DNA of 64,000 bases from Rhodococcus sp. X156 (lineage in GTDB: Bacteria; Actinomycetota; Actinomycetes; Mycobacteriales; Mycobacteriaceae): contig NZ_CP034766.1 of the NCBI RefSeq assembly GCF_004006015.1, positions 1,583,001-1,647,000 on the forward strand, read 5' to 3'. Below, one piece after another: positions 1 to 64,000 of this stretch (position 1 is its first letter; the number at the start of each line of letters is the position of its first letter). The translations under genes were made by a program, and so were the position numbers. A model generated the notes under the pieces. The model did no database searches and had not been told where the DNA came from. It was given only the letters and a program-made list of their open reading frames with translations.

Positions 1-149
1 GCGAGCTCGAAGGAGTGGTACTCCACCTCCACCTCGCCGCCACCGGCCTGCTGGTAGCGGCGCACCCCCTCCTCGAAGCGGTGCTTGCCGACGTAGCACC
101 AGGGGCAGGCGATGTCGGACCAGATGTCTACCTTCAGCGGGCTGCTCAT
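1..149 (-). CDS. DsbA-family oxidoreductase, FrnE-like (partial, 3' end outside window)
   Basis: Only the first 49 codons are in the window. They begin MSSPLKVDIWSDIACPWCYV, which gives a thioredoxin-fold beta strand followed by a CPWC redox motif at about residues 15-18. That arrangement is typical of the FrnE/2-hydroxychromene-2-carboxylate isomerase branch of the DsbA family, usually cytosolic and acting on thiols or small molecules. There is no signal peptide. The gene follows the F420-type oxidoreductase by 52 bp on the same strand, so it is probably the last visible member of the kshA operon. The substrate cannot be inferred. Confidence 0.85.
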   Translation of the reverse strand, partial: MSSPLKVDIWSDIACPWCYVGKHRFEEGVRRYQQAGGGEVEVEYHSFEL

Positions 150-201
150 GCCCGGGGCAACACCACGGGCAGACGCCGGTATTCCGGCGGCGGTGCGGTG
201 C

Positions 202-1065
202 TCAGCCGGGGAGGCCGGCGAGCTCGGCGAAGGCCGCGAGCTGCTCCAGGTAGTGCTCCAGCGACTCGTGGCGCAGCGTCAGGTTCACCAGCGTGCCGCC
301 CGCCTTCTCCGCCGTCTCCAGCATCTCGCCGACCGAGTCGGGCGCGCCGATGGCGTCGATGCGCCCACCGGGGGTGAAGACCACGTCGAACCCGGCCGGC
401 GGGTCCACCTCGTCGAGCATCTGGCGCATCAGCTCCGGGGAGGGGCCGCGGAACGCCTGCGGCGCGGGCGACCACCCGTCAGCCAGCGTCACGGCACGCC
501 GCAGCGCCCGCTTGCTGTGCCCACCGATCCACAGGGGCAGCTTCTCCTGCGCCGCGTGCGGGTCGATCACCAGGTTCTCGAAGGAGTAGTACGGACCGTC
601 GTAGGACACCACCCGCTTGCCCAGCGCCGCGCGCAGCGCCCGCAGCGCGTCGTCGGCCCGGGGACCGCGGTCGGCGAAGGGCTTGCCGAGCAGGTCGAAC
701 TCTTCCTCGAGGTTGCCCACCCCGAGGCCCAGCACCAGCCGGCCACCGCTGAGGTGGTCCAGCGTGCCGTAGCGCTTGGCCAGCTCCAGCGGGTGGTAGA
801 AGGGCAGCACCAGCACGTACGGCAGGAACCGGATGCGGCTGGTCTGGCCGGCCAGGAACGCGAACGTCGCCAGCGGGTCGTAGAACCGCTCGCCACGGGG
901 CAGGCCCGGGGGCACTGCCACGTGGTCGCCGCAGGTCATGAAGTCGTAGCCGAGCTGGTCGGCGGCCTGGGCCACCCGCACCAGCTCGGCCGGACCGGCC
1001 TCGCTCTCCCACGCCGGGCGGTTGCCCGAGAGCGCCACGATGGGAGAGCCGAGGCCTACCCGCAT
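202..1065 (-). CDS. LLM-class F420-dependent oxidoreductase
   Basis: A 287-residue luciferase-like monooxygenase-fold protein. It opens MRVGLGSPIVALSG, has the family's CGDHVAVP segment near residue 45, the SGGRLVLGLGVGN segment near residue 105, and a LPLWIGGHSKRALRR segment near residue 175. The length is normal for the TIGR03619-type F420 subgroup. The ATG overlaps the TGA of the preceding small gene (ATGA), so translation is probably coupled. Placement directly behind kshA suggests a role in steroid or other hydrophobic substrate catabolism, but that is inference. F420 rather than FMN use is inferred from family membership. Confidence 0.85.
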   Translation of the reverse strand: MRVGLGSPIVALSGNRPAWESEAGPAELVRVAQAADQLGYDFMTCGDHVAVPPGLPRGERFYDPLATFAFLAGQTSRIRFLPYVLVLPFYHPLELAKRYGTLDHLSGGRLVLGLGVGNLEEEFDLLGKPFADRGPRADDALRALRAALGKRVVSYDGPYYSFENLVIDPHAAQEKLPLWIGGHSKRALRRAVTLADGWSPAPQAFRGPSPELMRQMLDEVDPPAGFDVVFTPGGRIDAIGAPDSVGEMLETAEKAGGTLVNLTLRHESLEHYLEQLAAFAELAGLPG

Positions 1066-1391
1066 CAGTGCGCGGCCTGGTCGTGACCGGCGAAGGCTGC
1101 CTCCGGGTTGACCGGAAGCGGCTCGTGGGAGACCACCTCCAGCGTCCCGGCCACTGCGGCCTCCCGGATGCTCTGCCGCAGCTCCTGGCAGCCGGAGAAG
1201 GTGCCACCGTTGGGCCCGGGACGCGGGGAGGCCGCCCGCCGCTCCAGGCAGGCCTCCACCGCGTCGTCGTGCCACTGGATGGTCGTCTGGTCCCAGCTGC
1301 TCTTGCGTGCCGTGACCGATGCGGTGCACGCCCGGCAGCGCACCTGCTGCATCGGCGTGTCCTCGAGACGGTTGTCGGGCCGAACGCTCAT
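1065..1391 (-). CDS. Small four-cysteine protein encoded between kshA and an LLM oxidoreductase
   Basis: A 108-residue soluble protein with a CRAC pair (Cys19, Cys22) and two further cysteines (Cys48, Cys68), a pattern that could bind zinc or an iron-sulfur centre. I see no known domain. It overlaps kshA upstream (ATGA) and the LLM oxidoreductase downstream (ATGA), so the three are translated from one message. Similar-sized proteins beside kshA in other steroid degraders come to mind, but I cannot confirm homology here. A role as electron-transfer partner or assembly factor for the Rieske oxygenase would be speculation. Confidence 0.75.
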   Translation of the reverse strand: MSVRPDNRLEDTPMQQVRCRACTASVTARKSSWDQTTIQWHDDAVEACLERRAASPRPGPNGGTFSGCQELRQSIREAAVAGTLEVVSHEPLPVNPEAAFAGHDQAAH

Positions 1392-2566
1392 CAGACCGGC
1401 TGGCTCTCGGCGGTCTCGCGATCGGCGGCGTCCCGGGTGGCGATGTTCTGGGCGACCTCGGCACGCCACGCCTGGTTCGGCTGCGTGGTGTCGATCTCGA
1501 ACTCGAACCGGTCCGTCATGTCCGGCGTCACGTCGGCGACGTCGACGTAGAACTGCTCGTACCAGCGACGCAGCTGGTAGACCGGGCCGTCCTCCTCGGT
1601 GAGCAGCGGGTTGTCGATGCGGGCCTTGTGCTTCCAGATGTGCACGTCCTGCTCGAAGCCGAGCCGGATGAAGTCACCCATCTTGCGGGCCATCGCCTCG
1701 GCGGCCGCGTCGTCCAGGCCCGGCAGCTTCTTGACGATGACGCCGTACTGCAGCACGAAGGAGTTGGCGTCGATCGGGTAGTGGCAGTTGATGAGCACGC
1801 TGGGGACGTCCTCAGCGTTCTGGTAGTGGTACACGAGGTCGTCGATCATGAACGACGGTCCGTGGTACGAGGCGACCGATGAGTTGCCCGTGCTGATCGG
1901 CGCGTTGGGGTCCGACGCGGCGGCGCGCTGGATGTCGTCGCGGCCCTCACCGTTCATCCACTGGGTGGCGGTGTGCCCCTCGAAGACGTTCTTGAAGTAC
2001 GTCGGGAAGGAGTAGTGGATGTAGAAGAAGTGCGCCATGTCCACGACGTTGTCGATGATCTCGCGGCAGTTGGAGCCCTCGATCTTGGTGGTGTACCAGA
2101 CCCAGTCGGTGTACTCCGGGTCGTCGTAGGCCGCGATGCGCGGGATGGTCACGTCCGCCGGCGGGGGGTTGCCCTCGGGGTCGTTCCAGACGAAGAGCAT
2201 GCCGTCCTGCAGCAGCGTGGGCCACGCCGCGGTGCGGGCGCGCAGCGGGACGCGCTTGGCGTAGGGCACGGCCTTGCACTTGCCGTCGCCGCCCCAGCGC
2301 CAGTCGTGGAACGGGCAGGCCACCGTGTTGCCCTTGACCTGGCCCTGGGAGAGGTCGCCGCCCATGTGGCGGCAGTAGGCGTCGAGCACGCTGATCTTGC
2401 CGTCCTCGCCGGCGAAGACCACGAGCTTCTGGCCGAAGGCCTCGATGGAGTGCGGCTTGCCGTCGGCGAAGTCGCGCTGCAGGCCCAGGCAGTGCCAGCC
2501 ACGTGCGTAGCGGTCCGGCACGCCGTCGTTCTCGATCTGGCGGACCTCGTCCTCGACAATGCTCAT
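1391..2566 (-). CDS. kshA: 3-ketosteroid 9-alpha-hydroxylase, oxygenase component KshA
   Basis: A 391-residue Rieske non-heme iron oxygenase. The Rieske [2Fe-2S] ligands are Cys65/His67 (CRHMGG) and Cys84/His87 (CPFHDW). The mononuclear iron site has Asp176, His179 and His184 (DMAHFFYIHY) with Asp307 as the likely third ligand. Length and motif layout match mycobacterial and rhodococcal KshA, which 9-alpha-hydroxylates 4-androstene-3,17-dione or its CoA-thioester relatives using the reductase KshB (not in this window). Together with KstD this opens steroid ring B. The ATG at 2566 was chosen because GGAGAC lies just upstream; an upstream extension has no ribosome site. First gene of a leftward operon, divergent from kstD. 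Confidence 0.95.
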   Translation of the reverse strand: MSIVEDEVRQIENDGVPDRYARGWHCLGLQRDFADGKPHSIEAFGQKLVVFAGEDGKISVLDAYCRHMGGDLSQGQVKGNTVACPFHDWRWGGDGKCKAVPYAKRVPLRARTAAWPTLLQDGMLFVWNDPEGNPPPADVTIPRIAAYDDPEYTDWVWYTTKIEGSNCREIIDNVVDMAHFFYIHYSFPTYFKNVFEGHTATQWMNGEGRDDIQRAAASDPNAPISTGNSSVASYHGPSFMIDDLVYHYQNAEDVPSVLINCHYPIDANSFVLQYGVIVKKLPGLDDAAAEAMARKMGDFIRLGFEQDVHIWKHKARIDNPLLTEEDGPVYQLRRWYEQFYVDVADVTPDMTDRFEFEIDTTQPNQAWRAEVAQNIATRDAADRETAESQPV

Positions 2567-2669
2567 GTTCGGGTCTCCATTCCTGACGTCCCAGGGTCTG
2601 CGCCGCAAGGCAGTACGCCCGCGAGCCTGCTTGCAGTGTCATGGATCACCAGGGTTTAGTCGAGACGAG

Positions 2670-2684
2670 TCCCGCTGATCGGGA
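2670..2684. promoter_or_regulatory. Operator candidate 1 between kshA and kstD (TCCCG-N5-CGGGA)
   Basis: A perfect 5-bp inverted repeat, TCCCGCTGATCGGGA, in the 222-bp intergenic region between the divergent kshA and kstD. A second, related 15-mer lies 31 bp to the right (centre to centre, about three helical turns). The shape resembles IclR-type operators (TTCCG-N5-CGGAA). I see no KstR-type TnnAACnnGTTnnA site. The regulator is unknown. Confidence 0.5.
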
Positions 2685-2700
2685 GAAAACCGGACAGCTG

Positions 2701-2715
2701 TCTCGCCTAACGGGA
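2701..2715. promoter_or_regulatory. Operator candidate 2 between kshA and kstD (TCTCG-N5-CGGGA)
   Basis: TCTCGCCTAACGGGA matches the upstream palindrome at 11 of 15 positions, with one arm imperfect. It sits 74 bp before the kstD start. The pair could bind two dimers on one face of the DNA and control kshA and kstD together. Confidence 0.45.
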
Positions 2716-2788
2716 CCGCTCTCGGGAGCAGTGGTGGGCTGGCCTAGCGTTCGCACCGTTGACCGACGATGTGAGGCGAGGCGCGGGA

Positions 2789-4450
2789 ATGACTGTGGAT
2801 AGCACCAGCTGGGACGAGACCTTCGACTTCGTGGTCGTGGGTTCCGGGGGCGGCGGCATGACTGCGGCCCTCACCGCCAAGGACGCGGGCATGTCCACCG
2901 TGGTGATCGAGAAGGGCTCCAAGTACGGCGGCTCCACCGCCATCTCCGGCGGCGGGATCTGGATCCCCAACAACCCCACGCTGCGCAAGAAGGGCCACGA
3001 CGACAGCACCGGCTCCATCCGTCGCTACCTCGACCTGCTCACCGAGGGGCGCGTCCCCGGCGCCCGCCTGGACGCCTACATCGAGCACGGCCCCAAGGCG
3101 ATGGAGCTGCTCGAGCAGAGCAAGTGGATGAAGTTCTTCTGGACCAAGGGCTACTCCGACTACCACCCCGAGCTGGAGGGCGGCAAGGCCGACGGCCGCT
3201 CCATCGAGGCCAAGCCGTTCGACACCCGCAAGCTGCGCGAGGACGAGAAGTACCAGCGCCCCAACAGCATGAAGGGCCCGCTGGGCCTGTGGGTGACGGC
3301 CAAGGACTACCACGACCTGGCCATGGTGAAGCGCACGTGGGCCGGCCGTCGAGCATCCATGGTCGCCGCCTGGCGGGTGTCGTCCAACATGGTCCTGCGT
3401 CGCCACATGGCCACCGGTGGCCGCGCCCTGGTCGCGCGGATGCGGATGGCCCTCAAGGACGCCGGCGTCCCGGTGTGGCTGAAGACCCCGATGACCGAGC
3501 TGGTGGTCGAGGGTGGCCGCGTGGTGGGAGTGGTGGTCCAGCGCGACGGCACGTCGGTGCGGGTGGGTGCTCGCCGCGGTGTCCTGCTGGCCACCGGTGG
3601 CTTCGACCACAACACCGAGATGCGGGAGAAGTACCTGCCCGAGGGCGGCAAGGAGAACCACAGCCTCGGCGCCCGTGAGCTCAAGGGTGACGGCATCAAC
3701 GTCGGCACCCAGCTCGGTGCGGCCGTGGACCTCATGGACGACGCCTGGTGGATGCCCTCGGTGGAGCACCCCTCCGGTGCCACCATCCCGCTGGTGTCCG
3801 AGCGGGCCATCCCCGGCCAGGTCATCGTGGCCGCCGACGGCAAGCGTTTCACCAACGAGGCCGCGCCGTACGTGAACTTCGTGCACGACCAGCTGGAGGG
3901 CAAGCACCTGCCGGCGTACTTCGTGATGGACGCCAAGGCCCGCGCGCGCTACCCGTTCGCGCAGATCCTGCCCGGCATGCCCTTCCCGGACGACTTCTAC
4001 TCCGCCGGCATCGTGCACAAGGCCGACACCCTCGCCGAGCTGGCCGAGCAGGTCGGGCTGCCGGCTGAGGCGCTGACCCAGACGGTGAGCCGCTTCAACG
4101 ACTTCGCCCGCAGCGGCAAGGACCTCGACTTCAACCGGGGCGACAGCGCCTATGACCGCTACTACGGCGACCCGACGCTGAAGAACCCCAACCTCGACAC
4201 CATCGAGAAGGCGCCGTTCTACGCGATCCGCGTGGAGGTGGGCGACCTGGGCACCAAGGGTGGCCTGGTCACCGACGAGCGGGCCCGGGTGCTGCGCGAG
4301 GACGAGTCGGTCATCGACGGGCTCTACGCCACCGGCAACACCACCGCGTCGGTGATGGGCAACGAGTACGCCGGCCCGGGCGCCACCATCGGCCCCTCCA
4401 TCGCCTTCGGCTACATCGCGGCCAAGGACGCGGCGGGCGTGGCGCTCTGA
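2789..4450 (+). CDS. kstD: 3-oxosteroid 1-dehydrogenase KstD
   Basis: A 553-residue FAD flavoprotein of the fumarate reductase/KstD family, which desaturates C1-C2 of 3-ketosteroids. The FAD-binding glycines lie at about residues 18-23 (VVGSGGGG), followed by EKGSKYGGSTAISGGG at about 50-65, where the substrate-binding region begins. The C-terminal NEYAGPGATIGPSIAFGYIA segment holds the Tyr and Gly that bind the steroid C3 oxygen in known KstDs. The start ATG at 2789 follows a GCGGGA purine run; an upstream in-frame start at 2759 lacks one. It stands alone, divergent from kshA, with a possible shared operator pair. The KshA-KstD pairing implies sterol, cholate or androgen degradation. Confidence 0.95.
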   Translation: MTVDSTSWDETFDFVVVGSGGGGMTAALTAKDAGMSTVVIEKGSKYGGSTAISGGGIWIPNNPTLRKKGHDDSTGSIRRYLDLLTEGRVPGARLDAYIEHGPKAMELLEQSKWMKFFWTKGYSDYHPELEGGKADGRSIEAKPFDTRKLREDEKYQRPNSMKGPLGLWVTAKDYHDLAMVKRTWAGRRASMVAAWRVSSNMVLRRHMATGGRALVARMRMALKDAGVPVWLKTPMTELVVEGGRVVGVVVQRDGTSVRVGARRGVLLATGGFDHNTEMREKYLPEGGKENHSLGARELKGDGINVGTQLGAAVDLMDDAWWMPSVEHPSGATIPLVSERAIPGQVIVAADGKRFTNEAAPYVNFVHDQLEGKHLPAYFVMDAKARARYPFAQILPGMPFPDDFYSAGIVHKADTLAELAEQVGLPAEALTQTVSRFNDFARSGKDLDFNRGDSAYDRYYGDPTLKNPNLDTIEKAPFYAIRVEVGDLGTKGGLVTDERARVLREDESVIDGLYATGNTTASVMGNEYAGPGATIGPSIAFGYIAAKDAAGVAL

Positions 4451-4474
4451 CGCTCCCTCAGCTCTGACGCTCGA

Positions 4475-5494
4475 TCAGTAAGCCAGCCGGGACACCCCGG
4501 CAGCGAACAACCCCGGTGCTCGCGCGGCCAGTGGAACCACACGCCGCGCGAGCACCGGTCTGTCTCGGGCCCAGAGCAGGCCGCTGGTGATCAGCCGCGA
4601 GCGGCGCGACACCCGGGCCCAGGCGCGCTCGTAGTCCTGCGGCCGGCCCGCCCGCACGCAGCGCACCAGCTCGGCGGCTGCCCCGAGCGCCACGGCCAGG
4701 CCCTCCCCGGTGAGCGCGTCCACGTAGCCGGCGGCGTCCCCCACCAGCAGCACCCGGCCGGCCACCCGCCGGCGCACCGGTTGGCGCAAAGGCCCCGCGC
4801 CGCGCACCGGCGACACCGGGGTGGCCCCGGCCAGCTGCTCGGCCAGCAGCGGGAACTCCCGCAGCTGCTCGGCGAAGCCGGCGCGGGTGGCGGAGAGCAC
4901 CGCCACCCCGAGGGTGTCCGGCGCCACGGGCGTCACGTAGGCCTCGGAGTGCTCGCCCCAGGTCACCTCCACGTGGTCGGTGGTGGGGGCCAGCGCGTAG
5001 TGGCGGCGCTGGCCCCACCGAGGTGCCGCGGTGGTCGGCGCCTGCAGCCCCAGGGCGCGGCGCAGGGGGGAGTGCAGCCCGTCGGCGGCCACCAGGTACC
5101 GCGCGCACAGCCCTGCCGCCTCCACCCGGTCGTCGTGCTGCACGGGGGCGTGCACGGTGCGGTCCAGGACGGACACGCCCTGCTGCTGCACAGCCTCGCG
5201 CAGCGCTCGGTGGAGCTCGGTGCGCCGCACCCCGCGTCCGGGCCCGGCGGTGAACGCGGCGTGGGCGGCCAGGCTGCCCTGGCGGTAGGTGATGCCGCGG
5301 ATGGCGTGGCCCGGCGGATCGACGCCGAGAGCCTGCAGCGCGTGCAGCGCCACCGGCATCAGCCCCTCGCCGCACGCCTTGTCCAGGGTCCCTCCGCGCC
5401 GCTCGCACACCACCACGTCCAGCCCGGCACGGGCTGCGCCGAGGGCCACCGCCAGCCCGGCGGGCCCGCCGCCGGCGACGAGCAGGTCATGCAT
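4475..5494 (-). CDS. srsC: FAD-dependent monooxygenase/hydroxylase, SrsC-like
   Basis: A 339-residue flavoprotein of the PHBH/geranylgeranyl-reductase fold. It has a GGGPAGLAVALGAARAG dinucleotide motif at residues 8-24, an Arg-rich segment (RRTELHRAL) near residue 90, and the GDAAGYVDALTGEGL FAD-ribityl motif near residue 250. It overlaps the upstream methyltransferase gene by 8 bp and is the last gene of a polyketide synthase-methyltransferase-flavoprotein operon. That is the order of srsABC in Streptomyces griseus, where the flavoprotein hydroxylates alkylresorcinols to quinols or quinones. The function is assigned from family plus order; the exact substrate is inferred. Confidence 0.75.
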   Translation of the reverse strand: MHDLLVAGGGPAGLAVALGAARAGLDVVVCERRGGTLDKACGEGLMPVALHALQALGVDPPGHAIRGITYRQGSLAAHAAFTAGPGRGVRRTELHRALREAVQQQGVSVLDRTVHAPVQHDDRVEAAGLCARYLVAADGLHSPLRRALGLQAPTTAAPRWGQRRHYALAPTTDHVEVTWGEHSEAYVTPVAPDTLGVAVLSATRAGFAEQLREFPLLAEQLAGATPVSPVRGAGPLRQPVRRRVAGRVLLVGDAAGYVDALTGEGLAVALGAAAELVRCVRAGRPQDYERAWARVSRRSRLITSGLLWARDRPVLARRVVPLAARAPGLFAAGVSRLAY

Positions 5495-6008
5495 CCAGCG
5501 CCGCCAGTGCGTGGTTCTCGCTGCGGATGCGCACGGTGAGCAGCGCCGCGTTGAGCACCGTGAACACCACCGCGGTGACCCAGGCGGTGTGCACCAGCGG
5601 CAGCGCGACCCCCTCCACCACCACCGCCACGTAGTTGGGGTGGGGGATCAGCCGGTAGGGGCCGTGGGTGATCCGCGGCAGGTCCGGCACCACCACCACC
5701 CGGGTGTTCCACTGTGGACCCAGCGTGGTGATGCACCACCACCGCAGGCCCTGCGCGGCGACCACCAGCGCCAGCATGGGCCAGCCGAGGCCGGGGATGA
5801 ACGGCGGGTCGGCGAGCCACACCTCCAGCAGGCAGCCCACCAGCAGCCCGGTGTGCAGCACCACCATGGCGGGGTAGTGGCCGGCCCCGCTCTCCCGCCC
5901 GCCGCGCTCGCGGCTCCAGGCCAGGTTGCGCCGGGCGATCACCAGCTCGGCGAGCCGCTCCACGCCGACCAGTGCCACCAGGACGGTGAACCAGACCTCG
6001 CTCACCAC
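5487..6008 (-). CDS. srsB: Isoprenylcysteine carboxyl methyltransferase-family membrane methyltransferase, SrsB-like
   Basis: A 173-residue integral membrane protein with about four hydrophobic segments. It carries the ICMT-family signature GPYRLIPHPNYVAVVVEG near residues 115-132 and the catalytic-side segment RSENHAL near the C-terminus. Its start overlaps the end of the type III polyketide synthase gene, and its end overlaps the flavoprotein gene. In S. griseus the cognate SrsB O-methylates alkylresorcinols using S-adenosylmethionine. Membrane location fits a lipid-like substrate. Confidence 0.8.
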   Translation of the reverse strand: MVSEVWFTVLVALVGVERLAELVIARRNLAWSRERGGRESGAGHYPAMVVLHTGLLVGCLLEVWLADPPFIPGLGWPMLALVVAAQGLRWWCITTLGPQWNTRVVVVPDLPRITHGPYRLIPHPNYVAVVVEGVALPLVHTAWVTAVVFTVLNAALLTVRIRSENHALAALDA

Positions 6009-7060
6009 TGCAGCAGCACCAGCTCGGCGGCGAAGCCCGGGCCCATCGCCATCAGCACCCCGCGGTCACCGGGTCCGGCGGGGCGCTGCTGCAGGGTGTC
6101 GCGCAGCACGTGCAGCACCGAGGCCGAGGACATGTTGCCCACGGTGCTCAGCGAGTGCCAGGTCAGGGCCAGCGCGTCGTCGCCCAGGCCCAGCGCGGCC
6201 TGCACCGCCCGCAGCACCTTGGGCCCGCCAGGGTGGCTGATCCAGCGCGTGACGTCCTCGAGCTTCAGCTCGTGCGCGGCGAGCAGGCCCCGCACGTCCT
6301 CGCCCAGGTAGGTGTCCACCAGCTCGGGCACCTCCGCGCCCAGCACGATGGCCAGCCCGGTGGTGCCCACGTCCCAGCCCATGGCGTCGGCGGTGTTGGG
6401 GTAGAGGTGGCTGCGGGAGTCGACCACCTGCGGACCCTGGTGAGCGGTGGCGCGCTCGGCGCCCACGGCGACCACCGCGGCCGCGCCGTCGCCGAAGAGC
6501 CCGGAGGCCACCATGTTGGCCACGCTGGCGTCCCCGCGCTGCAGGGTGAGCGAGCACAGCTCCACCGACACCAGCACGGCCACCTCGTCCGGGGCGCCGC
6601 GGAGGTAGTCGTGCAGTCGAGCCACTCCGGACGCCCCCGCCATGCAGCCCAGGCCCATCAGCGGGACCCGCTTGACGTCCGGGCGCAGCCCGACCATGGC
6701 GGCCATGCGCGCGTCCAGCGAGGGCACGGCGATGCCGGTGACCGTGGTGGACATGATCAGGTCGACGTCCTCGGGGGTGAGCCCGGAGTCGGCGAGGGCG
6801 CCGAGCAGGGCCTGCGCGCCGAGGTCCACGGCCTCCTGGAGGAAGACGTTGTTGGCCGCGGTGAAGCCGTCCAGGCCGGCGTAGCGCTCGAGGGGCAGGA
6901 CGAGGTGCCGGGTGGAGACGTGGGCGCTCTCGTGGAACCGGTTGAGCAGCAACCGGGACCGGTCGTCCGGCAGGCACAGCTGCGCAAACGTCTCGGTGAT
7001 CTGCTCCTGCGGGTAGCAGTGCGGGGGCAGGGCGCCGTGCGCTGCGGTGAGCGTGGTCAC
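6002..7060 (-). CDS. srsA: Type III polyketide synthase (alkylresorcinol/alkylpyrone synthase-like, SrsA)
   Basis: A 352-residue chalcone-synthase-fold enzyme with the full triad: Cys139 (MGLGCMAG), His276 (ISHPGGPK) and Asn309 (TVGNMSS). The C-terminal GPGFAAELVLLQW is the usual family ending. These enzymes extend an acyl starter with malonyl-CoA and cyclise the chain. With the ICMT-like methyltransferase and FAD hydroxylase behind it, phenolic lipids such as methylated alkylresorcinols or benzoquinones are the best product guess. The start is GTG at 7060 with only a weak CAGG ribosome site; an upstream start cannot be excluded. First gene of the operon. Confidence 0.9.
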   Translation of the reverse strand: MTTLTAAHGALPPHCYPQEQITETFAQLCLPDDRSRLLLNRFHESAHVSTRHLVLPLERYAGLDGFTAANNVFLQEAVDLGAQALLGALADSGLTPEDVDLIMSTTVTGIAVPSLDARMAAMVGLRPDVKRVPLMGLGCMAGASGVARLHDYLRGAPDEVAVLVSVELCSLTLQRGDASVANMVASGLFGDGAAAVVAVGAERATAHQGPQVVDSRSHLYPNTADAMGWDVGTTGLAIVLGAEVPELVDTYLGEDVRGLLAAHELKLEDVTRWISHPGGPKVLRAVQAALGLGDDALALTWHSLSTVGNMSSASVLHVLRDTLQQRPAGPGDRGVLMAMGPGFAAELVLLQW

Positions 7061-7186
7061 CCTGAAAACGGTACGACTGGTTCGGCGGATCGGCTCGTTC
7101 GTGCCAGAGCGTTCGTGGCGACAGCCATTTGATCACTGGTCGATCACGAAGGACTGCCCTCCGGCACGTCGCGCCCTGCTCCGTGT

Positions 7187-7210
7187 CTGGTCAACCGCTT
7201 AGATGACCAG
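7187..7210. promoter_or_regulatory. Perfect inverted repeat CTGGTCA-N10-TGACCAG
   Basis: A 7-bp perfect inverted repeat with a 10-bp spacer ends two bases before the ATG of the SRPBCC gene at 7213. A related CTGGTC half lies at 7136-7141, nearer the polyketide synthase gene. The position between divergent genes suggests an operator or a start-blocking site. Confidence 0.4.
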
Positions 7211-7212
7211 TC

Positions 7213-7779
7213 ATGAGGGGGAAAACCAAGGGGCGCTTCAGGAAACCGCAACCGCAGGGGACCGCCGACCGCATCTCTGTCGGCACGCTGCCCGCCCGCA
7301 CCGTGCGCATCAGCGAGGCCGTGCTGCTGCGGCACCCGCCAGAGCAGGTCTGGGAGCTGATTTTTCCGGCCGAGCACGCCCCGGTGCTGTCCCCGAACAT
7401 CGTGCGCGGCTTCGCCGTGCCCGGGACACCCACGGTGGGGGTCGGTCACCAGCAGTGCTTCACCGACGTGGCCGGCAACACGAGCATCCTGGAGGTGATC
7501 GAGCACGAGGCGGGCCGGCGGGCCGTCACCCGCACCATCTCACCGCGGCCGGCGGTGCCGCACCGAATGGTGCACCTGGTGGACCCGGCCCCCAACGGCA
7601 CCGTGCTCAGCCTGGGCATCGAGATCGACGTCCCTGCCGGTCAGCAGATCGACCCGGGCTTCGAGCCGTTGCAGCGTCGGGGACTGCGGGACTACCTCGA
7701 CCGGGCCCAACGGGCGCTGGCCATGGCCGAGACCACCAGGACGACCAACCGCGGCAGGCACGCACGGCTCGACGACTAG
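7213..7779 (+). CDS. SRPBCC-family protein (START/polyketide cyclase-like fold)
   Basis: A 188-residue soluble protein. The core from about residue 28 (TVRISEAVLLRHPPEQVWELIFPAEHAP) is typical of SRPBCC ligand-binding proteins, which have an N-terminal strand, a helix with P-x-x-V-W, and a long C-terminal helix (here about 150-175). The first 25 residues are basic and unlike the family, so a later start is possible. An inverted repeat lies directly in front of the ATG. It is divergent from the type III polyketide synthase operon, so it might handle a lipid-like product or intermediate. That link is inference. Confidence 0.65.
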   Translation: MRGKTKGRFRKPQPQGTADRISVGTLPARTVRISEAVLLRHPPEQVWELIFPAEHAPVLSPNIVRGFAVPGTPTVGVGHQQCFTDVAGNTSILEVIEHEAGRRAVTRTISPRPAVPHRMVHLVDPAPNGTVLSLGIEIDVPAGQQIDPGFEPLQRRGLRDYLDRAQRALAMAETTRTTNRGRHARLDD

Positions 7780-7801
7780 CACGCCGCCAGCGCACCCAGG
7801 G

Positions 7802-8545
7802 TCACTCGGACTCCTCGTCGACCACGGTCACCGAGGTGACTCCGTCCACCCCGGCCAGCACCCGGGAGGCGTCCCCGACCCTGGCTCCGGCCAGGATCAT
7901 CATCACGCCCACCTGGCCGGGTTCGTGCAGGGCCAGCGACTCGCTGACGTCGCGGCGCCCCGGCGCGTCCGCGGTCATGGCGTTCACCGTCCACCCGTGC
8001 ACGCCGCAGGTGCTCAGCAGGCGCCGCAGCACACCCTCGCCGTCGCGGTAGGTGATGTGCAGCTGGACGGCCTGGTGCAGGTGGGGGATCCGGGCGATCC
8101 CCGGTGCGAAGCCCAGCACGATCACGAAGTGCAGCGCGGTCACGACGACGGCCAGCAGCACCAGTCCGGCACCGGCCGCCATCCCGATGGCGGCGGTCTC
8201 CCAGACGGCCGCCGCGGTGGTCAGCCCGCGCACCGCACCTTGCCGGGTGATGATCAGCCCGGCGCCGAGGAACCCGATGCCGGACACGATCTGGGAGGCG
8301 ACCCGGGTGGGGTCGACGCTGACGCCCTCGGCCACGACGTCGGTGAACCCGTACTTGCCGACCAGCAGGATCAGCGCCGAGGACGTCCCGACGATGGCCT
8401 GGGTGCGCAGCCCCGCGCTCTTGCCGCGCACCTCGCGCTCCAGGCCGATCAGTGCGGACAGGACGAACGCGATTCCGAGCTCGACGAGCTGCACCCAGCC
8501 CTGTCCGGGGCCGGTCAGCAGGTCGGACGCGTGCATGTCCGCCAT
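7802..8545 (-). CDS. MgtC/SapB family membrane protein
   Basis: A 247-residue membrane protein with four to five N-terminal transmembrane segments and the family signature ALIGLEREVRGKSAGLRT near residues 35-52, followed by SGIGFLGAGLII near residue 90. The C-terminal about 90 residues form a soluble ACT-like regulatory domain, as in MgtC. In mycobacteria and Salmonella, MgtC is tied to growth in low magnesium and within phagosomes. It is convergent with the SRPBCC gene, with no obvious operon partner. Confidence 0.9.
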   Translation of the reverse strand: MADMHASDLLTGPGQGWVQLVELGIAFVLSALIGLEREVRGKSAGLRTQAIVGTSSALILLVGKYGFTDVVAEGVSVDPTRVASQIVSGIGFLGAGLIITRQGAVRGLTTAAAVWETAAIGMAAGAGLVLLAVVVTALHFVIVLGFAPGIARIPHLHQAVQLHITYRDGEGVLRRLLSTCGVHGWTVNAMTADAPGRRDVSESLALHEPGQVGVMMILAGARVGDASRVLAGVDGVTSVTVVDEESE

Positions 8546-8593
8546 GGTCCACCGCTGCGGGCGACCTGGCTGGACCGTTGCCCGGCGGGTGCC

Positions 8594-9037
8594 CTAGAGG
8601 GTGCGCAACACCAGCAGGAACTGCCCGCCACCGGCGTCCACCTGGGTGGTGACCGAGAGGTCGGGCGCGAAGCGGGAGAGTCGGTCCAGCAGCCACTCGG
8701 CGGCCTGGTCGGCGTCCTCCCGGCTGGGGCACCGGGCGACCACCTCGCGGCCACCCTTGCGGCTGAGCCGCTCCACCGTGGGCGCGATGGGGGCGGGGTC
8801 GACGACGAACAGCTCCGGCGACCACGCGACCACGGGCTTGACGGCGCCCTTGCGGGTGTTGCACGCGCGGTGCGCCAGGCGTTCCACGCCGACGCTGGAC
8901 TTCTTGCCCTTCTTCACCGCGCCGCCATCGACGCTCGGGCCCAGGTCGGTGTTCACGGACGCCTCCGGGTCCACCGGCTCGTCGCAGAGCCAGCAGCGCC
9001 AGCCGTCGCGGTCGCCGACCTCGGCAAGGGTGCTCAT
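8594..9037 (-). CDS. HNH-endonuclease-like small protein
   Basis: A 147-residue protein beginning MSTLAEVGDRDGWRCWLCDE. The CWLC pair near residue 15 and the AHRACNTRKG segment near residue 57 look like the zinc-knuckle and final helix of HNH nucleases, but the central DH-xx-P catalytic strand is poorly preserved. The C-terminal half (about 75-147) is an unrecognised alpha/beta region. Nuclease activity is therefore doubtful. The start was chosen at the ATG preceding the conserved GWRCWLC; upstream codons read proline- and arginine-rich noise. Confidence 0.65.
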   Translation of the reverse strand: MSTLAEVGDRDGWRCWLCDEPVDPEASVNTDLGPSVDGGAVKKGKKSSVGVERLAHRACNTRKGAVKPVVAWSPELFVVDPAPIAPTVERLSRKGGREVVARCPSREDADQAAEWLLDRLSRFAPDLSVTTQVDAGGGQFLLVLRTL

Positions 9038-9047
9038 CGGGCAGAGG

Positions 9048-9980
9048 CTACGGGTGGGCTCCACCGGCACCGGCGGTGGCCGCCGCGACGGCGACGGTCG
9101 GGGTGGCCGGGCCACGCTCGGAGGGCGTCCAGCCCGGCGGGCCGAACACGTAGCCCATCCGCTCCCGCCACGTGCTCGCCGCGCGGACGTCCCGAGCCAT
9201 CCGGGCGTACTCGCCGTACTGCAGGCGCAGCAGGTTGTAGGTCCCCACCGGCTTGGTCAGGCCGTACCGCGGCCGCCGGCCCTCGCGGACGAACGTGCCG
9301 AACAGCCGGTCCCAGACGATGAGGATGCCGCCGTAGTTGGTGTCCAGGTACTCGGCGTCGCTGCCGTGGTGCACCCGGTGGTGCGAGGGCGTGTTGAACA
9401 CCCACTCCACCGGCGCCGGCAGGCGCCCCACCGCCTCGGTGTGGGTGAAGAACTGGTAGATGAGGTTGAGCGAGAACCCCACGTACAGCGTCCACGGCGA
9501 GAAGCCCAGCAGCGGCAGCGGCAGCCAGAAGAAGAACTCGAACCAGGGGTTCCACTTCTGCCGCAGCGCGGTGCCCAGGTTCATGTACTCGCTGGAGTGG
9601 TGCGCCTGGTGGCCGGCCCACCCCAGCCGCACGCGGTGGGAGAAGCGGTGGTGCCAGTAGTAGGCCAGGTCGACGCCGAGGACGACGAGCACCCAGTACC
9701 ACCAGGTGTTGGTCGGCAGGTGCCAGGGCGCCAGGTAGGAGTACACCGCCACGAAGGCGAAGAAGGTGACGATCTTGTACGCCGTCAGCACCGCGATCGA
9801 CCCCACGCCCATGGAGATGCTGGTGCGTGCGTCCCTGAAGTCGTAGCCCGTGCGCGGCTGGTGCTCGTCGTCGTCCAGCCACCGCAGCGCGAGCAGCTCG
9901 ATGACGATGCAGAGCGCGAAGAACGGAGCCGCGTACGTCAGCGGATTCTTCAACGGGTCCAACGACTCCCACAGATCCAT
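9048..9980 (-). CDS. Sterol desaturase/fatty acid hydroxylase family protein
   Basis: A 310-residue membrane protein with several hydrophobic helices and the histidine clusters of the FA_hydroxylase family: HHRFSH (about residue 110), HQAHHSS (about 124) and HRVHHG (about 203). These bind a di-iron centre that hydroxylates or desaturates lipid substrates. The C-terminal 40 residues are Ala- and Pro-rich and probably disordered. It ends ten bases beyond the HNH-like gene start on the same strand. The substrate is unknown; the nearby steroid genes do not prove a sterol. Confidence 0.85.
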   Translation of the reverse strand: MDLWESLDPLKNPLTYAAPFFALCIVIELLALRWLDDDEHQPRTGYDFRDARTSISMGVGSIAVLTAYKIVTFFAFVAVYSYLAPWHLPTNTWWYWVLVVLGVDLAYYWHHRFSHRVRLGWAGHQAHHSSEYMNLGTALRQKWNPWFEFFFWLPLPLLGFSPWTLYVGFSLNLIYQFFTHTEAVGRLPAPVEWVFNTPSHHRVHHGSDAEYLDTNYGGILIVWDRLFGTFVREGRRPRYGLTKPVGTYNLLRLQYGEYARMARDVRAASTWRERMGYVFGPPGWTPSERGPATPTVAVAAATAGAGGAHP

Positions 9981-10148
9981 GCGCGGATCGTAGATGTGAC
10001 GCAGGGCGCACGCGCAGCAGCGTCCCTGGTGGGGGCCTTGCGCACCGGGCGCCACCCCGGCGGCCTGGCGGCCACCACGGGGGGCGGCCGAATGTTCGCG
10101 GCTCCTCGGCGCGCGCTGGGTGCGTGCGGCGTGAGTAGCGTGGACGCC

Positions 10149-10982
10149 ATGCCTGACAACCTGCGCCACGTGCCGGCCGAGTGGCTGCACGAGCACCTGC
10201 ACGACAGCAACGTTCGCGTCATCGACGCCACCGTCTTCCTGCCCTCCGAGGCCAACGGGTGGCGGATGGAGTCCGGCCGCGCCGCCTACGAGCAGGCGCA
10301 CGTGCCCAGCGCGGTGTTCGCCGACCTCATCAGCGACCTGTCCGACAGCGCCGGGGAGGCCCCCTTCGCCGCGGCGCCGTCGGAGCAGTTCGCCACCGTC
10401 ATGGGCACGCTCGGGGTCTCCAACGAGTCCACGGTGGTGGCCTACGACCAGGCCAACGGCATCTGGGCCACCCGGATGTGGTGGCAGCTCGCCCTGGAGG
10501 GCTTCGACAACGCGGTCATCCTCGACGGCGGTCTGCAGGCCTGGCAGCGCGCCGGGTTCGACACCGCCACCGGGGTGGAGTCCTACCCGCCGGCGAGCTT
10601 CGTGGCGCACCGGCGTCCGGAGATGCTGCGCTCCACCGCCGACGTGGAGGCCGCGATCACCGACCCTGACGTGCTGCTGGTGAACGCCCTGGACGCGGAG
10701 ACCTACGCCAAGGGTCACATCCCGGGCAGCGTCAACGTGCCCTTCGGTGACCTGGTGGACGCCCACGGGGAGCTCAAGTCGCGGCAGGAGCTGCGGGAGC
10801 TGTTCGCCGCTGCCGGGGCGCTGGACCCGGACAAGCAGCCGGTCACCTACTGCGGCGGCGGGATCGCCGCCACCGCGGCGGCGCTGGCCCTGGCCGAGGC
10901 CGGTCGCGACGACGTCGCGGTGTACGACGGGTCGATGAACGCCTGGACGGCCGACCCGCAGCGGCCGCTGCAGCAGGGCTAG
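10149..10982 (+). CDS. sseA: Thiosulfate/3-mercaptopyruvate sulfurtransferase
   Basis: A 277-residue two-domain rhodanese. The inactive N-terminal rhodanese domain spans about residues 1-140, and the catalytic domain about 155-275 has the active-site loop VTYCGGGIAAT with Cys235. The CGGGI loop is that of the SseA-type actinobacterial enzymes. Signature segments ILDGGLQAW and GHIPGSVNVPF are present. It supplies sulfane sulfur for cyanide detoxification or cofactor sulfuration. The stop codon overlaps the stop of the convergent thioesterase gene at a CTAG. Confidence 0.9.
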   Translation: MPDNLRHVPAEWLHEHLHDSNVRVIDATVFLPSEANGWRMESGRAAYEQAHVPSAVFADLISDLSDSAGEAPFAAAPSEQFATVMGTLGVSNESTVVAYDQANGIWATRMWWQLALEGFDNAVILDGGLQAWQRAGFDTATGVESYPPASFVAHRRPEMLRSTADVEAAITDPDVLLVNALDAETYAKGHIPGSVNVPFGDLVDAHGELKSRQELRELFAAAGALDPDKQPVTYCGGGIAATAAALALAEAGRDDVAVYDGSMNAWTADPQRPLQQG

Positions 10983-11605
10983 ACCGACCAGCTGGGCACG
11001 ATGAACACGCCCTCGGCCTCCACGGTGACGCCGTCGGCGTCGGCGACGGTGGCGACGACGTAGACCTTGCGGCCCTCCTCGCGGTCGATGCGTTCCTCCA
11101 GGCGCAGCCCGCCGAGCGGGGTGGCGCGGCGGTAGCGCATGGTCAGCGTCCCGGTCATCGTGAGCCGGCGGAAGGCGCTGGCGGTCTCACCCATCAGGTG
11201 GTCGAGCATGAGGGCCGTGACTCCACCGTGGACGTGGCCGGGTGGGCCCTCGGCCGCTGCGCCGAGCACCACGTCGCAGTGCGCCAGGCCGTCGGGGTCG
11301 TGCACGATCGTCAGCGGTGGGGCGGCGGCGTTGCGCCTGCCGATCACCGCGTTGCCCCAGCTCCAGCTGCGGCCCTGCTCGTTGACGTGCACTCCGGCGG
11401 GCCCGTCGATCTGCGCTGCCCGCAGCCGGCGCACCAGGGTGGTGACCTCGGCGTGCACCGCCCTGGCCTCGTCCTCGTCCACCGTGGTGCGGATGGTGGC
11501 GTCGACCAGCTCGCGCACGCAGTCGGCCAGCGGCACGTAGAAGGACTCCAGGCGGTCGATCTCGCTGCTGGGCACGTCGCTCAGGACGAACTCGACCTCG
11601 CTCAC
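10979..11605 (-). CDS. PaaI/hotdog-fold thioesterase
   Basis: A 208-residue protein. The C-terminal hotdog domain (about 95-205) contains the family helix motif GPPGHVHGGVTALMLDHLMG, where the His-Gly-Gly and following acidic residue line the CoA-thioester site. The N-terminal 90 residues are helical and acidic. The start is GTG at 11605, with GAGAGGA 9 bp upstream. It probably hydrolyses acyl-CoA substrates; the specificity is unknown. The last codon overlaps sseA tail to tail. Confidence 0.85.
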   Translation of the reverse strand: MSEVEFVLSDVPSSEIDRLESFYVPLADCVRELVDATIRTTVDEDEARAVHAEVTTLVRRLRAAQIDGPAGVHVNEQGRSWSWGNAVIGRRNAAAPPLTIVHDPDGLAHCDVVLGAAAEGPPGHVHGGVTALMLDHLMGETASAFRRLTMTGTLTMRYRRATPLGGLRLEERIDREEGRKVYVVATVADADGVTVEAEGVFIVPSWSV

Positions 11606-11708
11606 GGCGGGTTCCTCTCGTGGTGGTGCACCGAAAAGTACCGCGGCAGTCAATGCCGGCGCCTCGCCCTCCGGGGGCGAGGGGAGGGCATGGGCGATAC
11701 TCACGCGC

Positions 11709-12485
11709 ATGAGTGTGCTGGTGTGCTTCCACGCCCATCCTGACGACGAGGTGTTCAACACCGGTGGCGTGATGCGCCTGGCTGCCGACGCCGGGCACCG
11801 GGTGGTGGTGGTGACGGCCACCGACGGCGCGCTCGGCGAGTTCCCGGAGGGCCTGCTCGCGCCGGGGGAGCGCCTGGCCGACCGCCGCGAGAAGGAGGTC
11901 ACCGAGTCGGTGCGCATCCTGGGTGCTGACCGCCTGGTGCTGCTCGGCTACGCCGACTCCGGCATGGCGGGCACCGAGGGCAACCACGACCCGGAGGCGT
12001 TCTGCAACGCCGACGTGGAGCAGGCCGCCACCCGCCTGGCCGCCGTGCTGCGCGAGGAGGGCGCCGACGTGCTCACCGTGTACGACGCGCACGGCGGCTA
12101 CGGCCACCCCGACCACGTCCAGGTGCACCGGGTGGGGGTGCGCGCCGCCGAGCTGGCCGGCACTGCGCACGTCTACGAGGCCACCACCGACCGCGACCAC
12201 ATGCGGCAGCTGCTGGCCATGGCCGGCGAGTGGTCGGAGGAGGGGGCGCCGCCGATCGACGTGGAGACCTTCGGCCTGCCCGCCTCGGAGATCACCACGA
12301 CGGTGGACGTCAGCGCCGTGATGGCGGCCAAGCGCGCCGCGATGCACGCCTACCCCTCCCAGGTCGGCGACTTCGGCCCGTTCCTCGACATGCCCACCGA
12401 GCAGCTCACCGCCGCCTTCGGCAGGGAGTGGTTCCGCAAGCGCGACGCAGCCCCCGACCTCACCGAGACCGCGCTGGCGCTGTAG
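11709..12485 (+). CDS. PIG-L/LmbE-family deacetylase
   Basis: A 258-residue zinc deacetylase. It has the metal-binding AHPDDE motif at residues 9-14 and the second histidine in GYGHPDHVQVH near residue 140. This family includes MshB and Mca of mycothiol metabolism. The protein is shorter than those (usually near 290-300) and I cannot separate mycothiol function from other N-acetylglucosamine or amide substrates. It begins 104 bp from the divergent thioesterase start. Confidence 0.85.
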   Translation: MSVLVCFHAHPDDEVFNTGGVMRLAADAGHRVVVVTATDGALGEFPEGLLAPGERLADRREKEVTESVRILGADRLVLLGYADSGMAGTEGNHDPEAFCNADVEQAATRLAAVLREEGADVLTVYDAHGGYGHPDHVQVHRVGVRAAELAGTAHVYEATTDRDHMRQLLAMAGEWSEEGAPPIDVETFGLPASEITTTVDVSAVMAAKRAAMHAYPSQVGDFGPFLDMPTEQLTAAFGREWFRKRDAAPDLTETALAL

Positions 12486-12544
12486 GCGCCGAACGGGGAC
12501 GAGAGGTTGGGGGCTGCGGCTTGGGGGTTGCGTCCAGCGCCAGG

Positions 12545-14041
12545 TCAGCCGACCGGGGAGGCCTCGCGGTCGGCGTCCACCTGGTTGGTCTTGCCTGCGG
12601 TGGCCATCGCCAGCGGGTCCACCGGAGCCGCGGGGCGACGGACGAAGAACGATCCCACGATGGCCAGCAGCGAGATGACCGCGCCGCAGACCAGCGCACC
12701 GTGGATGCCCTCGCTCAGGGAGGTCACCGGGTCGGTGCCGTCCTCGGCGCCGGCCACGGTGGTGCGCGTCATCACGGTGATGAACAGCGCGGTACCGGCG
12801 GCACCGGCCACCTGCTGCAGCGTGCTGACGATCGCGCTGCCGTGGGAGTACAGCCGCTGCGGCAGGGCGCCGAGCGCGGCGGTGAGCAGCGGCGAGAACA
12901 TGAACGCCAGGCCGATGTTCAGCAGGATGTGCCACGCGATGACGGTGCCGATGCTGGTGTCCACGCCCAGCGTGGTCATGCCCCAGAGGGCGGCGCTGGA
13001 GATGATGGCACCGGGAAGGACCAGCGGGCGCGGGCCGATCTTGTCGAACAGCGCGCCGACCACCAGGCCGAGGAAGCCCATCGCCAGACCACCGGGCAGC
13101 AGCATCAGGCCGGTGGTGAGGGTGGACTGGTCGAGGACGTTCTGCAGGTAGATCGGCAGCAGGATCAAGGTGCCGAACAGCGCCATCATGCTGATGGCCA
13201 CCAGCACGACGGCGACGGAGAAGTCCCGCGTCTGGAAGGCTCGAAGGTCCAGCAGCGCCTTGTCACCCAGGCGCAGCTGGCGCCAGACGAACAGCGCCAG
13301 CGCGACCACACCCACTGCCAGCGGGATCACCGGCGGCATGAGCGCGGCGCCCTCGGCGTCCTGGCCGATGCTGCTGAGCCCGAAGATCAGACCGCTGAAG
13401 GCGAACGCGGAGAAGACCACCGACACCACGTCCAGCGGCACTCGCTGCGGCTCGGTGACGTTGCGGACCCAGATCGCACCCAGCACGGTGGCGAGCACCG
13501 CGATGGGCACCACGAGCCAGAACATCCAGCGCCAGCTGAGCTGGTCCAGCACCACTCCACCGATGGTGGGGCCGACCGCGGGGGCGACGGCGATGACGAT
13601 CGAGATGACGCCCATGGTGCGCCCACGGCGCTCCGCGGGGACCACGTTGAGCACGGTGGTGAACAGCAGGGGCAGCATGATCGCGGTGCCCACGGCCTGG
13701 ATGATCCGGCCCAGCACCAGCACGCCGAACACCGGCGCGGAGGCCGCGACCAGGGTGCCGACCACGAAGCTGGACATCGCGATCACGAACACCGTGCGCA
13801 GCGACAGCCGGGTCAGCAGGTAGCCGGTGACGGGGATGACCACCGCCATGGTGAGCATGAAGCCGGTGGTCAGCCACTGCGCGGTCGAGGCGCCGACCTC
13901 GAACTCGACCATCAGGTCGGGCAGCGCCACGCTCATGATCGTCTCGTTGAGGATCACGACGAAGGCGGCGGCCACCAGGAGGGCGATCAACCGCCCAGTC
14001 CGAGGTGGAGCAGCAGAGGTGGTGGAGACAGGCGAAGTCAA
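12545..14041 (-). CDS. DHA2-family multidrug efflux MFS transporter
   Basis: A 498-residue protein with 14 predicted transmembrane segments. Motif A-like RLSLRTVFVIAM lies after helix 2, GRIIQAVGTAIMLPL in helix 4, and the antiporter motif C-like AVAPAVGPTIGG in helix 5, as in EmrB/QacA drug-proton antiporters. The best start is TTG at 14041, preceded by GAAAGGC. There is no ATG between it and the first membrane helix, and the next in-frame candidates would cut that helix. It is convergent with the PIG-L gene. The substrate is unknown. Confidence 0.9.
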   Translation of the reverse strand: MTSPVSTTSAAPPRTGRLIALLVAAAFVVILNETIMSVALPDLMVEFEVGASTAQWLTTGFMLTMAVVIPVTGYLLTRLSLRTVFVIAMSSFVVGTLVAASAPVFGVLVLGRIIQAVGTAIMLPLLFTTVLNVVPAERRGRTMGVISIVIAVAPAVGPTIGGVVLDQLSWRWMFWLVVPIAVLATVLGAIWVRNVTEPQRVPLDVVSVVFSAFAFSGLIFGLSSIGQDAEGAALMPPVIPLAVGVVALALFVWRQLRLGDKALLDLRAFQTRDFSVAVVLVAISMMALFGTLILLPIYLQNVLDQSTLTTGLMLLPGGLAMGFLGLVVGALFDKIGPRPLVLPGAIISSAALWGMTTLGVDTSIGTVIAWHILLNIGLAFMFSPLLTAALGALPQRLYSHGSAIVSTLQQVAGAAGTALFITVMTRTTVAGAEDGTDPVTSLSEGIHGALVCGAVISLLAIVGSFFVRRPAAPVDPLAMATAGKTNQVDADREASPVG

Positions 14042-14152
14042 AGGGATGCCTTTCGGGGACAGAGGAGGGCCGTGGGGCGGCGTCAACCACGCCCAACAGG
14101 ACACGAGCCTATGTTGTTCCCGGCGTGCCCGTCACGGTCGCTGGCCGGCGTG

Positions 14153-15439
14153 TCAGGGTGCGAGCAGCGCCGCCAGCCCCGCACCCAGCTTCGCCCGCCA
14201 CCACGCCCAGTCGTGTCCACCCGGCTGCGCCAGCACCTGGTGCCACTCCTGCCGCTCGGCGAGCAGGGCGGCCACCTCGCGGTTGCCGTCGGCCACCTGC
14301 TCCTCGTGCGTGCCGTGCTGCAGCACGGTCCGGGTGGGACGCGGCTCGGCGTGGCGCAGCCACTGGGAGATGGGCCGGGCGGCGGCGTTGCCGGGGCTCG
14401 GCCACCAGAAGGAGCCGGACTGGCTGAGCACTCGGGCGAAGCGGTCGGGGCGGTGCATGCCGGCGAAGAACGCAGCCAGTCCGCCGTAGCTCTGCCCGAC
14501 CGCGACCGTGCGCGCGGGATCTGTGGTCACCACCAGGCTGCGGCCGCGGGCCCAGTCCTTGACGACGCCGCCGAGCAGGTGGTCGCTCACCTCGTCGATG
14601 AAGTCGGGGTTGCAGGTGAGGTCGGCCGCCCGGCGCGGCAGGTCCACCGAGCTGACCAGCACGGCAACCAGCGGGGGCAGCACGCCCCGGGTGACGAGGT
14701 CGTCCAGCAGCGCCGGCAGGCCGAGCTCCGCCCACACCTGGCCGTCGAACACCACCACCACGGCCAGCTCACCGGCTCCGGCAGTGGTCGGCGAGGCGTA
14801 CAGCCAGACCGGGTGCTCGAGCCCAGCCCCCGGCCGGGTCCAGGTGACCTGCTGCACCGTCCCCGGCTGCCCGGCGGTGGTGCTCGTCGCCGCCTCGACG
14901 TCCGCGGGGCGGTCGGCGGCCACCGAGCGCAGCTCCGGGTGCGGGTGCGTGCGCAGCGAGGGCAGCGGCGGCCGAGGGTTCAGCGGGTCGAGACAGGCCC
15001 TGCTGATCAGCTCCACCCACCAGGCCCGGGTCTCCGGCGTGTTGCGCGGGCCCGGTGCCCGGGGCACCTCGGGCAGCGGCATGAAGGTGTAGCTGCCGAT
15101 CCAGCCGGGCTCCAGGCGGAAGCAGGCGGTCCAGACGTCGGTGCCGGGTACCCGGTCCATCACCCCGTGGCGCAGGTCGGTGCGGTCGGTGTAGCCGGCC
15201 AGGTCGGCGTAGACCACGGGCGCGGTGGACCGGTGCACCAGCACCAGCACCTCACCTGCGCCGGGCAGCTGCGCGCGCAGCGGGGTACCCAGGGCGGCGA
15301 CCCGCTGCCACCAGGCGTCGGAGCCCACCGGCAGGTCAGTCCCGACGGCCGCGAGCTGCTGGGCGAAGGGCGCCTGCGCCAGCATGACCCGGCCGGGCGG
15401 GAGCACGTCCGTGGCCACGAGGCGCTCGAGGGGCTGCAC
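14153..15439 (-). CDS. Enterochelin-esterase (Fes)-like alpha/beta hydrolase
   Basis: A 428-residue protein. An N-terminal Fes-type immunoglobulin-like domain spans about 60-150 (VLVHRSTAPVVYADL, RLEPGWIGSYTFM). The C-terminal esterase domain spans about 190-428, with nucleophile elbow VAVGQSYGGLAA (Ser near residue 316) and a C-terminal catalytic histidine in QPGGHDWAWW. This is the layout of Fes, which cleaves ferric-siderophore trilactones in the cytoplasm. No siderophore genes are adjacent in the window, so the substrate remains open. Confidence 0.8.
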   Translation of the reverse strand: MQPLERLVATDVLPPGRVMLAQAPFAQQLAAVGTDLPVGSDAWWQRVAALGTPLRAQLPGAGEVLVLVHRSTAPVVYADLAGYTDRTDLRHGVMDRVPGTDVWTACFRLEPGWIGSYTFMPLPEVPRAPGPRNTPETRAWWVELISRACLDPLNPRPPLPSLRTHPHPELRSVAADRPADVEAATSTTAGQPGTVQQVTWTRPGAGLEHPVWLYASPTTAGAGELAVVVVFDGQVWAELGLPALLDDLVTRGVLPPLVAVLVSSVDLPRRAADLTCNPDFIDEVSDHLLGGVVKDWARGRSLVVTTDPARTVAVGQSYGGLAAFFAGMHRPDRFARVLSQSGSFWWPSPGNAAARPISQWLRHAEPRPTRTVLQHGTHEEQVADGNREVAALLAERQEWHQVLAQPGGHDWAWWRAKLGAGLAALLAP

Positions 15440-15492
15440 CCCGTCAGGTTAGCCAACCCTCACATCCACCCGGTGTCGCTATTGTGTCCACC

Positions 15493-15879
15493 ATGGACTT
15501 GAGCAAGCGTTCCGACGAGCGGCCGGCCCGGTCAGCCCCCATCGTCGCGGTGTTCGGCGGCACGGAGCGCCGCGGGCGGTGGCGTCCGGCGCAGCGAGTG
15601 GTCGCCGTGGCGCTGTTCGGTGGGGTGACCCTGGACCTCCGGGAGGCGGAGCTGCCCCCAGACGTCCTGGACCTGCAGTGCTACGCCGCCTTCGGCGGGG
15701 TGCAGGTGACGGTGCCAGAGGGGACGCGGGTGGAGATGACCGGCTTCTCCCTCTTCGGCGGTCGCAGCGTCACGGCGAGCGGAGCGTCGGCGGTCCCCGG
15801 GGCCCCGGTGATCCGACTGCGCGCGGTGGCGTTCTTCGGCGGTGTCGAGGTGACGGCGAAGCCCTCCCGCCACGAGTGA
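15493..15879 (+). CDS. LiaF-like cell wall stress response domain protein
   Basis: A 128-residue protein with three or four evenly spaced FGG turns (VAVFGGTERRG, VALFGGVTLDL, AAFGGVQV, AFFGGVEV) that form the beta-helical repeats of the LiaF/DUF2154 C-terminal domain. In this family the domain senses or dampens envelope stress signalling. There is no membrane segment or DUF1707 N-terminus here. The ATG at 15493 lies 8 bp after a TATTGT -10-like hexamer, so the message may be leaderless. A strong hairpin follows the gene. Confidence 0.75.
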   Translation: MDLSKRSDERPARSAPIVAVFGGTERRGRWRPAQRVVAVALFGGVTLDLREAELPPDVLDLQCYAAFGGVQVTVPEGTRVEMTGFSLFGGRSVTASGASAVPGAPVIRLRAVAFFGGVEVTAKPSRHE

Positions 15880-15892
15880 GGGCCGGCGTCAC

Positions 15893-15921
15893 CGGGCTGC
15901 GGGGCTAGTCCCCGCAGCCCG
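15893..15921 (+). terminator. Strong hairpin terminator after the LiaF-like gene
   Basis: A perfect 12-bp stem (CGGGCTGCGGGG with CCCCGCAGCCCG) closed by a CTAGT loop. No U-tract follows, as is common in actinobacteria. It separates the LiaF-like gene from the riboswitch-led cobN operon. Confidence 0.7.
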
Positions 15922-15939
15922 TGGCTTACGCTGCTCGCC

Positions 15940-16085
15940 ACAACGTCTCGTGGACCCAGGAACCCGGTGTGACTCCGGGGCGGTTCCGCCACTGTGAAGC
16001 CGGCTCCCACCTCAGGGTGGAGGCCGGCGCAGCCAGACACTGGCCACGGGACCTCCGTCGACCAGGGGCGAGAACCCCGAGGAGA
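15940..16085 (+). promoter_or_regulatory. Cobalamin riboswitch upstream of cobN
   Basis: The core shows GGTGTGACTCCGGGGCGG followed by the nearly invariant CCGCCACTGTGA, then variable arms and the B12-box-like AGCCAGACACTGGCC. A hairpin with GGGG/CCCC arms and the GAGGAGAA ribosome site lie directly after it, 6 bp before the GTG of cobN, so adenosylcobalamin binding probably blocks translation. Its sequence differs from the other four in the window, so it is not a recent copy of them. Confidence 0.9.
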
Positions 16086-16090
16086 AACCC

Positions 16091-19000
16091 GTGCGCATCG
16101 CGCTGCTCTCAACCTCTGACACCGACCTGCTCTCCGCCCGCGCCAGCGGCGCCGACTACCGGTGGGCCAACCCCGCCCGTCTCGCGGCGCGCAGCTGGGC
16201 GGAGGTGACCGCCGGCGCCGACCTGGCCGTGGTCCGCATCCTCGGCGGCCCGCAGGACCTCGGTGCGGACTTCACCGCCCTGCGCGCCAGCGGCGTGCCG
16301 GTGGTGGTGCTCGGCGGGGAGCAGCAGCCCAGTGCCGAGCTGACGGAGCTGTCCACCGTGCCCATCGGCGTGGCCGCGCAGGCGCACGCCTACCTGGCCG
16401 AGGGCGGGCCGGCCAACCTGGCTCAGCTGCACGCGTTCCTGTCCGACACCGTGCTGCTCACCGGGGAGGGCTTCGCCGCGCCGGCCACGGTCCCGGTGTG
16501 GGGCTTCGCCGAGCGCGCCCCCGGTGCCGACGGCCTGCCCCGCGTCGGTGTCCTCTACTACCGCGCCCACGAGGTCAGCGGCAACGCCGCCTTCGCGCAC
16601 GCACTGGCCGACGCGGTGGATGCCACCGGCCGCGCCGTGGGCGTGCCGATCTTCGCCGGGTCGCTGCGCTCGGCGCCGGAGGAGCTCTACACCGCGCTCG
16701 GCAGCCTGGACGCCCTGGTGGTCACCGTGCTGGCCGCCGGGGGCAGCGTGCCGGCCACCGCCTCGGCCGGGGGTGCGGACGAGGCGTGGGACGTGGAGCG
16801 GATGGCGGCGCTGGACATCCCGGTGCTGCAGGGGCTGTGCCTGACCTCCACCCGCGCCGAGTGGGCGGCCTCCGACGACGGGGTGACGCCGCTGGACTCC
16901 GCCACCCAGATCGCCATCCCGGAGTTCGACGGCCGCATCATCACCGCGCCGTTCTCGTTCAAGGAGATCGACGCCGACGGCCTGCCCCGCTACGTGGCCG
17001 ACCCCGAGCGCGCCGCCCGGGTGGCGGGCATCGCCGTCAACCACGCCTGCCTGCGCCACGTCCCGCCCGCCCAGCGCCGGATCGCGCTGATGCTCTCGGC
17101 CTACCCCACCAAGCACTCCCGGGTGGGCAACGCGGTGGGGCTGGACACCCCGGTCTCCACCATCCGGCTGCTGCGGCGGCTGCGCGAGGCCGGCTACGAC
17201 CTGGGCGCACCGGGGGAGATCCCCGGCCTCGACCTGCCCGCTGACACCGAGGCCGCTGACACCCAGGCCGCTGACACCCAGGCCGCTGACACCCAGGCCG
17301 GCGACGCCCTGATCCACGCGCTGATCGCCGCCGGCGGTCAGGACGAGGAGTGGCTCACCGCCGCGCAGCTGACCGACGCGCACGTGCGCATCAGCCCCGC
17401 CGACTACCGGCGGTGGACCGCAGACCTGCCCACGGAGCTGATGGACGACGTCGTCGCGGCGTGGGGAGCCGCACCGGGCACGCTGTTCACCAACGACGCC
17501 GGCGAGATCGTGCTGGCCACCATCCAGGCCGGCAACGTGGTGCTGCTCATCCAGCCCCCGCGCGGGTTCGGGGAGAACCCGGTGGCCATCTACCACGACC
17601 CCGACCTGGCCCCCAGCCACCACTACCTGGCCGCCTACCGCTGGGTGGAGCACGGCTTCGGCGCGCACGCGGTGGTCCACCTGGGCAAGCACGGCTCGAT
17701 GGAGTGGCTGCCCGGCAAGAACGCGGCGCTGTCAGCGTCCTGCGCCACCGACGCCGCCATCGGCAACCTGCCGCTGATCTACCCGTTCCTGGTCAACGAC
17801 CCCGGAGAGGGGGCGCAGGCCAAGCGCCGGGCGCACGCCACCATCGTCGACCACCTCATCCCGCCGATGGCGCGGGCGGAGACCTACGGCGACATCGCCC
17901 GGCTGGAGCAGCTGCTCGACGAGCACGCCAACATCGCCGCCATGGACCCGGCCAAGCTGCCGTCGGTGCGCGGGGAGATCTGGCAGCTGATGCACGCCGC
18001 GGAGATGCACCGCGACCTCGGCCTGGAGGAGCGGCCCGGCGACGAGGAGTTCGACGACTTCCTGCTGCACGTGGACGGCTGGCTCTGCGAGATCAAGGAC
18101 GCCCAGATCCGCGACGGCCTGCACGTGCTGGGCCAGGCGCCGCAGGGGCAGGCGCGGGTCAACCTGGTGCTGGCCATCCTGCGGGCGGCGCAGGTGTGGG
18201 GCGGGCAGTCCCAGGCGGTGCCCGGGCTGCGGGCGGCGCTGGGACTCAAGGCCGACGAGGCGGTCACCGCGGTGGACGCGGTGGAGGAGCGGGCTCGGGC
18301 ACTGGTGCAGGGCATGGAGGACGCCGGCTGGGTGCCCGACGCCGCGGTGGCGCTGCACGACGACCCGCAGGTGCAGCAGGTGCTGCGCTTCGCCGCCGAG
18401 CAGGTGGTGCCGCGGCTGGCCCGCACCACCGACGAGCTGGACGCGGTGCTGCACGCCCTGGACGGCGGGTTCGTCCCCGCGGGGCCGTCGGGCTCCCCGC
18501 TGCGCGGCCTGGTCAACGTGCTGCCCACCGGCCGCAACTTCTACACCGTCGACCCCCGCGCCGTGCCCTCACGCCTGGCGTGGCAGACCGGCCAGGCGAT
18601 GGCCGACTCGCTGCTGCAGCGCTACCTCGACGACACCGGTGAGTACCCGGCCTCGGTGGGGCTGAGCGTGTGGGGCACCAGCGCGATGCGCACCTCCGGC
18701 GACGACATCGCCGAGGTCCTGGCGCTGCTGGGCGTGCGACCGGAGTGGGACGAGGCGTCGCGGCGGGTCAGCGACCTGCACGTGGTGCCGCTGGCCGAGC
18801 TCGGGCGGCCCCGCATCGACGTCACGGTGCGCATCTCCGGGTTCTTCCGTGACGCCTTCCCGCACGTGGTGGCCATGCTCGACGACGCCGTCCGGCTGGT
18901 GGCGGCCCTGGACGAGCCCGACGAGGACAACTACGTTCGCGCGCACAGCCGCGCCGACCTCGCCGAGCACGGCGACCAGCGGCGGGCCACCACCCGCATC

Positions 19001-19717
19001 TTCGGCTCCAAGCCCGGCTCCTACGGAGCGGGCATCCTGCAGCTGCTGGAGCAGGGCAGCTGGCGCGACGACTCCGACCTCGCCGAGGTGTACACCTCCT
19101 GGGGCGGCTTCGCCTACGGCCGCGACCTGGACGGGGTGCCGGCGGCCGACGACATGCGCAGCAGCTACCGGCGCATCGCCGTGGCCGCCAAGAACGTGGA
19201 CACCCGCGAGCACGACATCGCCGACTCCGACGACTACTTCCAGTACCACGGCGGCATGGTCGCCACCGTCCGTGCGCTCACCGGCACGGCGCCGCAGGCC
19301 TACGTGGGCGACTCCACCGCACCCGACGCGGTGCGCACCCGCACCCTGCAGGAGGAGACCAACCGGGTGTTCCGCGCCCGGGTGGTCAACCCGCGGTGGA
19401 TCGGCGCCATGCAGCGCCACGGCTACAAGGGCGCCTTCGAGCTGGCCGCCACGGTGGACTACCTGTTCGGCTTCGACGCCACCGCCGGGGTGGTGCACGA
19501 CTGGATGTACGCCGCCCTGGCCCAGGAGTACGTGCTGGACCAGACCAACCAGGACTTCATGCGCACGTCCAACCCGTGGGCGCTGCGCGGCATCGTGGAG
19601 AAGCTGCACGAGGCCGCCGAGCGGGGCCTGTGGGCCGAGCCGGACCCGCAGCTGCTGGCCGCGATGCAGCAGGTGTACCTGGAGCTGGAGGGCGACCTGG
19701 AGGACGGGCGCGCATGA
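16091..19717 (+). CDS. cobN: Aerobic cobaltochelatase large subunit CobN
   Basis: A 1208-residue protein of normal CobN length. It inserts cobalt into hydrogenobyrinic acid a,c-diamide with an AAA+ partner, here most likely the ChlI/ChlD-type protein at 35720. Family segments include AYPTKHSRVGNAVGLDTP (about 335), the conserved VVHLGKHGSMEWLPGKNAALS (about 530) and GSKPGSYGAGILQLLE (about 970). Four tandem 15-bp repeats encode an A-D-T-Q-A linker near residue 384-403. The start is GTG at 16091 behind GAGGAGAA and a cobalamin riboswitch. First gene of cobN-cobF-cobQ-cobK, and its stop overlaps the cobF start. Confidence 0.96.
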   Translation: MRIALLSTSDTDLLSARASGADYRWANPARLAARSWAEVTAGADLAVVRILGGPQDLGADFTALRASGVPVVVLGGEQQPSAELTELSTVPIGVAAQAHAYLAEGGPANLAQLHAFLSDTVLLTGEGFAAPATVPVWGFAERAPGADGLPRVGVLYYRAHEVSGNAAFAHALADAVDATGRAVGVPIFAGSLRSAPEELYTALGSLDALVVTVLAAGGSVPATASAGGADEAWDVERMAALDIPVLQGLCLTSTRAEWAASDDGVTPLDSATQIAIPEFDGRIITAPFSFKEIDADGLPRYVADPERAARVAGIAVNHACLRHVPPAQRRIALMLSAYPTKHSRVGNAVGLDTPVSTIRLLRRLREAGYDLGAPGEIPGLDLPADTEAADTQAADTQAADTQAGDALIHALIAAGGQDEEWLTAAQLTDAHVRISPADYRRWTADLPTELMDDVVAAWGAAPGTLFTNDAGEIVLATIQAGNVVLLIQPPRGFGENPVAIYHDPDLAPSHHYLAAYRWVEHGFGAHAVVHLGKHGSMEWLPGKNAALSASCATDAAIGNLPLIYPFLVNDPGEGAQAKRRAHATIVDHLIPPMARAETYGDIARLEQLLDEHANIAAMDPAKLPSVRGEIWQLMHAAEMHRDLGLEERPGDEEFDDFLLHVDGWLCEIKDAQIRDGLHVLGQAPQGQARVNLVLAILRAAQVWGGQSQAVPGLRAALGLKADEAVTAVDAVEERARALVQGMEDAGWVPDAAVALHDDPQVQQVLRFAAEQVVPRLARTTDELDAVLHALDGGFVPAGPSGSPLRGLVNVLPTGRNFYTVDPRAVPSRLAWQTGQAMADSLLQRYLDDTGEYPASVGLSVWGTSAMRTSGDDIAEVLALLGVRPEWDEASRRVSDLHVVPLAELGRPRIDVTVRISGFFRDAFPHVVAMLDDAVRLVAALDEPDEDNYVRAHSRADLAEHGDQRRATTRIFGSKPGSYGAGILQLLEQGSWRDDSDLAEVYTSWGGFAYGRDLDGVPAADDMRSSYRRIAVAAKNVDTREHDIADSDDYFQYHGGMVATVRALTGTAPQAYVGDSTAPDAVRTRTLQEETNRVFRARVVNPRWIGAMQRHGYKGAFELAATVDYLFGFDATAGVVHDWMYAALAQEYVLDQTNQDFMRTSNPWALRGIVEKLHEAAERGLWAEPDPQLLAAMQQVYLELEGDLEDGRA
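17240..17299 (+). repeat. Four tandem 15-bp repeats inside cobN
   Basis: GCTGACACCGAGGCC followed by three copies of GCTGACACCCAGGCC. The array stays in frame and encodes D-T-E/Q-A-A units in a surface linker between two CobN regions. Three identical copies indicate recent slippage, so the copy number may vary between strains. Confidence 0.95.
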
Positions 19718-20442
19718 GGCGGCTGGTGGTGATCGGCATCGGCATGGGCCCGCAGCACGTCACCCCGGAGGCGGCGGCTGCACTGTCCTCAGTGGACTAC
19801 GTGCTGTCCTTCGTCAAGGGCGCTGACGATCCGCTGGTGGCGGTGCGCGCGCAGGTGTGCCGCCGCTTCGGTGACGTGCCGCTGGTGGTGGTGCCCGACC
19901 CGCCCCGCGACCGCGCCGACCCGGCCGACTACCCCGCGGCAGTGCGTGACTGGCACGCTGCCCGCGTCGCGGCCTACCGGCAGGTGCTCACCGAGCGGCC
20001 CGGCGACGTGGCCCTGCTCGCCTGGGGCGACCCGTCGCTGTACGACTCCACCCTGCGGCTGGTCGACGCCCTCGCCGCCGACGGTGACGTGACGGTGGAG
20101 GTGGTGGCGGGCATCAGCGCCCCGCAGCTGCTGGCCGCGCGGCACCGCGTGGTGCTGCACGAGGTGGGCCAGCCGGTGCACGTCACCACCGGTCGACGGC
20201 TGCGGGAGGCGGTCGACGCGGGACAGGACAACTTGGTGGTGATGCTCAACAGCACCGTGCGGCTGGACGGGCTGGCCGACTGGCAGGTCTGGTACGGCGC
20301 GAACCTCGGCGCACCGGGGGAGCAGCTGGTGGCTGGCCGGGTGAGCGACGTGCAGGCCCAGCTGGTGGCTGCCCGGGAGCGGGCTCGTGCCGCCGACGGT
20401 TGGGTGATGGACGTGCTGCTGCTGCGCCGGGAGCGGCCCTGA
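19714..20442 (+). CDS. cobF: Precorrin-6A synthase (deacetylating) CobF
   Basis: A 242-residue SAM-dependent tetrapyrrole methylase that methylates C1 of precorrin-5 with loss of the C20-derived acetate. It begins [17 protein letters not shown], the family's N-terminal glycine-rich loop, and has [14 protein letters not shown] near residue 105 and [16 protein letters not shown] near 130. Start and stop overlap cobN and cobQ (ATGA and TGATG), so translation is coupled throughout. CobF is specific to the aerobic pathway, which agrees with CobN. Confidence 0.95.
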
Positions 20443-21875
20443 TGGCCGGGCTGCTGGTGGCGGGCACCACCTCCGACGCGGGCAAGACGCTGGTGGTCAC
20501 CGGGCTGTGCCGGGCGCTGGCGCGCCGCGGCGTCCGGGTGGCGCCCTACAAGGCGCAGAACATGTCCAACAACTCCATGGTGGTCACCGGCCCGGACGGT
20601 CACGGTGCGGAGATCGGCCGCGCGCAGTGGATCCAGGCGCTCGCCGCCGGCGCCGAGCCCGAGGTGGCGATGAACCCGGTGCTGCTCAAGCCCGGCAGCG
20701 ACCGGCGCAGCCACGTGGTGCTGCTGGGCCGGCCCGCCGGCGAGGTGTCGGCCCGGGACTTCGTGGACGGTCGTCGCCACCTCGCCGCCGCTGCGCACGC
20801 CGCCTACGACGACCTGGCCAGCCGGTACGAGGTGGTGGTGGCCGAGGGTGCGGGAAGCCCCGCGGAGATCAACCTGCGCGCCGGCGACTACGTGAACCTG
20901 GGGCTGGCCCGGCATGCCGACCTGCCCACCGTGGTGGTCGGCGACATCGACCGGGGCGGGGTGTTCGCCGCCTTCCTGGGCACCGTGGCCCTGCTGGAGC
21001 CGGCCGACCAGGCGCTGGTGGCGGGCTTCGTGGTCAACAAGCTCCGCGGCGACGCCACCCTGCTCGAGCCGGGGCTGCGCCGGCTCGCCGAGCTCACGGG
21101 GCGGCGCACCTACGGGGTGCTGCCCTGGCACCCCGACGTCTGGCTGGACTCCGAGGACGCCCTCGACCTGCAGGGGCGTCGATCCCGCGGCTCGGGGCGC
21201 AAGGTCGCGGTGGTCCGGCTGCCCCGGATCAGCAACGGCACCGACGTCGACGCGCTGGGCCTGGAGCCCGGCCTGGACGTGGTGTTCGCCTCCGACCCGC
21301 GCCAGCTCTCCGACGCCGAGCTGGTGGTGCTGCCCGGCACCCGCGCCACCGTGGCCGACCTGCGCTGGCTGCGCGAGCAGGGTCTGGACCGGGCGGTGCT
21401 CGACCACGCCCGGGCCGGACGGCCAGTGCTGGGCATTTGCGGCGGCTGCCAGCTGCTGGGCACCGAGATCGCCGACCCGCACGGCGTGGAGGACCGCCCC
21501 GGCGCCGTGGTGCCTGGTCTGGGCCTGCTGGACGTGCGCACCGAGTTCACCCCCGAGAAGGTGCTGCGGCGGCACCATCCGGCGGGCTACGAGATCCACC
21601 ACGGCCGTCCTACCGGCCAGCTCAGCGCGGGGTCGGTGACCGGCACGATGGTGCACGGCAGCCTGGAGGACGACGCCACCCGCAGCGCCTACCTGGCCGG
21701 AGCGCTGCCCGGGTGGACCCCGTCCGGGGTGAGCTTTGCCGCCGCCCGGCAGCGGCGCCTCGACCTGCTCGGCGACCTGGTGGAGCGCCACCTGGACGTG
21801 GACGCCCTGCTGGCGCTGGCCCAGGCGGGGGCACCGGCGGGTCTGCGGCTGCTGGAGCCGGGGGCGAGCCGGTGA
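20442..21875 (+). CDS. cobQ: Cobyric acid synthase CobQ
   Basis: A 477-residue glutamine-dependent amidase that amidates the b, d, e and g side chains of adenosylcobyrinic acid a,c-diamide. The N-terminal dethiobiotin-synthetase-like ATP domain has [12 protein letters not shown] at residues 6-17 and [12 protein letters not shown] near 40. The C-terminal class I glutaminase domain has the nucleophile Cys333 in [10 protein letters not shown] and a late EIHHG. The ATG overlaps the cobF stop, and the stop overlaps the cobK GTG. Confidence 0.96.
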
Positions 21876-22624
21876 GGGTGCTGGTGCTGGGCGGCACCGC
21901 CGAGGCCCGGGCACTGGCCGCGGCGCTGGTGGCGGAGGGCGTCGAGGTGGTCTCCTCGCTGGCCGGCCGGGTGCAGCGGCCGCGGCTGCCGGTGGGACAG
22001 GTGCGCATCGGCGGCTTCGGCGGAGTGGCGGGACTGCGGGCCTGTGCCGCGGACTTCGACGCCGTGGTGGACGCCACCCATCCCTTCGCCGCCCAGATCA
22101 CCGCCAACGCGGCTGCCGCGTGCACCAGCACCGCACTGCTGCGCCTGGCCCGGCCGGGCTGGGCGGCCGACGACCCGGGCAGCTGGACGTGGGTGGACTC
22201 CCACGAGGAGGCCGCCACCCAGGCCGCGGCCGGCCAGCGGCCGTTCCTCACCGTGGGCCGCCAGGAGCTCGGGCGGTTCGTGGGGCCGCTGGCGGAGCAC
22301 GCCGTGCTGGCCCGCGTGGTGGACGAGCCGGAGCAGCCGCTGCCACCGGGCTGGCAGCTGTTGCGCAGCCGAGGACCGTACACAGTGGACGGTGAGCGTG
22401 CGGTGCTGGCCGAGCACCGGGCGGACGTGCTGGTCACCAAGGACTCCGGCGGAGCGCACACCCGCGCCAAGCTGCACGCCGCGGCGGAGCTGGGAGTGCC
22501 CGTGGTGGTGGTGCGCCGGCCGCCGCTGCCGGCCGGGCTGCGCACGGTGGCTGACGTGGCCGCCGCACTGGCGTGGGTCACTGCTCAGGGCCTGGCTGGC
22601 AAGGTTGGTCGGGGTCCGGCGTAG
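21872..22624 (+). CDS. cobK: Precorrin-6A reductase CobK
   Basis: A 250-residue NADPH-dependent reductase acting between CobF and CobL. It opens [16 protein letters not shown] (nucleotide-binding loop), then has [13 protein letters not shown] near residue 66 and [19 protein letters not shown] near 188, all characteristic of CobK/CbiJ. The start is GTG overlapping the cobQ stop. Last gene of the operon. Confidence 0.95.
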
Positions 22625-22831
22625 AACGGGCGTGCTCCGGTCCGCACGTGTGCCCAGAGCGTGCCTTCGTCGGGTGGCCCGGTCGCCGAACCACGATGGA
22701 CTGATGGAACGCCGCCGTGGTCGAGTGCCGGTGGGGCAGAATGCCGGAGGACCCACGACTGCTCAGTGACCCTGCGCAGCGCCGGCGAGTGCAATTGTCA
22801 GCCAGCGGTGCACGGAGAAGGTAGGAATCCG

Positions 22832-22990
22832 ATGGAGGACGCAGCCTGGTTGTTGTTGCTGGTCGGCATCGGGTTTTCCCTGACCAACCTGGTCTACAAG
22901 AGCACCCGCGGTCGGCAGAACTCACCCAGCATGGTCCTGCTGAGCGCTGGTGCGCTGCTGCTGTCAGTGCTGCTCTTCATCGCGCTCTAG
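22832..22990 (+). CDS. Small two-helix membrane protein (52 aa)
   Basis: A 52-residue protein with two hydrophobic segments (about residues 5-21 and 33-52) separated by a short basic turn (KSTRGRQ). GGAGAAGG lies 8 bp before the ATG. The gene stands about 200 bp after cobK on the same strand. I recognise no family. Its good ribosome site and clean hydrophobic pattern argue it is real. Confidence 0.6.
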   Translation: MEDAAWLLLLVGIGFSLTNLVYKSTRGRQNSPSMVLLSAGALLLSVLLFIAL

Positions 22991-23029
22991 ACACACGGCG
23001 GCGGTGCGCGGTATGCCCGGCCGCGGTGC

Positions 23030-23150
23030 GCACGCGGAGGCTCGGTGCGAGCTCCCGCCGTGCCTGGATCACCGCTGTGCGTCGGCAGCGCGACTCCGAC
23101 CCCGACCATCACTACTGCGCCGGATTCACACCGGCTTCCTCGTGCCCGCA
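23030..23150 (-). promoter_or_regulatory. Decayed cobalamin-riboswitch-like element
   Basis: On the minus strand GGAAGCCGGTGTGAATCCGGCGCA matches the riboswitch core used elsewhere in the window; GACGCACAGCGGTGA, the next conserved stretch, appears only after an extra segment of about 35 bases that can form its own hairpin. No B12 box follows and no leftward gene lies downstream. It overlaps the last codons of the 105-residue membrane protein gene. The key conserved block is written here in two parts: GGAAGCCGGTGTG then AATCCGGCGCA. Confidence 0.35.
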
Positions 23151-23429
23151 AGCGGGAGGGGACTGCACCTCGCCCTCGGGGTCAGAGGGGTGCGATCCGG
23201 GTCGTGACTCCTCGGCCTCGAGGTACTTGAGGGTGATGGAGATGCCGGTGAAGAGCGCCGCCACCACACCCGCGAAGAGCATGTGCTCGCTCGGACCCCG
23301 GAGCGCACCGAACACGACCGCGGCGAGGAGGTAGCCGCCCAGCGGCCCGTAGTTGGCCTTGCGGATCGCTTTCCCCAGCTTTGGGTAGTCCACTGCACCC
23401 CGCCTCGTCGTCACCTTCTCCGCCGGCAA
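23112..23429 (-). CDS. Small membrane protein (105 aa), unknown function
   Basis: A 105-residue protein. Residues 30-66 hold two hydrophobic segments (PLGGYLLAAVVFGALRG, MLFAGVVAALFTGISITL), and the last 35 residues are polar, Pro- and Glu-rich, and overlap a riboswitch-like sequence. The tail may not be ancestral, because the natural end could have been replaced. No family recognised. It faces cobK and the 52-residue gene convergently. Confidence 0.45.
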   Translation of the reverse strand: MPAEKVTTRRGAVDYPKLGKAIRKANYGPLGGYLLAAVVFGALRGPSEHMLFAGVVAALFTGISITLKYLEAEESRPGSHPSDPEGEVQSPPACGHEEAGVNPAQ

Positions 23430-23479
23430 TGGCCGTCGAGCCTAGGTGGGGAACTGCCCGGGGCGTGGGCGTTTCCAGC

Positions 23480-23951
23480 AAACGTCCTGCCCTGGCCAGA
23501 ATGTGTTGGGAGGACCTGCGCGACGTGCTCGTCGACGACGCGGCCCTGCCTCGCGACCATCGTCGGCGACCGCGCGCAGGCCCGGCATGGGTTCCCGGAG
23601 TCGTGGCAGCAACGCTTGGCGCGGATCGGGCTTCCCCGCGCGGAGGTCGCAACGCTGAGCATCAGCTACCGCACGCCCACCGAGGTGATGGCTGAGGCGG
23701 AGCCGGTGATCCGGGCCGTGCTGCCCGACGCCAAGGTGCCGACGTCCGTGCGCAGCACCGGTGTACCCGTGACCCACGGCGCGGTGTCCGAGCTGGACTC
23801 GGTGCTCGAGTCCTGGCTTGCTGCACACGCCGAGGGGATCGCGTGCGTCATCAGCAACCGAGAGGTGGGGGAGCGGGCACGGGTGCGGTCGCTGACTCCC
23901 GCGCTGGCGAAGGGCTTGGAGTTCGACCTGGTGGTCCTCACCACCACCTGA
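23480..23951 (+). pseudogene. helR: helR remnant (RNA polymerase-recycling HelD/UvrD-like helicase), C-terminal fragment
   Basis: A stretch of about 110 codons (from about 23555) reads TIVGDRAQARHGFPESWQ through ISYRTPTEVMAEAEP to RVRSLTPALAKGLEFDLVVL, which are helicase motifs III-V of actinobacterial HelR. HelR displaces RNA polymerase and can give rifampicin tolerance. Upstream, LRDVLVDDA (Walker-B-like) is in another frame, and the N-terminal 500 or so residues are absent. The end LVVLTTT-stop looks like a join between two LVVL repeats that normally flank about 35 residues. No start codon or ribosome site is present. Not functional as a helicase. Confidence 0.75.
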
Positions 23952-23994
23952 CGCGCCATTCCTGCTGCTGCACAAAGGCTGCAAGGCTGAACCG

Positions 23995-24441
23995 ATGATC
24001 CTGCGATGGCCCTGGCCGCGCGGACCCAAGCGCGGCATGGCACGAGGCGTAGCGGTGTTCGACGTGCGCGACCTGCCTGCCGATCTCAAGAGTGTCTCCT
24101 CCGAAAGGACCAGTAGCGAGGAGCTCGAGGGGTGGCTGGCCGAGCGGGGACAAGCGCTGACCGGGTCGACGGACGACCTGGTGCTGGTGGACAGCGCGCT
24201 GGACGACTGGGTGCAGGACCCGGAGATCGCGCCGGCGCTGGACAACGAGGTCGGCATGTACCTCGGCGACGTTCTCGTGCAGCACGTGGAGGGCGCCCGC
24301 TGGCACGTGTGGCCGAACGGCCACCCGATTGTCCGCACCGAGAGTGGCCACGAGTACGACGTCACGGCGCTGGTCAGCCAACGAGTGCGACAGGGCAAGC
24401 CACTCCTGCCCGCAGGTCTGGAGCAGGCCAGAGCCCGTTGA
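23995..24441 (+). CDS. DUF6278-like hypothetical protein (148 aa)
   Basis: A 148-residue soluble protein with no cofactor motif. The pattern VFDVRDLPADLKSVSSER at about 22-39, ALDDWVQDPEIAPALDNEVGMYLG at about 68-91 and VEGARWHVWPNGHPIV at about 97-112 resembles a family of unknown-function proteins (DUF6278-like) common in Streptomyces and relatives. It may begin at the second methionine (residue 15). It sits just after the helR remnant. Function unknown. Confidence 0.6.
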   Translation: MILRWPWPRGPKRGMARGVAVFDVRDLPADLKSVSSERTSSEELEGWLAERGQALTGSTDDLVLVDSALDDWVQDPEIAPALDNEVGMYLGDVLVQHVEGARWHVWPNGHPIVRTESGHEYDVTALVSQRVRQGKPLLPAGLEQARAR

Positions 24442-24558
24442 CTCCGTCGACCGTAGAAGGACCCAGGACGTCTTGGGTGTCCGTCCCGTGCCCCGCATGC
24501 CCTTGGTGACGACGGCCTCGACTGCGTAGGCATCAGCTCCTTTGGCGGTCGGTGGGAC

Positions 24559-25203
24559 TCAGTCGTCGGTGGACGCCTCTGGTCCAGTCGTGGCGTACCG
24601 GGCGGCGATGGTGCGGACGGCCTCGTCGACCACCTCAGCGACGCGTTCGGCGCTCACCTCCCAGCCCGGCACCAGCAGGGTCGGCCAGAAGACGTAGTTG
24701 GAGATCATGCCCAGGAACTGGGTGGCGGCGAGGTCCACGTCCTCGACCCACACCGTTCCCGCCTCGTGCTCAGCCAGGAGGTAGCTGCGCACGGACTCGA
24801 AGTAGGGCATCTTCCCCTGCGAGAACTGCGCATGGGCCAGCTCCGGGAACCGCGGCAGCTCGGCGATGACGATCCGGAACAGGTCGGTCATCTGGGGCCG
24901 GCTCAACAGCTCGGCGTAACGGCGACCGATGGCGCTGAGCCCGTCGACGACGTTGCCTGCCGGCGGAGGATCCTCCTCGTCAGCTGTCGACCAGGACTCG
25001 GTGACGATGGCGTCGAACAGGGCAGCCTTGCTCGGAAACTGCTTGAACAAGGTGGCCCGCGAGACCCCCGAGCGCTCTGCGATCCGCGCCAGCGACGTCC
25101 GGTCGTAGCCCAGCTCGAGGAACAGTGCGGTCGCGGCCGCCACGATCAGCGCGCGCTTCTCCTGGGCGACGCGCTGGTGGTACGTCGGTACGTCCCTGCT
25201 CAT
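24559..25203 (-). CDS. TetR/AcrR-family transcriptional regulator
   Basis: A 214-residue repressor. The helix-turn-helix is at about residues 30-62 (LARIAERSGVSRATLFKQFPSKAALF), with an all-helical ligand domain behind it. It is divergent from an SDR gene, and the intergenic region carries two related 20-bp inverted repeats, so it probably represses both itself and the SDR operon. The ligand is unknown. Confidence 0.9.
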   Translation of the reverse strand: MSRDVPTYHQRVAQEKRALIVAAATALFLELGYDRTSLARIAERSGVSRATLFKQFPSKAALFDAIVTESWSTADEEDPPPAGNVVDGLSAIGRRYAELLSRPQMTDLFRIVIAELPRFPELAHAQFSQGKMPYFESVRSYLLAEHEAGTVWVEDVDLAATQFLGMISNYVFWPTLLVPGWEVSAERVAEVVDEAVRTIAARYATTGPEASTDD

Positions 25204-25218
25204 GAGCTGAGCATAGGA

Positions 25219-25238
25219 GGTGAGTGGCTTGACTCACC
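25219..25238. promoter_or_regulatory. TetR operator candidate 1 (GGTGAGT-N6-ACTCACC)
   Basis: A perfect 7-bp inverted repeat with a 6-bp spacer. It overlaps a -35-like TTGACT (25229-25234) that stands 17 bp from TAGTGT (25252-25257) and reads toward the SDR gene. A repressor here would block that promoter. Confidence 0.65.
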
Positions 25239-25266
25239 ATTGCCGCCGACCTAGTGTCAGGGAAGT

Positions 25267-25286
25267 GGTGAGTCACTCGACTCGCC
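25267..25286. promoter_or_regulatory. TetR operator candidate 2 (GGTGAGT-N6-ACTCGCC)
   Basis: The same arms and spacer as the first site with one mismatch, 48 bp to the right, just after the predicted transcription start of the SDR operon. Confidence 0.6.
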
Positions 25287-25352
25287 ATCGGCCTGGGGCC
25301 GTTCACCGCCGATGGATCCCGGTCAGTGACCCACGTACCGGAGGAACATCTG

Positions 25353-26132
25353 ATGAACCGCTTCGACAACCAAGCCGTGCTCGTGACCGGTGGGACCGGT
25401 GGCCAGGGATCGAGCCACGTGCGCGCCTTTCACGCGGAGGGAGCGAACGTGGTGATCGCCGGCATCGACACCGAACGCGGCGCCGCTCTCGCCGACGAGC
25501 TCGGGTCCCGCGCTCACTTCGCCCGCCTCGACGTCGCCGACGAGAGCTCGTGGTCCGCCGCTGTGCTCGCCGCCGAGAGCGTCTTCGGTGCCCTGAACGT
25601 GCTCGTCAACAACGCGGGCGTGCAGAACCCGCCGGCAACGATCGAGAACACCGACCAGGCCACGTGGTCGCGCATCCTCGGCATCAATCTCACCGGGACC
25701 TTCCTCGGCATCAAGGTGGCCGCCCCCGCTCTGCGCCGCGCAGGAGGGGGAGCCATCGTCAACATCGCCTCCACGATGGGCCTGGGCGGCACGGCGCACT
25801 ACGCGCCGTACGTCGCCAGCAAGTGGGCCGTGCGAGGCCTCACCCACACGGCAGCGCTCGAGCTCGGCCGCGACCACATCCGCGTGAACACCATCCACCC
25901 CGGCGTGATCGCGACCCCCTTCATCTCCGAACCAGCAGCCGGCGCCACCGCGGCAATCGCCGACTTCTACTCACCCGAGCCGTTCGCCATCCCCCGGCTC
26001 GGGGAGCCGACCGACGTCACCCGGCTTCTCCTGTTCCTCACGTCATCAGACGCGTCGTTCATCACGGGGTCGGAGCACGTCATCGACGGTGGACTCCTCC
26101 TCGGCCCCGCCCTTCAGGCCGAGACCGCATGA
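25353..26132 (+). CDS. SDR-family NAD(P)-dependent oxidoreductase
   Basis: A 259-residue classical short-chain dehydrogenase. It has TGGTGGQGSS cofactor loop (residues 12-21), NNAG near residue 88, catalytic Ser in NIASTMG near 140 and YAPYVASK with Tyr/Lys near 153-160. Close in form to hydroxysteroid or glucose dehydrogenase-like SDRs; the substrate is unknown. ATG at 25353 has GGAGG 9 bp upstream. It overlaps the next gene (ATGA) and is controlled by the divergent TetR. Confidence 0.9.
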   Translation: MNRFDNQAVLVTGGTGGQGSSHVRAFHAEGANVVIAGIDTERGAALADELGSRAHFARLDVADESSWSAAVLAAESVFGALNVLVNNAGVQNPPATIENTDQATWSRILGINLTGTFLGIKVAAPALRRAGGGAIVNIASTMGLGGTAHYAPYVASKWAVRGLTHTAALELGRDHIRVNTIHPGVIATPFISEPAAGATAAIADFYSPEPFAIPRLGEPTDVTRLLLFLTSSDASFITGSEHVIDGGLLLGPALQAETA

Positions 26133-26605
26133 GCACTCCAGGCGCGACCGGGTCGAACAACTCCGCAGGGGACGCGTCCTTGTCCCACCTGCCCAACCAC
26201 ATCCGGCGAGCCATCGAGATCACCCCCGCCGCGGGCACCCGAGAACGGATCATCGACATCACGACGTTGGGGCGCCGCACTGGCCGGCCACGCCGCATCG
26301 AGATCTTCTTCTACCGAGCTGCGGGCACCACCTACCTGTGCAGCGGCGCCGGCGGTGCCGCGACCGATTGGCATGCGAACCTTCTCGCCAATCCCCACTT
26401 CACCTTCCACCTCAAGAACGGGATTCGCGCAGATCTGCCTGCCCGGGCCACGCCTGTCACCGACCCAGCTGAACGTCAGGCCGTGCTGGTGGAGATCGTC
26501 GCGGATCTCAACCAGCCCCACGACCCCGGCACCATCCGGCCGACTCGGCTCGAAGACTGGGCCAACAGCCGGCTGATGCGCATCAGCTTCCCCCGCCGGC
26601 CGTGA
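26129..26605 (+). CDS. Deazaflavin (F420)-dependent nitroreductase-family protein (DUF385)
   Basis: A 158-residue protein of the split beta-barrel DUF385/Ddn family: IDITTLGRRTGRPRRIEIFFYRAAGTTYLCSG in the centre and DWHANLLANPHFTFHL near residue 84, the usual F420-binding strand and loop (written here in parts longer motifs aside). Translation is coupled to the SDR gene by an ATGA overlap. The pair may carry out successive redox steps on a compound sensed by the TetR regulator. Confidence 0.85.
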   Translation: MSTPGATGSNNSAGDASLSHLPNHIRRAIEITPAAGTRERIIDITTLGRRTGRPRRIEIFFYRAAGTTYLCSGAGGAATDWHANLLANPHFTFHLKNGIRADLPARATPVTDPAERQAVLVEIVADLNQPHDPGTIRPTRLEDWANSRLMRISFPRRP

Positions 26606-26651
26606 TCGCGGATCCCCGGATGACCGTCAACAACCTCCCAGGTCACTACAC

Positions 26652-27716
26652 CTAGGGCTGCAGCACGATCTTTCCCACGTGGTTGCGCTGGCCGAGCTCC
26701 TCCTGCGCCCGGGCGGCCTGCCCCAGCGGGAAGGTCGCTGCGATCACCGGCTGCACCTGCCCGGCACGCGCGGTGTCCATCAGCAGGTCGAAGTGCGCTG
26801 GCGTGTGCATGCTGGAGCCGATGAGCTGGATGTTGTGCAGGTAGAGCCGGCGCACGTCGAACGCCACCTCGTGCCCGCCGAGGGCACCGACGATCACCCA
26901 CCTGCCGCCCTCGCGCAGCAAGGGCAGCCCCTCGCCGACCAGCTGACCGGCCACCACGTCCAGCACCACGTCGACGCCGTCCGGGGCTGCAGTGCGCGCC
27001 TGCTCCACCACGTCGGCGCCGCGGTCGATCACCTCGTGGGCCCCGGCCTCGCGCACGGTCGCCAGCTTGGCGCCACTGCTGACGGCGAGCACCGTGGCCC
27101 CGCGGGCCCGGGCCAGCTGCACCGCCGCAAGGCCCACTCCACCGGAGGCGCCGGTGACCAGCACGGTGTCGCCCGCGCGCACCCGACCGCGCTCGATCAT
27201 GCCCAGCGCTGTGCCGTACGCGGTGGGCAGCGCGGCCAGCTGGGCGTCGGAGAGCGGGGAGCTGGTCACGTCGTGGATGCGCTGGGCCGGCGCGAGCACG
27301 TGCTCGGCGTACCCGCCGTCCCACTCGCTGCCCATCAACCCCACCGGGTTCGCGTCGGGCGTCTCGGCGTCGTAGCGCGCGGGGTCGATCACCACCCGAC
27401 GGCCCACCAAGTCTTCCGCGACGTCCGGACCGACGGCCGCGACGATCCCCGCGACGTCGGCACCCTGGATGCGCGGAAAGTCCACCGGCCCACGCCACCC
27501 CGCCAGCGCATCGGGATCCCCGGGCAACCCGTAGGCGCCCTGGCGGGTCCACAGGTCTGTGTTGTTCAGGGCCACCGCCCGAACCTGCACCAGCACCTGT
27601 CCCGCAGCCGGAGCCGGGACCGGTACCTGCACCACCTCCAGCACCTCCGGTCCGCCGTGCGCCGTGATCCGCACCGCCTGCATCGTTGCCGCCGACACTG
27701 TCTCGGGCACCGTCAT
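26652..27716 (-). CDS. Zinc-independent quinone reductase/alcohol dehydrogenase (MDR family)
   Basis: A 354-residue medium-chain dehydrogenase of the quinone oxidoreductase branch. It has the N-terminal GroES-like domain (NNTDLWTRQGAYG near 52), the NADPH motif GASGGVGLAAVQLARARG near 165-182, and a C-terminal FPLGQAARAQEELGQRNHVG. The cysteines that bind catalytic zinc are absent. The ATG at 27716 has GGAGG 7 bp upstream; a TTG two codons earlier is less likely. It is divergent from a TetR gene with two shared operators. A decayed copy of its tail lies at 32812. Confidence 0.9.
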   Translation of the reverse strand: MTVPETVSAATMQAVRITAHGGPEVLEVVQVPVPAPAAGQVLVQVRAVALNNTDLWTRQGAYGLPGDPDALAGWRGPVDFPRIQGADVAGIVAAVGPDVAEDLVGRRVVIDPARYDAETPDANPVGLMGSEWDGGYAEHVLAPAQRIHDVTSSPLSDAQLAALPTAYGTALGMIERGRVRAGDTVLVTGASGGVGLAAVQLARARGATVLAVSSGAKLATVREAGAHEVIDRGADVVEQARTAAPDGVDVVLDVVAGQLVGEGLPLLREGGRWVIVGALGGHEVAFDVRRLYLHNIQLIGSSMHTPAHFDLLMDTARAGQVQPVIAATFPLGQAARAQEELGQRNHVGKIVLQP

Positions 27717-27735
27717 GACCAACCTCCATCGCTAC

Positions 27736-27745
27736 ACTGATCGGT
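27736..27745. promoter_or_regulatory. TetR operator candidate (ACTGATCGGT)
   Basis: A near-perfect 10-bp palindrome between the divergent quinone reductase and TetR genes. It is 31 bp (three helical turns) from the perfect copy at 27767. Confidence 0.55.
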
Positions 27746-27766
27746 GAACTGTGCTGGCAACGGTAG

Positions 27767-27776
27767 ACCGATCGGT
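27767..27776. promoter_or_regulatory. TetR operator candidate (ACCGATCGGT)
   Basis: A perfect 10-bp palindrome 13 bp before the TetR start codon. A repressor bound here would block the ribosome-site region and, with the second site, both divergent promoters. Confidence 0.6.
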
Positions 27777-27789
27777 GAAGGAGCGCGAG

Positions 27790-28365
27790 ATGGAGACCGA
27801 TCGACCCCTGACTCCGGCCGGCCAGCGGATCGTGGAGGCCGCCGAGGACCTCTTCTACAACCGGGGCATCACCGCTGTGGGCGTCGACCTCATCGCGGAG
27901 CGCTCCGGCGTCACCAAGCGCACCTTGTACAACCAGTTCGGCTCCAAGGACACCGTGGTGCTGGCCTACCTCACCGCCCGCGGTGAGCGCTGGCGTGCGC
28001 TGGTGGAGGACACCGCCGCCGCCGCCGGCGACCCGGTGGCGGCGGTGACGGCGCCATTCGTGGCCCTGCAGGAGTGGAGCGCGACGAGCTCCCGTGGCTG
28101 CGCGTTCATCAACGCTCTCGCCGAGCTGCCCGAGCCGGCGCACCCCGCGCACCGCCTGGCCGTCGAGCAGAAGCACTGGCTGCTGAACCTCTTCCAGCGT
28201 CTGGCCACCGCGGCCGGCTGCACCCAGCCCGATCAGCTGGCCACCCAGCTCCTGGTGCTGCACGAGGGGGCGCTGGCCACGCAGCCCCTCGGCCTGGACA
28301 CCCTGCACGCGAGCACCGCGCTGGCCCGCGAACTCACGCTGGCCAGCTGCCCGGCCGCCCGGTGA
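27790..28365 (+). CDS. TetR/AcrR-family transcriptional regulator
   Basis: A 191-residue regulator. The helix-turn-helix spans about residues 26-60 (VDLIAERSGVTKRTLYNQFGSKDTVV), followed by a TetR_C-type ligand domain with SSRGCAFINALAEL near residue 100, as seen in regulators of the YdeS type. The ATG at 27790 was chosen because AAGGAG lies 7 bp upstream. It probably controls itself and the divergent quinone reductase. Confidence 0.9.
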   Translation: METDRPLTPAGQRIVEAAEDLFYNRGITAVGVDLIAERSGVTKRTLYNQFGSKDTVVLAYLTARGERWRALVEDTAAAAGDPVAAVTAPFVALQEWSATSSRGCAFINALAELPEPAHPAHRLAVEQKHWLLNLFQRLATAAGCTQPDQLATQLLVLHEGALATQPLGLDTLHASTALARELTLASCPAAR

Positions 28366-28374
28366 CCGCCCGTC

Positions 28375-29388
28375 TCATCCCGCCGCGACGGTGCGTGGGA
28401 ACAGCCGGGCCAGCACGTCGGCGAGGGTGATGACCCCTGCCACCGACGTGCCGTCGGTGACCACCGCCAGGTGGTTGCGGGTCTCCCGCATCGAGGCCAG
28501 CGCCACGTAGACCGGGGTGTGCGGCTCGAGGGTGAACACCGGCCGCATGAGCTCGACGACGGGACGCTCCACGGGCTGGTTGAGGGTGTCGCGCACGTGC
28601 ACCACGCCGTGCACGGTGTGCCGGTCACCCACCAGGATGCGCAGGTGCCCGGAGGAGCGGGTGGCCGTCTGCACGTCGGCGACCGTGGCCTCCACCGCCA
28701 CCGTGGTGGGCGCGCCGGGGGCGGTGAGCAGGTCGCTCACCGTGAGCGTCTGCAGGTCCAGGGCGCCGGAGAGCTGGGCGAAGTACGACGGGTCCAGGGC
28801 TCCCACGTTGGCGGAGTGCTCCACCAGGTGACGCAGGTCGTCCGGGCTCTGTCCCGACTCGACCTGGCCGGTCGGTTCCACCCCCACCTTGCGCAGGCAC
28901 CAGTTGGCCATGTTGTTGAGCCCGGTCAGCAGCGGACGGGTCAGCCACATGAAGCCGCGCATCGGGATGGCCAGCAGGGTGGCCGAGGTCTCCGGGTGGG
29001 CGATCGCCCAGGACTTCGGGGCCATCTCACCGACCACCAGGTGCAGGAACGTCACGATGACCAGGGCCAGGACGAACCCGCCGACGTCGGCGACCCACAG
29101 CGGCGCCCCCCACGACTCGAAGGCAGGAGTGAGCCAGTGATGCACCGCGGGCTTGGTGATGGCACCGAGCGCCAAGGTGCACGCGGTGATGCCCAGCTGG
29201 GAGCCGGCCAGCAGCACGGTCAGCTCGGTGGAGCTGCGCAGCGCGGCGCGGGCCGAGCGGCTGTTGGCGGCGGCGTCCTCCAGGCGGTGCCGCTTGGCGG
29301 CGAGCAGCGCGAACTCGACGGCGACGAAGAACGCGCTGAGCGCGATGATGACCACGGTGACGGCGACGATCACCCAGGGGCTGCTCAT
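28375..29388 (-). CDS. CNNM-domain membrane protein with CBS pair (HlyC/CorC-like), short form
   Basis: A 337-residue protein. The N-terminal CNNM domain (about 1-185) has three to four membrane helices and the motifs FFVAVEFALLAAKRHRLE and FLHLVVGEMAPKSWAIAHPE. Two CBS motifs follow (about 205-330). The usual C-terminal CorC_HlyC domain is missing, unlike its neighbour. This family transports or regulates Mg2+ or other divalent cations. It is co-translated with the longer paralogue (ATGA). Confidence 0.9.
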   Translation of the reverse strand: MSSPWVIVAVTVVIIALSAFFVAVEFALLAAKRHRLEDAAANSRSARAALRSSTELTVLLAGSQLGITACTLALGAITKPAVHHWLTPAFESWGAPLWVADVGGFVLALVIVTFLHLVVGEMAPKSWAIAHPETSATLLAIPMRGFMWLTRPLLTGLNNMANWCLRKVGVEPTGQVESGQSPDDLRHLVEHSANVGALDPSYFAQLSGALDLQTLTVSDLLTAPGAPTTVAVEATVADVQTATRSSGHLRILVGDRHTVHGVVHVRDTLNQPVERPVVELMRPVFTLEPHTPVYVALASMRETRNHLAVVTDGTSVAGVITLADVLARLFPRTVAAG

Positions 29389-30764
29389 CGGTCTTCCTCC
29401 CCAGCTGGGTCGGCCGGGAAGACCACGCGGACCAGGGACGGCACGTGCCGGTCGATCTCGATCACCTCGACGCGCAACCAGGCCGGCACGGGATCGTCGG
29501 CACGGGCTAGGTCGGCGGGATCCAGAGGCAGCTCGACGTCGATGCGCGTCCCGGGCTCGGGCAGGGCGCCGTGCTGGTCGATGGCCAGTCCGGCGATGGT
29601 CTCGTAGTCACCGCGTGGCAGGTCACGGCCGATGGCCCGCTCCACCTCGTCGATGTGAATGTCGCCGGCCATCACCCACGTGCCGTCGTCGTCGCGCGGC
29701 ACGATGGTGGGGGTGGCGGGATCGTGTTCGTCGGTGATCTCACCCACCAGCTCCTCGGCGAGGTCCTCGGCGGTGAGCACGCCGGCGAACCCGCCGTACT
29801 CGTCGATCACGCAGGCCAGCTGGTTGCGGGTCTCGGTCAGCTCGCGCAGCGCGTCGGGCAGGCTCATCGCGGTCGGGAGCACCACCGCGGGTCGCATGAA
29901 GTCGCGGGCCGGGGTGGAGTCGGGCTGCGTGGCGCTCAGCACGTCGACCAGGTGCACCACGCCGGCGACCTGCTCGTCGTCGGTGAGCACCGGGTAGCGG
30001 GAGTGCCCGCTCGCCATCTGGGCGCGCACCTGCGCGAGGGAGTCGGCGACGTGCACGGCATCCACCCGGGAGCGGGGGACCATCGCGTGCTCGGCGTCGC
30101 GGTCCGGGAAGTCCAGGATGCGGTCGAGGAGCACCGAGAGCTCGCCCGGCAGGTCCCCGCTCTGGCGGGAGTCGGCCACGATGTGCTCGAGGTCGCGGGC
30201 AGTGGCGGAGTGCTCGAGGTCGTGCACCGGCTCGATCCGCAGTGCCCGCAGCAGCAGGTTGGAGGCCTGGTCGAAGATCGCGATGAGCCACCCGAACAGG
30301 GCCAGGTAGACGGTGGTGGACCGAGCCAGCCACAGCGCGACCGGTTCGGGCCGGGCGATGGCCAGGTTCTTGGGGAACAGCTCGCCGAAGAGCATCTGGA
30401 TGAACGTGGAGAACACCAGTGCCAGCACCGTGCCCACCGCGATGCCCACGCCGGTGGGCACCGAGACTCCACCGAGCGCGTCACCAATGGACTCACCGAC
30501 CAGCGGCTCGGCGACGTAGCCGACCAGCAACCCGGTGACGGTGATGCCCAGCTGGGCGCCGGAGAGCATGAAGGACGTCCGCTTGGTGACCGCCAGGGCA
30601 CGCTGGGCGCCGGCGTCTCCGGCGGTGGCTCGCGCGCCCAGCCGGGAGCGGTCGACCGCCATGTACGCGAACTCCTGGGCCACGAAGTAGCCCGTGACCG
30701 CGGTGATGGCCAGGATCACCAGGACGCCCAGCAGCAGTGTCAACACCCACATCAGGCTCTGCAC
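29385..30764 (-). CDS. CNNM-domain membrane protein with CBS pair and CorC_HlyC domain (HlyC/CorC-like), long form
   Basis: A 459-residue protein. The N-terminal CNNM domain (about 1-200) contains FVAQEFAYMAVDRSRL and MLFGELFPKNLAIARPE. The CBS pair (about 215-335) ends ETRNQLACVIDEYGGFAGVLT, and the CorC_HlyC domain fills about 350-450. A normal-length member, overlapping the short paralogue by 4 bp. The pair may form a hetero-oligomer for divalent cation efflux or sensing; this is inferred from repeated tandem occurrence of the family in actinobacteria. Confidence 0.9.
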   Translation of the reverse strand: MQSLMWVLTLLLGVLVILAITAVTGYFVAQEFAYMAVDRSRLGARATAGDAGAQRALAVTKRTSFMLSGAQLGITVTGLLVGYVAEPLVGESIGDALGGVSVPTGVGIAVGTVLALVFSTFIQMLFGELFPKNLAIARPEPVALWLARSTTVYLALFGWLIAIFDQASNLLLRALRIEPVHDLEHSATARDLEHIVADSRQSGDLPGELSVLLDRILDFPDRDAEHAMVPRSRVDAVHVADSLAQVRAQMASGHSRYPVLTDDEQVAGVVHLVDVLSATQPDSTPARDFMRPAVVLPTAMSLPDALRELTETRNQLACVIDEYGGFAGVLTAEDLAEELVGEITDEHDPATPTIVPRDDDGTWVMAGDIHIDEVERAIGRDLPRGDYETIAGLAIDQHGALPEPGTRIDVELPLDPADLARADDPVPAWLRVEVIEIDRHVPSLVRVVFPADPAGEEDR

Positions 30765-31317
30765 CCCCTTGTCGCAGCACTGGTGGCCGGCACAAGGGGG
30801 TTCGTACTGTCTGCGTCCATGTCTCTCTCAGGTCGTGGGGCAGGGTCGACAGCGCAACGACTCTGCGCCGCGCCTGGTTCCCGAACCAGCTCACGTTATG
30901 GGCGAATTGCCCGGTTCCGATCGTACGGGTCAGCTGGCTCGTCGAGCACCTCCCGTGCCGTCGAACCTCGGGGACCTGGGACGTCCCGCTCAGCGGATGA
31001 GGGTTCTTGACCGGCTCTCCGCGGTCGCCCTACCGTCAGGCGTCATGCGCCAGACCACGGTCACCGGCCTGATGCACCCACGGTGACCCGCACCGTGCGG
31101 AGCTTCGCTCACGTCGGCGCCACGGCGGCGCAGCTCGACCACGCGTCCTCCGACCGACCGTCCTGAGGACGACCACCACAACACGATCTGTGCCAGCCCG
31201 CCGGCTGGCCGCGCGGCCGAAGGCGGCCGGCAGATCCGACCATGCACGACGCCCAGGCCGACAGCGCTGCTGCCCCGGCTGTGCTGACGTGCGCACGCAC
31301 CCTGCCGAAGGACCACC
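30765..31317. other. 553-bp intergenic region with three hairpins before a DHA2 transporter gene
   Basis: No convincing gene. A TTGACC/TACCGT pair separated by 18 bp (31008-31037) could be a promoter, and a 28-codon reading frame (31000-31086) could be a leader, but it has no ribosome site. Nearer the transporter are GTCCTC/GAGGAC (31145-31170), a perfect 7-bp stem GCCAGCC/GGCTGGC (31192-31209) and an overlapping GGCCGC/GCGGCC stem (31207-31228). The last two exclude each other, as in an attenuator. Confidence 0.4.
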
Positions 31318-32796
31318 GTGACGCTGCCACCACCCGCTCCCGTGCCCGCCGACCATGCTGGCAGCAGCACCGAGACCTCCCCGGCGCTGCGCGGCCGCTT
31401 CGCTCGACAGCGCCCCGCGTGGGTGATCATCGCCGTGCTGGTGGCGGTGGAGGTCATCAGCGCGTTCGAGACGTCGATGGTGTTCGCGGCGCTGCCCACG
31501 TTCATCGAGGAGTTCGACAGCGACGCCGCCACCGTGGGCTGGGCCGTCACCGCCTTCCTGCTGGTGGCTGCGGCCTCGGCCGCGGTCTGCGGACGCCTCG
31601 GGGACATGTACGGCCGGGAGCGCGTGCTCGTCGTCCTGCTGGCCGCCGCCGCCATCGGCTCGTTCGTCAGCGCGATCGGCGACAGCATCAGCAGCATCAT
31701 CATCGGCCGCGCCATCCAGGGCGTCGCCGGCGCGATCCTGCCGCTGTGCATCGGCCTGGCTCGGGAGCACCTGCCCGTCGCCAAGGTGCCAGTGGCCATC
31801 GCGATCATCTCTGGCTCCGCCGTCGCCGCTGGTTCGGCCTCGCTGCTGGTGGCCGGCCTGATGCTCGACCACGCCAGCTGGCACATGATCTTTGTCGTCG
31901 CCGCCGTCTACGCCGTGCTGTCCCTGCTGCTGGTGTGGTTCGTGCTGCCGTGGCGCCGGCCGACCGGCGCCACGCAGCAGGTGGACTACGTCGGCACCCT
32001 GGCGTTCGCGCCGGCCATCGGGGCGATCCTGCTGGGCATCAACAAGTCCGGCGCCTGGGGCTGGAGCGACCCCAAGACCCTCGGCCTGGTGGTCGGTGGC
32101 CTGGCCGTGCTGGCCCTCTGGGTGCAGTGGGAGCTGCGGGTGACCGATCCGGTCATCAACGTGCGGATGTTCACCGACCGCAAGATCGCGCTGACGATGT
32201 GCGCGACCCTGGCGATCGCCGTCGGCCCGCTGGGCATCTCCACGATGATCATCCCGATGATCCTGCAGTCGCCGACGACCGCGCCGTTCGGACTGGGGAT
32301 CTCACCCACCGACGCTGGGTGGCTGAGCTTCATCGGGTCGATGTTCGGCTTCGTGTGTACTCCGCTCAGCGGGCGCATCACGCGGGCCGTCGGCTCGAGG
32401 GTGGCGATGCTGCTGGGCACCGCGCTGTTCACCCTGAGCAGCGCGATGATGCTGGTGCTGCACGAGACGGTCGCCGGCATGGTCGCGATGGTGATCACCG
32501 TGTCCATCGGCACCGCCTTCGCCTACACCGCGCTGCCCAACCTGATCGTCGAGGCGGTGCCCGAGGGCAACACCAGCGAGGTGACCGGCACCAACACCGT
32601 GCTGCGCATGGCGGGCCAAGGCATCGGCACGTCCATCGCCACCACGCTGCTGGCCTCCTCCGCCGCGGCCGCCGGCAGCGCCGCGCCCACGATCAGCGGT
32701 CTGAACATGGTGGGCGGGCTGATGATCGGCGGTGGGCTGCTGACCATCGCCTTCACCCTGCTGATCCGCCGAGGCACCGTCTACGCCAAGGCCTGA
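31318..32796 (+). CDS. DHA2-family MFS efflux transporter
   Basis: A 492-residue, 14-helix transporter. It has motif A-like CGRLGDMYGRERVLV near residue 100, IGRAIQGVAGAILPL in helix 4 and the antiporter motif C-like SGSAVAAGSASLLVAGL in helix 5. The N-terminal 35 residues are Pro/Ala-rich and cytoplasmic. The start is GTG at 31318, with GAAGGA 7 bp upstream. The long upstream region holds hairpins that could control it. Substrate unknown; a drug or catabolite exporter is most likely. Confidence 0.9.
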   Translation: MTLPPPAPVPADHAGSSTETSPALRGRFARQRPAWVIIAVLVAVEVISAFETSMVFAALPTFIEEFDSDAATVGWAVTAFLLVAAASAAVCGRLGDMYGRERVLVVLLAAAAIGSFVSAIGDSISSIIIGRAIQGVAGAILPLCIGLAREHLPVAKVPVAIAIISGSAVAAGSASLLVAGLMLDHASWHMIFVVAAVYAVLSLLLVWFVLPWRRPTGATQQVDYVGTLAFAPAIGAILLGINKSGAWGWSDPKTLGLVVGGLAVLALWVQWELRVTDPVINVRMFTDRKIALTMCATLAIAVGPLGISTMIIPMILQSPTTAPFGLGISPTDAGWLSFIGSMFGFVCTPLSGRITRAVGSRVAMLLGTALFTLSSAMMLVLHETVAGMVAMVITVSIGTAFAYTALPNLIVEAVPEGNTSEVTGTNTVLRMAGQGIGTSIATTLLASSAAAAGSAAPTISGLNMVGGLMIGGGLLTIAFTLLIRRGTVYAKA

Positions 32797-32811
32797 CGCC
32801 GGCTCTTTGGC

Positions 32812-32948
32812 GCCAGCATGCACACGCCCGCGCACGTCGACCTGTGGAGCCGGTGATCTCCGGGACCTTCCCGCTGGGGCAGGCCGCCCGGGCGCAGGAG
32901 GAGCTCAGCCAGCGCAACCACGTGGGCAAGATCGTGCTGCAGCTCTAG
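32812..32948 (+). pseudogene. Tail remnant of a quinone reductase (MDR) gene
   Basis: The stretch SMHTPAHVDL, then after a frame break VEPVISGTFPLGQAARAQEE and LSQRNHVGKIVLQL-stop, matches the last 50 residues of the MDR gene at 26652 almost residue for residue. About 15 codons between the two blocks are lost, and there is no start. The stop shares a CTAG with the convergent gene. It is a duplicated and decayed 3' end, 5 kb from the intact copy and in the opposite orientation. Confidence 0.85.
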
Positions 32949-33463
32949 TGGGTGCTCTCGGAGAAGGCTGACCAGCAGATGTCGTTTCGCCGGGCCTGGT
33001 CGTCGAGGACGAGCTTGCGGACCGGTCTCGGGAGGCGAGCGCGTTGCCAATCACGTTCGGCCCGACCTGCCCCGGCATCATCGGGTTGCGCGCTCCGCAC
33101 GGCCTTGATCGCGTAGGCCGCGGCACCGAGATCGTGCTCTGCGACGTGTCCGACGCAGGCAGCCTGCCCGGCCGAGTAGGCGGCGAACCGGGCCGCGCCG
33201 GCCAGTGGTCGGGCAGCACCCATCGCGTGTCCCCCTGCCGCGCGTGCCTGCAGCATCGGCATCTCGCCGTGCGCCCACGCGCGGGCGGCGGCGATCGCGT
33301 CCCGTGGTCGCGAATCATCCGGCCGCTCACGCTCGAAGTAGCCAACCACGTGCTCGGCGCAGTCGGCGGCCCACAGCGCGAGCAGGTGGTGATCGTCGTC
33401 GGTCAGCGTGCCGCCCCGACGGATGGTGACCATGCGCAGGTCGCGGACCTTGGGCAGAATCAT
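32945..33463 (-). CDS. Imm-5-like putative immunity protein
   Basis: A 172-residue, Ala-rich, mostly helical soluble protein. The signature DDDHHLLALWAADCAEHVV near residue 21, PRDAIAAARAWAHGEM near 53 and the C-terminal AERDWQRARLP match my memory of the Imm-5 family, which is proposed to protect against polymorphic toxins. No toxin gene is next to it. The ATG at 33463 has GGGAG upstream; a TTG six codons earlier is possible. Function inferred from family only. Confidence 0.65.
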   Translation of the reverse strand: MILPKVRDLRMVTIRRGGTLTDDDHHLLALWAADCAEHVVGYFERERPDDSRPRDAIAAARAWAHGEMPMLQARAAGGHAMGAARPLAGAARFAAYSAGQAACVGHVAEHDLGAAAYAIKAVRSAQPDDAGAGRAERDWQRARLPRPVRKLVLDDQARRNDICWSAFSESTH

Positions 33464-33495
33464 CGTGGGCTCGGCTCCCAAGTCGTGTCGCAGGG

Positions 33496-33702
33496 GTGCG
33501 CCGGCTGATCGTAGCTTTGCCCGCGTGGGCCGCCGATCAGCTTGCAGAACACTCCCAGCTACGGGACGAAGTAGCGAACGAATCTGCTCAAGCTCACTTT
33601 GCTCCGATGGCCATGTCGGTCCTGGTTGGACTCTTCGTACGTCAGCGAATCGTGGTCCTTACGGACACTGTGTCAATGGGAACTGTGAACGAGCACGGGT
33701 GA
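33496..33702 (+). CDS. Possible small protein (68 aa), doubtful
   Basis: A GTG-initiated 68-codon frame in a stretch of lower GC than its surroundings, lacking a clear ribosome site and any recognisable family. It fills the gap between the Imm-5-like gene and cobB. It may be chance. Confidence 0.2.
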   Translation: MRRLIVALPAWAADQLAEHSQLRDEVANESAQAHFAPMAMSVLVGLFVRQRIVVLTDTVSMGTVNEHG

Positions 33703-33729
33703 TGTCCGTGTGACACGGGCTCGGCGATG

Positions 33730-35067
33730 TCACATCCGCGCGTGCACAGCGTCGGCGAAGCGCTGCGCCAGCTGGGGGTGCCCGGCCCAGTGGGTGTGCA
33801 GGTAGGAGGCGTGCAGCGTCGCCCCGGTGTGCCCGATCACCACGCCGTCCACGATCCACGCCGGGGCATCCCCGGCCTGCGGGATGGTGTGGGTGCGGTG
33901 GAACTCGTGCCCGGTGACGCACTCGCCGGCGCGGGTGAGCAGGGAGTCGGTGGCGGCCCGCGCCACCGGGTAGCGCAGGGTGAGCCGGTCGGTCATCGCC
34001 GCGTCGGCGTCCAGCACCCCGGCCATCGGGTGCTCGTCCAGGGCGCGCGAGAGGTACAGCAACCCGGCGCACTCGGCCACGGTGGGCACCCCGTCGGCCA
34101 CGGCGGCGGCGATCGCCCGGCGCAGCGGCTCGTTGGCCGACAGCTCGGCGGCGTGCACCTCTGGGAACCCGCCACCCAGGTACAACCCGGCGGTCCGGGC
34201 GGGCAGCGCCGTGTCGGCCAGCGGGTCGAAGGGCACCACCTTGCAGCCGGCGGCGGCCAGCAGCTCGTCAGTCTCGGTGTAGCGGAAGGTGAACGCGCGC
34301 CCGCCGGCCACTGCCACCACCGGCCGCCGCGCCGATGCTGCGGTGACCTCCGCCGCCGGGTCCCACGCCGGGGCGTCCAGCTCGGGGGCGGTGCGGGCCA
34401 GGGCGAGCACGGCGTCGAGGTCGACGTGCTCGGTGATCTGTTCGGCCAGCCGGTCCAGGGCAGCGGCGGAGAGCTCCCGCTCCGCGGCGGGCACCAGGCC
34501 GAGGTGGCGCGACGGGGCAGCCACCGCGTCGTCACGGGGCAGAACGCCCAGCACGGGCAGGTCGATGGCCGCGGCCACCTCGGCGGCGTGCCGCGGGGAG
34601 CCCGCCTTGTTCAGGATGACGCCACAGACCTCGGTGTTGGAGTCCCAGGTGGCCAGGCCGTGCACCACGGCGGCGATGGTGCGGGAGGCACGGGAGATGT
34701 CCACCACCAGCACCACCGGGGTGCGGGTCAGCGCGGCGACGTGGGCGGTGGAGGCGAAGCCGTGGCCGCCGTTGCGGCCGTCGAAGAGCCCCATCACCCC
34801 CTCCACCACCGCCACGTCAGCCCCCGCAGCCCCGTGCAGCAGCAGCGGGACCACCCGGCCCTCGCCCACCAGGTGCGGGTCGAGGTTGCGGCCGGGCCGC
34901 CCGCAGGCCAGCGCGTGGTAGCCGGGGTCGATGTAGTCCGGGCCCACCTTGTGCCCGCTCACCCGGTGACCGGCGCGGGTGAGCGCGGCCATCAACCCGA
35001 TGGCCACGGTGGTCTTGCCCTGCCCCGTTCCGGGCGCGGCCAGCACCAGCCGGGGCAGCGCGCTCAC
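33730..35067 (-). CDS. cobB: Hydrogenobyrinic acid a,c-diamide synthase CobB
   Basis: A 445-residue glutamine-dependent amidase for the a and c side chains of hydrogenobyrinic acid. The N-terminal ATP domain has LAAPGTGQGKTTVAIGL at residues 8-24 and KVGPDYIDPGYH near 40. The C-terminal glutaminase domain has GLYLGGGFPEVHA near 290 and the nucleophile Cys in VAECAGLLYLS near 335. The GTG overlaps the cobO stop (GTGA), so the two are coupled. CobB acts directly before the chelatase step. Confidence 0.95.
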   Translation of the reverse strand: MSALPRLVLAAPGTGQGKTTVAIGLMAALTRAGHRVSGHKVGPDYIDPGYHALACGRPGRNLDPHLVGEGRVVPLLLHGAAGADVAVVEGVMGLFDGRNGGHGFASTAHVAALTRTPVVLVVDISRASRTIAAVVHGLATWDSNTEVCGVILNKAGSPRHAAEVAAAIDLPVLGVLPRDDAVAAPSRHLGLVPAAERELSAAALDRLAEQITEHVDLDAVLALARTAPELDAPAWDPAAEVTAASARRPVVAVAGGRAFTFRYTETDELLAAAGCKVVPFDPLADTALPARTAGLYLGGGFPEVHAAELSANEPLRRAIAAAVADGVPTVAECAGLLYLSRALDEHPMAGVLDADAAMTDRLTLRYPVARAATDSLLTRAGECVTGHEFHRTHTIPQAGDAPAWIVDGVVIGHTGATLHASYLHTHWAGHPQLAQRFADAVHARM

Positions 35068-35678
35068 CACTCGATGCCCCGCTGACCCTTCTGCCCGGCG
35101 TCCATCGGGTGCTTCACCTTGGTCATCTCGGTGACCAGGTCGGCCACCTCCACCAGGCGGGGATCGGCGCGACGGCCGGTGATTACCACGTACTGGTGGC
35201 CGGGCCGGTTGGCCAGCGTCTGCACCACGTCGTCGACGTCCACCCAGCCCCACTGCATCGGGTAGGTGAACTCGTCGAGCACGTACAGGTCGTGGGTCTG
35301 GGCGGCCAGGCGGCGCTTGACCTCCGCCCACCCCTCCGCGGCTGCGGCGGCGTGGTCGTCCTCGCTGCCGGCCTTGCGGCTCCACGACCAGCCCGCGCCC
35401 ATCTTGTGCCACTCCACCGGACCGCCCTCGCCGGTCTCCTCGTGCAGCCGCCCCAGACGCTCCAGCACGGTCTGCTCGCCGATGCGCCACTTGGCCGACT
35501 TCACGAACTGGAACACCCCGACGTTCCAGCCCTGGTTCCAGGAGCGGATGGCCAGGCCGAACGCGGCGGTGGACTTCCCCTTCCCGTCTCCGGTGTGGAC
35601 CATCAGCAGCGGTCGGTTGCGGCGCTGGCGGGTGCTGAGCCCGTCGTCGGGCACGGTGGTGGGCTGTCCTTGCGGCAT
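35064..35678 (-). CDS. cobO: Cob(I)yrinic acid a,c-diamide adenosyltransferase CobO
   Basis: A 204-residue ATP:corrinoid adenosyltransferase of the CobA/CobO type. The P-loop is MVHTGDGKGKSTAAFGLAIR near residues 26-45, with WNVGVFQFVKS near 53 and DLYVLDEFTYP near 131. It adds the 5'-deoxyadenosyl upper ligand after cobalt insertion and reduction. It follows the chelatase gene by about 40 bp on the same strand, probably in the same riboswitch-controlled transcript. Confidence 0.96.
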   Translation of the reverse strand: MPQGQPTTVPDDGLSTRQRRNRPLLMVHTGDGKGKSTAAFGLAIRSWNQGWNVGVFQFVKSAKWRIGEQTVLERLGRLHEETGEGGPVEWHKMGAGWSWSRKAGSEDDHAAAAAEGWAEVKRRLAAQTHDLYVLDEFTYPMQWGWVDVDDVVQTLANRPGHQYVVITGRRADPRLVEVADLVTEMTKVKHPMDAGQKGQRGIEW

Positions 35679-35719
35679 GGGTGACCTCGTCTGGTGTCGG
35701 AAGAAGATGGTGGCTGCGC

Positions 35720-37684
35720 TCAGGCAGCGGTGCGGGCGAGGCCGGTGAGCACGTCGGCGCTCACCTGGCTCACCGGGACGTGCTCGGCGCGCAGGTGCTG
35801 GGCCAGCACGGCGGCCAGGCCCAGGCGCAGCGCACCGCTCTCGCAGTCCACGACGACGCTCGCGACGCCACGGGCGGCCAGCCGGTCGGCGGCCGTGCGG
35901 GATCGGGCCACGGCGCCGGCCCCGGCGGTGGCGCGGCCGTCGGTGACCACCACCAGCAGCGGGCGCCGGGCCGGGTCGCGGCGCGCCTCGATGTCGAGCA
36001 CCCGGGCCGCCTCGAGCAGCCCCTCGGCCAGCGGGGTGCGCCCGCCGGCGGGCATCGTCTGCAGCCGGGCGGCGGCCACGTCGGTGGACCCGGTGGGCGG
36101 CAGCAGCAGCTGAGCACCGGTGCCGGAGAACGTGATCAGCCCGACCTTGTCGCGCCGCTGGTAGGCGTCCAGCAGCAGGGAGAGGATGGCCGTCTTCACC
36201 TGCTCCATCCGCTTGCGCGCGGCCATCGAGCCGGAGGCGTCCACGCAGAACAGCACCAGGTTGGACTCCCGGCCCTCGCGCACCGCCACCCGCAGGTCGG
36301 CCGGCTGCAGCCGCAGCCGGCCGTCGGTGCGGCCGCGGGCACCCTGGTGGGGGACCGCGGCGAGCACGGTGCCCAACAGGTCCAGCGGGCCGTCGCTGCC
36401 GGCGCGGCGGCCGACCCGGCGACCGGAGCTGGTCAGGGCCCGACTGCGGCGACCCGCGGCACCGGTGCCGGTGCCGGCCACGGCGAACAGGCGGGAGCGG
36501 TACGGCGTGCCCGCCGACGCGGTGCTGGGGGCAGCGCCGGCGGGTGCCTCGGTGTCAGCGTCGTGGCTGTCCGGCGGGGCTTGGGCGGGGCCGTCATCCG
36601 CAGCCTCGTGACCGTCACCGGGGCCGTCTGGTGTCGGCGGGTCGGGCTCGGGGTCGCTCTCCGCCAGCAGTTGGTCGAGCTGGTCGGTGTCCAGGCCGGG
36701 GGAGTCGAAGGGGGTGCGCCGCCGCCGGTGTGGCAGGGCGAGGCGGGCTGCGGCGCGGATGTCCTCCCGGGTGACGGCGCTGCGCCCGCACCAGGCGGCG
36801 TGGGCCACGGCGGTGCGGGCGGTGACGATGTCGCCGCGCAGCCCGTCCACGTCGAAGGCGGCGCAGACCTCGGCGATGGCCAGCAGCGCGGAGTCGGTCA
36901 GCGTCACCCCGTGGATGCGCTCCCGGGCGGTGTGGATCCGCTCGCGCAGGGCGTCCTCGGCCGGTTGGTAGGACGCGGCGAACCCGGCGGGGTCGGCGTC
37001 GAAGGCCAGGCGGCGGCGCACCACGGCCACCCGGGCCTCGGCCTCGCGGGGTGCGGCCACGTCCACGGCCAGGCCGAAGCGGTCGAGCAGCTGTGGGCGG
37101 AGCTCGCCCTCCTCGGGGTTCATGGTGCCCACCAGCACGAACCGGGCGTCGTGGGCCAGCGACACCCCGTCGCGCTCCACCGTGGCCCGTCCGGTGGCGG
37201 CAGCGTCGAGCAGCAGGTCCACGAGGTGGTCGTGCAGCAGGTTCACCTCGTCGACGTAGAGGATCCCGCGGTGCGCGCGCGCCAGCAGGCCGGGCTCGTA
37301 TTCCGCGCGACCCTGCGCCAGCGCCCGCTCCAGGTGCAGCGAGCCGACGAGGCGGTCCTCAGTGGCCCCGACGGGCAGCTCCACCAGCCGTACCGGCCGG
37401 CTCTGCACGGTGCCGCCGGGGCCGTCCGGGGACGCCGCGGCGGGATCGTGCGGATCGGCGGAGAACCGGTCACCAGCCCAGACGTCGATGGGTGGAAGCA
37501 CCCCCGCCAGGGCCCGGACCGCAGTGGACTTGGCGGTGCCCTTCTCCCCGCGCACCAGCACACCGCCGATCTCCGGGGAGACCGCGCTGAGCACCAGGGC
37601 GAGGGCCAGGTCGGGGAGGTCCTGCAGGTCCTCGGACCCGACCAGGGCGGAAAATGGGTACACGAAAGGCTGGTGCTGTGGCAT
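35720..37684 (-). CDS. chlID: ChlI/ChlD-type AAA+ chelatase subunit (fused), partner of CobN
   Basis: A 654-residue fusion. The N-terminal ChlI-like AAA+ domain (about 1-340) has Walker A GEKGTAKST near residue 46, Walker B ILYVDEVNLL near 140 and sensor VLVGTMNPEEG near 182. A long acidic, Pro-rich linker spans about 350-405. The C-terminal ChlD-like VWA domain has the MIDAS motif DASGSMAARKR near 475 and TDGRAT near 590. Actinobacteria use this protein in place of CobS/CobT. The ATG at 37684 has GGGAG upstream; an in-frame ATG eight codons earlier is less likely. Behind a cobalamin riboswitch. Confidence 0.93.
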   Translation of the reverse strand: MPQHQPFVYPFSALVGSEDLQDLPDLALALVLSAVSPEIGGVLVRGEKGTAKSTAVRALAGVLPPIDVWAGDRFSADPHDPAAASPDGPGGTVQSRPVRLVELPVGATEDRLVGSLHLERALAQGRAEYEPGLLARAHRGILYVDEVNLLHDHLVDLLLDAAATGRATVERDGVSLAHDARFVLVGTMNPEEGELRPQLLDRFGLAVDVAAPREAEARVAVVRRRLAFDADPAGFAASYQPAEDALRERIHTARERIHGVTLTDSALLAIAEVCAAFDVDGLRGDIVTARTAVAHAAWCGRSAVTREDIRAAARLALPHRRRRTPFDSPGLDTDQLDQLLAESDPEPDPPTPDGPGDGHEAADDGPAQAPPDSHDADTEAPAGAAPSTASAGTPYRSRLFAVAGTGTGAAGRRSRALTSSGRRVGRRAGSDGPLDLLGTVLAAVPHQGARGRTDGRLRLQPADLRVAVREGRESNLVLFCVDASGSMAARKRMEQVKTAILSLLLDAYQRRDKVGLITFSGTGAQLLLPPTGSTDVAAARLQTMPAGGRTPLAEGLLEAARVLDIEARRDPARRPLLVVVTDGRATAGAGAVARSRTAADRLAARGVASVVVDCESGALRLGLAAVLAQHLRAEHVPVSQVSADVLTGLARTAA

Positions 37685-37723
37685 GGGAGGCTCCCGCTCG
37701 TCCGCCATCGGATAGGAGCCACA

Positions 37724-37862
37724 AGGCCGGTCTTCGGACTTCCTGGATCTCGGTTCGCACCTCGTCCAGGTCACCGCAGCGGGCCTGTGCCGGACTCTCA
37801 CCGGCTTCCCAGATTCTCCCGTCAACCCGACCTGTGGGGGTCGGACCTCGGGGCACCTCGTG
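37724..37862 (-). promoter_or_regulatory. Cobalamin riboswitch upstream of chlID-cobO-cobB
   Basis: On the minus strand GGGAAGCCGGTGAGAGTCC leads into CACAGGCCCGCTGCGGTGACC, and the B12 box AGTCCGAAGACCGGCC ends about 45 bp before the start codon. The stretch after it, down to GAGCGGGAGCC and the ATG, closely resembles that after the cobA riboswitch. Confidence 0.92.
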
Positions 37863-37891
37863 GCTGTGGGGTGAGGGTAGCGTCTGCCGCC

Positions 37892-39148
37892 ATGCCTGCC
37901 CCCACCCCCCGTTGCGCGGGTCACCCGCCGACGCCTCCGCTGCTGGTGGTGGGCGTCGGCGCGGATGGCTGGGAGAGCCTGCCGGAGGCGGCTCGCGCCT
38001 GCGTCCGCGAGGCCGAGGTGCTGCTCGGCGGGGCCCGTCACCTGGGGTTGGTGCCCTCCGACGTCACCGCGCTGCGCGAGCCGTGGCCGGCCCCGCTGCG
38101 CGCGGGTCTGCCCGCCTTGCTGGCCCGGCACGCCGGCCGTCGGGTGGTGGCGCTGGCCTCCGGTGACCCGCTGGTCTCCGGCGTCGCCACCACGCTGGTG
38201 GAGCTGCTCGGGGCCGAGCGGGTGCAGGTGCTGCCGGCGGTGTCCTCGGTGTCGCTGGCCCGGGCCCGGATGGGCTGGTCGGCGGAGTCGACCACTGTGG
38301 TCACCGTGGTGGGGCGCGACCTGCACGCGGTGCTGCGCGAGCTGGCCCCTGGCCACCGGGTGCTGGTGCTCTCCGCTGACGAGCGCACCCCGGCGGCGCT
38401 AGCGGCGCTGCTCACCACCCACGGCTACGGCGCGTCGGTGATGACCGTCCTCGGCGACCTGGGCGCACCCACCGAGAGCCGCACCGAGGCCACCGCCGAG
38501 CAGTGGTCCGGGCCGGCCCCGCGGCTGCACGTCATCGCACTGCAGCTGGCCGGCCCGGTCGTCTCCAGCTGGGCAACCGGCTTGCCGGACAACGCTTTTC
38601 AGCACGACGGGCAGCTGACCAAGCGTGACCTGCGGGCCAGTGCGCTGTCCCGCCTGGCACCGCACCCCGGGGCGCTGCTGTGGGACGTCGGTGCCGGTGC
38701 CGGGTCGGTGGGCATCGAGTGGATGCGGGCGCACCCGACGTGCCGGACCATCGCCGTGGAGTCCCACCCCGACCGGGCCGCACGGGTGCGCCGCAACGCC
38801 GCGAGCCTTGGCGTGCCGAGGCTGGTGGTGGTCGAGGGTCGGGCGCCGGACGCCCTGGAAGGTCTGTCCACACCGGACGCGATCTTCGTCGGCGGCGGTG
38901 CCACCCGCGCGGGCGTGCTCGAGCGGTGCCAGGCTGCGCTGCGCCCGGGCGGGCGGCTGGTGGTGCACGGAGTGACCCTGCAGACCGAGGCCGCACTGGC
39001 CCAGGCACACGCCACCCACGGCGGGGAGCTGACCCGGCTGGCCATCGAGCACGCCGCCCCGGTGGGCACCTTCACCGGGTGGACCCCGGCCCGCACCGTC
39101 ACCCAGTGGGCGTGGACCCGCCCCGCCGCAGAGGAGAACCCGTCGTGA
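37892..39148 (+). CDS. cobL: Precorrin-6B C5,15-methyltransferase (decarboxylating) CobL
   Basis: A 418-residue bifunctional enzyme. The N-terminal tetrapyrrole-methylase domain (CobE/CbiE-like, about 18-205) has LLVVGVGADGWESLP, and the C-terminal Rossmann methyltransferase domain (CbiT-like, about 225-410) has LLWDVGAGAGSVGIEWMR near residue 263 and AIFVGGGATR near 330. It methylates C5 and C15 and removes the C12 acetate carboxyl. The start lies 30 bp beyond the divergent riboswitch. The stop overlaps cobM (GTGA). Confidence 0.95.
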   Translation: MPAPTPRCAGHPPTPPLLVVGVGADGWESLPEAARACVREAEVLLGGARHLGLVPSDVTALREPWPAPLRAGLPALLARHAGRRVVALASGDPLVSGVATTLVELLGAERVQVLPAVSSVSLARARMGWSAESTTVVTVVGRDLHAVLRELAPGHRVLVLSADERTPAALAALLTTHGYGASVMTVLGDLGAPTESRTEATAEQWSGPAPRLHVIALQLAGPVVSSWATGLPDNAFQHDGQLTKRDLRASALSRLAPHPGALLWDVGAGAGSVGIEWMRAHPTCRTIAVESHPDRAARVRRNAASLGVPRLVVVEGRAPDALEGLSTPDAIFVGGGATRAGVLERCQAALRPGGRLVVHGVTLQTEAALAQAHATHGGELTRLAIEHAAPVGTFTGWTPARTVTQWAWTRPAAEENPS

Positions 39149-39891
39149 CCGTGCACTTCGTCGGAGCCGGCCCCGGGGCCGCCGACCTGCTCACCCTGCG
39201 TGCTGCGCGGATGCTCGCCGACGCCGACGTGGTGCTCTACCCCGGCACGTACCTCGACGCCGAGGTGCTCAGCCACTGCCGCGAGGACGCCGAGCTGGTG
39301 GACACCCAGCACCTCGACCTCGACGCCATCACCGCGCACCTGGTGGCCGGGCACGAGCGTGGCCACGACGTGGTGCGGCTGACCTCGGGCGATCCGTCGG
39401 TGTACTCCGCGCTGGCCGAGCAGACCCGCCGGCTGGACGCGGCAGGGGTGTCGTGGGACGTGACGCCGGGGGTGGCGGCGTACGCGGCCGCGGCGGCCCG
39501 GGTGGGGCGGGAGCTGACCGTGCCGCTGGTGGCGCAGTCGGTGGTAATCACCCGCGCCCAGGCCCGCTCCACCCCGATGCCCGACACCGAGTCGCTGGCC
39601 GCGTTCGCCGCCACCCGGGCCACCCTGGTGCTGCACCTGGCCATCACCCGCACCCGCGAGGTGATGGCCGAGCTGGCGGGGGAGTACGGCGCCGACTGCC
39701 CGGTGGTGGTGGTCTACCGCGCCAGCCAGCCCGAGGAGCTGGTGCTGCGCGGCACCGTGGGCGACATCGCCGACCAGGTGGAGGCCGCCGGGCTGCGCCA
39801 GGCCGCGATCATCCTGGTGGGCCGGGCGCTGGAGCCGGCCTCCGGTGGCGAGTCCTACTTGTACGACCGGGATCGGCCGCGGCGCAAGTAA
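39145..39891 (+). CDS. cobM: Precorrin-4 C11-methyltransferase CobM
   Basis: A 248-residue SAM-dependent methylase. It starts VTVHFVGAGPGAADLLTLR, has DVVLYPGTYLD near residue 29, VVRLTSGDPSVYSALAEQ near 77 and VTPGVAAYAAAAA near 108, all characteristic of CobM/CbiF. The GTG start overlaps the cobL stop. No clear terminator follows. Confidence 0.95.
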   Translation: MTVHFVGAGPGAADLLTLRAARMLADADVVLYPGTYLDAEVLSHCREDAELVDTQHLDLDAITAHLVAGHERGHDVVRLTSGDPSVYSALAEQTRRLDAAGVSWDVTPGVAAYAAAAARVGRELTVPLVAQSVVITRAQARSTPMPDTESLAAFAATRATLVLHLAITRTREVMAELAGEYGADCPVVVVYRASQPEELVLRGTVGDIADQVEAAGLRQAAIILVGRALEPASGGESYLYDRDRPRRK

Positions 39892-40257
39892 ACCCGACTT
39901 GCTCACCTCCACGCTGCAGTCCCGCGCATGGCGCGATGGCCGAGGTTGGCGGCGTTCCGCGAACCAACGAAGCGGCCCGAGCTGCAGGCCGCCCAGTGGC
40001 CGCTTGAGCTATGACGTCCCGGCGCAGGCTCCTTCCGCAAGCCGATGGCCCCGCAACTAGTGCAAACCACTCTGTCCGGACTGAGTGTGTACTTAGAGAT
40101 ACCGATAATCACGCTGTGTCACCGATTTGAGGCAATTTATGCAATCTCAGTGATAGTTGTTGCTGCTCTGTAACGTTCGGGGCTTCGTCTACGAGTGGTA
40201 GGCGCAGATGAAGTTGCGCCTTCCTTGGCGTTTACCACCCACATCCAAAGGAATTTG
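39892..40257. other. 366-bp intergenic region of lower GC
   Basis: No gene seen. The base composition falls well below that of the cob genes on the left. TTGAGG (40127-40132) and TGATAG (40151-40156), 18 bp apart, could be a promoter for the DUF4352-like gene; the match is weak. Confidence 0.35.
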
Positions 40258-41004
40258 ATGCCCGATCAGCGCCACGAGCCAGCCGATGCAGGACACCCTT
40301 CACAGGAGCAGGCCCCCCAGTTCGCCAGTGGTAACCAGGGGCCACCGTCGGGATATCAGGGTGCGCCTGGACCCGGATACCAGCCGGGCTACGGGCAGCA
40401 GCCGCCCCTGAACAAGAAGGACGCCAAGGCTCAGGCCGCAGCCGCGCGGGCTTACGCCAAGTCTCAGCGAAGCTGGTTCATGCGGCACAAGTTCCTCACC
40501 GCACTGGCTGCGCTCATTGTCCTCATCATCGTCATCGTTATGGCCACCAGCGCGGGCGGCGGCTCCGACAGTGATTCCGCTGGCGGGTCGGGGAGTTCTG
40601 AGCAGGCTTCTCAGGCCACCATCGGTACCCCGGTTCGGGACGGCAAGTTCGAGTTCGTGGTCAACGCCGTACAGCCCGGAACGCCCACCGTCGGGAGCGA
40701 ACCATTGCAGACCACCGCCCAGGGCCAGTTCGTGGTCGTCAAGCTCTCAGTCCGCAACATCGGAGATCGCCAGCAGATTTTCAACCAGAGTGCGCAGAAG
40801 TTGATTGACCAGCAGGGTAGGGAGCTCTCGACCAGCACGGTGGCAGGTGCCTACCTTGACTCCAACAACTTCCTCGCGGAGATCAACCCGGGCAACAGTG
40901 TCGACGGCACCATTGTCTTTGACATCCCGAAGGATGCCGTCCCCACCACCTTGGAGCTGCACGACTCCGTCTTCTCCGGTGGAGTGAAGGTTCAGCTCAG
41001 CTGA
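40258..41004 (+). CDS. DUF4352-like membrane-anchored extracytoplasmic protein (paralogue 1)
   Basis: A 248-residue protein. Residues 1-60 are a Gln/Pro/Gly/Tyr-rich cytoplasmic tail, one membrane helix spans about 80-97 ([18 protein letters not shown]), a Gly/Ser linker follows, and a beta-rich domain runs from about 120 to 248 ([46 protein letters not shown]). That outer domain fits DUF4352, an immunoglobulin-like fold of unknown role. AAAGGA lies 7 bp before the ATG at 40258. A perfect terminator follows, so it is not in an operon with its paralogue. Confidence 0.75.
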
Positions 41005-41015
41005 GCACAGGAACG

Positions 41016-41056
41016 GTAGGTCGAGCAGCCGAGCGGGACTCGGCTGCTCGACCTAC
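41016..41056 (+). terminator. Perfect 18-bp hairpin terminator
   Basis: GTAGGTCGAGCAGCCGAG pairs without mismatch with CTCGGCTGCTCGACCTAC across a CGGGA loop, 12 bp after the first DUF4352-like gene. TCTTCGG follows. The strongest terminator in the window. Confidence 0.9.
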
Positions 41057-41111
41057 TCTTCGGCGCTTCCACATCTAGCCTCCCCTTTCTGCTCAGTTCA
41101 AAGGACCGTTG

Positions 41112-42011
41112 ATGAACGACGACCAACCCGTCGGAAGCGACCCGTTCGCGCCCATCGGCGGGGACACCGGCAACGTCCACCCCGCTGCCTACTCGGCGCC
41201 TGCGGAGCAGAACCTGGTCCCGGTGAACCGCTGGCTGCTCTCCGGCCTGGTCGGCGTGGCGGCCATCGCGACTCTGGCCGTGGTGGCACTGGTGGTGGCC
41301 CTGGTCGGGCGTGACTCGACCACGCAACCGGTGGCCTACGACCCACCGCCGCAGGCGCCCCTGCCCACCGCCACCACGACGTCCGTGGCCCCGACACCGA
41401 CGGAAACGACGGTGCTGGCACCCCCCGGCGTTGAAGAGGTTCCTGCGTCGACTGCTGCGCCGACAGCCACCCGGATCAGCGTGCCCACCCGAGTCCCGGC
41501 ACCAGCGGCGACGGTCTCCGCGTCCCCGCAGCCTGCTGCTTCTGCTGCTCCTGCCGCGCCTCGACCGAGCCCAGCCTCGACCACCAAGCCCCCTGTCTCG
41601 GTCCCGCCAGCTCCAGCGAGCGTGGGCTCAACGGTGCCCTTCACGCTGACGGGCTCGCAGCCAACGTCCGGCACCGTCACCCTCAACAGCATCCGCCGCA
41701 TTACTACGTCGGAAACGGCCTACGGCGGCAAGCCTACGAGCGGCAGCTACCTGATCGCCAACTTCACCGTGGCCATCAGCTCCGGAACCACCTACATCAG
41801 CCCGAGCTACTCCCGAGCCCAAACCCCTGACGGCAGCACCTACTCCGCCCAGCACAGTGTGGTCAATCAGGAGATGGACCGATCAGACCTCAGTGCAGGA
41901 CGCATGCTGCGCGGCGACGTTGCCTTCGACGTGCCCCAAGGGTCCAGTCTGCTGCTGGACTTTGGAGGAGTCGGCAGCTCCCCGCTGGCGACCTTCCGCG
42001 TGACTGGTTAA
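41112..42011 (+). CDS. DUF4352-like membrane-anchored extracytoplasmic protein (paralogue 2)
   Basis: A 299-residue protein. One membrane helix lies at about 42-66 (WLLSGLVGVAAIATLAVVAL), then a Pro/Thr/Ala-rich stalk of about 105 residues, then a beta-rich domain from about 172 (FTLTGSQPTSGTVTLNSIRR, SYLIANFTVAISSG, GDVAFDVPQGSSLLLDFGG). The outer domain resembles paralogue 1, including the late hydrophobic strand before the stop. AAAGGACC lies before the ATG. The stalk would place the domain beyond the peptidoglycan. Function unknown. Confidence 0.7.
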   Translation: MNDDQPVGSDPFAPIGGDTGNVHPAAYSAPAEQNLVPVNRWLLSGLVGVAAIATLAVVALVVALVGRDSTTQPVAYDPPPQAPLPTATTTSVAPTPTETTVLAPPGVEEVPASTAAPTATRISVPTRVPAPAATVSASPQPAASAAPAAPRPSPASTTKPPVSVPPAPASVGSTVPFTLTGSQPTSGTVTLNSIRRITTSETAYGGKPTSGSYLIANFTVAISSGTTYISPSYSRAQTPDGSTYSAQHSVVNQEMDRSDLSAGRMLRGDVAFDVPQGSSLLLDFGGVGSSPLATFRVTG

Positions 42012-42171
42012 CCCGCCGTCCGTTCATGGCGACAGCACCCACCATGCGCCAGCACCCCGCGAGTTCGGCTGCACCCTGGCCCCCTGCTTCGGTGCTAGCG
42101 AACGCGTCCACTTCTCACCCAGCCAGCACTCAGGGCACCTCAGGGTCATCAACACGGCACTGTGCCACCTT

Positions 42172-43689
42172 TCAGTCCACGTAGCGCGGTGTCCAGACGG
42201 CTCCGCTTGCCGCCACCCGGGTGCGGGTGGCGCCCACGATGAGCAGGCACTTCATGTCGATGCTCGCCGGGTCCAGCTGGGCCAGCGTGGTCACCACCAG
42301 TGACTCCTCGGCGCGCCCGACGTCGCGGCCGACCACCACCACGGTGTCCGGGCTGCGGTGCTGCAGCAACAGCTGCTGCATGTCGGCCACCTGGTGGGTG
42401 CGGGAGCGCGACGCCGGGTTGTAGATGGCCAGCACCAGGTCAGCCTCGGCGATCGCCCGCAGCCGCTGCTGCACCACCGGCCACGGCTTGAGCCGGTCGG
42501 ACAGGCTCACCACCGCGAAGTCGGCCCCCACCGGTGCTCCGGCCCGGGCGGCCACCGCCTGCACGGCGCTCACCCCCGGCAGCACCCGGACGGGCACCGT
42601 AGCGTACGCAGGATCCTCGGCGGCCTCGTAGACCGCCGCGGCCATCCCGAACACCCCGGCGTCCCCGCCGGAGACCACCGCCACCCGCTCACCGGCGCGC
42701 GCCAGGTCCAGGGCGAACCGGGCGCGATCCACCTCCACGGTGTTGCCCGAGGCGTGCCGCTGCAGCCCGGCCCGCTGCGGCACCCGGTGGACGTAGGGCG
42801 CGTAGCCGACGACGTGGTCCACTTCGGCCAGCACCGCCGCCGCCTCCGGGGTGAGCCAGCGCTCCGGTCCGGGCCCGAGCCCGACCACCACGACCTCGGC
42901 GACCACCGCAGTGTCCGGTGTGGACGGTGTTGCGGTTGCGCGCCGTCCGTGCGGGTCGGCCTGCAGCGTGTCGCCGGGCACCACGATCATGGAGAAGTAC
43001 GGGACGCTGGCGGGGTCGACGTCGGCCACCGGCAGCCAGCGCTGGGTGGGCATGGACGCCCGCTCCACGTACAGCGCGTGCTCCAGCCGCCCCGCCTGCT
43101 CCAGCGCCCGGCGCACCGCGGGGAACGTGCGGCCCAGCTTCATGATCACCGCGGCGTCGGTGTCGGCCAGCCGTCGGGCCAGCTCCGCCTCGGGCAGGGT
43201 GCCGGGCAGCACGGTGAGCACGTCGGTCTGGCGCACCAGGGGAGCGGCCACCAGGGCCGTGGCGGCGGCGAAGGCCGGTACCCCGGCCACTACCTCGGTG
43301 GGAAAGCGGTCGGCCAGGCGGTCGTGCATGTACATGAAGGAGCCGTAGAAGAACGGGTCGCCCTCGGCCAGCAGCACCACGTCGCGGCCGGCCTCCAGGT
43401 GCGCGGCCAGCCGGGCGGCGGACTCGGCGTAGAACTCCGCCATCGCCCCGGCGTACCCGCCCGGGTGGGCGGTGGCGCCGGTGGTCACCGGGTAGCGCAG
43501 CTCCTCCTCCACCACGCCGGGCGGGATGAGGTCGGCGGCGATGCGCCGGGCGTTGGACTGCTTGCCCACCCCGGCGTGGAAGGCCACCACGTCGGCGTCA
43601 CGGATGAGCCGGGCCGCCTTGAGGGTGATCAGCTCGGGGTCCCCGGGCCCGACGCCGACGCCGGCGAACCGGCCGAGGCGCGCGCTCAC
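42172..43689 (-). CDS. cobIJ: CobI-CobJ fusion: precorrin-2 C20-methyltransferase and precorrin-3B C17-methyltransferase
   Basis: A 505-residue fusion of two tetrapyrrole methylases. CobI is about 1-240 (FAGVGVGPGDPELITLKAA, LLAEGDPFFYGSFMYMHDR, VVAGVPAFAAA). CobJ is about 258-505 (VVVVGLGPGPERWLTPEAA, VVSGGDAGVFGMAAAVYE, LAIYNPASRSRTHQ). The fusion is usual in actinobacteria. CobI works just before, and CobJ just after, the CobG step. The GTG start overlaps the cobH stop (GTGA). Confidence 0.95.
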   Translation of the reverse strand: MSARLGRFAGVGVGPGDPELITLKAARLIRDADVVAFHAGVGKQSNARRIAADLIPPGVVEEELRYPVTTGATAHPGGYAGAMAEFYAESAARLAAHLEAGRDVVLLAEGDPFFYGSFMYMHDRLADRFPTEVVAGVPAFAAATALVAAPLVRQTDVLTVLPGTLPEAELARRLADTDAAVIMKLGRTFPAVRRALEQAGRLEHALYVERASMPTQRWLPVADVDPASVPYFSMIVVPGDTLQADPHGRRATATPSTPDTAVVAEVVVVGLGPGPERWLTPEAAAVLAEVDHVVGYAPYVHRVPQRAGLQRHASGNTVEVDRARFALDLARAGERVAVVSGGDAGVFGMAAAVYEAAEDPAYATVPVRVLPGVSAVQAVAARAGAPVGADFAVVSLSDRLKPWPVVQQRLRAIAEADLVLAIYNPASRSRTHQVADMQQLLLQHRSPDTVVVVGRDVGRAEESLVVTTLAQLDPASIDMKCLLIVGATRTRVAASGAVWTPRYVD

Positions 43690-44351
43690 TCCGCCTCCTG
43701 GGCCAGGGCGTTGACGGCGGCCGAGGCCATCGCCGACCCGCCCCGGCGCCCGCGGACCGTCACGTAGGGGACGTCGATGCCGTGGTCGTCGGCGAAGCGG
43801 GCCAGCGCGTCCTTGGACTCCGCGGCACCGATGAACCCCACCGGGCAGCCGATGATCACGGCCGGGCGTGGTCCGCCGTCGACGAGCAGCTCCAGCAGGT
43901 GGAACAGCGCGGTGGGGGCGTTGCCGATGGCCACCACGGCGCCGTCGAGCAGCGGTTCCCACAGCGACACCGCCGCCGCCGTGCGGGTGGTGCTCCACCG
44001 TTGGGCGAGGTCGGGCACCTGCGGGTCCGGCAGCAGGCAGTGCACCGGGTTGCCGGCCGGCAGCCGACCAGCGGTGATGCCCATGGCGACCATCCGCGCG
44101 TCGCACAGGATGGGGGCGCCCCCGGCGAGCGCGGCGCGGGCGGTGGCCACGGCGTCCGGGTGGATCACCAGGTCGTCGGTCAGGTCCACCTGCCCGCAGG
44201 CGTGGATCATCCGCACCGCCAGCTTCTCCGCCGCGGCAGGTACCTGGGTCAGGTCGGCCTCGCGGCGGATGGTGGCGAAGGAGTCGAGGTAGATCGCCGG
44301 GCCGTCGTGGACGTAGGAGTAGCGCCGGGTGGGGCGGCGGAGCTCGATCAT
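43686..44351 (-). CDS. cobH: Precorrin-8X methylmutase CobH
   Basis: A 221-residue CobH/CbiC enzyme that moves the C11 methyl group to C12 to give hydrogenobyrinic acid. It shows AIYLDSFATIRREADL near residue 19, VRMIHACGQVDLTDDL near 46 with the active-site His, and VIIGCPVGFIGAAESKDAL near 168. The ATG overlaps the cobG stop (ATGA). Confidence 0.96.
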   Translation of the reverse strand: MIELRRPTRRYSYVHDGPAIYLDSFATIRREADLTQVPAAAEKLAVRMIHACGQVDLTDDLVIHPDAVATARAALAGGAPILCDARMVAMGITAGRLPAGNPVHCLLPDPQVPDLAQRWSTTRTAAAVSLWEPLLDGAVVAIGNAPTALFHLLELLVDGGPRPAVIIGCPVGFIGAAESKDALARFADDHGIDVPYVTVRGRRGGSAMASAAVNALAQEAE

Positions 44352-45223
44352 CGGGTCACCCCCGCGACGAGCACGCCGCGCCACGGCGTGACCACCAGGT
44401 CGCCGTCACCGGCCAGCTGCACCAGCTCGGCCACCAGCGTCGGGGAGAGAACGCCGTCGGGGGCGGGCACGTGCACGCCCCCGGGCACGGGGCCGTAGCC
44501 CAGCGGTCCCGCGGTGACGTCCACCTGGGGGTGCGGCAGCGTGGTGGCGGTGAGCGGCTGTGGCAGCTCGTCCACGTGCCACGAGGCGTCGGCGCCGTGC
44601 CCGCGCACCCGGAGGAACTCGTGCGCCAGCACCACCAGGTGCTGCGGGGCGTCGGCGATGGCGACGATCGCACCCCACCGGTTGCTGCCCACCCGCAGCT
44701 GGGCGGTGCTGGCATCCAGGGCCACGAGGCCCAGGTCGGTGGGCCGGGCGGCGAGGTCACCGCGGCCGTCGTCCAGCACGAACAGGAACCGCCCGGGCAG
44801 CTCGGCCAGGTCGGGGTCCAGGCAGATCAGCTGGTCCAGCCGGGCGGCCACGGCCCGCAGGTCGGCGCGCCCACCGGCCAGGCCGGTCTGCGGCGAGACC
44901 ATCAGGTTGCGCACCCGGTCGTGCGCGCGGGAGGGCAGCAGCCCGGTGCGCTCCACCGCGGCCACCACCGCCGCCGGCAGGCGCCCGTCGGCCAGCGGCA
45001 GGCCGCGCAGCTGCAGGTTCGCCCGCCCGGTCAGGTGCAGGTCACCGTCGCCGTGGGTCTGCGCCACGGCCGAGGCGGCCTGCAGCTGGGCGGGGGAGAG
45101 GCGGCCGCCCACCAGGCGCAGCCGCACCAGGGCTCCGTCGGCGGCCGGCCACGGGCGGGTGACGCCCGGGCAGCGGTCGGCCCGGGTGCGCGAGAGCTGG
45201 GTACGGGAAGGCACAGGGGTCAC
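44348..45223 (-). CDS. cobG: Precorrin-3B synthase CobG, C-terminally truncated
   Basis: A 291-residue nitrite/sulfite reductase-like protein. The N-terminal ferredoxin-like repeat has DRCPGVTRPWPAADGALVR near residue 16 and DLHLTGRANLQLRGL near 61. The core has SRAHDRVRNLMVSPQTGLAG near 97 and GRFLFVLDDGRGDL near 143. It ends at DLVVTPWRGVLVAGVTR. Known CobGs continue for about 70-100 residues with a Cys-rich SACTGSPGCA-type segment that binds the [4Fe-4S] cluster; that part is absent and cobH begins within the stop codon. Oxygen-dependent C20 hydroxylation may therefore be lost. Behind a cobalamin riboswitch. Confidence 0.85.
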   Translation of the reverse strand: MTPVPSRTQLSRTRADRCPGVTRPWPAADGALVRLRLVGGRLSPAQLQAASAVAQTHGDGDLHLTGRANLQLRGLPLADGRLPAAVVAAVERTGLLPSRAHDRVRNLMVSPQTGLAGGRADLRAVAARLDQLICLDPDLAELPGRFLFVLDDGRGDLAARPTDLGLVALDASTAQLRVGSNRWGAIVAIADAPQHLVVLAHEFLRVRGHGADASWHVDELPQPLTATTLPHPQVDVTAGPLGYGPVPGGVHVPAPDGVLSPTLVAELVQLAGDGDLVVTPWRGVLVAGVTR

Positions 45224-45287
45224 ACGAGTCCTCAGAGGTCTGGGGCCCTTGCGCGAAGCCCGCCGATGACCTCGCGGTGGTCACCGC

Positions 45288-45440
45288 AAGGGCCAGCAGG
45301 TCTTCGGACTCGGGATCACTCGGTGCGGAACACCTTCCCGGACCTTGTGGTCCAGTGGTCGTCCCGAAGGACACGTTCCGCCCGTCACCCTCACCGCTGC
45401 GCGTCAGTCCCGGATTCTCACTGGGTTCCCTGACTCCAAC
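45288..45440 (-). promoter_or_regulatory. Cobalamin riboswitch upstream of cobG-cobH-cobIJ
   Basis: On the minus strand GGGAACCCAGTGAGAATCC leads to GACGCGCAGCGGTGAGGGTG, then variable arms, then the B12 box GAGTCCGAAGACCTGC. The downstream stretch, with GCGGTGACCACC and GGGCTTCGCGCAAGGGCC, recurs behind the btuF riboswitch. Confidence 0.92.
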
Positions 45441-45519
45441 TGCTCATGGAGCTTGACTGGCCCCGGGAGGCTACCAACACCCCTGCCGGGCGCCCGGCCA
45501 CCGGGGGCTTATGGTTCCC

Positions 45520-45645
45520 GCAGGCTCGAGGTGCCCCACGGCGAAGCTGCCACGGGGAGAATCGGGAAGCCGGTGAGAATCCGGCACAGGGCCCGCTGCG
45601 GTGACCCAGGCTCGTACCTGGGAAGTCCGAAGACCGGCCTCGCGC
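45520..45645 (+). promoter_or_regulatory. Cobalamin riboswitch upstream of cobA
   Basis: GGGAAGCCGGTGAGAATCC, then GGCACAGGGCCCGCTGCGG, then the B12 box GGAAGTCCGAAGACCGGCC. It is back to back with the cobG riboswitch (about 80 bp between cores), so the two divergent transcripts are sensed separately. Confidence 0.92.
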
Positions 45646-45706
45646 CTCGCCCGGCCGTACTTCCGCGGTCGTGGATCCGTCATGGCAGATCGAGCGGGAG
45701 CCCTAC

Positions 45707-46762
45707 ATGCCAGCGCAGCGCCCTGTCGTTGTCCCACGCCCAAATCCATTGCCACACAACGTGTTTTCCTTCGATGTGGCCGGCCGCGCCGTGCTGGTCA
45801 CCGGGGGTGACGAGCACGCCGCCCGCGACGTGGCGGCGCTGCTGGCCGCTGGTGCCGACGTCACCGTGCGCGCCGCCGAGGTGTGCGCCGCGGTGCAGGA
45901 CCTCGCCGACCGCGGGCTGATCAGCTGGCAGCCGGCGGCACCGGAGAACCCGCCGGACTACGACGTGGTGCTGCGGCCCCGACCCCGGAGCCAGCCCACC
46001 GAGGCGCGCGAGGCAGGCCGGGGCAGCGTGGTGCTGGTGGGCGGCGGGCCCGGCGACGAGTCGCTGCTGACCGTGGCCGGCCGCGACGCCGTGGCCCAGG
46101 CCGACGTGGTGGTGATGGACCGGTTGGCCCCGTGGGGTGCACTGGCCTGGGCCCGCCCGGACGCGGAGATCATCGACGTCGCCAAGATCCCCTTCGGCCG
46201 CTCCACCTCCCAGGAGGTGATCAACACGCTGCTCGTGGAGCACGCCACCGCCGGGCGACGAGTGGTGCGGCTCAAGGGCGGCGACTCGTTCGTGTTCGGC
46301 CGCGGCATGGAGGAGGTCCAGGCCTGCGCGGCCGCCGGAGTGCCCACCCGGGTGATCCCCGGCGTCACCGCCAGCATCTCCGCACCGGCGCTGGCCGGCA
46401 TCCCCGTCACCCACCGCGGCCTGTCCCAGGGCTTCACGGTGATCTCCGGGCACGTGCCGCCGGGGCACCCGCAGTCCACCCTGGACTACGGCGCCCTGGC
46501 CCGCAGCGGCACCACGCTGGTGGTGCTGATGGGGGTGCACACGCTGCCCGCCATCGTCGCCGCCCTGCTGGCCGCCGGCATGGACCCGGCCACCCCGGCC
46601 GCGGTGGTCGCCGACGGTTCCCGGCCGAGCCAGCAGGTGGTGGTGAGCACCCTCGCCGAGCTGCCCGGGGCGGTGGCCCGAGCGGGGGTGCAGGCCCCGG
46701 CGGTGGCGGTGATCGGCGACGTGGTGTCCACCCGTGCGGTGTCACCCGCCCCACCGGGCTGA
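45707..46762 (+). CDS. cobA: Uroporphyrinogen-III C-methyltransferase CobA (with partial siroheme-synthase-like N-domain)
   Basis: A 351-residue protein. The N-terminal 90 residues (FSFDVAGRAVLVTGGDEHAA) resemble the NAD-binding domain of CysG/SirC but are short. The methylase domain, about 100-345, has SVVLVGGGPGDESLLTVAGR, VVRLKGGDSFVFGRGMEE and VIPGVTASISAPALAGIPVT, as in SUMT. It commits uroporphyrinogen III to precorrin-2. The ATG at 45707 has CGGGAG upstream; an out-of-frame ATG at 45682 precedes it. The stop is 3 bp from the convergent btuD stop. Confidence 0.93.
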   Translation: MPAQRPVVVPRPNPLPHNVFSFDVAGRAVLVTGGDEHAARDVAALLAAGADVTVRAAEVCAAVQDLADRGLISWQPAAPENPPDYDVVLRPRPRSQPTEAREAGRGSVVLVGGGPGDESLLTVAGRDAVAQADVVVMDRLAPWGALAWARPDAEIIDVAKIPFGRSTSQEVINTLLVEHATAGRRVVRLKGGDSFVFGRGMEEVQACAAAGVPTRVIPGVTASISAPALAGIPVTHRGLSQGFTVISGHVPPGHPQSTLDYGALARSGTTLVVLMGVHTLPAIVAALLAAGMDPATPAAVVADGSRPSQQVVVSTLAELPGAVARAGVQAPAVAVIGDVVSTRAVSPAPPG

Positions 46763-46765
46763 GCC

Positions 46766-47533
46766 TCACCCCCCGAGGTAGCGGACGTAGGTGCCCAGCT
46801 CGTCGCTGAGCACCCGCGCCGCCACCCCGTACACGGCGGCGATGAGGTCGGCGGTGAGCACGGTGGCGGGCGGCCCGGCGGCCACCGCGCGGCCCTGGTC
46901 CAGCACCAGCACCTGGTCGCAGTAGGCCGCGGCCAGATTCAGGTCGTGCAGCGCCACCACCGTGGTCACCGCGGTGGTGCGCACCAGCGCGAGCAGGTCC
47001 AGCTGGTGGCGCACGTCGAGGTGGTTGGTGGGCTCGTCCAGCAGCAGCACCTCCGGCTGCTGGGCCAGGGCGCGGGCGATCTGCACCCGCTGGCGCTCCC
47101 CGCCGGAGAGGGTGGCGTAGCGCTGGTCGAGCCGGTCGGCCACGCCGGTGAGATCGGCGGCCCGTACCACCGCGGCGGCGTCCTCCCGGGACGGCGCCGC
47201 CCACGCCGGGCGGTGCGGCACCCGGCCCAGGCTGACCACCTCGCGCACCAGCAGGTCCTGGTCGCTGCTCACCTCCTGCTCCACCACCGCCACCTGCCGC
47301 GCCAGCCGGCGGCGGGGCAGCCGCGCGGCGTCGGTGCCGGCCACCTGCACCGCACCCTGGGTGGGGCGGCGCAGCCCGGCCAGCATGCGCAGCAGGGTGG
47401 ACTTGCCCGAGCCGTTGGGGCCGAGCAGCCCCACCGTGGCGCCCACGGCCGGGGCCAGGCTCACCCCGTCGACGATGAGCCGGCCGCGGGTCTCCCAGCT
47501 GACCTCGCGGGCCACCAGGGGCGCGGCGCTCAT
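46766..47533 (-). CDS. btuD: Corrinoid ABC transporter ATP-binding protein (BtuD-like)
   Basis: A 255-residue FecE/BtuD-type ATPase. Walker A is [15 protein letters not shown] near residue 36, the signature is [15 protein letters not shown] near 142, and Walker B is [12 protein letters not shown] near 162, with a switch His in ALHDLNLA. The ATG overlaps the permease stop. Assignment to corrinoids rather than iron-siderophore uptake rests on the riboswitch in front of the operon. Confidence 0.9.
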
Positions 47534-48558
47534 CGCCGAGACCGGTTGCGCAGCATGATCACCACGAAGGCCGGGACACCGACCAGCGCGGTGGCCACCC
47601 CCACCGGCAGCTCCTGCGGGTCGAGCACCGTGCGGGCGGCGGTGTCCACCCACACCAGGAAGATCGCCCCCATCAGCGCCGCCGCCGGCAGCAGGGCCCG
47701 GTGCCCGACGCCCACCACCGCCCGGGCCAGGTGCGGCAGCACAAGCCCGACGAAGCCGATGGCGCCGGAGGTGCTGACGATCACTGCCGTCATCAGGGCG
47801 GTGACCACCAGCAGCACCGTCCGGGTGCGGGCCACGTGCACGCCCAGCGACGCCGCGGCGTCGGTGCCGAAGGTGAACGCGTCCAGCGAGGTCGCCGCGG
47901 CCAGGCACACCGCCAGGCCGACGAGCACCACGGCGGCGCAGAGCACCACGTCGGCCCAGCTGGCGCTGGCCAGCGAGCCCAGCAGCCAGAACAGCACACC
48001 GCGGGTCTGCTCGGCGTCGGCGGCGGTGAACACGATGAACGAGGTGAGCGCGGAGAACAGCTGCGTGGCGGCGATGCCGGCCAGCACCACCCGGTCGGTG
48101 GTGCCGCCGGCGGCCGCGGCGAGCACCAGCACCAGCCCGAACGCCAGCAGCGCACCCAAGAAGGCGCCGGTGGTCAGCCCCACCGCGCCCGCGCCGGCGC
48201 CGAGCACCACCACCGACACCGCGCCGGTGGAGGCGCCGGAGGACACCCCCAGCACGAACGGGTCGGCCAGCGGGTTGCGCAGCAACGACTGCAGGATCAC
48301 CCCGCACACCGCCAGGCCGGCCCCGCACACCGCGGCCAGCACGGTGCGCGGCAGGCGCAGGTCCCAGACGATGCCCTGCTGGATGCGGCTGAGGTCAGAG
48401 GTGGCCAGGCCGGCGTGGTCGGCCACCACGCCGAGGACGTCGGCGGGGCTGAGGTCGGACGGCCCGATGGTGATGGCGACGGCGATGGAGACCACCAGCA
48501 CCACCGGGCCCGCGACCCACACCCCGTGCGCCCAGCGAGTGGCCGCACGGGTGCTCAC
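47530..48558 (-). CDS. btuC: Corrinoid ABC transporter permease (BtuC/FecCD family)
   Basis: A 342-residue, about ten-helix permease of the FecCD family. It shows [20 protein letters not shown] near residue 67, [16 protein letters not shown] near 94, and [16 protein letters not shown] near 266, which contacts the ATPase. It overlaps btuF upstream and btuD downstream by 4 bp each. Confidence 0.93.
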
Positions 48559-49583
48559 TGGTGCGGCGAGAGCTCGCGCAGACCCCGGACGACGTTCTCC
48601 ACGCCGTCGACGGTGCGCAGGGACGGGTTGAGCTCGGCCCCGGTCACCTGGATGTAGCGGCGGTGGCGCACCGCGGTCATCTCCCGGGTCACCGGGTGCG
48701 ACTCCAGGAAGGCGATCTTGGCGGCGGCGGTCTCGGCGGTCTGGCTCTTGCGGGTGAGGTCACCGAGCACCAGCACGTCGGGGTCGCGGTCGGCCGCGGT
48801 CTCCCAGTTGATCTGCGGCCACTCGGCGGTGGTGTCGGCAAAGACGTTGGTCAGGCCCAGGGTGCGGCTGATGATGCCCGGGCCGCCGCAGCACCCGGCC
48901 AGGTAGGGCGACTCCTGGTTGGCGAACCAGAACAGTGCGGAGGTGCCCGCGGTGTCCAGGCTGGCCGCTGCGGTGCTCATCCGGTCGCGCAGCTGGGTGA
49001 CCAGCGCGGCGCCGCGGTCGCGGACGTCGAAGACCGCGGCGAGGTCGGTGATCTCCTGGTAGACGGTCTCCATCTGCAGCGGGGAGCTGCGCACGCCGTC
49101 GTCGTCGCCCTGGTTGTTCTTGAGGCACTCGGCGGGGGACAGGTAGGAGGGGACGCCGAGCTTGTCCAGGGCCTCCGGCGTGGTGACGCCGCCCTCGCCC
49201 AGGGTGCTGGCGAAGGAGGCGGAGACGAAGTCGGGCTCGGCCTGCAGCAGCCGCTCGCGGGACGGAGCCTGGTCGGCCAGGCGCGGGACCGTGGCGTTGT
49301 CGGCGGCGAGGTTCTCCCGCACGGGGTCGGTCCAGGTGGCGGTGCCCACCATCCGGTCGGCCAGGCCGAGCGAGAGCAGGATCTCGGTGGAGCCCTGGTT
49401 GAGCGAGACGGCCCGCTGGGGCGCCTCGGCGATGACGACCGACCGGCCGCAGTTCTCGATGGTGACGGGGTAGGCCGAGCCGGCGGTGGCGGTGGTCTCG
49501 GCGGAGCTGGAGCACCCGGCGAGCGCGGTCGCCGCGGTGAGCGCGGCGACGAGGGCGACCAGGGGCGACAGACGTGTGGACAT
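48555..49583 (-). CDS. btuF: Corrinoid-binding lipoprotein (BtuF-like)
   Basis: A 342-residue class III substrate-binding protein. The signal peptide ends in a LAGC lipobox with Cys24 as the lipid-modified residue, followed by SSSAETT. The mature part has the two-lobed fold joined by a long helix, with EAPQRAVSLNQGSTEILLSLG near 52 and WPQINWETAADRDPDVLVLG near 255. A CCGGPG loop near 225 is unusual. The ATG at 49583 suits the AAGG site better than the ATG two codons earlier. First gene of btuFCD under a cobalamin riboswitch; cobinamide or cobalamin is the likely ligand. Confidence 0.9.
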   Translation of the reverse strand: MSTRLSPLVALVAALTAATALAGCSSSAETTATAGSAYPVTIENCGRSVVIAEAPQRAVSLNQGSTEILLSLGLADRMVGTATWTDPVRENLAADNATVPRLADQAPSRERLLQAEPDFVSASFASTLGEGGVTTPEALDKLGVPSYLSPAECLKNNQGDDDGVRSSPLQMETVYQEITDLAAVFDVRDRGAALVTQLRDRMSTAAASLDTAGTSALFWFANQESPYLAGCCGGPGIISRTLGLTNVFADTTAEWPQINWETAADRDPDVLVLGDLTRKSQTAETAAAKIAFLESHPVTREMTAVRHRRYIQVTGAELNPSLRTVDGVENVVRGLRELSPHQ

Positions 49584-49649
49584 GGGCATCCTTCAGCAGG
49601 TCTGGGCTCGTGCGCGAAGCCCGTCTACGACCAGGCGGCGGTCACCGCG

Positions 49650-49795
49650 AGGGCCAGCAGGTCTTCGGACTCGGGGTCGTCCGGGCCGGAGCGCCTTCCC
49701 AGACCCGGAGGTCCAGTGGCTTGTGTGCTCGGCCCGTCACCCACACCGCTGCGCGTCAGTCCCGGATTCACACCGGGTTCCCTGTCCCGCTCGTG
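49650..49795 (-). promoter_or_regulatory. Cobalamin riboswitch upstream of btuFCD
   Basis: On the minus strand GGGAACCCGGTGTGAATCC leads to GACGCGCAGCGGTGTGGGTG, then variable arms, then GAGTCCGAAGACCTGC. The region between it and btuF repeats the layout after the cobG riboswitch. A perfect 11-bp hairpin (CCCGCTCGTGC/GCACGAGCGGG, 49786-49812) flanks its 5' side. Confidence 0.92.
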
Positions 49796-49924
49796 CGCTC
49801 TGCACGAGCGGGGGTGGCTGGCGAGGAGGACCGTAGCAGGCTCCGGATCCGTCCGTGGGCTACCACGGACGGCTGTCGGCACCACGGTGCACCCACGAGG
49901 CACGGCTGCTGCCCACCGGGGACC

Positions 49925-51100
49925 ATGGACCGGGTGGGACTCACCGATCACGCCCGGGTCGCCACGGCTGCAGCACGCAGCTCGTTGCCCTCGCCCATCA
50001 CCTTCTTCCAGGCCGCCGTGCGTTCCCGAGGTCCGCAGCGTCAGGTCTTCCTCGACGCGGGGAAGGCCGCACTGGCCGCGGCGCTCGCGTGGCTGCTCGC
50101 CGACCAGGTGCTCGGCTCGGGGCTGCCCTGGCTGGCGCCCTACACCGCGGTGTTCATCATCGGGACCACGGTGCACCAGTCGATGCGCTCTGCCGCGAGA
50201 CAGGTCACGGTGGTGATCCTGGGGGTGCTGCTCGCGGCCGGCGTCGGCCTGGCCATCCCGTCCACGGTGGTCGCTCTCCCGGTGGCGGTGGTCCTGGGCC
50301 TGCTGATCGGCCACTGGCGTCCGCTGCACCCGGACGGCAGCTGGGTGGCGCTGATCGCCCTGCTGCTGCTCACCTACGGAACCGCGACCGAGCAGTCCGA
50401 CCTGCTCTCGCGGGTGGGCGCCGTCGCCCTCGGTGCCGTGGTGGGGGTGGCCGTCAACGCGGTGATCCTGCCGCCGATCCGGCTGGACGCGGCCCTGTCC
50501 GCCATGGCGGCCCGCGCGGACGACATCGCCGGCCTGCTGGTGGAGACCGCGGAGGGAACCGAGGACGGGGTGGACGCCGAGCGCACGACCAGCTGGCACC
50601 ACCGCGTCTGGCAGCTCGAGCACACCACCAGTGCGGAGGACGCCCTGGCCGATGGGCGGGACAGCCTGCGCAAGAACCCCCGGCGGCGCAGCGCGCGCAC
50701 CGGGGGGAGCGCAGCCCCGTACCAGGCAACCGCCACCGCCCTGGACGACCTGGTGCCCCCGCTCAGCCCCATCGTGACCGCCGTGGCGCAGCAGCAGGAG
50801 CAGCTCGGCGAGGGCCAGGCCGTGAGCGCGCTGCGCCACCACCTCGCCGAGCTGCTGGGCGCGCTCGCGGAGGCGGTGCACCTGCTCGGTCAGTACCCGG
50901 CGAGCCCCGGCGACGGTGCGAACCCCGGGGACGGACAGCACGTGCTGCAGCGGGCCACCGACCTGCACCGACAGGCCCGGCGCATGGCGGACGCGCTGCC
51001 CGGGCCCAGCGACGTCGCCGCGGTCGGCGCCCTGCTGGCGGCCGTCCAGCGCACCCTGACGACGGTGGCCACCGCGCACCGCGCCACCCAGGACGCCTGA
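49925..51100 (+). CDS. FUSC-family inner membrane protein
   Basis: A 391-residue protein. Residues 40-190 hold about six membrane helices with the FUSC/aromatic-acid-exporter pattern (DAGKAALAAALAWLLADQVL, APYTAVFIIGTTVHQSMRSA, AVGVAVNAVILPP). The remaining 200 residues are cytoplasmic and helical. It may export aromatic acids or other amphiphiles, or it may have a structural role; family functions vary. CGGGGA stands before the ATG. It is convergent with the decarboxylase-like gene. Confidence 0.8.
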   Translation: MDRVGLTDHARVATAAARSSLPSPITFFQAAVRSRGPQRQVFLDAGKAALAAALAWLLADQVLGSGLPWLAPYTAVFIIGTTVHQSMRSAARQVTVVILGVLLAAGVGLAIPSTVVALPVAVVLGLLIGHWRPLHPDGSWVALIALLLLTYGTATEQSDLLSRVGAVALGAVVGVAVNAVILPPIRLDAALSAMAARADDIAGLLVETAEGTEDGVDAERTTSWHHRVWQLEHTTSAEDALADGRDSLRKNPRRRSARTGGSAAPYQATATALDDLVPPLSPIVTAVAQQQEQLGEGQAVSALRHHLAELLGALAEAVHLLGQYPASPGDGANPGDGQHVLQRATDLHRQARRMADALPGPSDVAAVGALLAAVQRTLTTVATAHRATQDA

Positions 51101-51175
51101 CCGGGACCTGGGCAGACACCGCCATGGCAGAGTCGATTGACAAACGATAGGTCTGCACCTCGCCCGCGGACGCGG

Positions 51176-52498
51176 TCAGTCGGCCACGTCGCGGTCGATG
51201 AGGTCGGCCACCGTCTCCCGCCGCACCAGCAGCCGGGCGACGCCGTCGTGCACGGCGACCACCGGCGGGCGGCCCACCATGTTGTAGGTGGAGGCCATGG
51301 ACAGGTGGTAGGCGCCGGCCACCGGCACCGCCAGCAGGTCACCCGCCCGCACGTCGGCGGGCAGCGGCACGTCCGCGGCGATCACGTCACCGGCCTCGCA
51401 GTGCCGGCCCACCACGGTGACGGAACGCAGGGGTGCGGCCGGGCGCTCGCGCTGGCCGACCAGCCGCGGGGTGTAGCGCTGTCCGTACAGGGCGGGGCGC
51501 GGGTTGTCGCTCATCCCGCCGTCCACCGCGACCCAGGTGTGCTGCGGGGTCCGCTTGACCGACACCACCCGGTACAGGGCGATGCCGGCGGGGCCGACCA
51601 CGGCGCGGCCGGGCTCGATGGTCAGCTGCGGCACGGGAAGCTGGTGCACCGCGCAGCGCGCCTGCAGGGCTTCGGTGACCTGGACGCCGAGCTCGGCGAC
51701 GTCCAGCGCCGGGTCCCCGGGGCGGTAGGCCACCCCGTGCCCGCCGCCCAGGTCGAGCTCGGGCAGCACCAGGCCGAACCGGTCGCGCACCATCGCGGTC
51801 AGGGAGACCATCCGGGTGACTGCCGCGAGGAACGGGGCGATCTCGGTGATCTGCGAGCCCAGGTGGCAGTGCAGGCCCACCAGCTCCAGCTGCGGCTGGG
51901 CCAGGATGCGGGAGACGGCCGCGGACAGCACCCCGTCGGCCGGCGCCAGGCCGAAGTGCTGGTCGTCGGTGCCGGTGCGAATGGCGTGGTGGGCGCCGGC
52001 GGAGATGCCCGGCACCACCCGGATGAGCACCCGCTGCTTGTGGCCGTCGGGCACCTGGGTGGCCAGCCGTCGGACCTCCGAGAGGCTGTCGATGACGATG
52101 CGACCCACGCCCAGGTCGAGGGCGGTGTGCAGGTCGGCGGGGGTCTTGGCGCTGCCGTGCACCAGCACGTCCCGCGCGGGCACGCCGGCCGCCACGGCAA
52201 GGTGTTGCTCCCCGGCAGAGCAGGCGTCGATGCCGAGGCCCTCCTCGTGCACCCACCGGGCCATCGTCCGGCTCAGGAACGCCTTGGCGGCGTACTGCAC
52301 GTGGGCGTCGGGAAAGGCCTGCCGGTAGGTCCGGCAGCGCGAGCGCACCTCGGCCTCGTCGAGGACGTAGGTGGGGGTGCCGAAGTCTCGGGCGATCTCG
52401 GCGAGGGCGACACCGCCGACGGCGACGTCCCCGCCGGGCAGCTGCCGGGCGCTGGCCGGCCAGACAGCGAGGTCGGTGTCGTGGTCGAGGGTGGTCAT
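51176..52498 (-). CDS. Diaminopimelate decarboxylase-like PLP enzyme (fold type III)
   Basis: A 440-residue enzyme with a PLP-binding alanine-racemase-like barrel and a C-terminal beta domain. PLP-lysine is Lys72 in QYAAKAFLS, glycine-rich phosphate loop DLGGGHGVAY is near 250, and the catalytic-side Cys lies in VVGRHCEAGDV near 360. It resembles LysA, but pairing with a SAV_915-type gene, translationally coupled by ATGA, and absence of other lysine genes suggest a secondary decarboxylase or a racemase-like function. The true substrate is undecided. Confidence 0.8.
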   Translation of the reverse strand: MTTLDHDTDLAVWPASARQLPGGDVAVGGVALAEIARDFGTPTYVLDEAEVRSRCRTYRQAFPDAHVQYAAKAFLSRTMARWVHEEGLGIDACSAGEQHLAVAAGVPARDVLVHGSAKTPADLHTALDLGVGRIVIDSLSEVRRLATQVPDGHKQRVLIRVVPGISAGAHHAIRTGTDDQHFGLAPADGVLSAAVSRILAQPQLELVGLHCHLGSQITEIAPFLAAVTRMVSLTAMVRDRFGLVLPELDLGGGHGVAYRPGDPALDVAELGVQVTEALQARCAVHQLPVPQLTIEPGRAVVGPAGIALYRVVSVKRTPQHTWVAVDGGMSDNPRPALYGQRYTPRLVGQRERPAAPLRSVTVVGRHCEAGDVIAADVPLPADVRAGDLLAVPVAGAYHLSMASTYNMVGRPPVVAVHDGVARLLVRRETVADLIDRDVAD

Positions 52499-52845
52499 GC
52501 CGGCTGTCCCTCGGCGGGAGCGCGGTGGGTGATGACGGCTGTAGTGGTCGGCGCGGCGGCGGGCGTGTGGGTGGTGGGGGCGGCGGCGCGCGCCGCGAGG
52601 GTGGGATCGATGACCAGCTGGGCCACTCCGAGCGGGCCCACCATGGCGCGCAGCGCGGGCTCGGCCAGCCGGATCCACTGCTGGGTGTCGCCGAGGACGT
52701 CAGTGAGCTGGTTCGCGGTGGTGAACCCCACGGCCGTGGGTGCGCCCATGGGGGTGTGGAACAGCCGGATCACCGGGCCGAGGTTTCCGTTGTGGACGGG
52801 GACGAAGAGCACCACGCGCGGGGTCGGATGACCAGAGCCAGTCAC
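52495..52845 (-). CDS. SAV_915-family small protein, coupled to a decarboxylase-like gene
   Basis: A 116-residue protein. VVLFVPVHNGNLGPVIRLF, AVGFTTANQLTDVLG and WIRLAEPALRAMVGPLGV match the SAV_915 family of small actinobacterial proteins of unknown function. The last 30 residues are Ala/Pro/Thr-rich. The start is GTG at 52845 behind GCAGGAGGA, a strong ribosome site. The stop overlaps the decarboxylase-like gene, so they form one unit. Confidence 0.75.
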   Translation of the reverse strand: MTGSGHPTPRVVLFVPVHNGNLGPVIRLFHTPMGAPTAVGFTTANQLTDVLGDTQQWIRLAEPALRAMVGPLGVAQLVIDPTLAARAAAPTTHTPAAAPTTTAVITHRAPAEGQPA

Positions 52846-53017
52846 GGCATTCCTCCTGCAGAGGGAGCCCGAGCCGGTCGGCGGCGGGCTCCCTCATCGG
52901 ACCACCGTGGGAGCGGGGGAGGAGCATGTGCAGACGCGATCTTGACGCGAGCCCGGCCGTTGTTGACGAACTCTTGACGGGCAAGCCGGTGAGGCCGGGC
53001 ACGGTCCTCTACGACCG

Positions 53018-53100
53018 GAGCCACTTCTAGTCCCCCGGCTTCGCAGCTCAGTCCGCCCTTGGCTTGCAGCGCGGGCAGCATGCCGTCACCCACGGGCCGG
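53018..53100 (-). pseudogene. Diverged fragment of a neighbouring 106-aa gene
   Basis: About 75 bp match the 3' third of the gene at 53393 (around 70% by eye), including the shared GCCACTTCT and TTGGCTTGCAG. Read leftward it gives GDGMLPALQAKGG against GDDVLPLLQANGD in the intact protein. No start or complete frame remains. Confidence 0.6.
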
Positions 53101-53256
53101 CCAAGCCGCGTATGTGGTGGCGACACGCATCGCGCAATTTCCTGTGCCGGCGATTGGAGTGGTTCCTGGAGGTAGTCCGGAGAAGGATGAGCCCGACTCG
53201 TAGGTGCTAACGGAGCCGGTTCTTGCTACCTGTCCTTACCAGCCTGCCGCGCAGAG

Positions 53257-53336
53257 TCAGGCTGGTAGTGCGGCGTCGATTTCGGCGAGGAGTTGCGCCC
53301 GCAGCGTCTCTCCTGGTGCACGCGCAGCAGGCACTC
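53257..53336 (-). pseudogene. Copy of the 3' end of the Add-family deaminase gene with internal deletion
   Basis: TCAGGCTGGTAGTGCGGCG and the following 35 bases match the last codons of the deaminase gene at 56213. Then about 76 bp are missing, and TGCACGCGCAGCAGGCACTC continues the match. The deletion ends lie in GCGTC-like repeats, suggesting short-repeat recombination. Same orientation, 3 kb from the intact gene. Confidence 0.75.
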
Positions 53337-53392
53337 GCGTGGCTTTCTGATGGTCGGCGAGGAACGTGGGCCCAAAGGTGCTGCTAGCGTTG

Positions 53393-53713
53393 TCAGTCCA
53401 TGCTCGAGTAGCTGAAGAAGCCGGGTTCAATTCCTAACGACGTGAGCCACTTCTGTTCGCCGGTTTGGCAGATCTGATCGCCATTGGCTTGCAGCAACGG
53501 GAGCACGTCGTCACCTTCGGCGCCGCCGAGGGCGGCGACCACCAGGCTGATCTCATCTGGCTGCACGGTGAGCCAGTACTCGTACTCGGATCCCAATCCC
53601 AGTCCCTGTGGCGGACCGAGGTCCTGGCCGGCGATCTGCAGCACGCCGTCGTCGAGGATCTCGGCCCAGACGTAAAGCCCGTTGCTGTCTCTGAGGGTCA
53701 CGCGTTCACTCAT
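53393..53713 (-). CDS. Hypothetical protein (106 aa) of an actinobacterial unknown family
   Basis: A 106-residue acidic protein with no Cys motif or membrane segment. It has GVLQIAGQDLGP near residue 23, SEYEYWLTVQPDEISLVVAA near 42 and GDDVLPLLQANGDQ near 67, and ends WLTSLGIEPGFFSYSSMD. This looks like a small soluble family common in Streptomyces, often near recombination-prone sites, with no known function. A diverged fragment of the same family lies 300 bp to the left, so this spot has held at least two copies. Confidence 0.6.
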   Translation of the reverse strand: MSERVTLRDSNGLYVWAEILDDGVLQIAGQDLGPPQGLGLGSEYEYWLTVQPDEISLVVAALGGAEGDDVLPLLQANGDQICQTGEQKWLTSLGIEPGFFSYSSMD

Positions 53714-53756
53714 TGCCTCTCCCGGGTTGTCACAGTTCAGCTCGAAATGTTTCTTG

Positions 53757-53985
53757 TCAGCGATGCAGCTGGTCGATGGTCGCCCGTGGGACGTTCAGCT
53801 GCGCCAAGGCGTGGGTGTACTTGAGGTCCAGGCGCTCGCGGGTTGCGTCGTCAAGCTCGGCCACCCGGGCGGGGTCGAGGTTGGTGGCGGGATGCTGGAT
53901 GTAGGGCGCGCCGGATCTTGTCGGTCTGTCCCGCGTGTGCCCGCTCGGCGATCTCGCGGGCAACGGCGATGACGTTGGTGCTCAT
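53757..53985 (-). pseudogene. Frameshifted, internally deleted (p)ppGpp-hydrolase-like HD protein
   Basis: It starts MSTNVIAVAREIAERAHAGQ and TDK, the N-terminus of the small HD hydrolases (SpoT/MESH1 type). One extra C near 53913 breaks the frame; removing it gives IGAPYIQHPA, the expected next segment with the metal-binding His. The catalytic HD core is then missing, and DPARVAELDDATRERLDLKY near the C-terminus follows at once. It cannot bind Mn2+ or hydrolyse alarmones. Confidence 0.75.
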
Positions 53986-54106
53986 GGTGGTCCTGACGAG
54001 CTCGGGGGAGGGGTGCCCCCATCTTGTAGTGCTCGACGCGTGGCCGCGGCGTTTCCCGCAGAAGGACCGTGCACCGTGTTCGACGGTTCCGAATGGGTAC
54101 GGTCGC

Positions 54107-54280
54107 GACGTGCCTGTCGAGGTTGTCCGGTACTCGTCCGCGTAGCCGCTGCGGTTCCACCGCGTCGCCGGACACCTCCGTGCCGCCCTCGAGGACGTGC
54201 CTTCCGCCGTCGTCGAGCACGTGGGTTCGACGTCGGTACCCGGCCTCTGCGCGAAGCCGATCATCGGAGTCGGACCTGGC
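54107..54280 (+). pseudogene. GrpB/UPF0157 nucleotidyltransferase-like remnant
   Basis: From the GTG at 54110 it reads VPVEVVRYSSA, then a TAG stop, then LRFHRVAGHLRAALEDVP and VVEHVGSTSVPGLCAKPII, which is the N-terminal third of a GrpB protein (the EHVGSTSVPG loop is its signature). The distal two thirds are absent. One in-frame stop plus truncation makes it non-functional. Confidence 0.8.
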
Positions 54281-54356
54281 CGCGGAGGAGCGGCTGCGCA
54301 TCTTGCGGCTCAACGATCCCACTGGCTAAGAGCGTGAGCTCGCCCGGGGGAGTCCG

Positions 54357-54575
54357 CTACCTCTTCTTGATGGTCGTCGTTGCCCATCCAACGGACACCA
54401 GGACCAAGACGACTCCCAGAATGAGGCCGACGCTGTCGTCTCGCGCGGCTGCGCGAGACGACATGGCGACGCCGACCACGCCCACCAAGAAGATGCACAC
54501 CACGGCCCACCAGGTGCGCATCTCAGCACACCACGTCGTCGCGGGCCGCGCCCACCACCGTGACCGCGCGAGCAT
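54357..54575 (-). CDS. Possible small two-helix membrane protein (72 aa)
   Basis: A 72-residue frame with two hydrophobic segments (about 23-38 and 48-66) joined by a SSRAAARDDS loop, ending in basic KKR. A perfect 12-bp hairpin encodes the loop. The start codon is uncertain; MRTWWAVVCIF (at residue 19) is an alternative. It stands among decayed genes, so it may itself be a relic. Confidence 0.4.
   Translation of the reverse strand: MLARSRWWARPATTWCAEMRTWWAVVCIFLVGVVGVAMSSRAAARDDSVGLILGVVLVLVSVGWATTTIKKR
54435..54462. repeat. Perfect 12-bp inverted repeat with 4-nt loop
   Basis: GTCGTCTCGCGC and GCGCGAGACGAC flank GGCT. It lies inside the possible small membrane protein and would form a stable hairpin in either transcript. 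Confidence 0.8.
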
Positions 54576-54694
54576 GGGCGTGGGTCATGTGGGTCGGCTC
54601 CCTTGTGTCCGCCCCGGCCCGCAGCCGCGTGGCTGCACCCGAACCTGAGCGCGCCGAGCGTGGCACAGATTCTCTTGTGCCTCAAGGACAGTGG

Positions 54695-56038
54695 TTACCG
54701 GCCGGGGCCAGGCACGGAGAGGGTGAGCAGCTCCGGTGCAGACGTGCCACAGCACCCACCACCTGTGGGGGCGTCGGCGTCGGGCTCCTCGAACACCCCA
54801 GCGCCGCCGCAGACCCCGGTTTCGGGCAGCGTCAGCTCAACCCGGGCCGCAGCCTCGTGGTCGCCGGCGATCGCGGCGGCGATGCTGCGGACCTGCTCGT
54901 ACCCGGTCATCGCCAGGAACGTCGGTGCGCGGCCGTAGGACTTCATCCCCACCAGGTAGAAGCCGGGCTCGGGGTGGCTCAGCTCCTTGGCGCCGTGCGG
55001 GTACACGGTGCCGCAGGAGTGCTCGTTCGGGTCGATCAGCGGAGCCAGGTCGACCGGCGCCTGCAACACCGGGTCGAGCCCCAGGCGGATCTCCGACAGC
55101 CAGGACAGCTCGGGGCGGAACCCGGTCAGCACCACGACGCGGTCGACGTCGTCGATCCGCTGACCAGCGTCGGAGAGCAGGGCCACCCGGTTCTCGCCCG
55201 TGCGCTCCACCGCGGTGGTGCGAAAGCCGGTGACGACGTGCAGGAGCCCGTCGTCGACGGCCTTCTTCGCCTTGATTCCCAGTGCTCCACGGGCGGGCAG
55301 CTGGTCGGCCTGGCCGCCGCCGAACGTCGCGGCGACGTCGCCGCGACGCAGGACCCAGGTGATGCGGGTGCCGGGCGCCTCGTGCTCGAGCTCGGCGAGG
55401 GCGATGATCGCGGTCAGGGCGGAGTGTCCGCTGCCGGCGATCACGGTGTGTTGGCCGGCGTGCTGGGCACGCACGGTCGGGTCGTCGAGGTTGGGCACGC
55501 GGTAGGTGATCGCGTCGGCGGCGGTCTTCTCGCCGAGGGCGGGCAGTCCCTCGCCGCCCAGCGGGTTCGGGGTGCCCCAGGTGCCGGAGGCGTCGATCAC
55601 CGCCTGCGCGAAGATCCGCTCCTCGGTGCCGTCGGCCCGGCGGAGGTGGACGGAGAGTGGCTCGGTGTCGCGGCCGGCGTCGACCACCCGGTCGCGTCCG
55701 CGGCGGGCGACGCCGATGACCTCGGTGTCGAGCTGCACGGCGTCGCCGAGCGCAGCGGCGAGCGGGTCGAGGTACTCGCGGGCCCACTGCAGGCCTGTGG
55801 GGTAGGCATCGTCGTCGGGAGCGTTCCAGCCGGTCTGGTCGAGCAGTCGCCGCGCGGCGGGGTCGATGACCTCCGACCAGCGGGAGAACAGTCGCACGTG
55901 GTTCCACTCGGCCACAGCCGCGCCCGCTGCGGAACCGCGCTCGAGAACCAGGGGGGTGAGTCCGCGCTCGCGCAGCTCGGCTGCTGCGGCGAGCCCGACC
56001 GGACCGGCTCCCACCACAACCACCGGCAAGTCACTCAT
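54695..56038 (-). CDS. FAD/NAD(P)-binding oxidoreductase, ArsO-like, with Cys-rich tail
   Basis: A 447-residue flavoprotein. FAD motif VVVGAGPVGLAAAAELRERG is at residues 6-25, a second nucleotide loop GSGHSALTAI near 200, and VVVLTGFRPE near 300. It resembles ArsO-type flavin monooxygenases and similar proteins in arsenic gene clusters. The C-terminus has CGGAG and GGGCCG, which put three cysteines in the last 40 residues. The ATG at 56038 has GAAGGG upstream. TTTCG-N5-CGAAA overlaps the upstream region (56052-56066). No arsR or ars gene lies beside it, so the substrate is open. Confidence 0.75.
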   Translation of the reverse strand: MSDLPVVVVGAGPVGLAAAAELRERGLTPLVLERGSAAGAAVAEWNHVRLFSRWSEVIDPAARRLLDQTGWNAPDDDAYPTGLQWAREYLDPLAAALGDAVQLDTEVIGVARRGRDRVVDAGRDTEPLSVHLRRADGTEERIFAQAVIDASGTWGTPNPLGGEGLPALGEKTAADAITYRVPNLDDPTVRAQHAGQHTVIAGSGHSALTAIIALAELEHEAPGTRITWVLRRGDVAATFGGGQADQLPARGALGIKAKKAVDDGLLHVVTGFRTTAVERTGENRVALLSDAGQRIDDVDRVVVLTGFRPELSWLSEIRLGLDPVLQAPVDLAPLIDPNEHSCGTVYPHGAKELSHPEPGFYLVGMKSYGRAPTFLAMTGYEQVRSIAAAIAGDHEAAARVELTLPETGVCGGAGVFEEPDADAPTGGGCCGTSAPELLTLSVPGPGR

Positions 56039-56051
56039 GGCGAGGCCCTTC

Positions 56052-56066
56052 ATAGATAGATTTCGA
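56052..56066. promoter_or_regulatory. Inverted repeat TTTCG-N5-CGAAA upstream of the flavoprotein gene
   Basis: A 5-bp perfect inverted repeat in an AT-richer stretch 14-28 bp before the start codon. It could be an operator (ArsR-like by context only). Confidence 0.35.
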
Positions 56067-56212
56067 TCCACGAAAACAGGGTATCTGACGCCGTCAGCCA
56101 GCGGGACTGCTGCTGCCGGGTTGGGGCTGCTGGCCGGGCACGCCTGACCACGGCGAACGGCGCCGCCGGCAGGTGCCAGCAGCGCCGTTCGGGTGCGCGG
56201 GAGAGCGGGAGG

Positions 56213-57232
56213 TCAGGCCGGCAGCGCGGCGTCGATCTCGGCGAGGAACTGCGCCCGCAGCGTCGCCGGCAGCCACGCGGTCTTGAAGGCGTTGCGGGCC
56301 AACGTCGCCGCCTCCTCGATGGTCAGCGGCGTCTCTTCGTGCACGCGCAGCAGGCACTCACCGACGTAGCCGTCGAAGTAGGCGGGGTCGTCGGAGTGCA
56401 CGCTCACCTGCACACCCGCGTCCAGGAGCCGCTTGGTGGCGCCCTCCCAGACGGAGCCACGCACGAAGCTGTTGGAGATGGGGCAGACGGTGAGCCCGAT
56501 GCCGCGCTCGACAACCTCGGCGAGCAGCGCGGGGTCGTCCAGGATGTTCACGCCGTGGTCGATGCGGTCGACGCCGATGACGTCCAGCGCCTGCCGGATG
56601 TGGTCGAGCGTGCCGGGCTGGTCGACGTCGCAGTGCATGGTCAGCAGGTAGCCCTCGGCGCGGGCCCGGGCGAAGACCTGCTCGAACTTCACCGGCGGGT
56701 TGCCCCGCTCGTCGGAGTCCAGGCCCACCCCGATGATCCAGTCCTTGTACGGCAGCGACTCCATCAGCGTGGCCATCGCGTACTCGGCGGAGAAGTCGCG
56801 GAGGAAGCACATGATCAGCTCGGCGTGCAGGTCCAGCGTGCGACGCGCGTCCACGATGGCTCGGCGCAGCCCGCGGACGACGGTGCTGAACTCCACGCCG
56901 CGGGAGGTGTGCGCCTGGGGGTCGAAGAAGATCTCGACGTAGCGCACCTTCTGCGAGGCGGCCTTGGTGAAGTAGGCCGTGGCCAGGTCGTAGAAGTCCT
57001 GCTCGGTGACCAGCACCTGCATGTTGCGGTAGTAGCCGACCAGGAAGCTGGTCAGGTCGTTGAAGGGGTTCTCCCGCTTCATCTCCGCGGCGTCGGCGTA
57101 AGGCATCTCGATGCCGTTGCGCCGGGCCAGCTCGAACACGAGCTCACCCTCCAGGGTGCCCTCGATGTGCAGGTGCAGCTCGCACTTGGGCACCTGGGCG
57201 ATGAAGTTCTCCACGGTCTTGTCGCTGTTCAT
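56213..57232 (-). CDS. Adenosine/adenine deaminase-family protein lacking the HAGE motif
   Basis: A 339-residue amidohydrolase. Metal-site PKCELHLHIEGTLE carries His20 and His22, and SVHSDDPAYFDGY near residue 285 holds the late Asp pair. The layout (DPQAHTSRGVEF, GLDSDERGNPPVKF) is close to bacterial adenine deaminases. Where those enzymes have H-A-G-E with the proton-shuttling Glu, this one has MHCDVDQPG near residue 199. It therefore belongs to a variant subgroup whose substrate I cannot name. The start is ATG at 57232 in an AT-rich leader; its tail has been copied to 53257. Confidence 0.8.
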   Translation of the reverse strand: MNSDKTVENFIAQVPKCELHLHIEGTLEGELVFELARRNGIEMPYADAAEMKRENPFNDLTSFLVGYYRNMQVLVTEQDFYDLATAYFTKAASQKVRYVEIFFDPQAHTSRGVEFSTVVRGLRRAIVDARRTLDLHAELIMCFLRDFSAEYAMATLMESLPYKDWIIGVGLDSDERGNPPVKFEQVFARARAEGYLLTMHCDVDQPGTLDHIRQALDVIGVDRIDHGVNILDDPALLAEVVERGIGLTVCPISNSFVRGSVWEGATKRLLDAGVQVSVHSDDPAYFDGYVGECLLRVHEETPLTIEEAATLARNAFKTAWLPATLRAQFLAEIDAALPA

Positions 57233-57283
57233 GTTTCAATTTTCCCATCCAGTCGCCTCGGTGCACTGCCCGGGTCACTGACG

Positions 57284-57480
57284 TCAGGACCACAGCAGCA
57301 CCTTGATGGCGCGCCGCTCGTCCATCGCCCGGTAGCCCTCGGCGGCGTTGTCCAGCGGCACCTCGAGGTTGAAAACCTGCCCCGGGGTGGACCTTGCGCT
57401 ACCAGATCAGGTCGGTCAGGTCGGTCAGGTCGGGCAGGAACCGGCGCACCGGGGCGGGTCCGCCGTGCGGGATGCGGGTG
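57284..57480 (-). pseudogene. C-terminal remnant of a zinc-dependent alcohol dehydrogenase
   Basis: Read leftward, HGGPAPVRRFLPDL and repeated TDL units end in a TAG. In another frame QVFNLEVPLDNAAEGYRAMD continues to ERRAIKVLLWS-stop, the usual end of MDR alcohol dehydrogenases. The N-terminal 320 residues are missing. The 9-bp unit GGTCAGGTC is present in three near copies at 57409-57438. Confidence 0.8.
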
Positions 57481-57551
57481 AGGCTCGCGCATGGCGCAGG
57501 ATCACCCCCGAGGGGCGCGGCCGCGCACCGCAGCGACGACGAGGAGGCTCC

Positions 57552-58901
57552 GTGATCGACGACGTGATCGCCCGCTGGCACCGGTACATGGGAGGTGAGC
57601 TGCCCGGCGGTCTCGACGAGCTGCTCGCCGACGACGTGGTGTTCTACTCGCCGGTGGTCTTCACCCCGCAGCGTGGGAAGCCGATCACGACGCAGTACCT
57701 CGAGGCAGCGGCCGTCGCGCTGGCTGGTGGGCCAGACGGCACCTTCCAGTACACGAAGCAGGTCCTCGCGGGCGACACCGCGGTGCTCGAGTTCGAGACG
57801 AGCGTGGAGGGCAAGTACGTCAACGGCGTCGACATCATCAGGTGCGACGACACGGGCCTGATCGTGGAGTTCCGCGTCATGATGCGGCCCCTGCAAGCGA
57901 TCCAGGCCGTGCACGAGCAGATGGGTCGGCGCCTGGCTGCCGGCAGTCGTTCGCCGCGCAGTGGGCGCCGTGTCGCTGGCAGTGTGAATGACATGGCTGA
58001 GAACTCTTCTGTCGTCGTGGTGACCGGTGCGAACGGACTGGTGGGTGCCGCGGTGTGCCGGGCGCTCGTCGAGCGGGAGGCACAGGTGCGCGCCATCGTC
58101 CGCCGTCCCGGCAGTGCTCCTGCACTCCCCGGTGTCACCGAGCACGTCGGCGACTTCGCCGACGAGGGCCTGGCCCGGGCAGTGGTCCAGGGTGCCGATG
58201 CGGTAGTCACGACGGTCCACCCGATGGGATCGTCGCGGGAGGCGCAGCACCGGGTGGGGGTCGAGGGGACGGCGTTGCTCGCTCGGGCTGCCCGGGACGC
58301 CGGCGCCGCCCGGTTCGTGCACATGTCGACGGCTGGGGTCTACGACCGCTCGGCGGGCGTCGGGGACGTGGCCGAGGACGGGGCGCTCCTGCCCGAGGGC
58401 AGCGGCGACTACCCCGACACCAAGAACGCCGCCGACGCCGCGCTGGCGCAGATCGCCGGGCTCACGACCGTGCTGGTCCGCCCGCCGGCGATCTTGGGTG
58501 CGGGTGAGACGTCCGTGTGGAACACGCTGCGCCCGCAACAGGTTCGAGACGGTGAACGCCGAGCGAATCCGGCGAAGACCTGGGCCTGGGTGCACGTCGA
58601 CGACCTGGCGGCCCTGATCGCGGACGTCGCCACGGGCACCGTCGCGACCTCCGACGACCCGGAGCGAGGCCCCGAGGACGGGAGCGTGACGCCGGTCATC
58701 GTGGCGGGCGAGCCGGCGACGTGGCGGGACTACCTCGGCACCGTGACCGACGCGTTGGGCGTGGAGCCCGAGTGGACCGACGAGCAGGTCTGGACCGGGC
58801 AGCTCCGGGCCGACCGCGCACGGGGCTGGGGCTGGGCGCCGCGAGTGGGCCTTGCGGAGGCGATGGCAGAGCTGCGGCGGAGCGTGACGGCCCTCGAGTG
58901 A
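57552..58901 (+). CDS. NTF2-like domain fused to NAD(P)-binding epimerase/NmrA-type domain
   Basis: A 449-residue open frame. The NTF2-like fold (about 1-128) has RWHRYMGGELPGGLDELLAD and VVFYSPVVFTPQRGK, and ends MMRPLQAIQAVHEQMG. A basic linker (129-147) follows. The Rossmann domain (148-449) has VVVTGANGLVGAAVCRALV, MSTAGVYDRSAG, YPDTKNAADAAL and AWVHVDDLAALI, as in NAD-dependent epimerases. The start is GTG behind GAGGAGG. The methionine at 148 (57993) could start a second gene, but it has no ribosome site. A fusion is the simplest reading; a lost stop is the alternative. Substrate unknown. Confidence 0.75.
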   Translation: MIDDVIARWHRYMGGELPGGLDELLADDVVFYSPVVFTPQRGKPITTQYLEAAAVALAGGPDGTFQYTKQVLAGDTAVLEFETSVEGKYVNGVDIIRCDDTGLIVEFRVMMRPLQAIQAVHEQMGRRLAAGSRSPRSGRRVAGSVNDMAENSSVVVVTGANGLVGAAVCRALVEREAQVRAIVRRPGSAPALPGVTEHVGDFADEGLARAVVQGADAVVTTVHPMGSSREAQHRVGVEGTALLARAARDAGAARFVHMSTAGVYDRSAGVGDVAEDGALLPEGSGDYPDTKNAADAALAQIAGLTTVLVRPPAILGAGETSVWNTLRPQQVRDGERRANPAKTWAWVHVDDLAALIADVATGTVATSDDPERGPEDGSVTPVIVAGEPATWRDYLGTVTDALGVEPEWTDEQVWTGQLRADRARGWGWAPRVGLAEAMAELRRSVTALE

Positions 58902-58994
58902 GGGCTCCGCGGATCGGGCGATCCGCCGTCTGCGCGACAGGCCTGCAGTGCACCTGTGCGCGTCACTACCTGATCACGTGGTGGGTCGGGCCGC

Positions 58995-59230
58995 TCAGGC
59001 GACGGTCCGCAGCCCCTCGACCAGCGGGGTGGTGGGGCGGCCCGGGAGGCGGGCGAGGTCACCGTTCGGGAAGGCAAAATCCCGGCCCGGATCCCGGCGT
59101 CCACGCTGACCACCATCGCGGCCAGTGGCTCGGGGACGCCCGCCTCGGTGAGGGCGGCCAGGTGCTCCTCGGGCATGACCGACTTGCGGACCACGTCGCG
59201 GCCGAGGACCTCGCTTCCCCGTCTTCGCTG
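58995..59230 (-). pseudogene. C-terminal remnant of an NmrA/QorB-type NAD(P)H-binding oxidoreductase
   Basis: Read leftward, SEVLGRDVV and MPEEHLAALTEAGVPEPLAA continue to VVSVDAGIRAG, then the frame shifts and NGDLARLPGRPTTPLVEGLR TVA ends at a stop. This is the usual ending of QorB-like proteins. No N-terminal Rossmann motif is present to the right. The tail survives as two frames of one decayed gene. Confidence 0.7.
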
Positions 59231-59233
59231 GTC

Positions 59234-59992
59234 TCAGTCGGTGGTGCGGCTGGCGCGCGTGGGCAGCTCGGGGTCGTCCGGGTGCAAGGGGCCCACGACC
59301 TCGCGCCACGCCCAGGTCATCTCGTCGTAGAGGTCCTGAAAGAAGCCAAACTTCCCCCGCAGGTCTCGCAGCGCCAGGGCTCGCGCAGCGCCCTCGATGT
59401 CCCGCCCCGGGCTCCACCCACGAAAGAGCGACATCATCCGCTCACCACCGCCACCGTTCGCGGCGGAGAGGGCGTCGTCGGAGGCGTTCAGCGCCGCCTC
59501 GGCCACCCGCCTGGTGGCGTAGGCGCGCTCAGCACGCTCGGCGACCGCGATCGTCGGGTGCGGCACCACGGCGTTCTGCCGGGACGCCGCCGCGATCTGC
59601 TGCGTCTCGTCTGCGGTGAGCACCCCGGCGCGGCGCACGAACGCCACGACCTCCGCCCACTGGGGGCCGAACGCTTGGGCAAGCACCGTGGTGCTGACCC
59701 GGGTCGACTGCAGCAGCGCGTCTACCCGCGTCGCAGTGTCGCCGCGGCCCTTGGCGGAGCTGGTGGTGCGCAGCAGGTGGTTGACCACCTCGCGGGCGAG
59801 GTGTCCGTCGCCAGGTACTCGGGCGCGGCGCAGCAGCTCCTTCTCCAGCTGCCTGCCGACGAGCGGCTGGTCGCCAGGCTCGGCGACGAGGTCGGCGAAC
59901 AGCTGCTGCAGCGACGCGCAGATGTCTAGCGCACCTGCTCCGCCGTCGCCGGTGGGTGGCGTGGTGGAGGTCTGCTCGTCGCTGGTGGTCAC
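59234..59992 (-). CDS. Hypothetical protein (252 aa), unknown function
   Basis: A 252-residue mainly helical soluble protein, not recognised. It has a Thr/Gly-rich N-terminus (about 1-22), then a helical core, a short Gly run (NGGGGERMM) near 190, and an acidic C-terminus with TWAWREVVGPLHPDDPELP. The start is GTG at 59992 with a weak ribosome site. It faces away from the 370-residue unknown protein at 60168, with about 175 bp between them. Confidence 0.5.
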   Translation of the reverse strand: MTTSDEQTSTTPPTGDGGAGALDICASLQQLFADLVAEPGDQPLVGRQLEKELLRRARVPGDGHLAREVVNHLLRTTSSAKGRGDTATRVDALLQSTRVSTTVLAQAFGPQWAEVVAFVRRAGVLTADETQQIAAASRQNAVVPHPTIAVAERAERAYATRRVAEAALNASDDALSAANGGGGERMMSLFRGWSPGRDIEGAARALALRDLRGKFGFFQDLYDEMTWAWREVVGPLHPDDPELPTRASRTTD

Positions 59993-60167
59993 TGTCAGAC
60001 ATCCCTGAGCCGAGGGGTGGGGCCCGGTGCTCCCGCCGCTGCACTGGGCATCGTGCCACCTGCGACCTGAGGACGAGCCGGTGCCACGGGTCGGGCCCAG
60101 CGAGGAACGGCTCGGCGCCGTCGCCCCGGGGGTGGTTGGGTGGTCGGCACGGGCCCGTGGGGGGGAG

Positions 60168-61280
60168 ATGTCCATCAGCGCCGGAGAGCTGCACCACCAG
60201 GACGACTCGTGCACGAGTGCGGCTCCGCCGTGCCCCTTCTCGCTCGAGGTGTCGCCGATCGCCCGCTTCTTGAACGTCGAGCTGTCGGACGATCCGACCT
60301 ACGACGGCCTCGAGCTGCAGTGGTTCGACGACGACCTGCACGGCACAGGCATGCTGGCCTTCTTGTCTCGGCGGGCCGACCGGCGCGTGGACTACTACCT
60401 CGAGCCGGGCCTTCGGGTGGACCCGGCCGGCTACGAGATCGGCGGAGGGATCGGGCACTGGGGTGAGACGGAGTTCTCCGTCGCGCGACTGGAGGTCGCC
60501 GAGGACGGCGTCGTTGCTGAGGTGCGGTTCACCGACGTGGAAGGACGCGAGGTCGAGGTCCGGGTGGACGACCGCGACGGTCGGCGGCGTCGCCGGGCGC
60601 AGCTGCTCGCACCGGTCAGCGCGGGAGTCGACCGACCAACGGCGCTGTTGCTCGTGTGGCTGGGCCGGTTTGACCTGGTTCGCGTCACCAGCACTCCGCC
60701 GACCATCCGGATCGGTGGGCACCAGGTCTCCACGGGACGACTGCCGGGAGCGCGCCTGCATCGCAGGCACCTCATCAAGTACGCCGCGCCGCTGTGCGCC
60801 GTCGGGGTCAATCGCGGCCAGGACGGCCCGCTGCCTCCTGGGAAGGCTGGGCAGCGCGTGGAGCTGACACCCGACCGGTCGGGAATCACGGCCGTCGGTG
60901 CCGAACACGGTGGACACCGCGCCCGCGTCGACCTCGACCCGGCACTGCCCGACGTCCGCGCCCTAGCCGACGGCGCGGCTGCGACGGGGCACTGGCACGT
61001 GTCCGTCGACGGCGCCCGCGTGACGGGTGGTGCATGGTTGGCGCAGCGCCGCGGCGACCAAGTGGCCCTGGGCCTGGACGTGACGCAGCGGTGGCGGCCA
61101 GGGCCCCTGCCGTGGCTGATGCGTCTGGTGACCACCCTCGTGCCCGTGTTCCGGCGCTGGCCCACCACCTACCGCTGGCGGGCCGTCGTGCAGCTGGGTG
61201 AGACCGCAACCATGGCGTCCCACTGGGAGCGAACGGCTCCCGGCGGGGCCACCGGCTACCGCCGCTGGACCCGTTCTTGA
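60168..61280 (+). CDS. Hypothetical protein (370 aa), unknown function
   Basis: A 370-residue protein, not recognised. There is no signal peptide. Acidic beta-rich N-terminal region (about 30-150), a hydrophobic stretch LLLVWLGRFDLVRV near 160, and a basic C-terminus with one possible amphipathic helix (LPWLMRLVTTLVPVFRRW near 325). GGGGGAG stands close to the ATG; a later start is possible. It may be regulated together with the divergent 252-residue gene. Confidence 0.5.
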   Translation: MSISAGELHHQDDSCTSAAPPCPFSLEVSPIARFLNVELSDDPTYDGLELQWFDDDLHGTGMLAFLSRRADRRVDYYLEPGLRVDPAGYEIGGGIGHWGETEFSVARLEVAEDGVVAEVRFTDVEGREVEVRVDDRDGRRRRRAQLLAPVSAGVDRPTALLLVWLGRFDLVRVTSTPPTIRIGGHQVSTGRLPGARLHRRHLIKYAAPLCAVGVNRGQDGPLPPGKAGQRVELTPDRSGITAVGAEHGGHRARVDLDPALPDVRALADGAAATGHWHVSVDGARVTGGAWLAQRRGDQVALGLDVTQRWRPGPLPWLMRLVTTLVPVFRRWPTTYRWRAVVQLGETATMASHWERTAPGGATGYRRWTRS

Positions 61281-61373
61281 CCGGATCGGTGCCAGCCCTC
61301 CGGGCCGGCAAGAACCAGGCCCGAGGCTCCTGCAGAGTGGGTCCCGTCGAGCAGGCAGCCCTTGCTGACACGC

Positions 61374-61402
61374 GTGACAACAGTGCTCTGGCCTGCTAGT
61401 TT
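61374..61402 (+). promoter_or_regulatory. Promoter candidate GTGACA-N17-TAGTTT
   Basis: Good -35-like hexamer and a fair -10, 17 bp apart. The predicted start point falls at or next to the GTG at 61407, so the first message would be leaderless. Confidence 0.45.
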
Positions 61403-61406
61403 CGCG

Positions 61407-61553
61407 GTGAACCGCCGGGACAGGACGCGTGGGTCCAGGAGCTGGTCGTGGTTGACGTTCGTCGTGCTGGCGGTGGGGTTGTGGGTAGCCCCTGCGCAGG
61501 CAGAGCCCTGTCGGTGCCGACGTTGGTCGCTGGTCAGTGAGGATGTCCCATGA
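61407..61553 (+). CDS. Possible small secreted peptide (48 aa)
   Basis: A GTG-initiated frame with a basic N-terminus (NRRDRTRGSRS), a hydrophobic core (WLTFVVLAVGLWVAP) and AQA before EPCRCRR, which looks like a signal peptide with a short mature tail carrying two Cys. Its TGA overlaps the ATG of the next gene. A promoter of fair quality ends 4 bp before it. Could instead be untranslated leader. Confidence 0.35.
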   Translation: MNRRDRTRGSRSWSWLTFVVLAVGLWVAPAQAEPCRCRRWSLVSEDVP

Positions 61554-63001
61554 TTGGTTCTCGATCCGCCCGTTCCCGAGTCCTGCTGAGTGCTGGCGCA
61601 CTCGCCGCGGTGACGGCGCTCACCGCCGCTCCGGTCGCCTCAGCGGCGCCGGCTGCTCCTGCGTACACCGCGCAGCGCACGGTGCTTGACGATGCGGGGC
61701 AGCCGCGCGCGGTGGCCGTGCACCGCACCACCGGAACCACCTACGTCGCGGTGTCCAGCGGCGACGGGACCGGGCCCGGGGTGCTCACCGTGGTCGACGG
61801 TAACCCCCCAGGGGTGCGCGCGAGCGTGCCGCTGGCCGGCGGTGCCTCAGACGTCGCCGTCGACGAGGCCCGCAACCGCGTCTACGTCACGTCCCCCGGA
61901 AACGACGGTGCGCCCAGCTCGATCACGGTGGTCGACGCCTCCACGGGCGTGGTGCTGCAGCAGGTTCCCGTCCCGCCGGGCTCGGACTTCGCCGGCGGCG
62001 CACGGGCGGTGGCGGTGGACGGCCGGGACGGAGCTCCCTACGTCCTGGTCGGCGACCAGCTGCGCCGCCTCGACCCGGCGAGCCTGCTGCCCACCGCGAC
62101 GCTGCGGGAGAGCGAGGCAGGTGACGTCGACATCGACGAGCGCACCGGAGCGGCCGTGCTCACCTTCCCCGGCGTCAGCACCAGTGGCGAGTTCTCCTAC
62201 GTCGGTTTCGTCGACCTGAGTCGATTCGTCGACCTTCCCGCCGAGGACACCGCGATTCGCGGGTCGCTGGACTCGGTCGCGGTCGACGACACCACGGGCC
62301 GGGCCTACGTCGTGCGGCGGGGGACCGTCGTCCCGAACTTTCTCACCGCGTCGTTCGCGGCGGGCGGGATCGAGGTGTTTGACGTGGCGTCCCGGGCCCG
62401 GTCGGCGACCATCACCGTCCCCGGAGACCCGATCGGGGTGAGCATCGACGCGACGAGTCGCACCGGGTACGCCGCTGAGCGCAACGGGGTGGTCGGGGTG
62501 TTCGACCTCGACACCAACACGGTGGTGGGCAGCCCAGGAGTGCCCAGTCCGGCCGCCCTGGCCAGCGACGCCGCCGGCGTGCAGGTCGCGACAGTGGGAC
62601 CCGCGCTGGTCAGGCTGACCCAGGCGGGTTCGACGACGCCCACCACCACCACGGTCCAGCCTTCGGTGAACGCCTCGGTGGGCAATCTCGGTTCCTTGAT
62701 CACCGTCGCGATCGCCAACGGTGGTGGCGGCCGGGTGGCCTTCACCGCAGACGGTGCGCCCATTCTCGGTTGCGGATTTCAGCCGGTGGTCAACGGTCTC
62801 TCCTACTGCATCCCCGAGCGCCCCTTTGACCGCGCTGGGGAAGTCGTCATCGAGGCCACCTACAGCGGGGACGACACGCACGCGGCATCTCGCGGCGCCG
62901 CACCGATCACCGTCGCCCCGTCGACCGACCCGTTCAGCTACGCGCTCGGCCAGGCCCTCCGATTCCTCCAGCTCTTCCTCGTCGGGTCACGCCTACCCTG
63001 A
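61550..63001 (+). CDS. Secreted YVTN-type beta-propeller protein with Ig-like C-terminal domain
   Basis: A 483-residue protein. The Sec signal peptide (about 1-32) ends at PVASAAPA. The propeller spans about 40-350, with repeats such as GGASDVAVDEARNRVYVTSP and LDSVAVDDTTGRAYVVRRG, each pairing an Asp-rich strand with a Y-V strand. A Thr-rich hinge and an Ig-like domain with two cysteines (ILGCGFQPV, SYCIPERP) and EATYSGDDTHAAS follow, then a hydrophobic C-terminal helix. Probably cell-surface or secreted; ligand unknown. Confidence 0.75.
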   Translation: MIGSRSARSRVLLSAGALAAVTALTAAPVASAAPAAPAYTAQRTVLDDAGQPRAVAVHRTTGTTYVAVSSGDGTGPGVLTVVDGNPPGVRASVPLAGGASDVAVDEARNRVYVTSPGNDGAPSSITVVDASTGVVLQQVPVPPGSDFAGGARAVAVDGRDGAPYVLVGDQLRRLDPASLLPTATLRESEAGDVDIDERTGAAVLTFPGVSTSGEFSYVGFVDLSRFVDLPAEDTAIRGSLDSVAVDDTTGRAYVVRRGTVVPNFLTASFAAGGIEVFDVASRARSATITVPGDPIGVSIDATSRTGYAAERNGVVGVFDLDTNTVVGSPGVPSPAALASDAAGVQVATVGPALVRLTQAGSTTPTTTTVQPSVNASVGNLGSLITVAIANGGGGRVAFTADGAPILGCGFQPVVNGLSYCIPERPFDRAGEVVIEATYSGDDTHAASRGAAPITVAPSTDPFSYALGQALRFLQLFLVGSRLP

Positions 63002-63036
63002 CCTGACGTCGCCTCGGTGCATCACTCGGGTGAGGG

Positions 63037-63678
63037 CTACCGCGGCAGCCGGTCGAGCCAGTGGCGCAGGCGGTCGGCCATCTGGCGGCTGTCCTGCGCG
63101 GCCGGGTCAGTCCGCGAGCTGATCGAGCTCAGGTGCTGCTGAATGAAGGCCCAGCCCTCGTCCGGACGACCCAGGCGGGCGAGCAGCACCGCGACCGTGC
63201 AGGGCCCCGCCGCCGAGGCCATGATCGTTCCCGAGGACTTCACCGCCTGCAGCACGCGCTCGGGATCGGCCGCGAGCCGTTCCAGGTAGGGCTGGGCGTG
63301 GTCACGGGTCGCGGCGGCCAGCTCGGCGGCGACCGGGGCCGCCGTCTCCGGTGTCACCAGCCAGCTCCGCCAGGTGGGCGCGGGCATCAGGTAGCCGATG
63401 CTGGTGACGGCGCTGGTCGAGCGGTAGCCGCCGTCCTGGTAGGTGCTCTGGAGGAGCTCGCGGACCACCGGCTGCACGTCGTCGCGGCGCAGGTGGACGA
63501 ACAACGTGGCGTGCCCCGTGCCAGCTGCTGCGTACCTCGAGGCGACGCTGGCGGCGAGGACGCCGGTGTACTCGGGAGCAATCGAGCGGGTGAACCACCC
63601 GGCTGCCCGGGGCCGCCAGCCGATCGCCTGCATCGGTTCCCGCAGGGCCTGTTCCATCAGCTGCCGGCCCGTAGTCAC
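63037..63678 (-). CDS. Hypothetical protein (213 aa), unknown function
   Basis: A 213-residue, Ala- and Arg-rich soluble helical protein, not recognised. It has a tetratricopeptide-like C-terminal helix pair (AVLLARLGRPDEGWAFIQQH near 165) and a central beta-like stretch (HATLFVHLRRDDVQPVVREL near 57). It is convergent with the secreted propeller gene by 35 bp. No operon partner is visible. Confidence 0.5.
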   Translation of the reverse strand: MTTGRQLMEQALREPMQAIGWRPRAAGWFTRSIAPEYTGVLAASVASRYAAAGTGHATLFVHLRRDDVQPVVRELLQSTYQDGGYRSTSAVTSIGYLMPAPTWRSWLVTPETAAPVAAELAAATRDHAQPYLERLAADPERVLQAVKSSGTIMASAAGPCTVAVLLARLGRPDEGWAFIQQHLSSISSRTDPAAQDSRQMADRLRHWLDRLPR

Positions 63679-63725
63679 TCGGTGACGCTAACCGGTGCCG
63701 ACGACAGCCGGTGTAGGTGACTCAA

Positions 63726-64000
63726 CTAGATCCGGGCGCCCTTGACTGCGTTGCAGGCCCGGCAGAGGAGCTGCAGGTTGGCCTCCGAGGTGGCGCCGCC
63801 CCGCGAGTACGGGATGACGTGGTCGTACTCGAGACAATTGGTGCTCTGGCACTGCACGCAGGCACCGCCGTCGCGCTGCCAGACCGCCGTTCGCACCAGC
63901 TGGGGGATCCGACGGGTGTCTTGCCCTGGGGCGAGCACGAGCCGCTGCGACAACCGCAGCGCCCCGGTCGCCATGGCGGCGGCGAGCTCCGCGTCGGGCA
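63726..64000 (-). CDS. HNH endonuclease (partial, 5' end outside window)
   Basis: The last 91 codons of an HNH nuclease. CVQCQST supplies the first zinc-binding pair, EYDHVIPYSRGG is the catalytic beta-alpha-metal strand, and NLQLLCRACNAVKGARI is the final helix with the second Cys pair. All key residues are kept. In actinobacteria such C-terminal HNH domains often follow a DUF222 region, but the N-terminus lies outside the window. Confidence 0.85.
   Translation of the reverse strand, partial: PDAELAAAMATGALRLSQRLVLAPGQDTRRIPQLVRTAVWQRDGGACVQCQSTNCLEYDHVIPYSRGGATSEANLQLLCRACNAVKGARI

Follow-up and report, generated by a model that had tools for sequence, protein, structure and literature searches.

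The stretch of DNA analysed here (the window; 64,000 nucleotides of the Rhodococcus sp. X156 genome) carries B12 genes in separate blocks between positions 15905 and 49809, together with five cobalamin riboswitches, two of which lie back to back between cobG and cobA (Table 1). The ring-building genes of the aerobic route in the window are cobA, cobIJ, cobG, cobM, cobF, cobK, cobL, and cobH. With the exception of cobG and the chelatase subunit, all cob genes of the window score above the curated cut-off of the fitting family. For cobL, the match at an E limit of 1e-30 was to the CbiT half, the CbiE half not being separately shown, and the cobH query in the PRK08285 search had one extra N-terminal residue. 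A first, sequence-only reading of this DNA had described an aerobic pathway that, apart from the cobG tail, is present under riboswitch control; the complete-looking gene set and the five riboswitches agree with that description.

Table 1. Cobalamin-related features of the window, with the evidence for each
Feature	Position	Strand	Evidence or remark
cobalamin riboswitch upstream of cobN	15905..16062	+	RF00174, 40.8 bits
cobN, cobaltochelatase large subunit	16091..19717	+	TIGR02257 1090.8 bits, above cut-off
cobF, precorrin-6A synthase, aerobic pathway marker	19714..20442	+	TIGR02434 218.2 bits, above cut-off
cobQ, cobyric acid synthase	20442..21875	+	NF001989 559.5 bits, above cut-off
cobK, precorrin-6A reductase	21872..22624	+	NF005968 279.9 bits, above cut-off
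cobB, (hydrogeno)cobyrinic acid a,c-diamide synthase	33730..35067	-	NF002204 483.1 bits, above cut-off
ChlI/ChlD-like putative cobaltochelatase subunit	35720..37708	-	TIGR02442 742.5 bits, just under cut-off 779.45
cobalamin riboswitch upstream of chelatase gene	37708..37865	-	RF00174, 67.6 bits
cobL, start approximate	38180..39148	+	TIGR02469 CbiT domain 107.4 bits, above cut-off
cobM, precorrin-4 C11-methyltransferase	39145..39891	+	TIGR01465 271.5 bits, above cut-off
cobIJ fusion	42172..43689	-	505 aa; PRK05990 336.9 bits, TIGR01466 302.9 bits, above cut-off
cobH, precorrin-8X methylmutase	43686..44351	-	221 aa; PRK08285 320.3 bits, above cut-off
ATGA overlap, cobG stop/cobH start	44348..44351	-	read from sequence
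short cobG	44348..45223	-	291 aa, GTG start, without [4Fe-4S] domain
cobalamin riboswitch upstream of cobG	45278..45476	-	RF00174, 94.1 bits
cobalamin riboswitch upstream of cobA	45512..45656	+	RF00174, 68 bits
cobA, uroporphyrinogen-III methyltransferase	45707..46762	+	TIGR01469 264.2 bits, above cut-off
candidate cobO-like and BtuFCD-like genes	window		recognised by eye

The cobG product ends at DLVVTPWRGVLVAGVTR, directly past the TPW motif of the second ferredoxin-like half-domain. Its TGA stop codon occupies 44348-44350 and the ATG of cobH 44349-44351, and the two genes therefore share a 4-nt ATGA overlap. The sequence-only reading had placed the cobH ATG inside the cobG stop codon; the overlap stands, with two bases in common, but the ATG begins one base earlier and is not contained in the stop. 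The protein has only two cysteines, C18 and C134. A Pfam search at E up to 1 gives PF03460 (residues 32 to 79, 69 bits, above cut-off) as the sole match, with none to the siroheme/[4Fe-4S] domain PF01077. In NCBIfam, the CobG family TIGR02435 aligns over profile positions 1 to 300 of 388 with 141.9 bits, missing the cut-off of 234.8, and the other matches are to NirA/sulfite reductase families, not to TIGR02485. Because many Fe-S CobGs of the same class also fall below the TIGR02435 cut-off (e.g., at 233.2 and lower), this score is weak evidence by itself. Downstream of the window's cobG we found no Fe-S reading frame, which bears out the earlier statement that no leftover coding sequence follows the gene.

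A scan of genome contigs with the window's protein gave 184 relatives, of which the best 80 were kept. These 80 are 49-66% identical to the window's CobG in the best segment and come from Nocardioides, Nocardiopsis, Mycolicibacter, Dietzia, Streptomyces, Aeromicrobium, Jiangella, and other genera. Checking them for the same end, we found that all of the best 80 of the 184 (80/80) stop where the window's CobG stops, confirming that the CobG Fe-S tail is missing. Indeed, with all forward frames read over the interval from 90 nt ahead of the cobG end to 700 nt past it, none of these 80 loci encodes the CxGxPxC motif. The motif is present in 27 of 27 long CobGs obtained from searches in the window's family and order, and the C-X5-C and C-X3-C of the [4Fe-4S] domain occur in the same 27 and in 10 of 10 further long ones. 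In most rows the 27 long CobGs are 38-47% identical to the window's protein. Besides the window's own, the family contributes two short CobGs (L011 and L012); the only other genome of the window's genus in this set is G001 (91% complete), and its CobG, L038, is long. A plasmid search for short CobG returned 4 records, every one below 60% identity.

Alignment of 65 short CobGs reveals 48 invariant columns. Across 83 short and 27 long CobGs, the invariant residues are D16, C18, P19, D29, G30, R34, R36, T65, R67, N69, Q71, R73, H101, R105, N106, S110, G114, D151-G153, G155, D156, D163, and W215; D16, C18, and P19 belong to the DxCPG start motif of both CobG types. The short CobGs add R23, W25, H216, and H251 (83/83 each). 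At the sequence level, such a pattern is expected of a protein that works and is under selection.

AlphaFold, run with 65 sequences, predicts a confident, self-contained fold for short CobG (pLDDT 94.2, pTM 0.90). Foldseek returned 31 matches at E 0.001 or better, listed as sulfite and nitrite reductases; the lower PDB rows (IspG, synthetases) were taken as common folds and set aside. In VIA-align, residues 9 to 291 of the model superpose on residues 21 to 388 of Mycobacterium tuberculosis NirA (1zj8; Z 23.4, rmsd 3.6 Å, 275 aligned), and residues 32 to 291 on residues 81 to 405 of Escherichia coli SiRHP (Z 20.1, rmsd 3.0 Å, 254 aligned). NirA and SiRHP thus have the fold of their first two domains in common with short CobG and continue into the siroheme/[4Fe-4S] domain, whereas short CobG ends at NirA 388 and SiRHP 405. 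Since the SiRHP cluster cysteines lie beyond residue 405, it is the third domain that is missing, and the first two are whole. The structure alignment places the truncation point exactly at the domain border, and the predicted model shows a CobG that keeps the "parachute" (two ferredoxin-like half-domains) and the middle domain without the cluster-bearing third domain. R34 would lie near SiRHP Arg83, an active-site arginine, in a pairing read from the range ends. Compared with canonical CobG (TIGR02435), short CobG shares the DxCPG motif, the half-domains, the middle domain, the invariant residues, and the place in the pathway, and it is nested in the CobG tree. It differs in the absence of the C-X5-C/C-X3-C domain, in W25 for H25, in a score below the family cut-off, and in two histidines, one specific to the short clade (H251) and one nearly so (H216).

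The genome of Rhodococcus sp. X156 is a single contig of 3.72 Mb with an estimated completeness of 100%. Searches with PF01077, PF03460, and a CobG Fe-S-domain profile revealed neither a second CobG nor a separate Fe-S piece in it, and thus no CobG C-terminal region encoded elsewhere. PF01077 matches three further frames (591, 952, and 1112 aa), all sulfite/nitrite-reductase-like, the shortest of which is named NirA-like from its matches. The sole match of a CobG C-terminal-domain profile, built from 12 long CobGs, lies inside this 591-aa frame at E 0.0017; with this weak match as the only one, we rejected a trans-acting CobG C-terminal domain in this genome.

To place short CobG in a wider setting, we used a sample of 295 genomes of the class, each of at least 95% completeness. 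TIGR02435 was set aside as a classifier because NirA-like proteins match it too, and CobG was called with a short-CobG profile, A1, at E 1e-20 or better, a profile biased towards the short type. By this call, 127 of the 295 genomes have CobG, with one match each. The A1 scores split into 36 genomes at 345-444 bits and the next at 265 and lower, and a score of 345 bits or more was taken to define the short type. Sequence confirmed 32 of the 36 as Fe-S-less (30 loci, including the window's, plus G250 and G145); G341, G287, G334, and G079 were counted as short from the A1 score alone. The other CobG genomes comprise 4 from a second Fe-S-less family, f26, and 87 counted as long, part of which were read. 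No short-type genome has a second CobG (0/36).

CobF, the aerobic marker, accompanies the short type in 36 of 36 genomes (in two, G179 and G093, below the curated cut-off) and is present in 4/4 f26 genomes and 65/87 long-CobG genomes; the association of the short type with CobF has a Fisher p of 9e-16, a value that ignores relatedness. CbiG (PF11760) serves ring contraction in the anaerobic route. Its N-terminal domain, CbiG_N, is absent from the Rhodococcus genome, from all 36 short-CobG genomes, and from all 127 CobG genomes, and it is found in 37 of the remaining 168; CbiG and CobG never occur together in one genome of the sample. Genus code g29 contributes 3 short and 19 long CobGs, and the two types therefore replace each other among close relatives.

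Some observations on CobF extend beyond the short type. The CobFs of short-CobG genomes score 192-272 bits against TIGR02434 and most others 266-385; low-scoring CobFs also occur in three mycobacterial long-CobG genomes (G297, G344, and G311). cob genes may travel as sets. No CobF match at 1e-20 was obtained in 22 of the 87 long-CobG genomes. CobF without any CobG match occurs in 19 of 124 CobF genomes (e.g., G103, G107, G118, G133, and G142), and because 17 of these 19 have CbiG_N, mixed aerobic/anaerobic pathways exist in Actinomycetes; the 17 point to such pathways in Streptomyces-like members.

The sequence-only reading had also allowed for another oxygenase in place of CobG. One such enzyme is CobZ (TIGR02485), which, by the title of its paper, is said to be a flavin/heme/Fe-S protein unrelated to CobG. 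We found no CobZ match at 1e-40 in the Rhodococcus genome and none above the cut-off in any of the 295 class genomes, and rejected CobZ as the stand-in; weaker matches at 1e-40 occur in 21 of the 295, including 3 short-CobG genomes (G195, G213, and G241). In Rhodobacter capsulatus, CobZ carries out the CobG reaction, according to an excerpt of PMC7242693. An oxygenase of yet another kind making precorrin-3B is possible.

Absence of the Fe-S domain is not confined to the main short clade. Two f26 genomes in the class scan first showed CobG frames of about 320 aa, and a search of the family found a CobG match in 5 of 5 genomes. The four complete f26 genes (L166, L167, L169, and L170) encode proteins of 320, 327, 344, and 357 aa without an Fe-S domain and have a CobH frame directly behind; the fifth, L168, is cut by a contig end, so that its 3' part is outside the sequence. 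In trees, f26 adjoins L036, an Fe-S CobG, and lies away from the main short clade, with branch supports of 99 and 99 in a quick tree of 84 rows (42 short, 5 f26, and 37 long) and of 100/99 and 100/95 in a careful tree of 63 rows, in which the position-25 column was masked and 20 short rows and the partial L168 were left out. A single Fe-S-less clade was not rejected by the AU test on the quick tree (lnL 50.1 lower, p 0.061) and was rejected on the careful tree (lnL 84.0 lower, p 7.6e-42); further, each of the 200 bootstrap trees requires two changes for the long type. On the strength of the careful-tree rejection and the bootstrap trees, separate losses of the Fe-S domain in the main short clade and in f26 are favoured by these sequences, although not proven.

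Position 25 follows the presence of the domain closely. In the 84-row alignment it is Trp in 47 of 47 Fe-S-less rows (42 short, among which L148 and L161 are one gene, and all 5 of f26) and His in 36 of 37 Fe-S CobG rows. L017 (G053), the only Fe-S CobG without His at this position, has Tyr. We infer that the change from H25 to W is an adaptation to the absent Fe-S domain. H216 and H251 are invariant in 42/42 short rows; H216 is also present in 4/37 long rows, and neither histidine is kept in the f26 rows. Since f26 keeps neither, a cluster-free CobG does not depend on them, and we set aside the idea that they serve as replacement metal ligands.

Short CobG is also closely tied to CobH. Among the best 80 of the 184 relatives, 7 have CobG and CobH fused into a single protein (L040, L045, L058, L063, L068, L069, and L101; also fused are L143, which is the L068 protein, and L146). 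The fusions are about 495-636 aa long, the choice of start being uncertain. A crude motif search places a CobH frame at -40 to +200 nt in 61 of the 73 unfused loci and found none in the other 12. The model of fusion L040 has a pLDDT of 93.3 and a pTM of only 0.73, so the arrangement of its domains is uncertain. The adjacency of cobH and its occasional fusion suggest that CobG and CobH work close together, and at the sequence level both the fusions and the ATGA overlap indicate that synthesis of the two is tightly coupled.

Short CobG is thus a conserved protein, the sole CobG of its genomes, encoded inside what looks from the sequences like a complete aerobic pathway. We consider it probable that short cobG encodes a working precorrin-3B synthase, from a subfamily that discarded the [4Fe-4S] domain. 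Of the possibilities raised by the sequence-only reading, a cluster-free CobG variant is the one favoured by the evidence. Loss of C20 hydroxylation, also raised there, is unlikely, because the tail-less subfamily is strongly conserved (all of the best 80 of 184 relatives), CobF is always present and CbiG_N always absent in the 36 short-CobG genomes, and the aerobic gene set is governed by riboswitches. In a working short CobG, precorrin-3A would occupy the position that siroheme has in sulfite reductase, with the parachute on one side and the middle domain on the other, gripped by R34, R36, R67, N69, Q71, R73, H101, R105, and N106, all shared with the Fe-S CobGs. O2 might be activated at the precorrin site either by a single metal ion or by the tetrapyrrole itself, which is rich in electrons, and a soluble donor or the substrate could replace the electrons of the lost built-in cluster. 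A reading of the cluster list for the 4 kb around the 80 loci (best 80 of 184) pointed to no conserved gene for a redox partner. We entertain, tentatively, a further-reaching version: CobG would be a tetrapyrrole monooxygenase that twice shed its Fe-S domain and has no built-in cluster, with the precorrin (aided by a single metal at most) activating O2. Were the precorrin to activate O2 in this manner, the H25-to-W switch would mark the point of release from the cluster.

Losing the cluster could, however, abolish the CobG reaction, since the characterised CobG is said, in the title of a 2009 paper by Schroeder et al., to have an Fe-S centre and a non-heme iron. Short CobG might then be non-catalytic, a precorrin-binding carrier or scaffold for CobH/CobIJ, with another oxygenase making precorrin-3B. 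The CobG-CobH fusions, the position of cobH directly downstream, and the disappearance of the only recognised redox cofactor domain are compatible with such a role; we nevertheless regard it as unlikely, given that residues invariant in Fe-S CobGs remain invariant in the short ones and that CobZ was found neither in the Rhodococcus genome at 1e-40 nor above cut-off in the 295 class genomes. A two-component enzyme, with short CobG as its oxygenase half and a specific [4Fe-4S] protein (either a ferredoxin or one resembling sulfite reductase) docking on the open face in place of the lost domain, is mechanistically a sub-case of the putative cluster-free synthase favoured above. In the textbook scheme the CobG reaction needs a reductant, and this need and the truncation exactly at a domain border speak for a docking partner. 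In the Rhodococcus genome, the CobG C-terminal-domain profile matches nothing outside the 591-aa NirA-like frame, and reading the cluster list of the 80 loci (best 80 of 184) revealed no such conserved neighbour, which makes two components rather doubtful.

Ring contraction by the anaerobic route would remove the need for C20 oxygenation altogether, and the 19 CobF-positive genomes without a CobG match, 17 of them with CbiG_N, are a precedent within the class. Against this, CbiG_N is missing from the Rhodococcus genome, from all 36 short-CobG genomes, and wherever else CobG is present (0/127 versus 37/168); we rejected the CbiG route as very improbable. A missing tail and a TIGR02435 score below the cut-off could equally be signs of a pseudogene, a decaying pathway, or an assembly artefact. 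Conservation across genomes refutes this: the same end recurs in 80/80 of the best 80 of 184 relatives from many records, the protein is strongly conserved with a confidently predicted fold, and the neighbouring genes are intact among five riboswitches, so that we give decay or artefact virtually no credence.

One physiological link is only suggestive. A study of non-tuberculous mycobacteria (PMC8192938) includes M. terrae among its strains and lists no cobG for it in the gene table. The study reports cobalamin in lysates of the species measured, with the lowest value, 3.7 ng per mg, in M. innocens, and the table also omits cobH for M. phlei, a species with much B12. All 9 Mycolicibacter loci among the best 80 of our 184 relatives have a short CobG. 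In the open-access literature we found no description of a CobG without the Fe-S domain; subscription papers and supplements were outside this search, and a description elsewhere is possible.

The CobG family and its pathway are known; what is new is that the redox domain has been lost, that this has apparently recurred, and that a residue switch goes with it. Because the short form persists in many actinobacteria whose pathway is otherwise complete, the need for the iron-sulfur part can now be tested: the role of the CobG [4Fe-4S] cluster and the activation of O2 can be compared between native enzymes of one pathway that have the cluster domain and others that lack it. The pairing of domain loss with the change from H25 to W in two clades singles out one residue for experiments. 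Should the short form prove active, B12 producers would be under-called wherever annotation requires a full-length CobG or scores by TIGR02435, and engineered B12 synthesis would gain a smaller, cluster-free enzyme.
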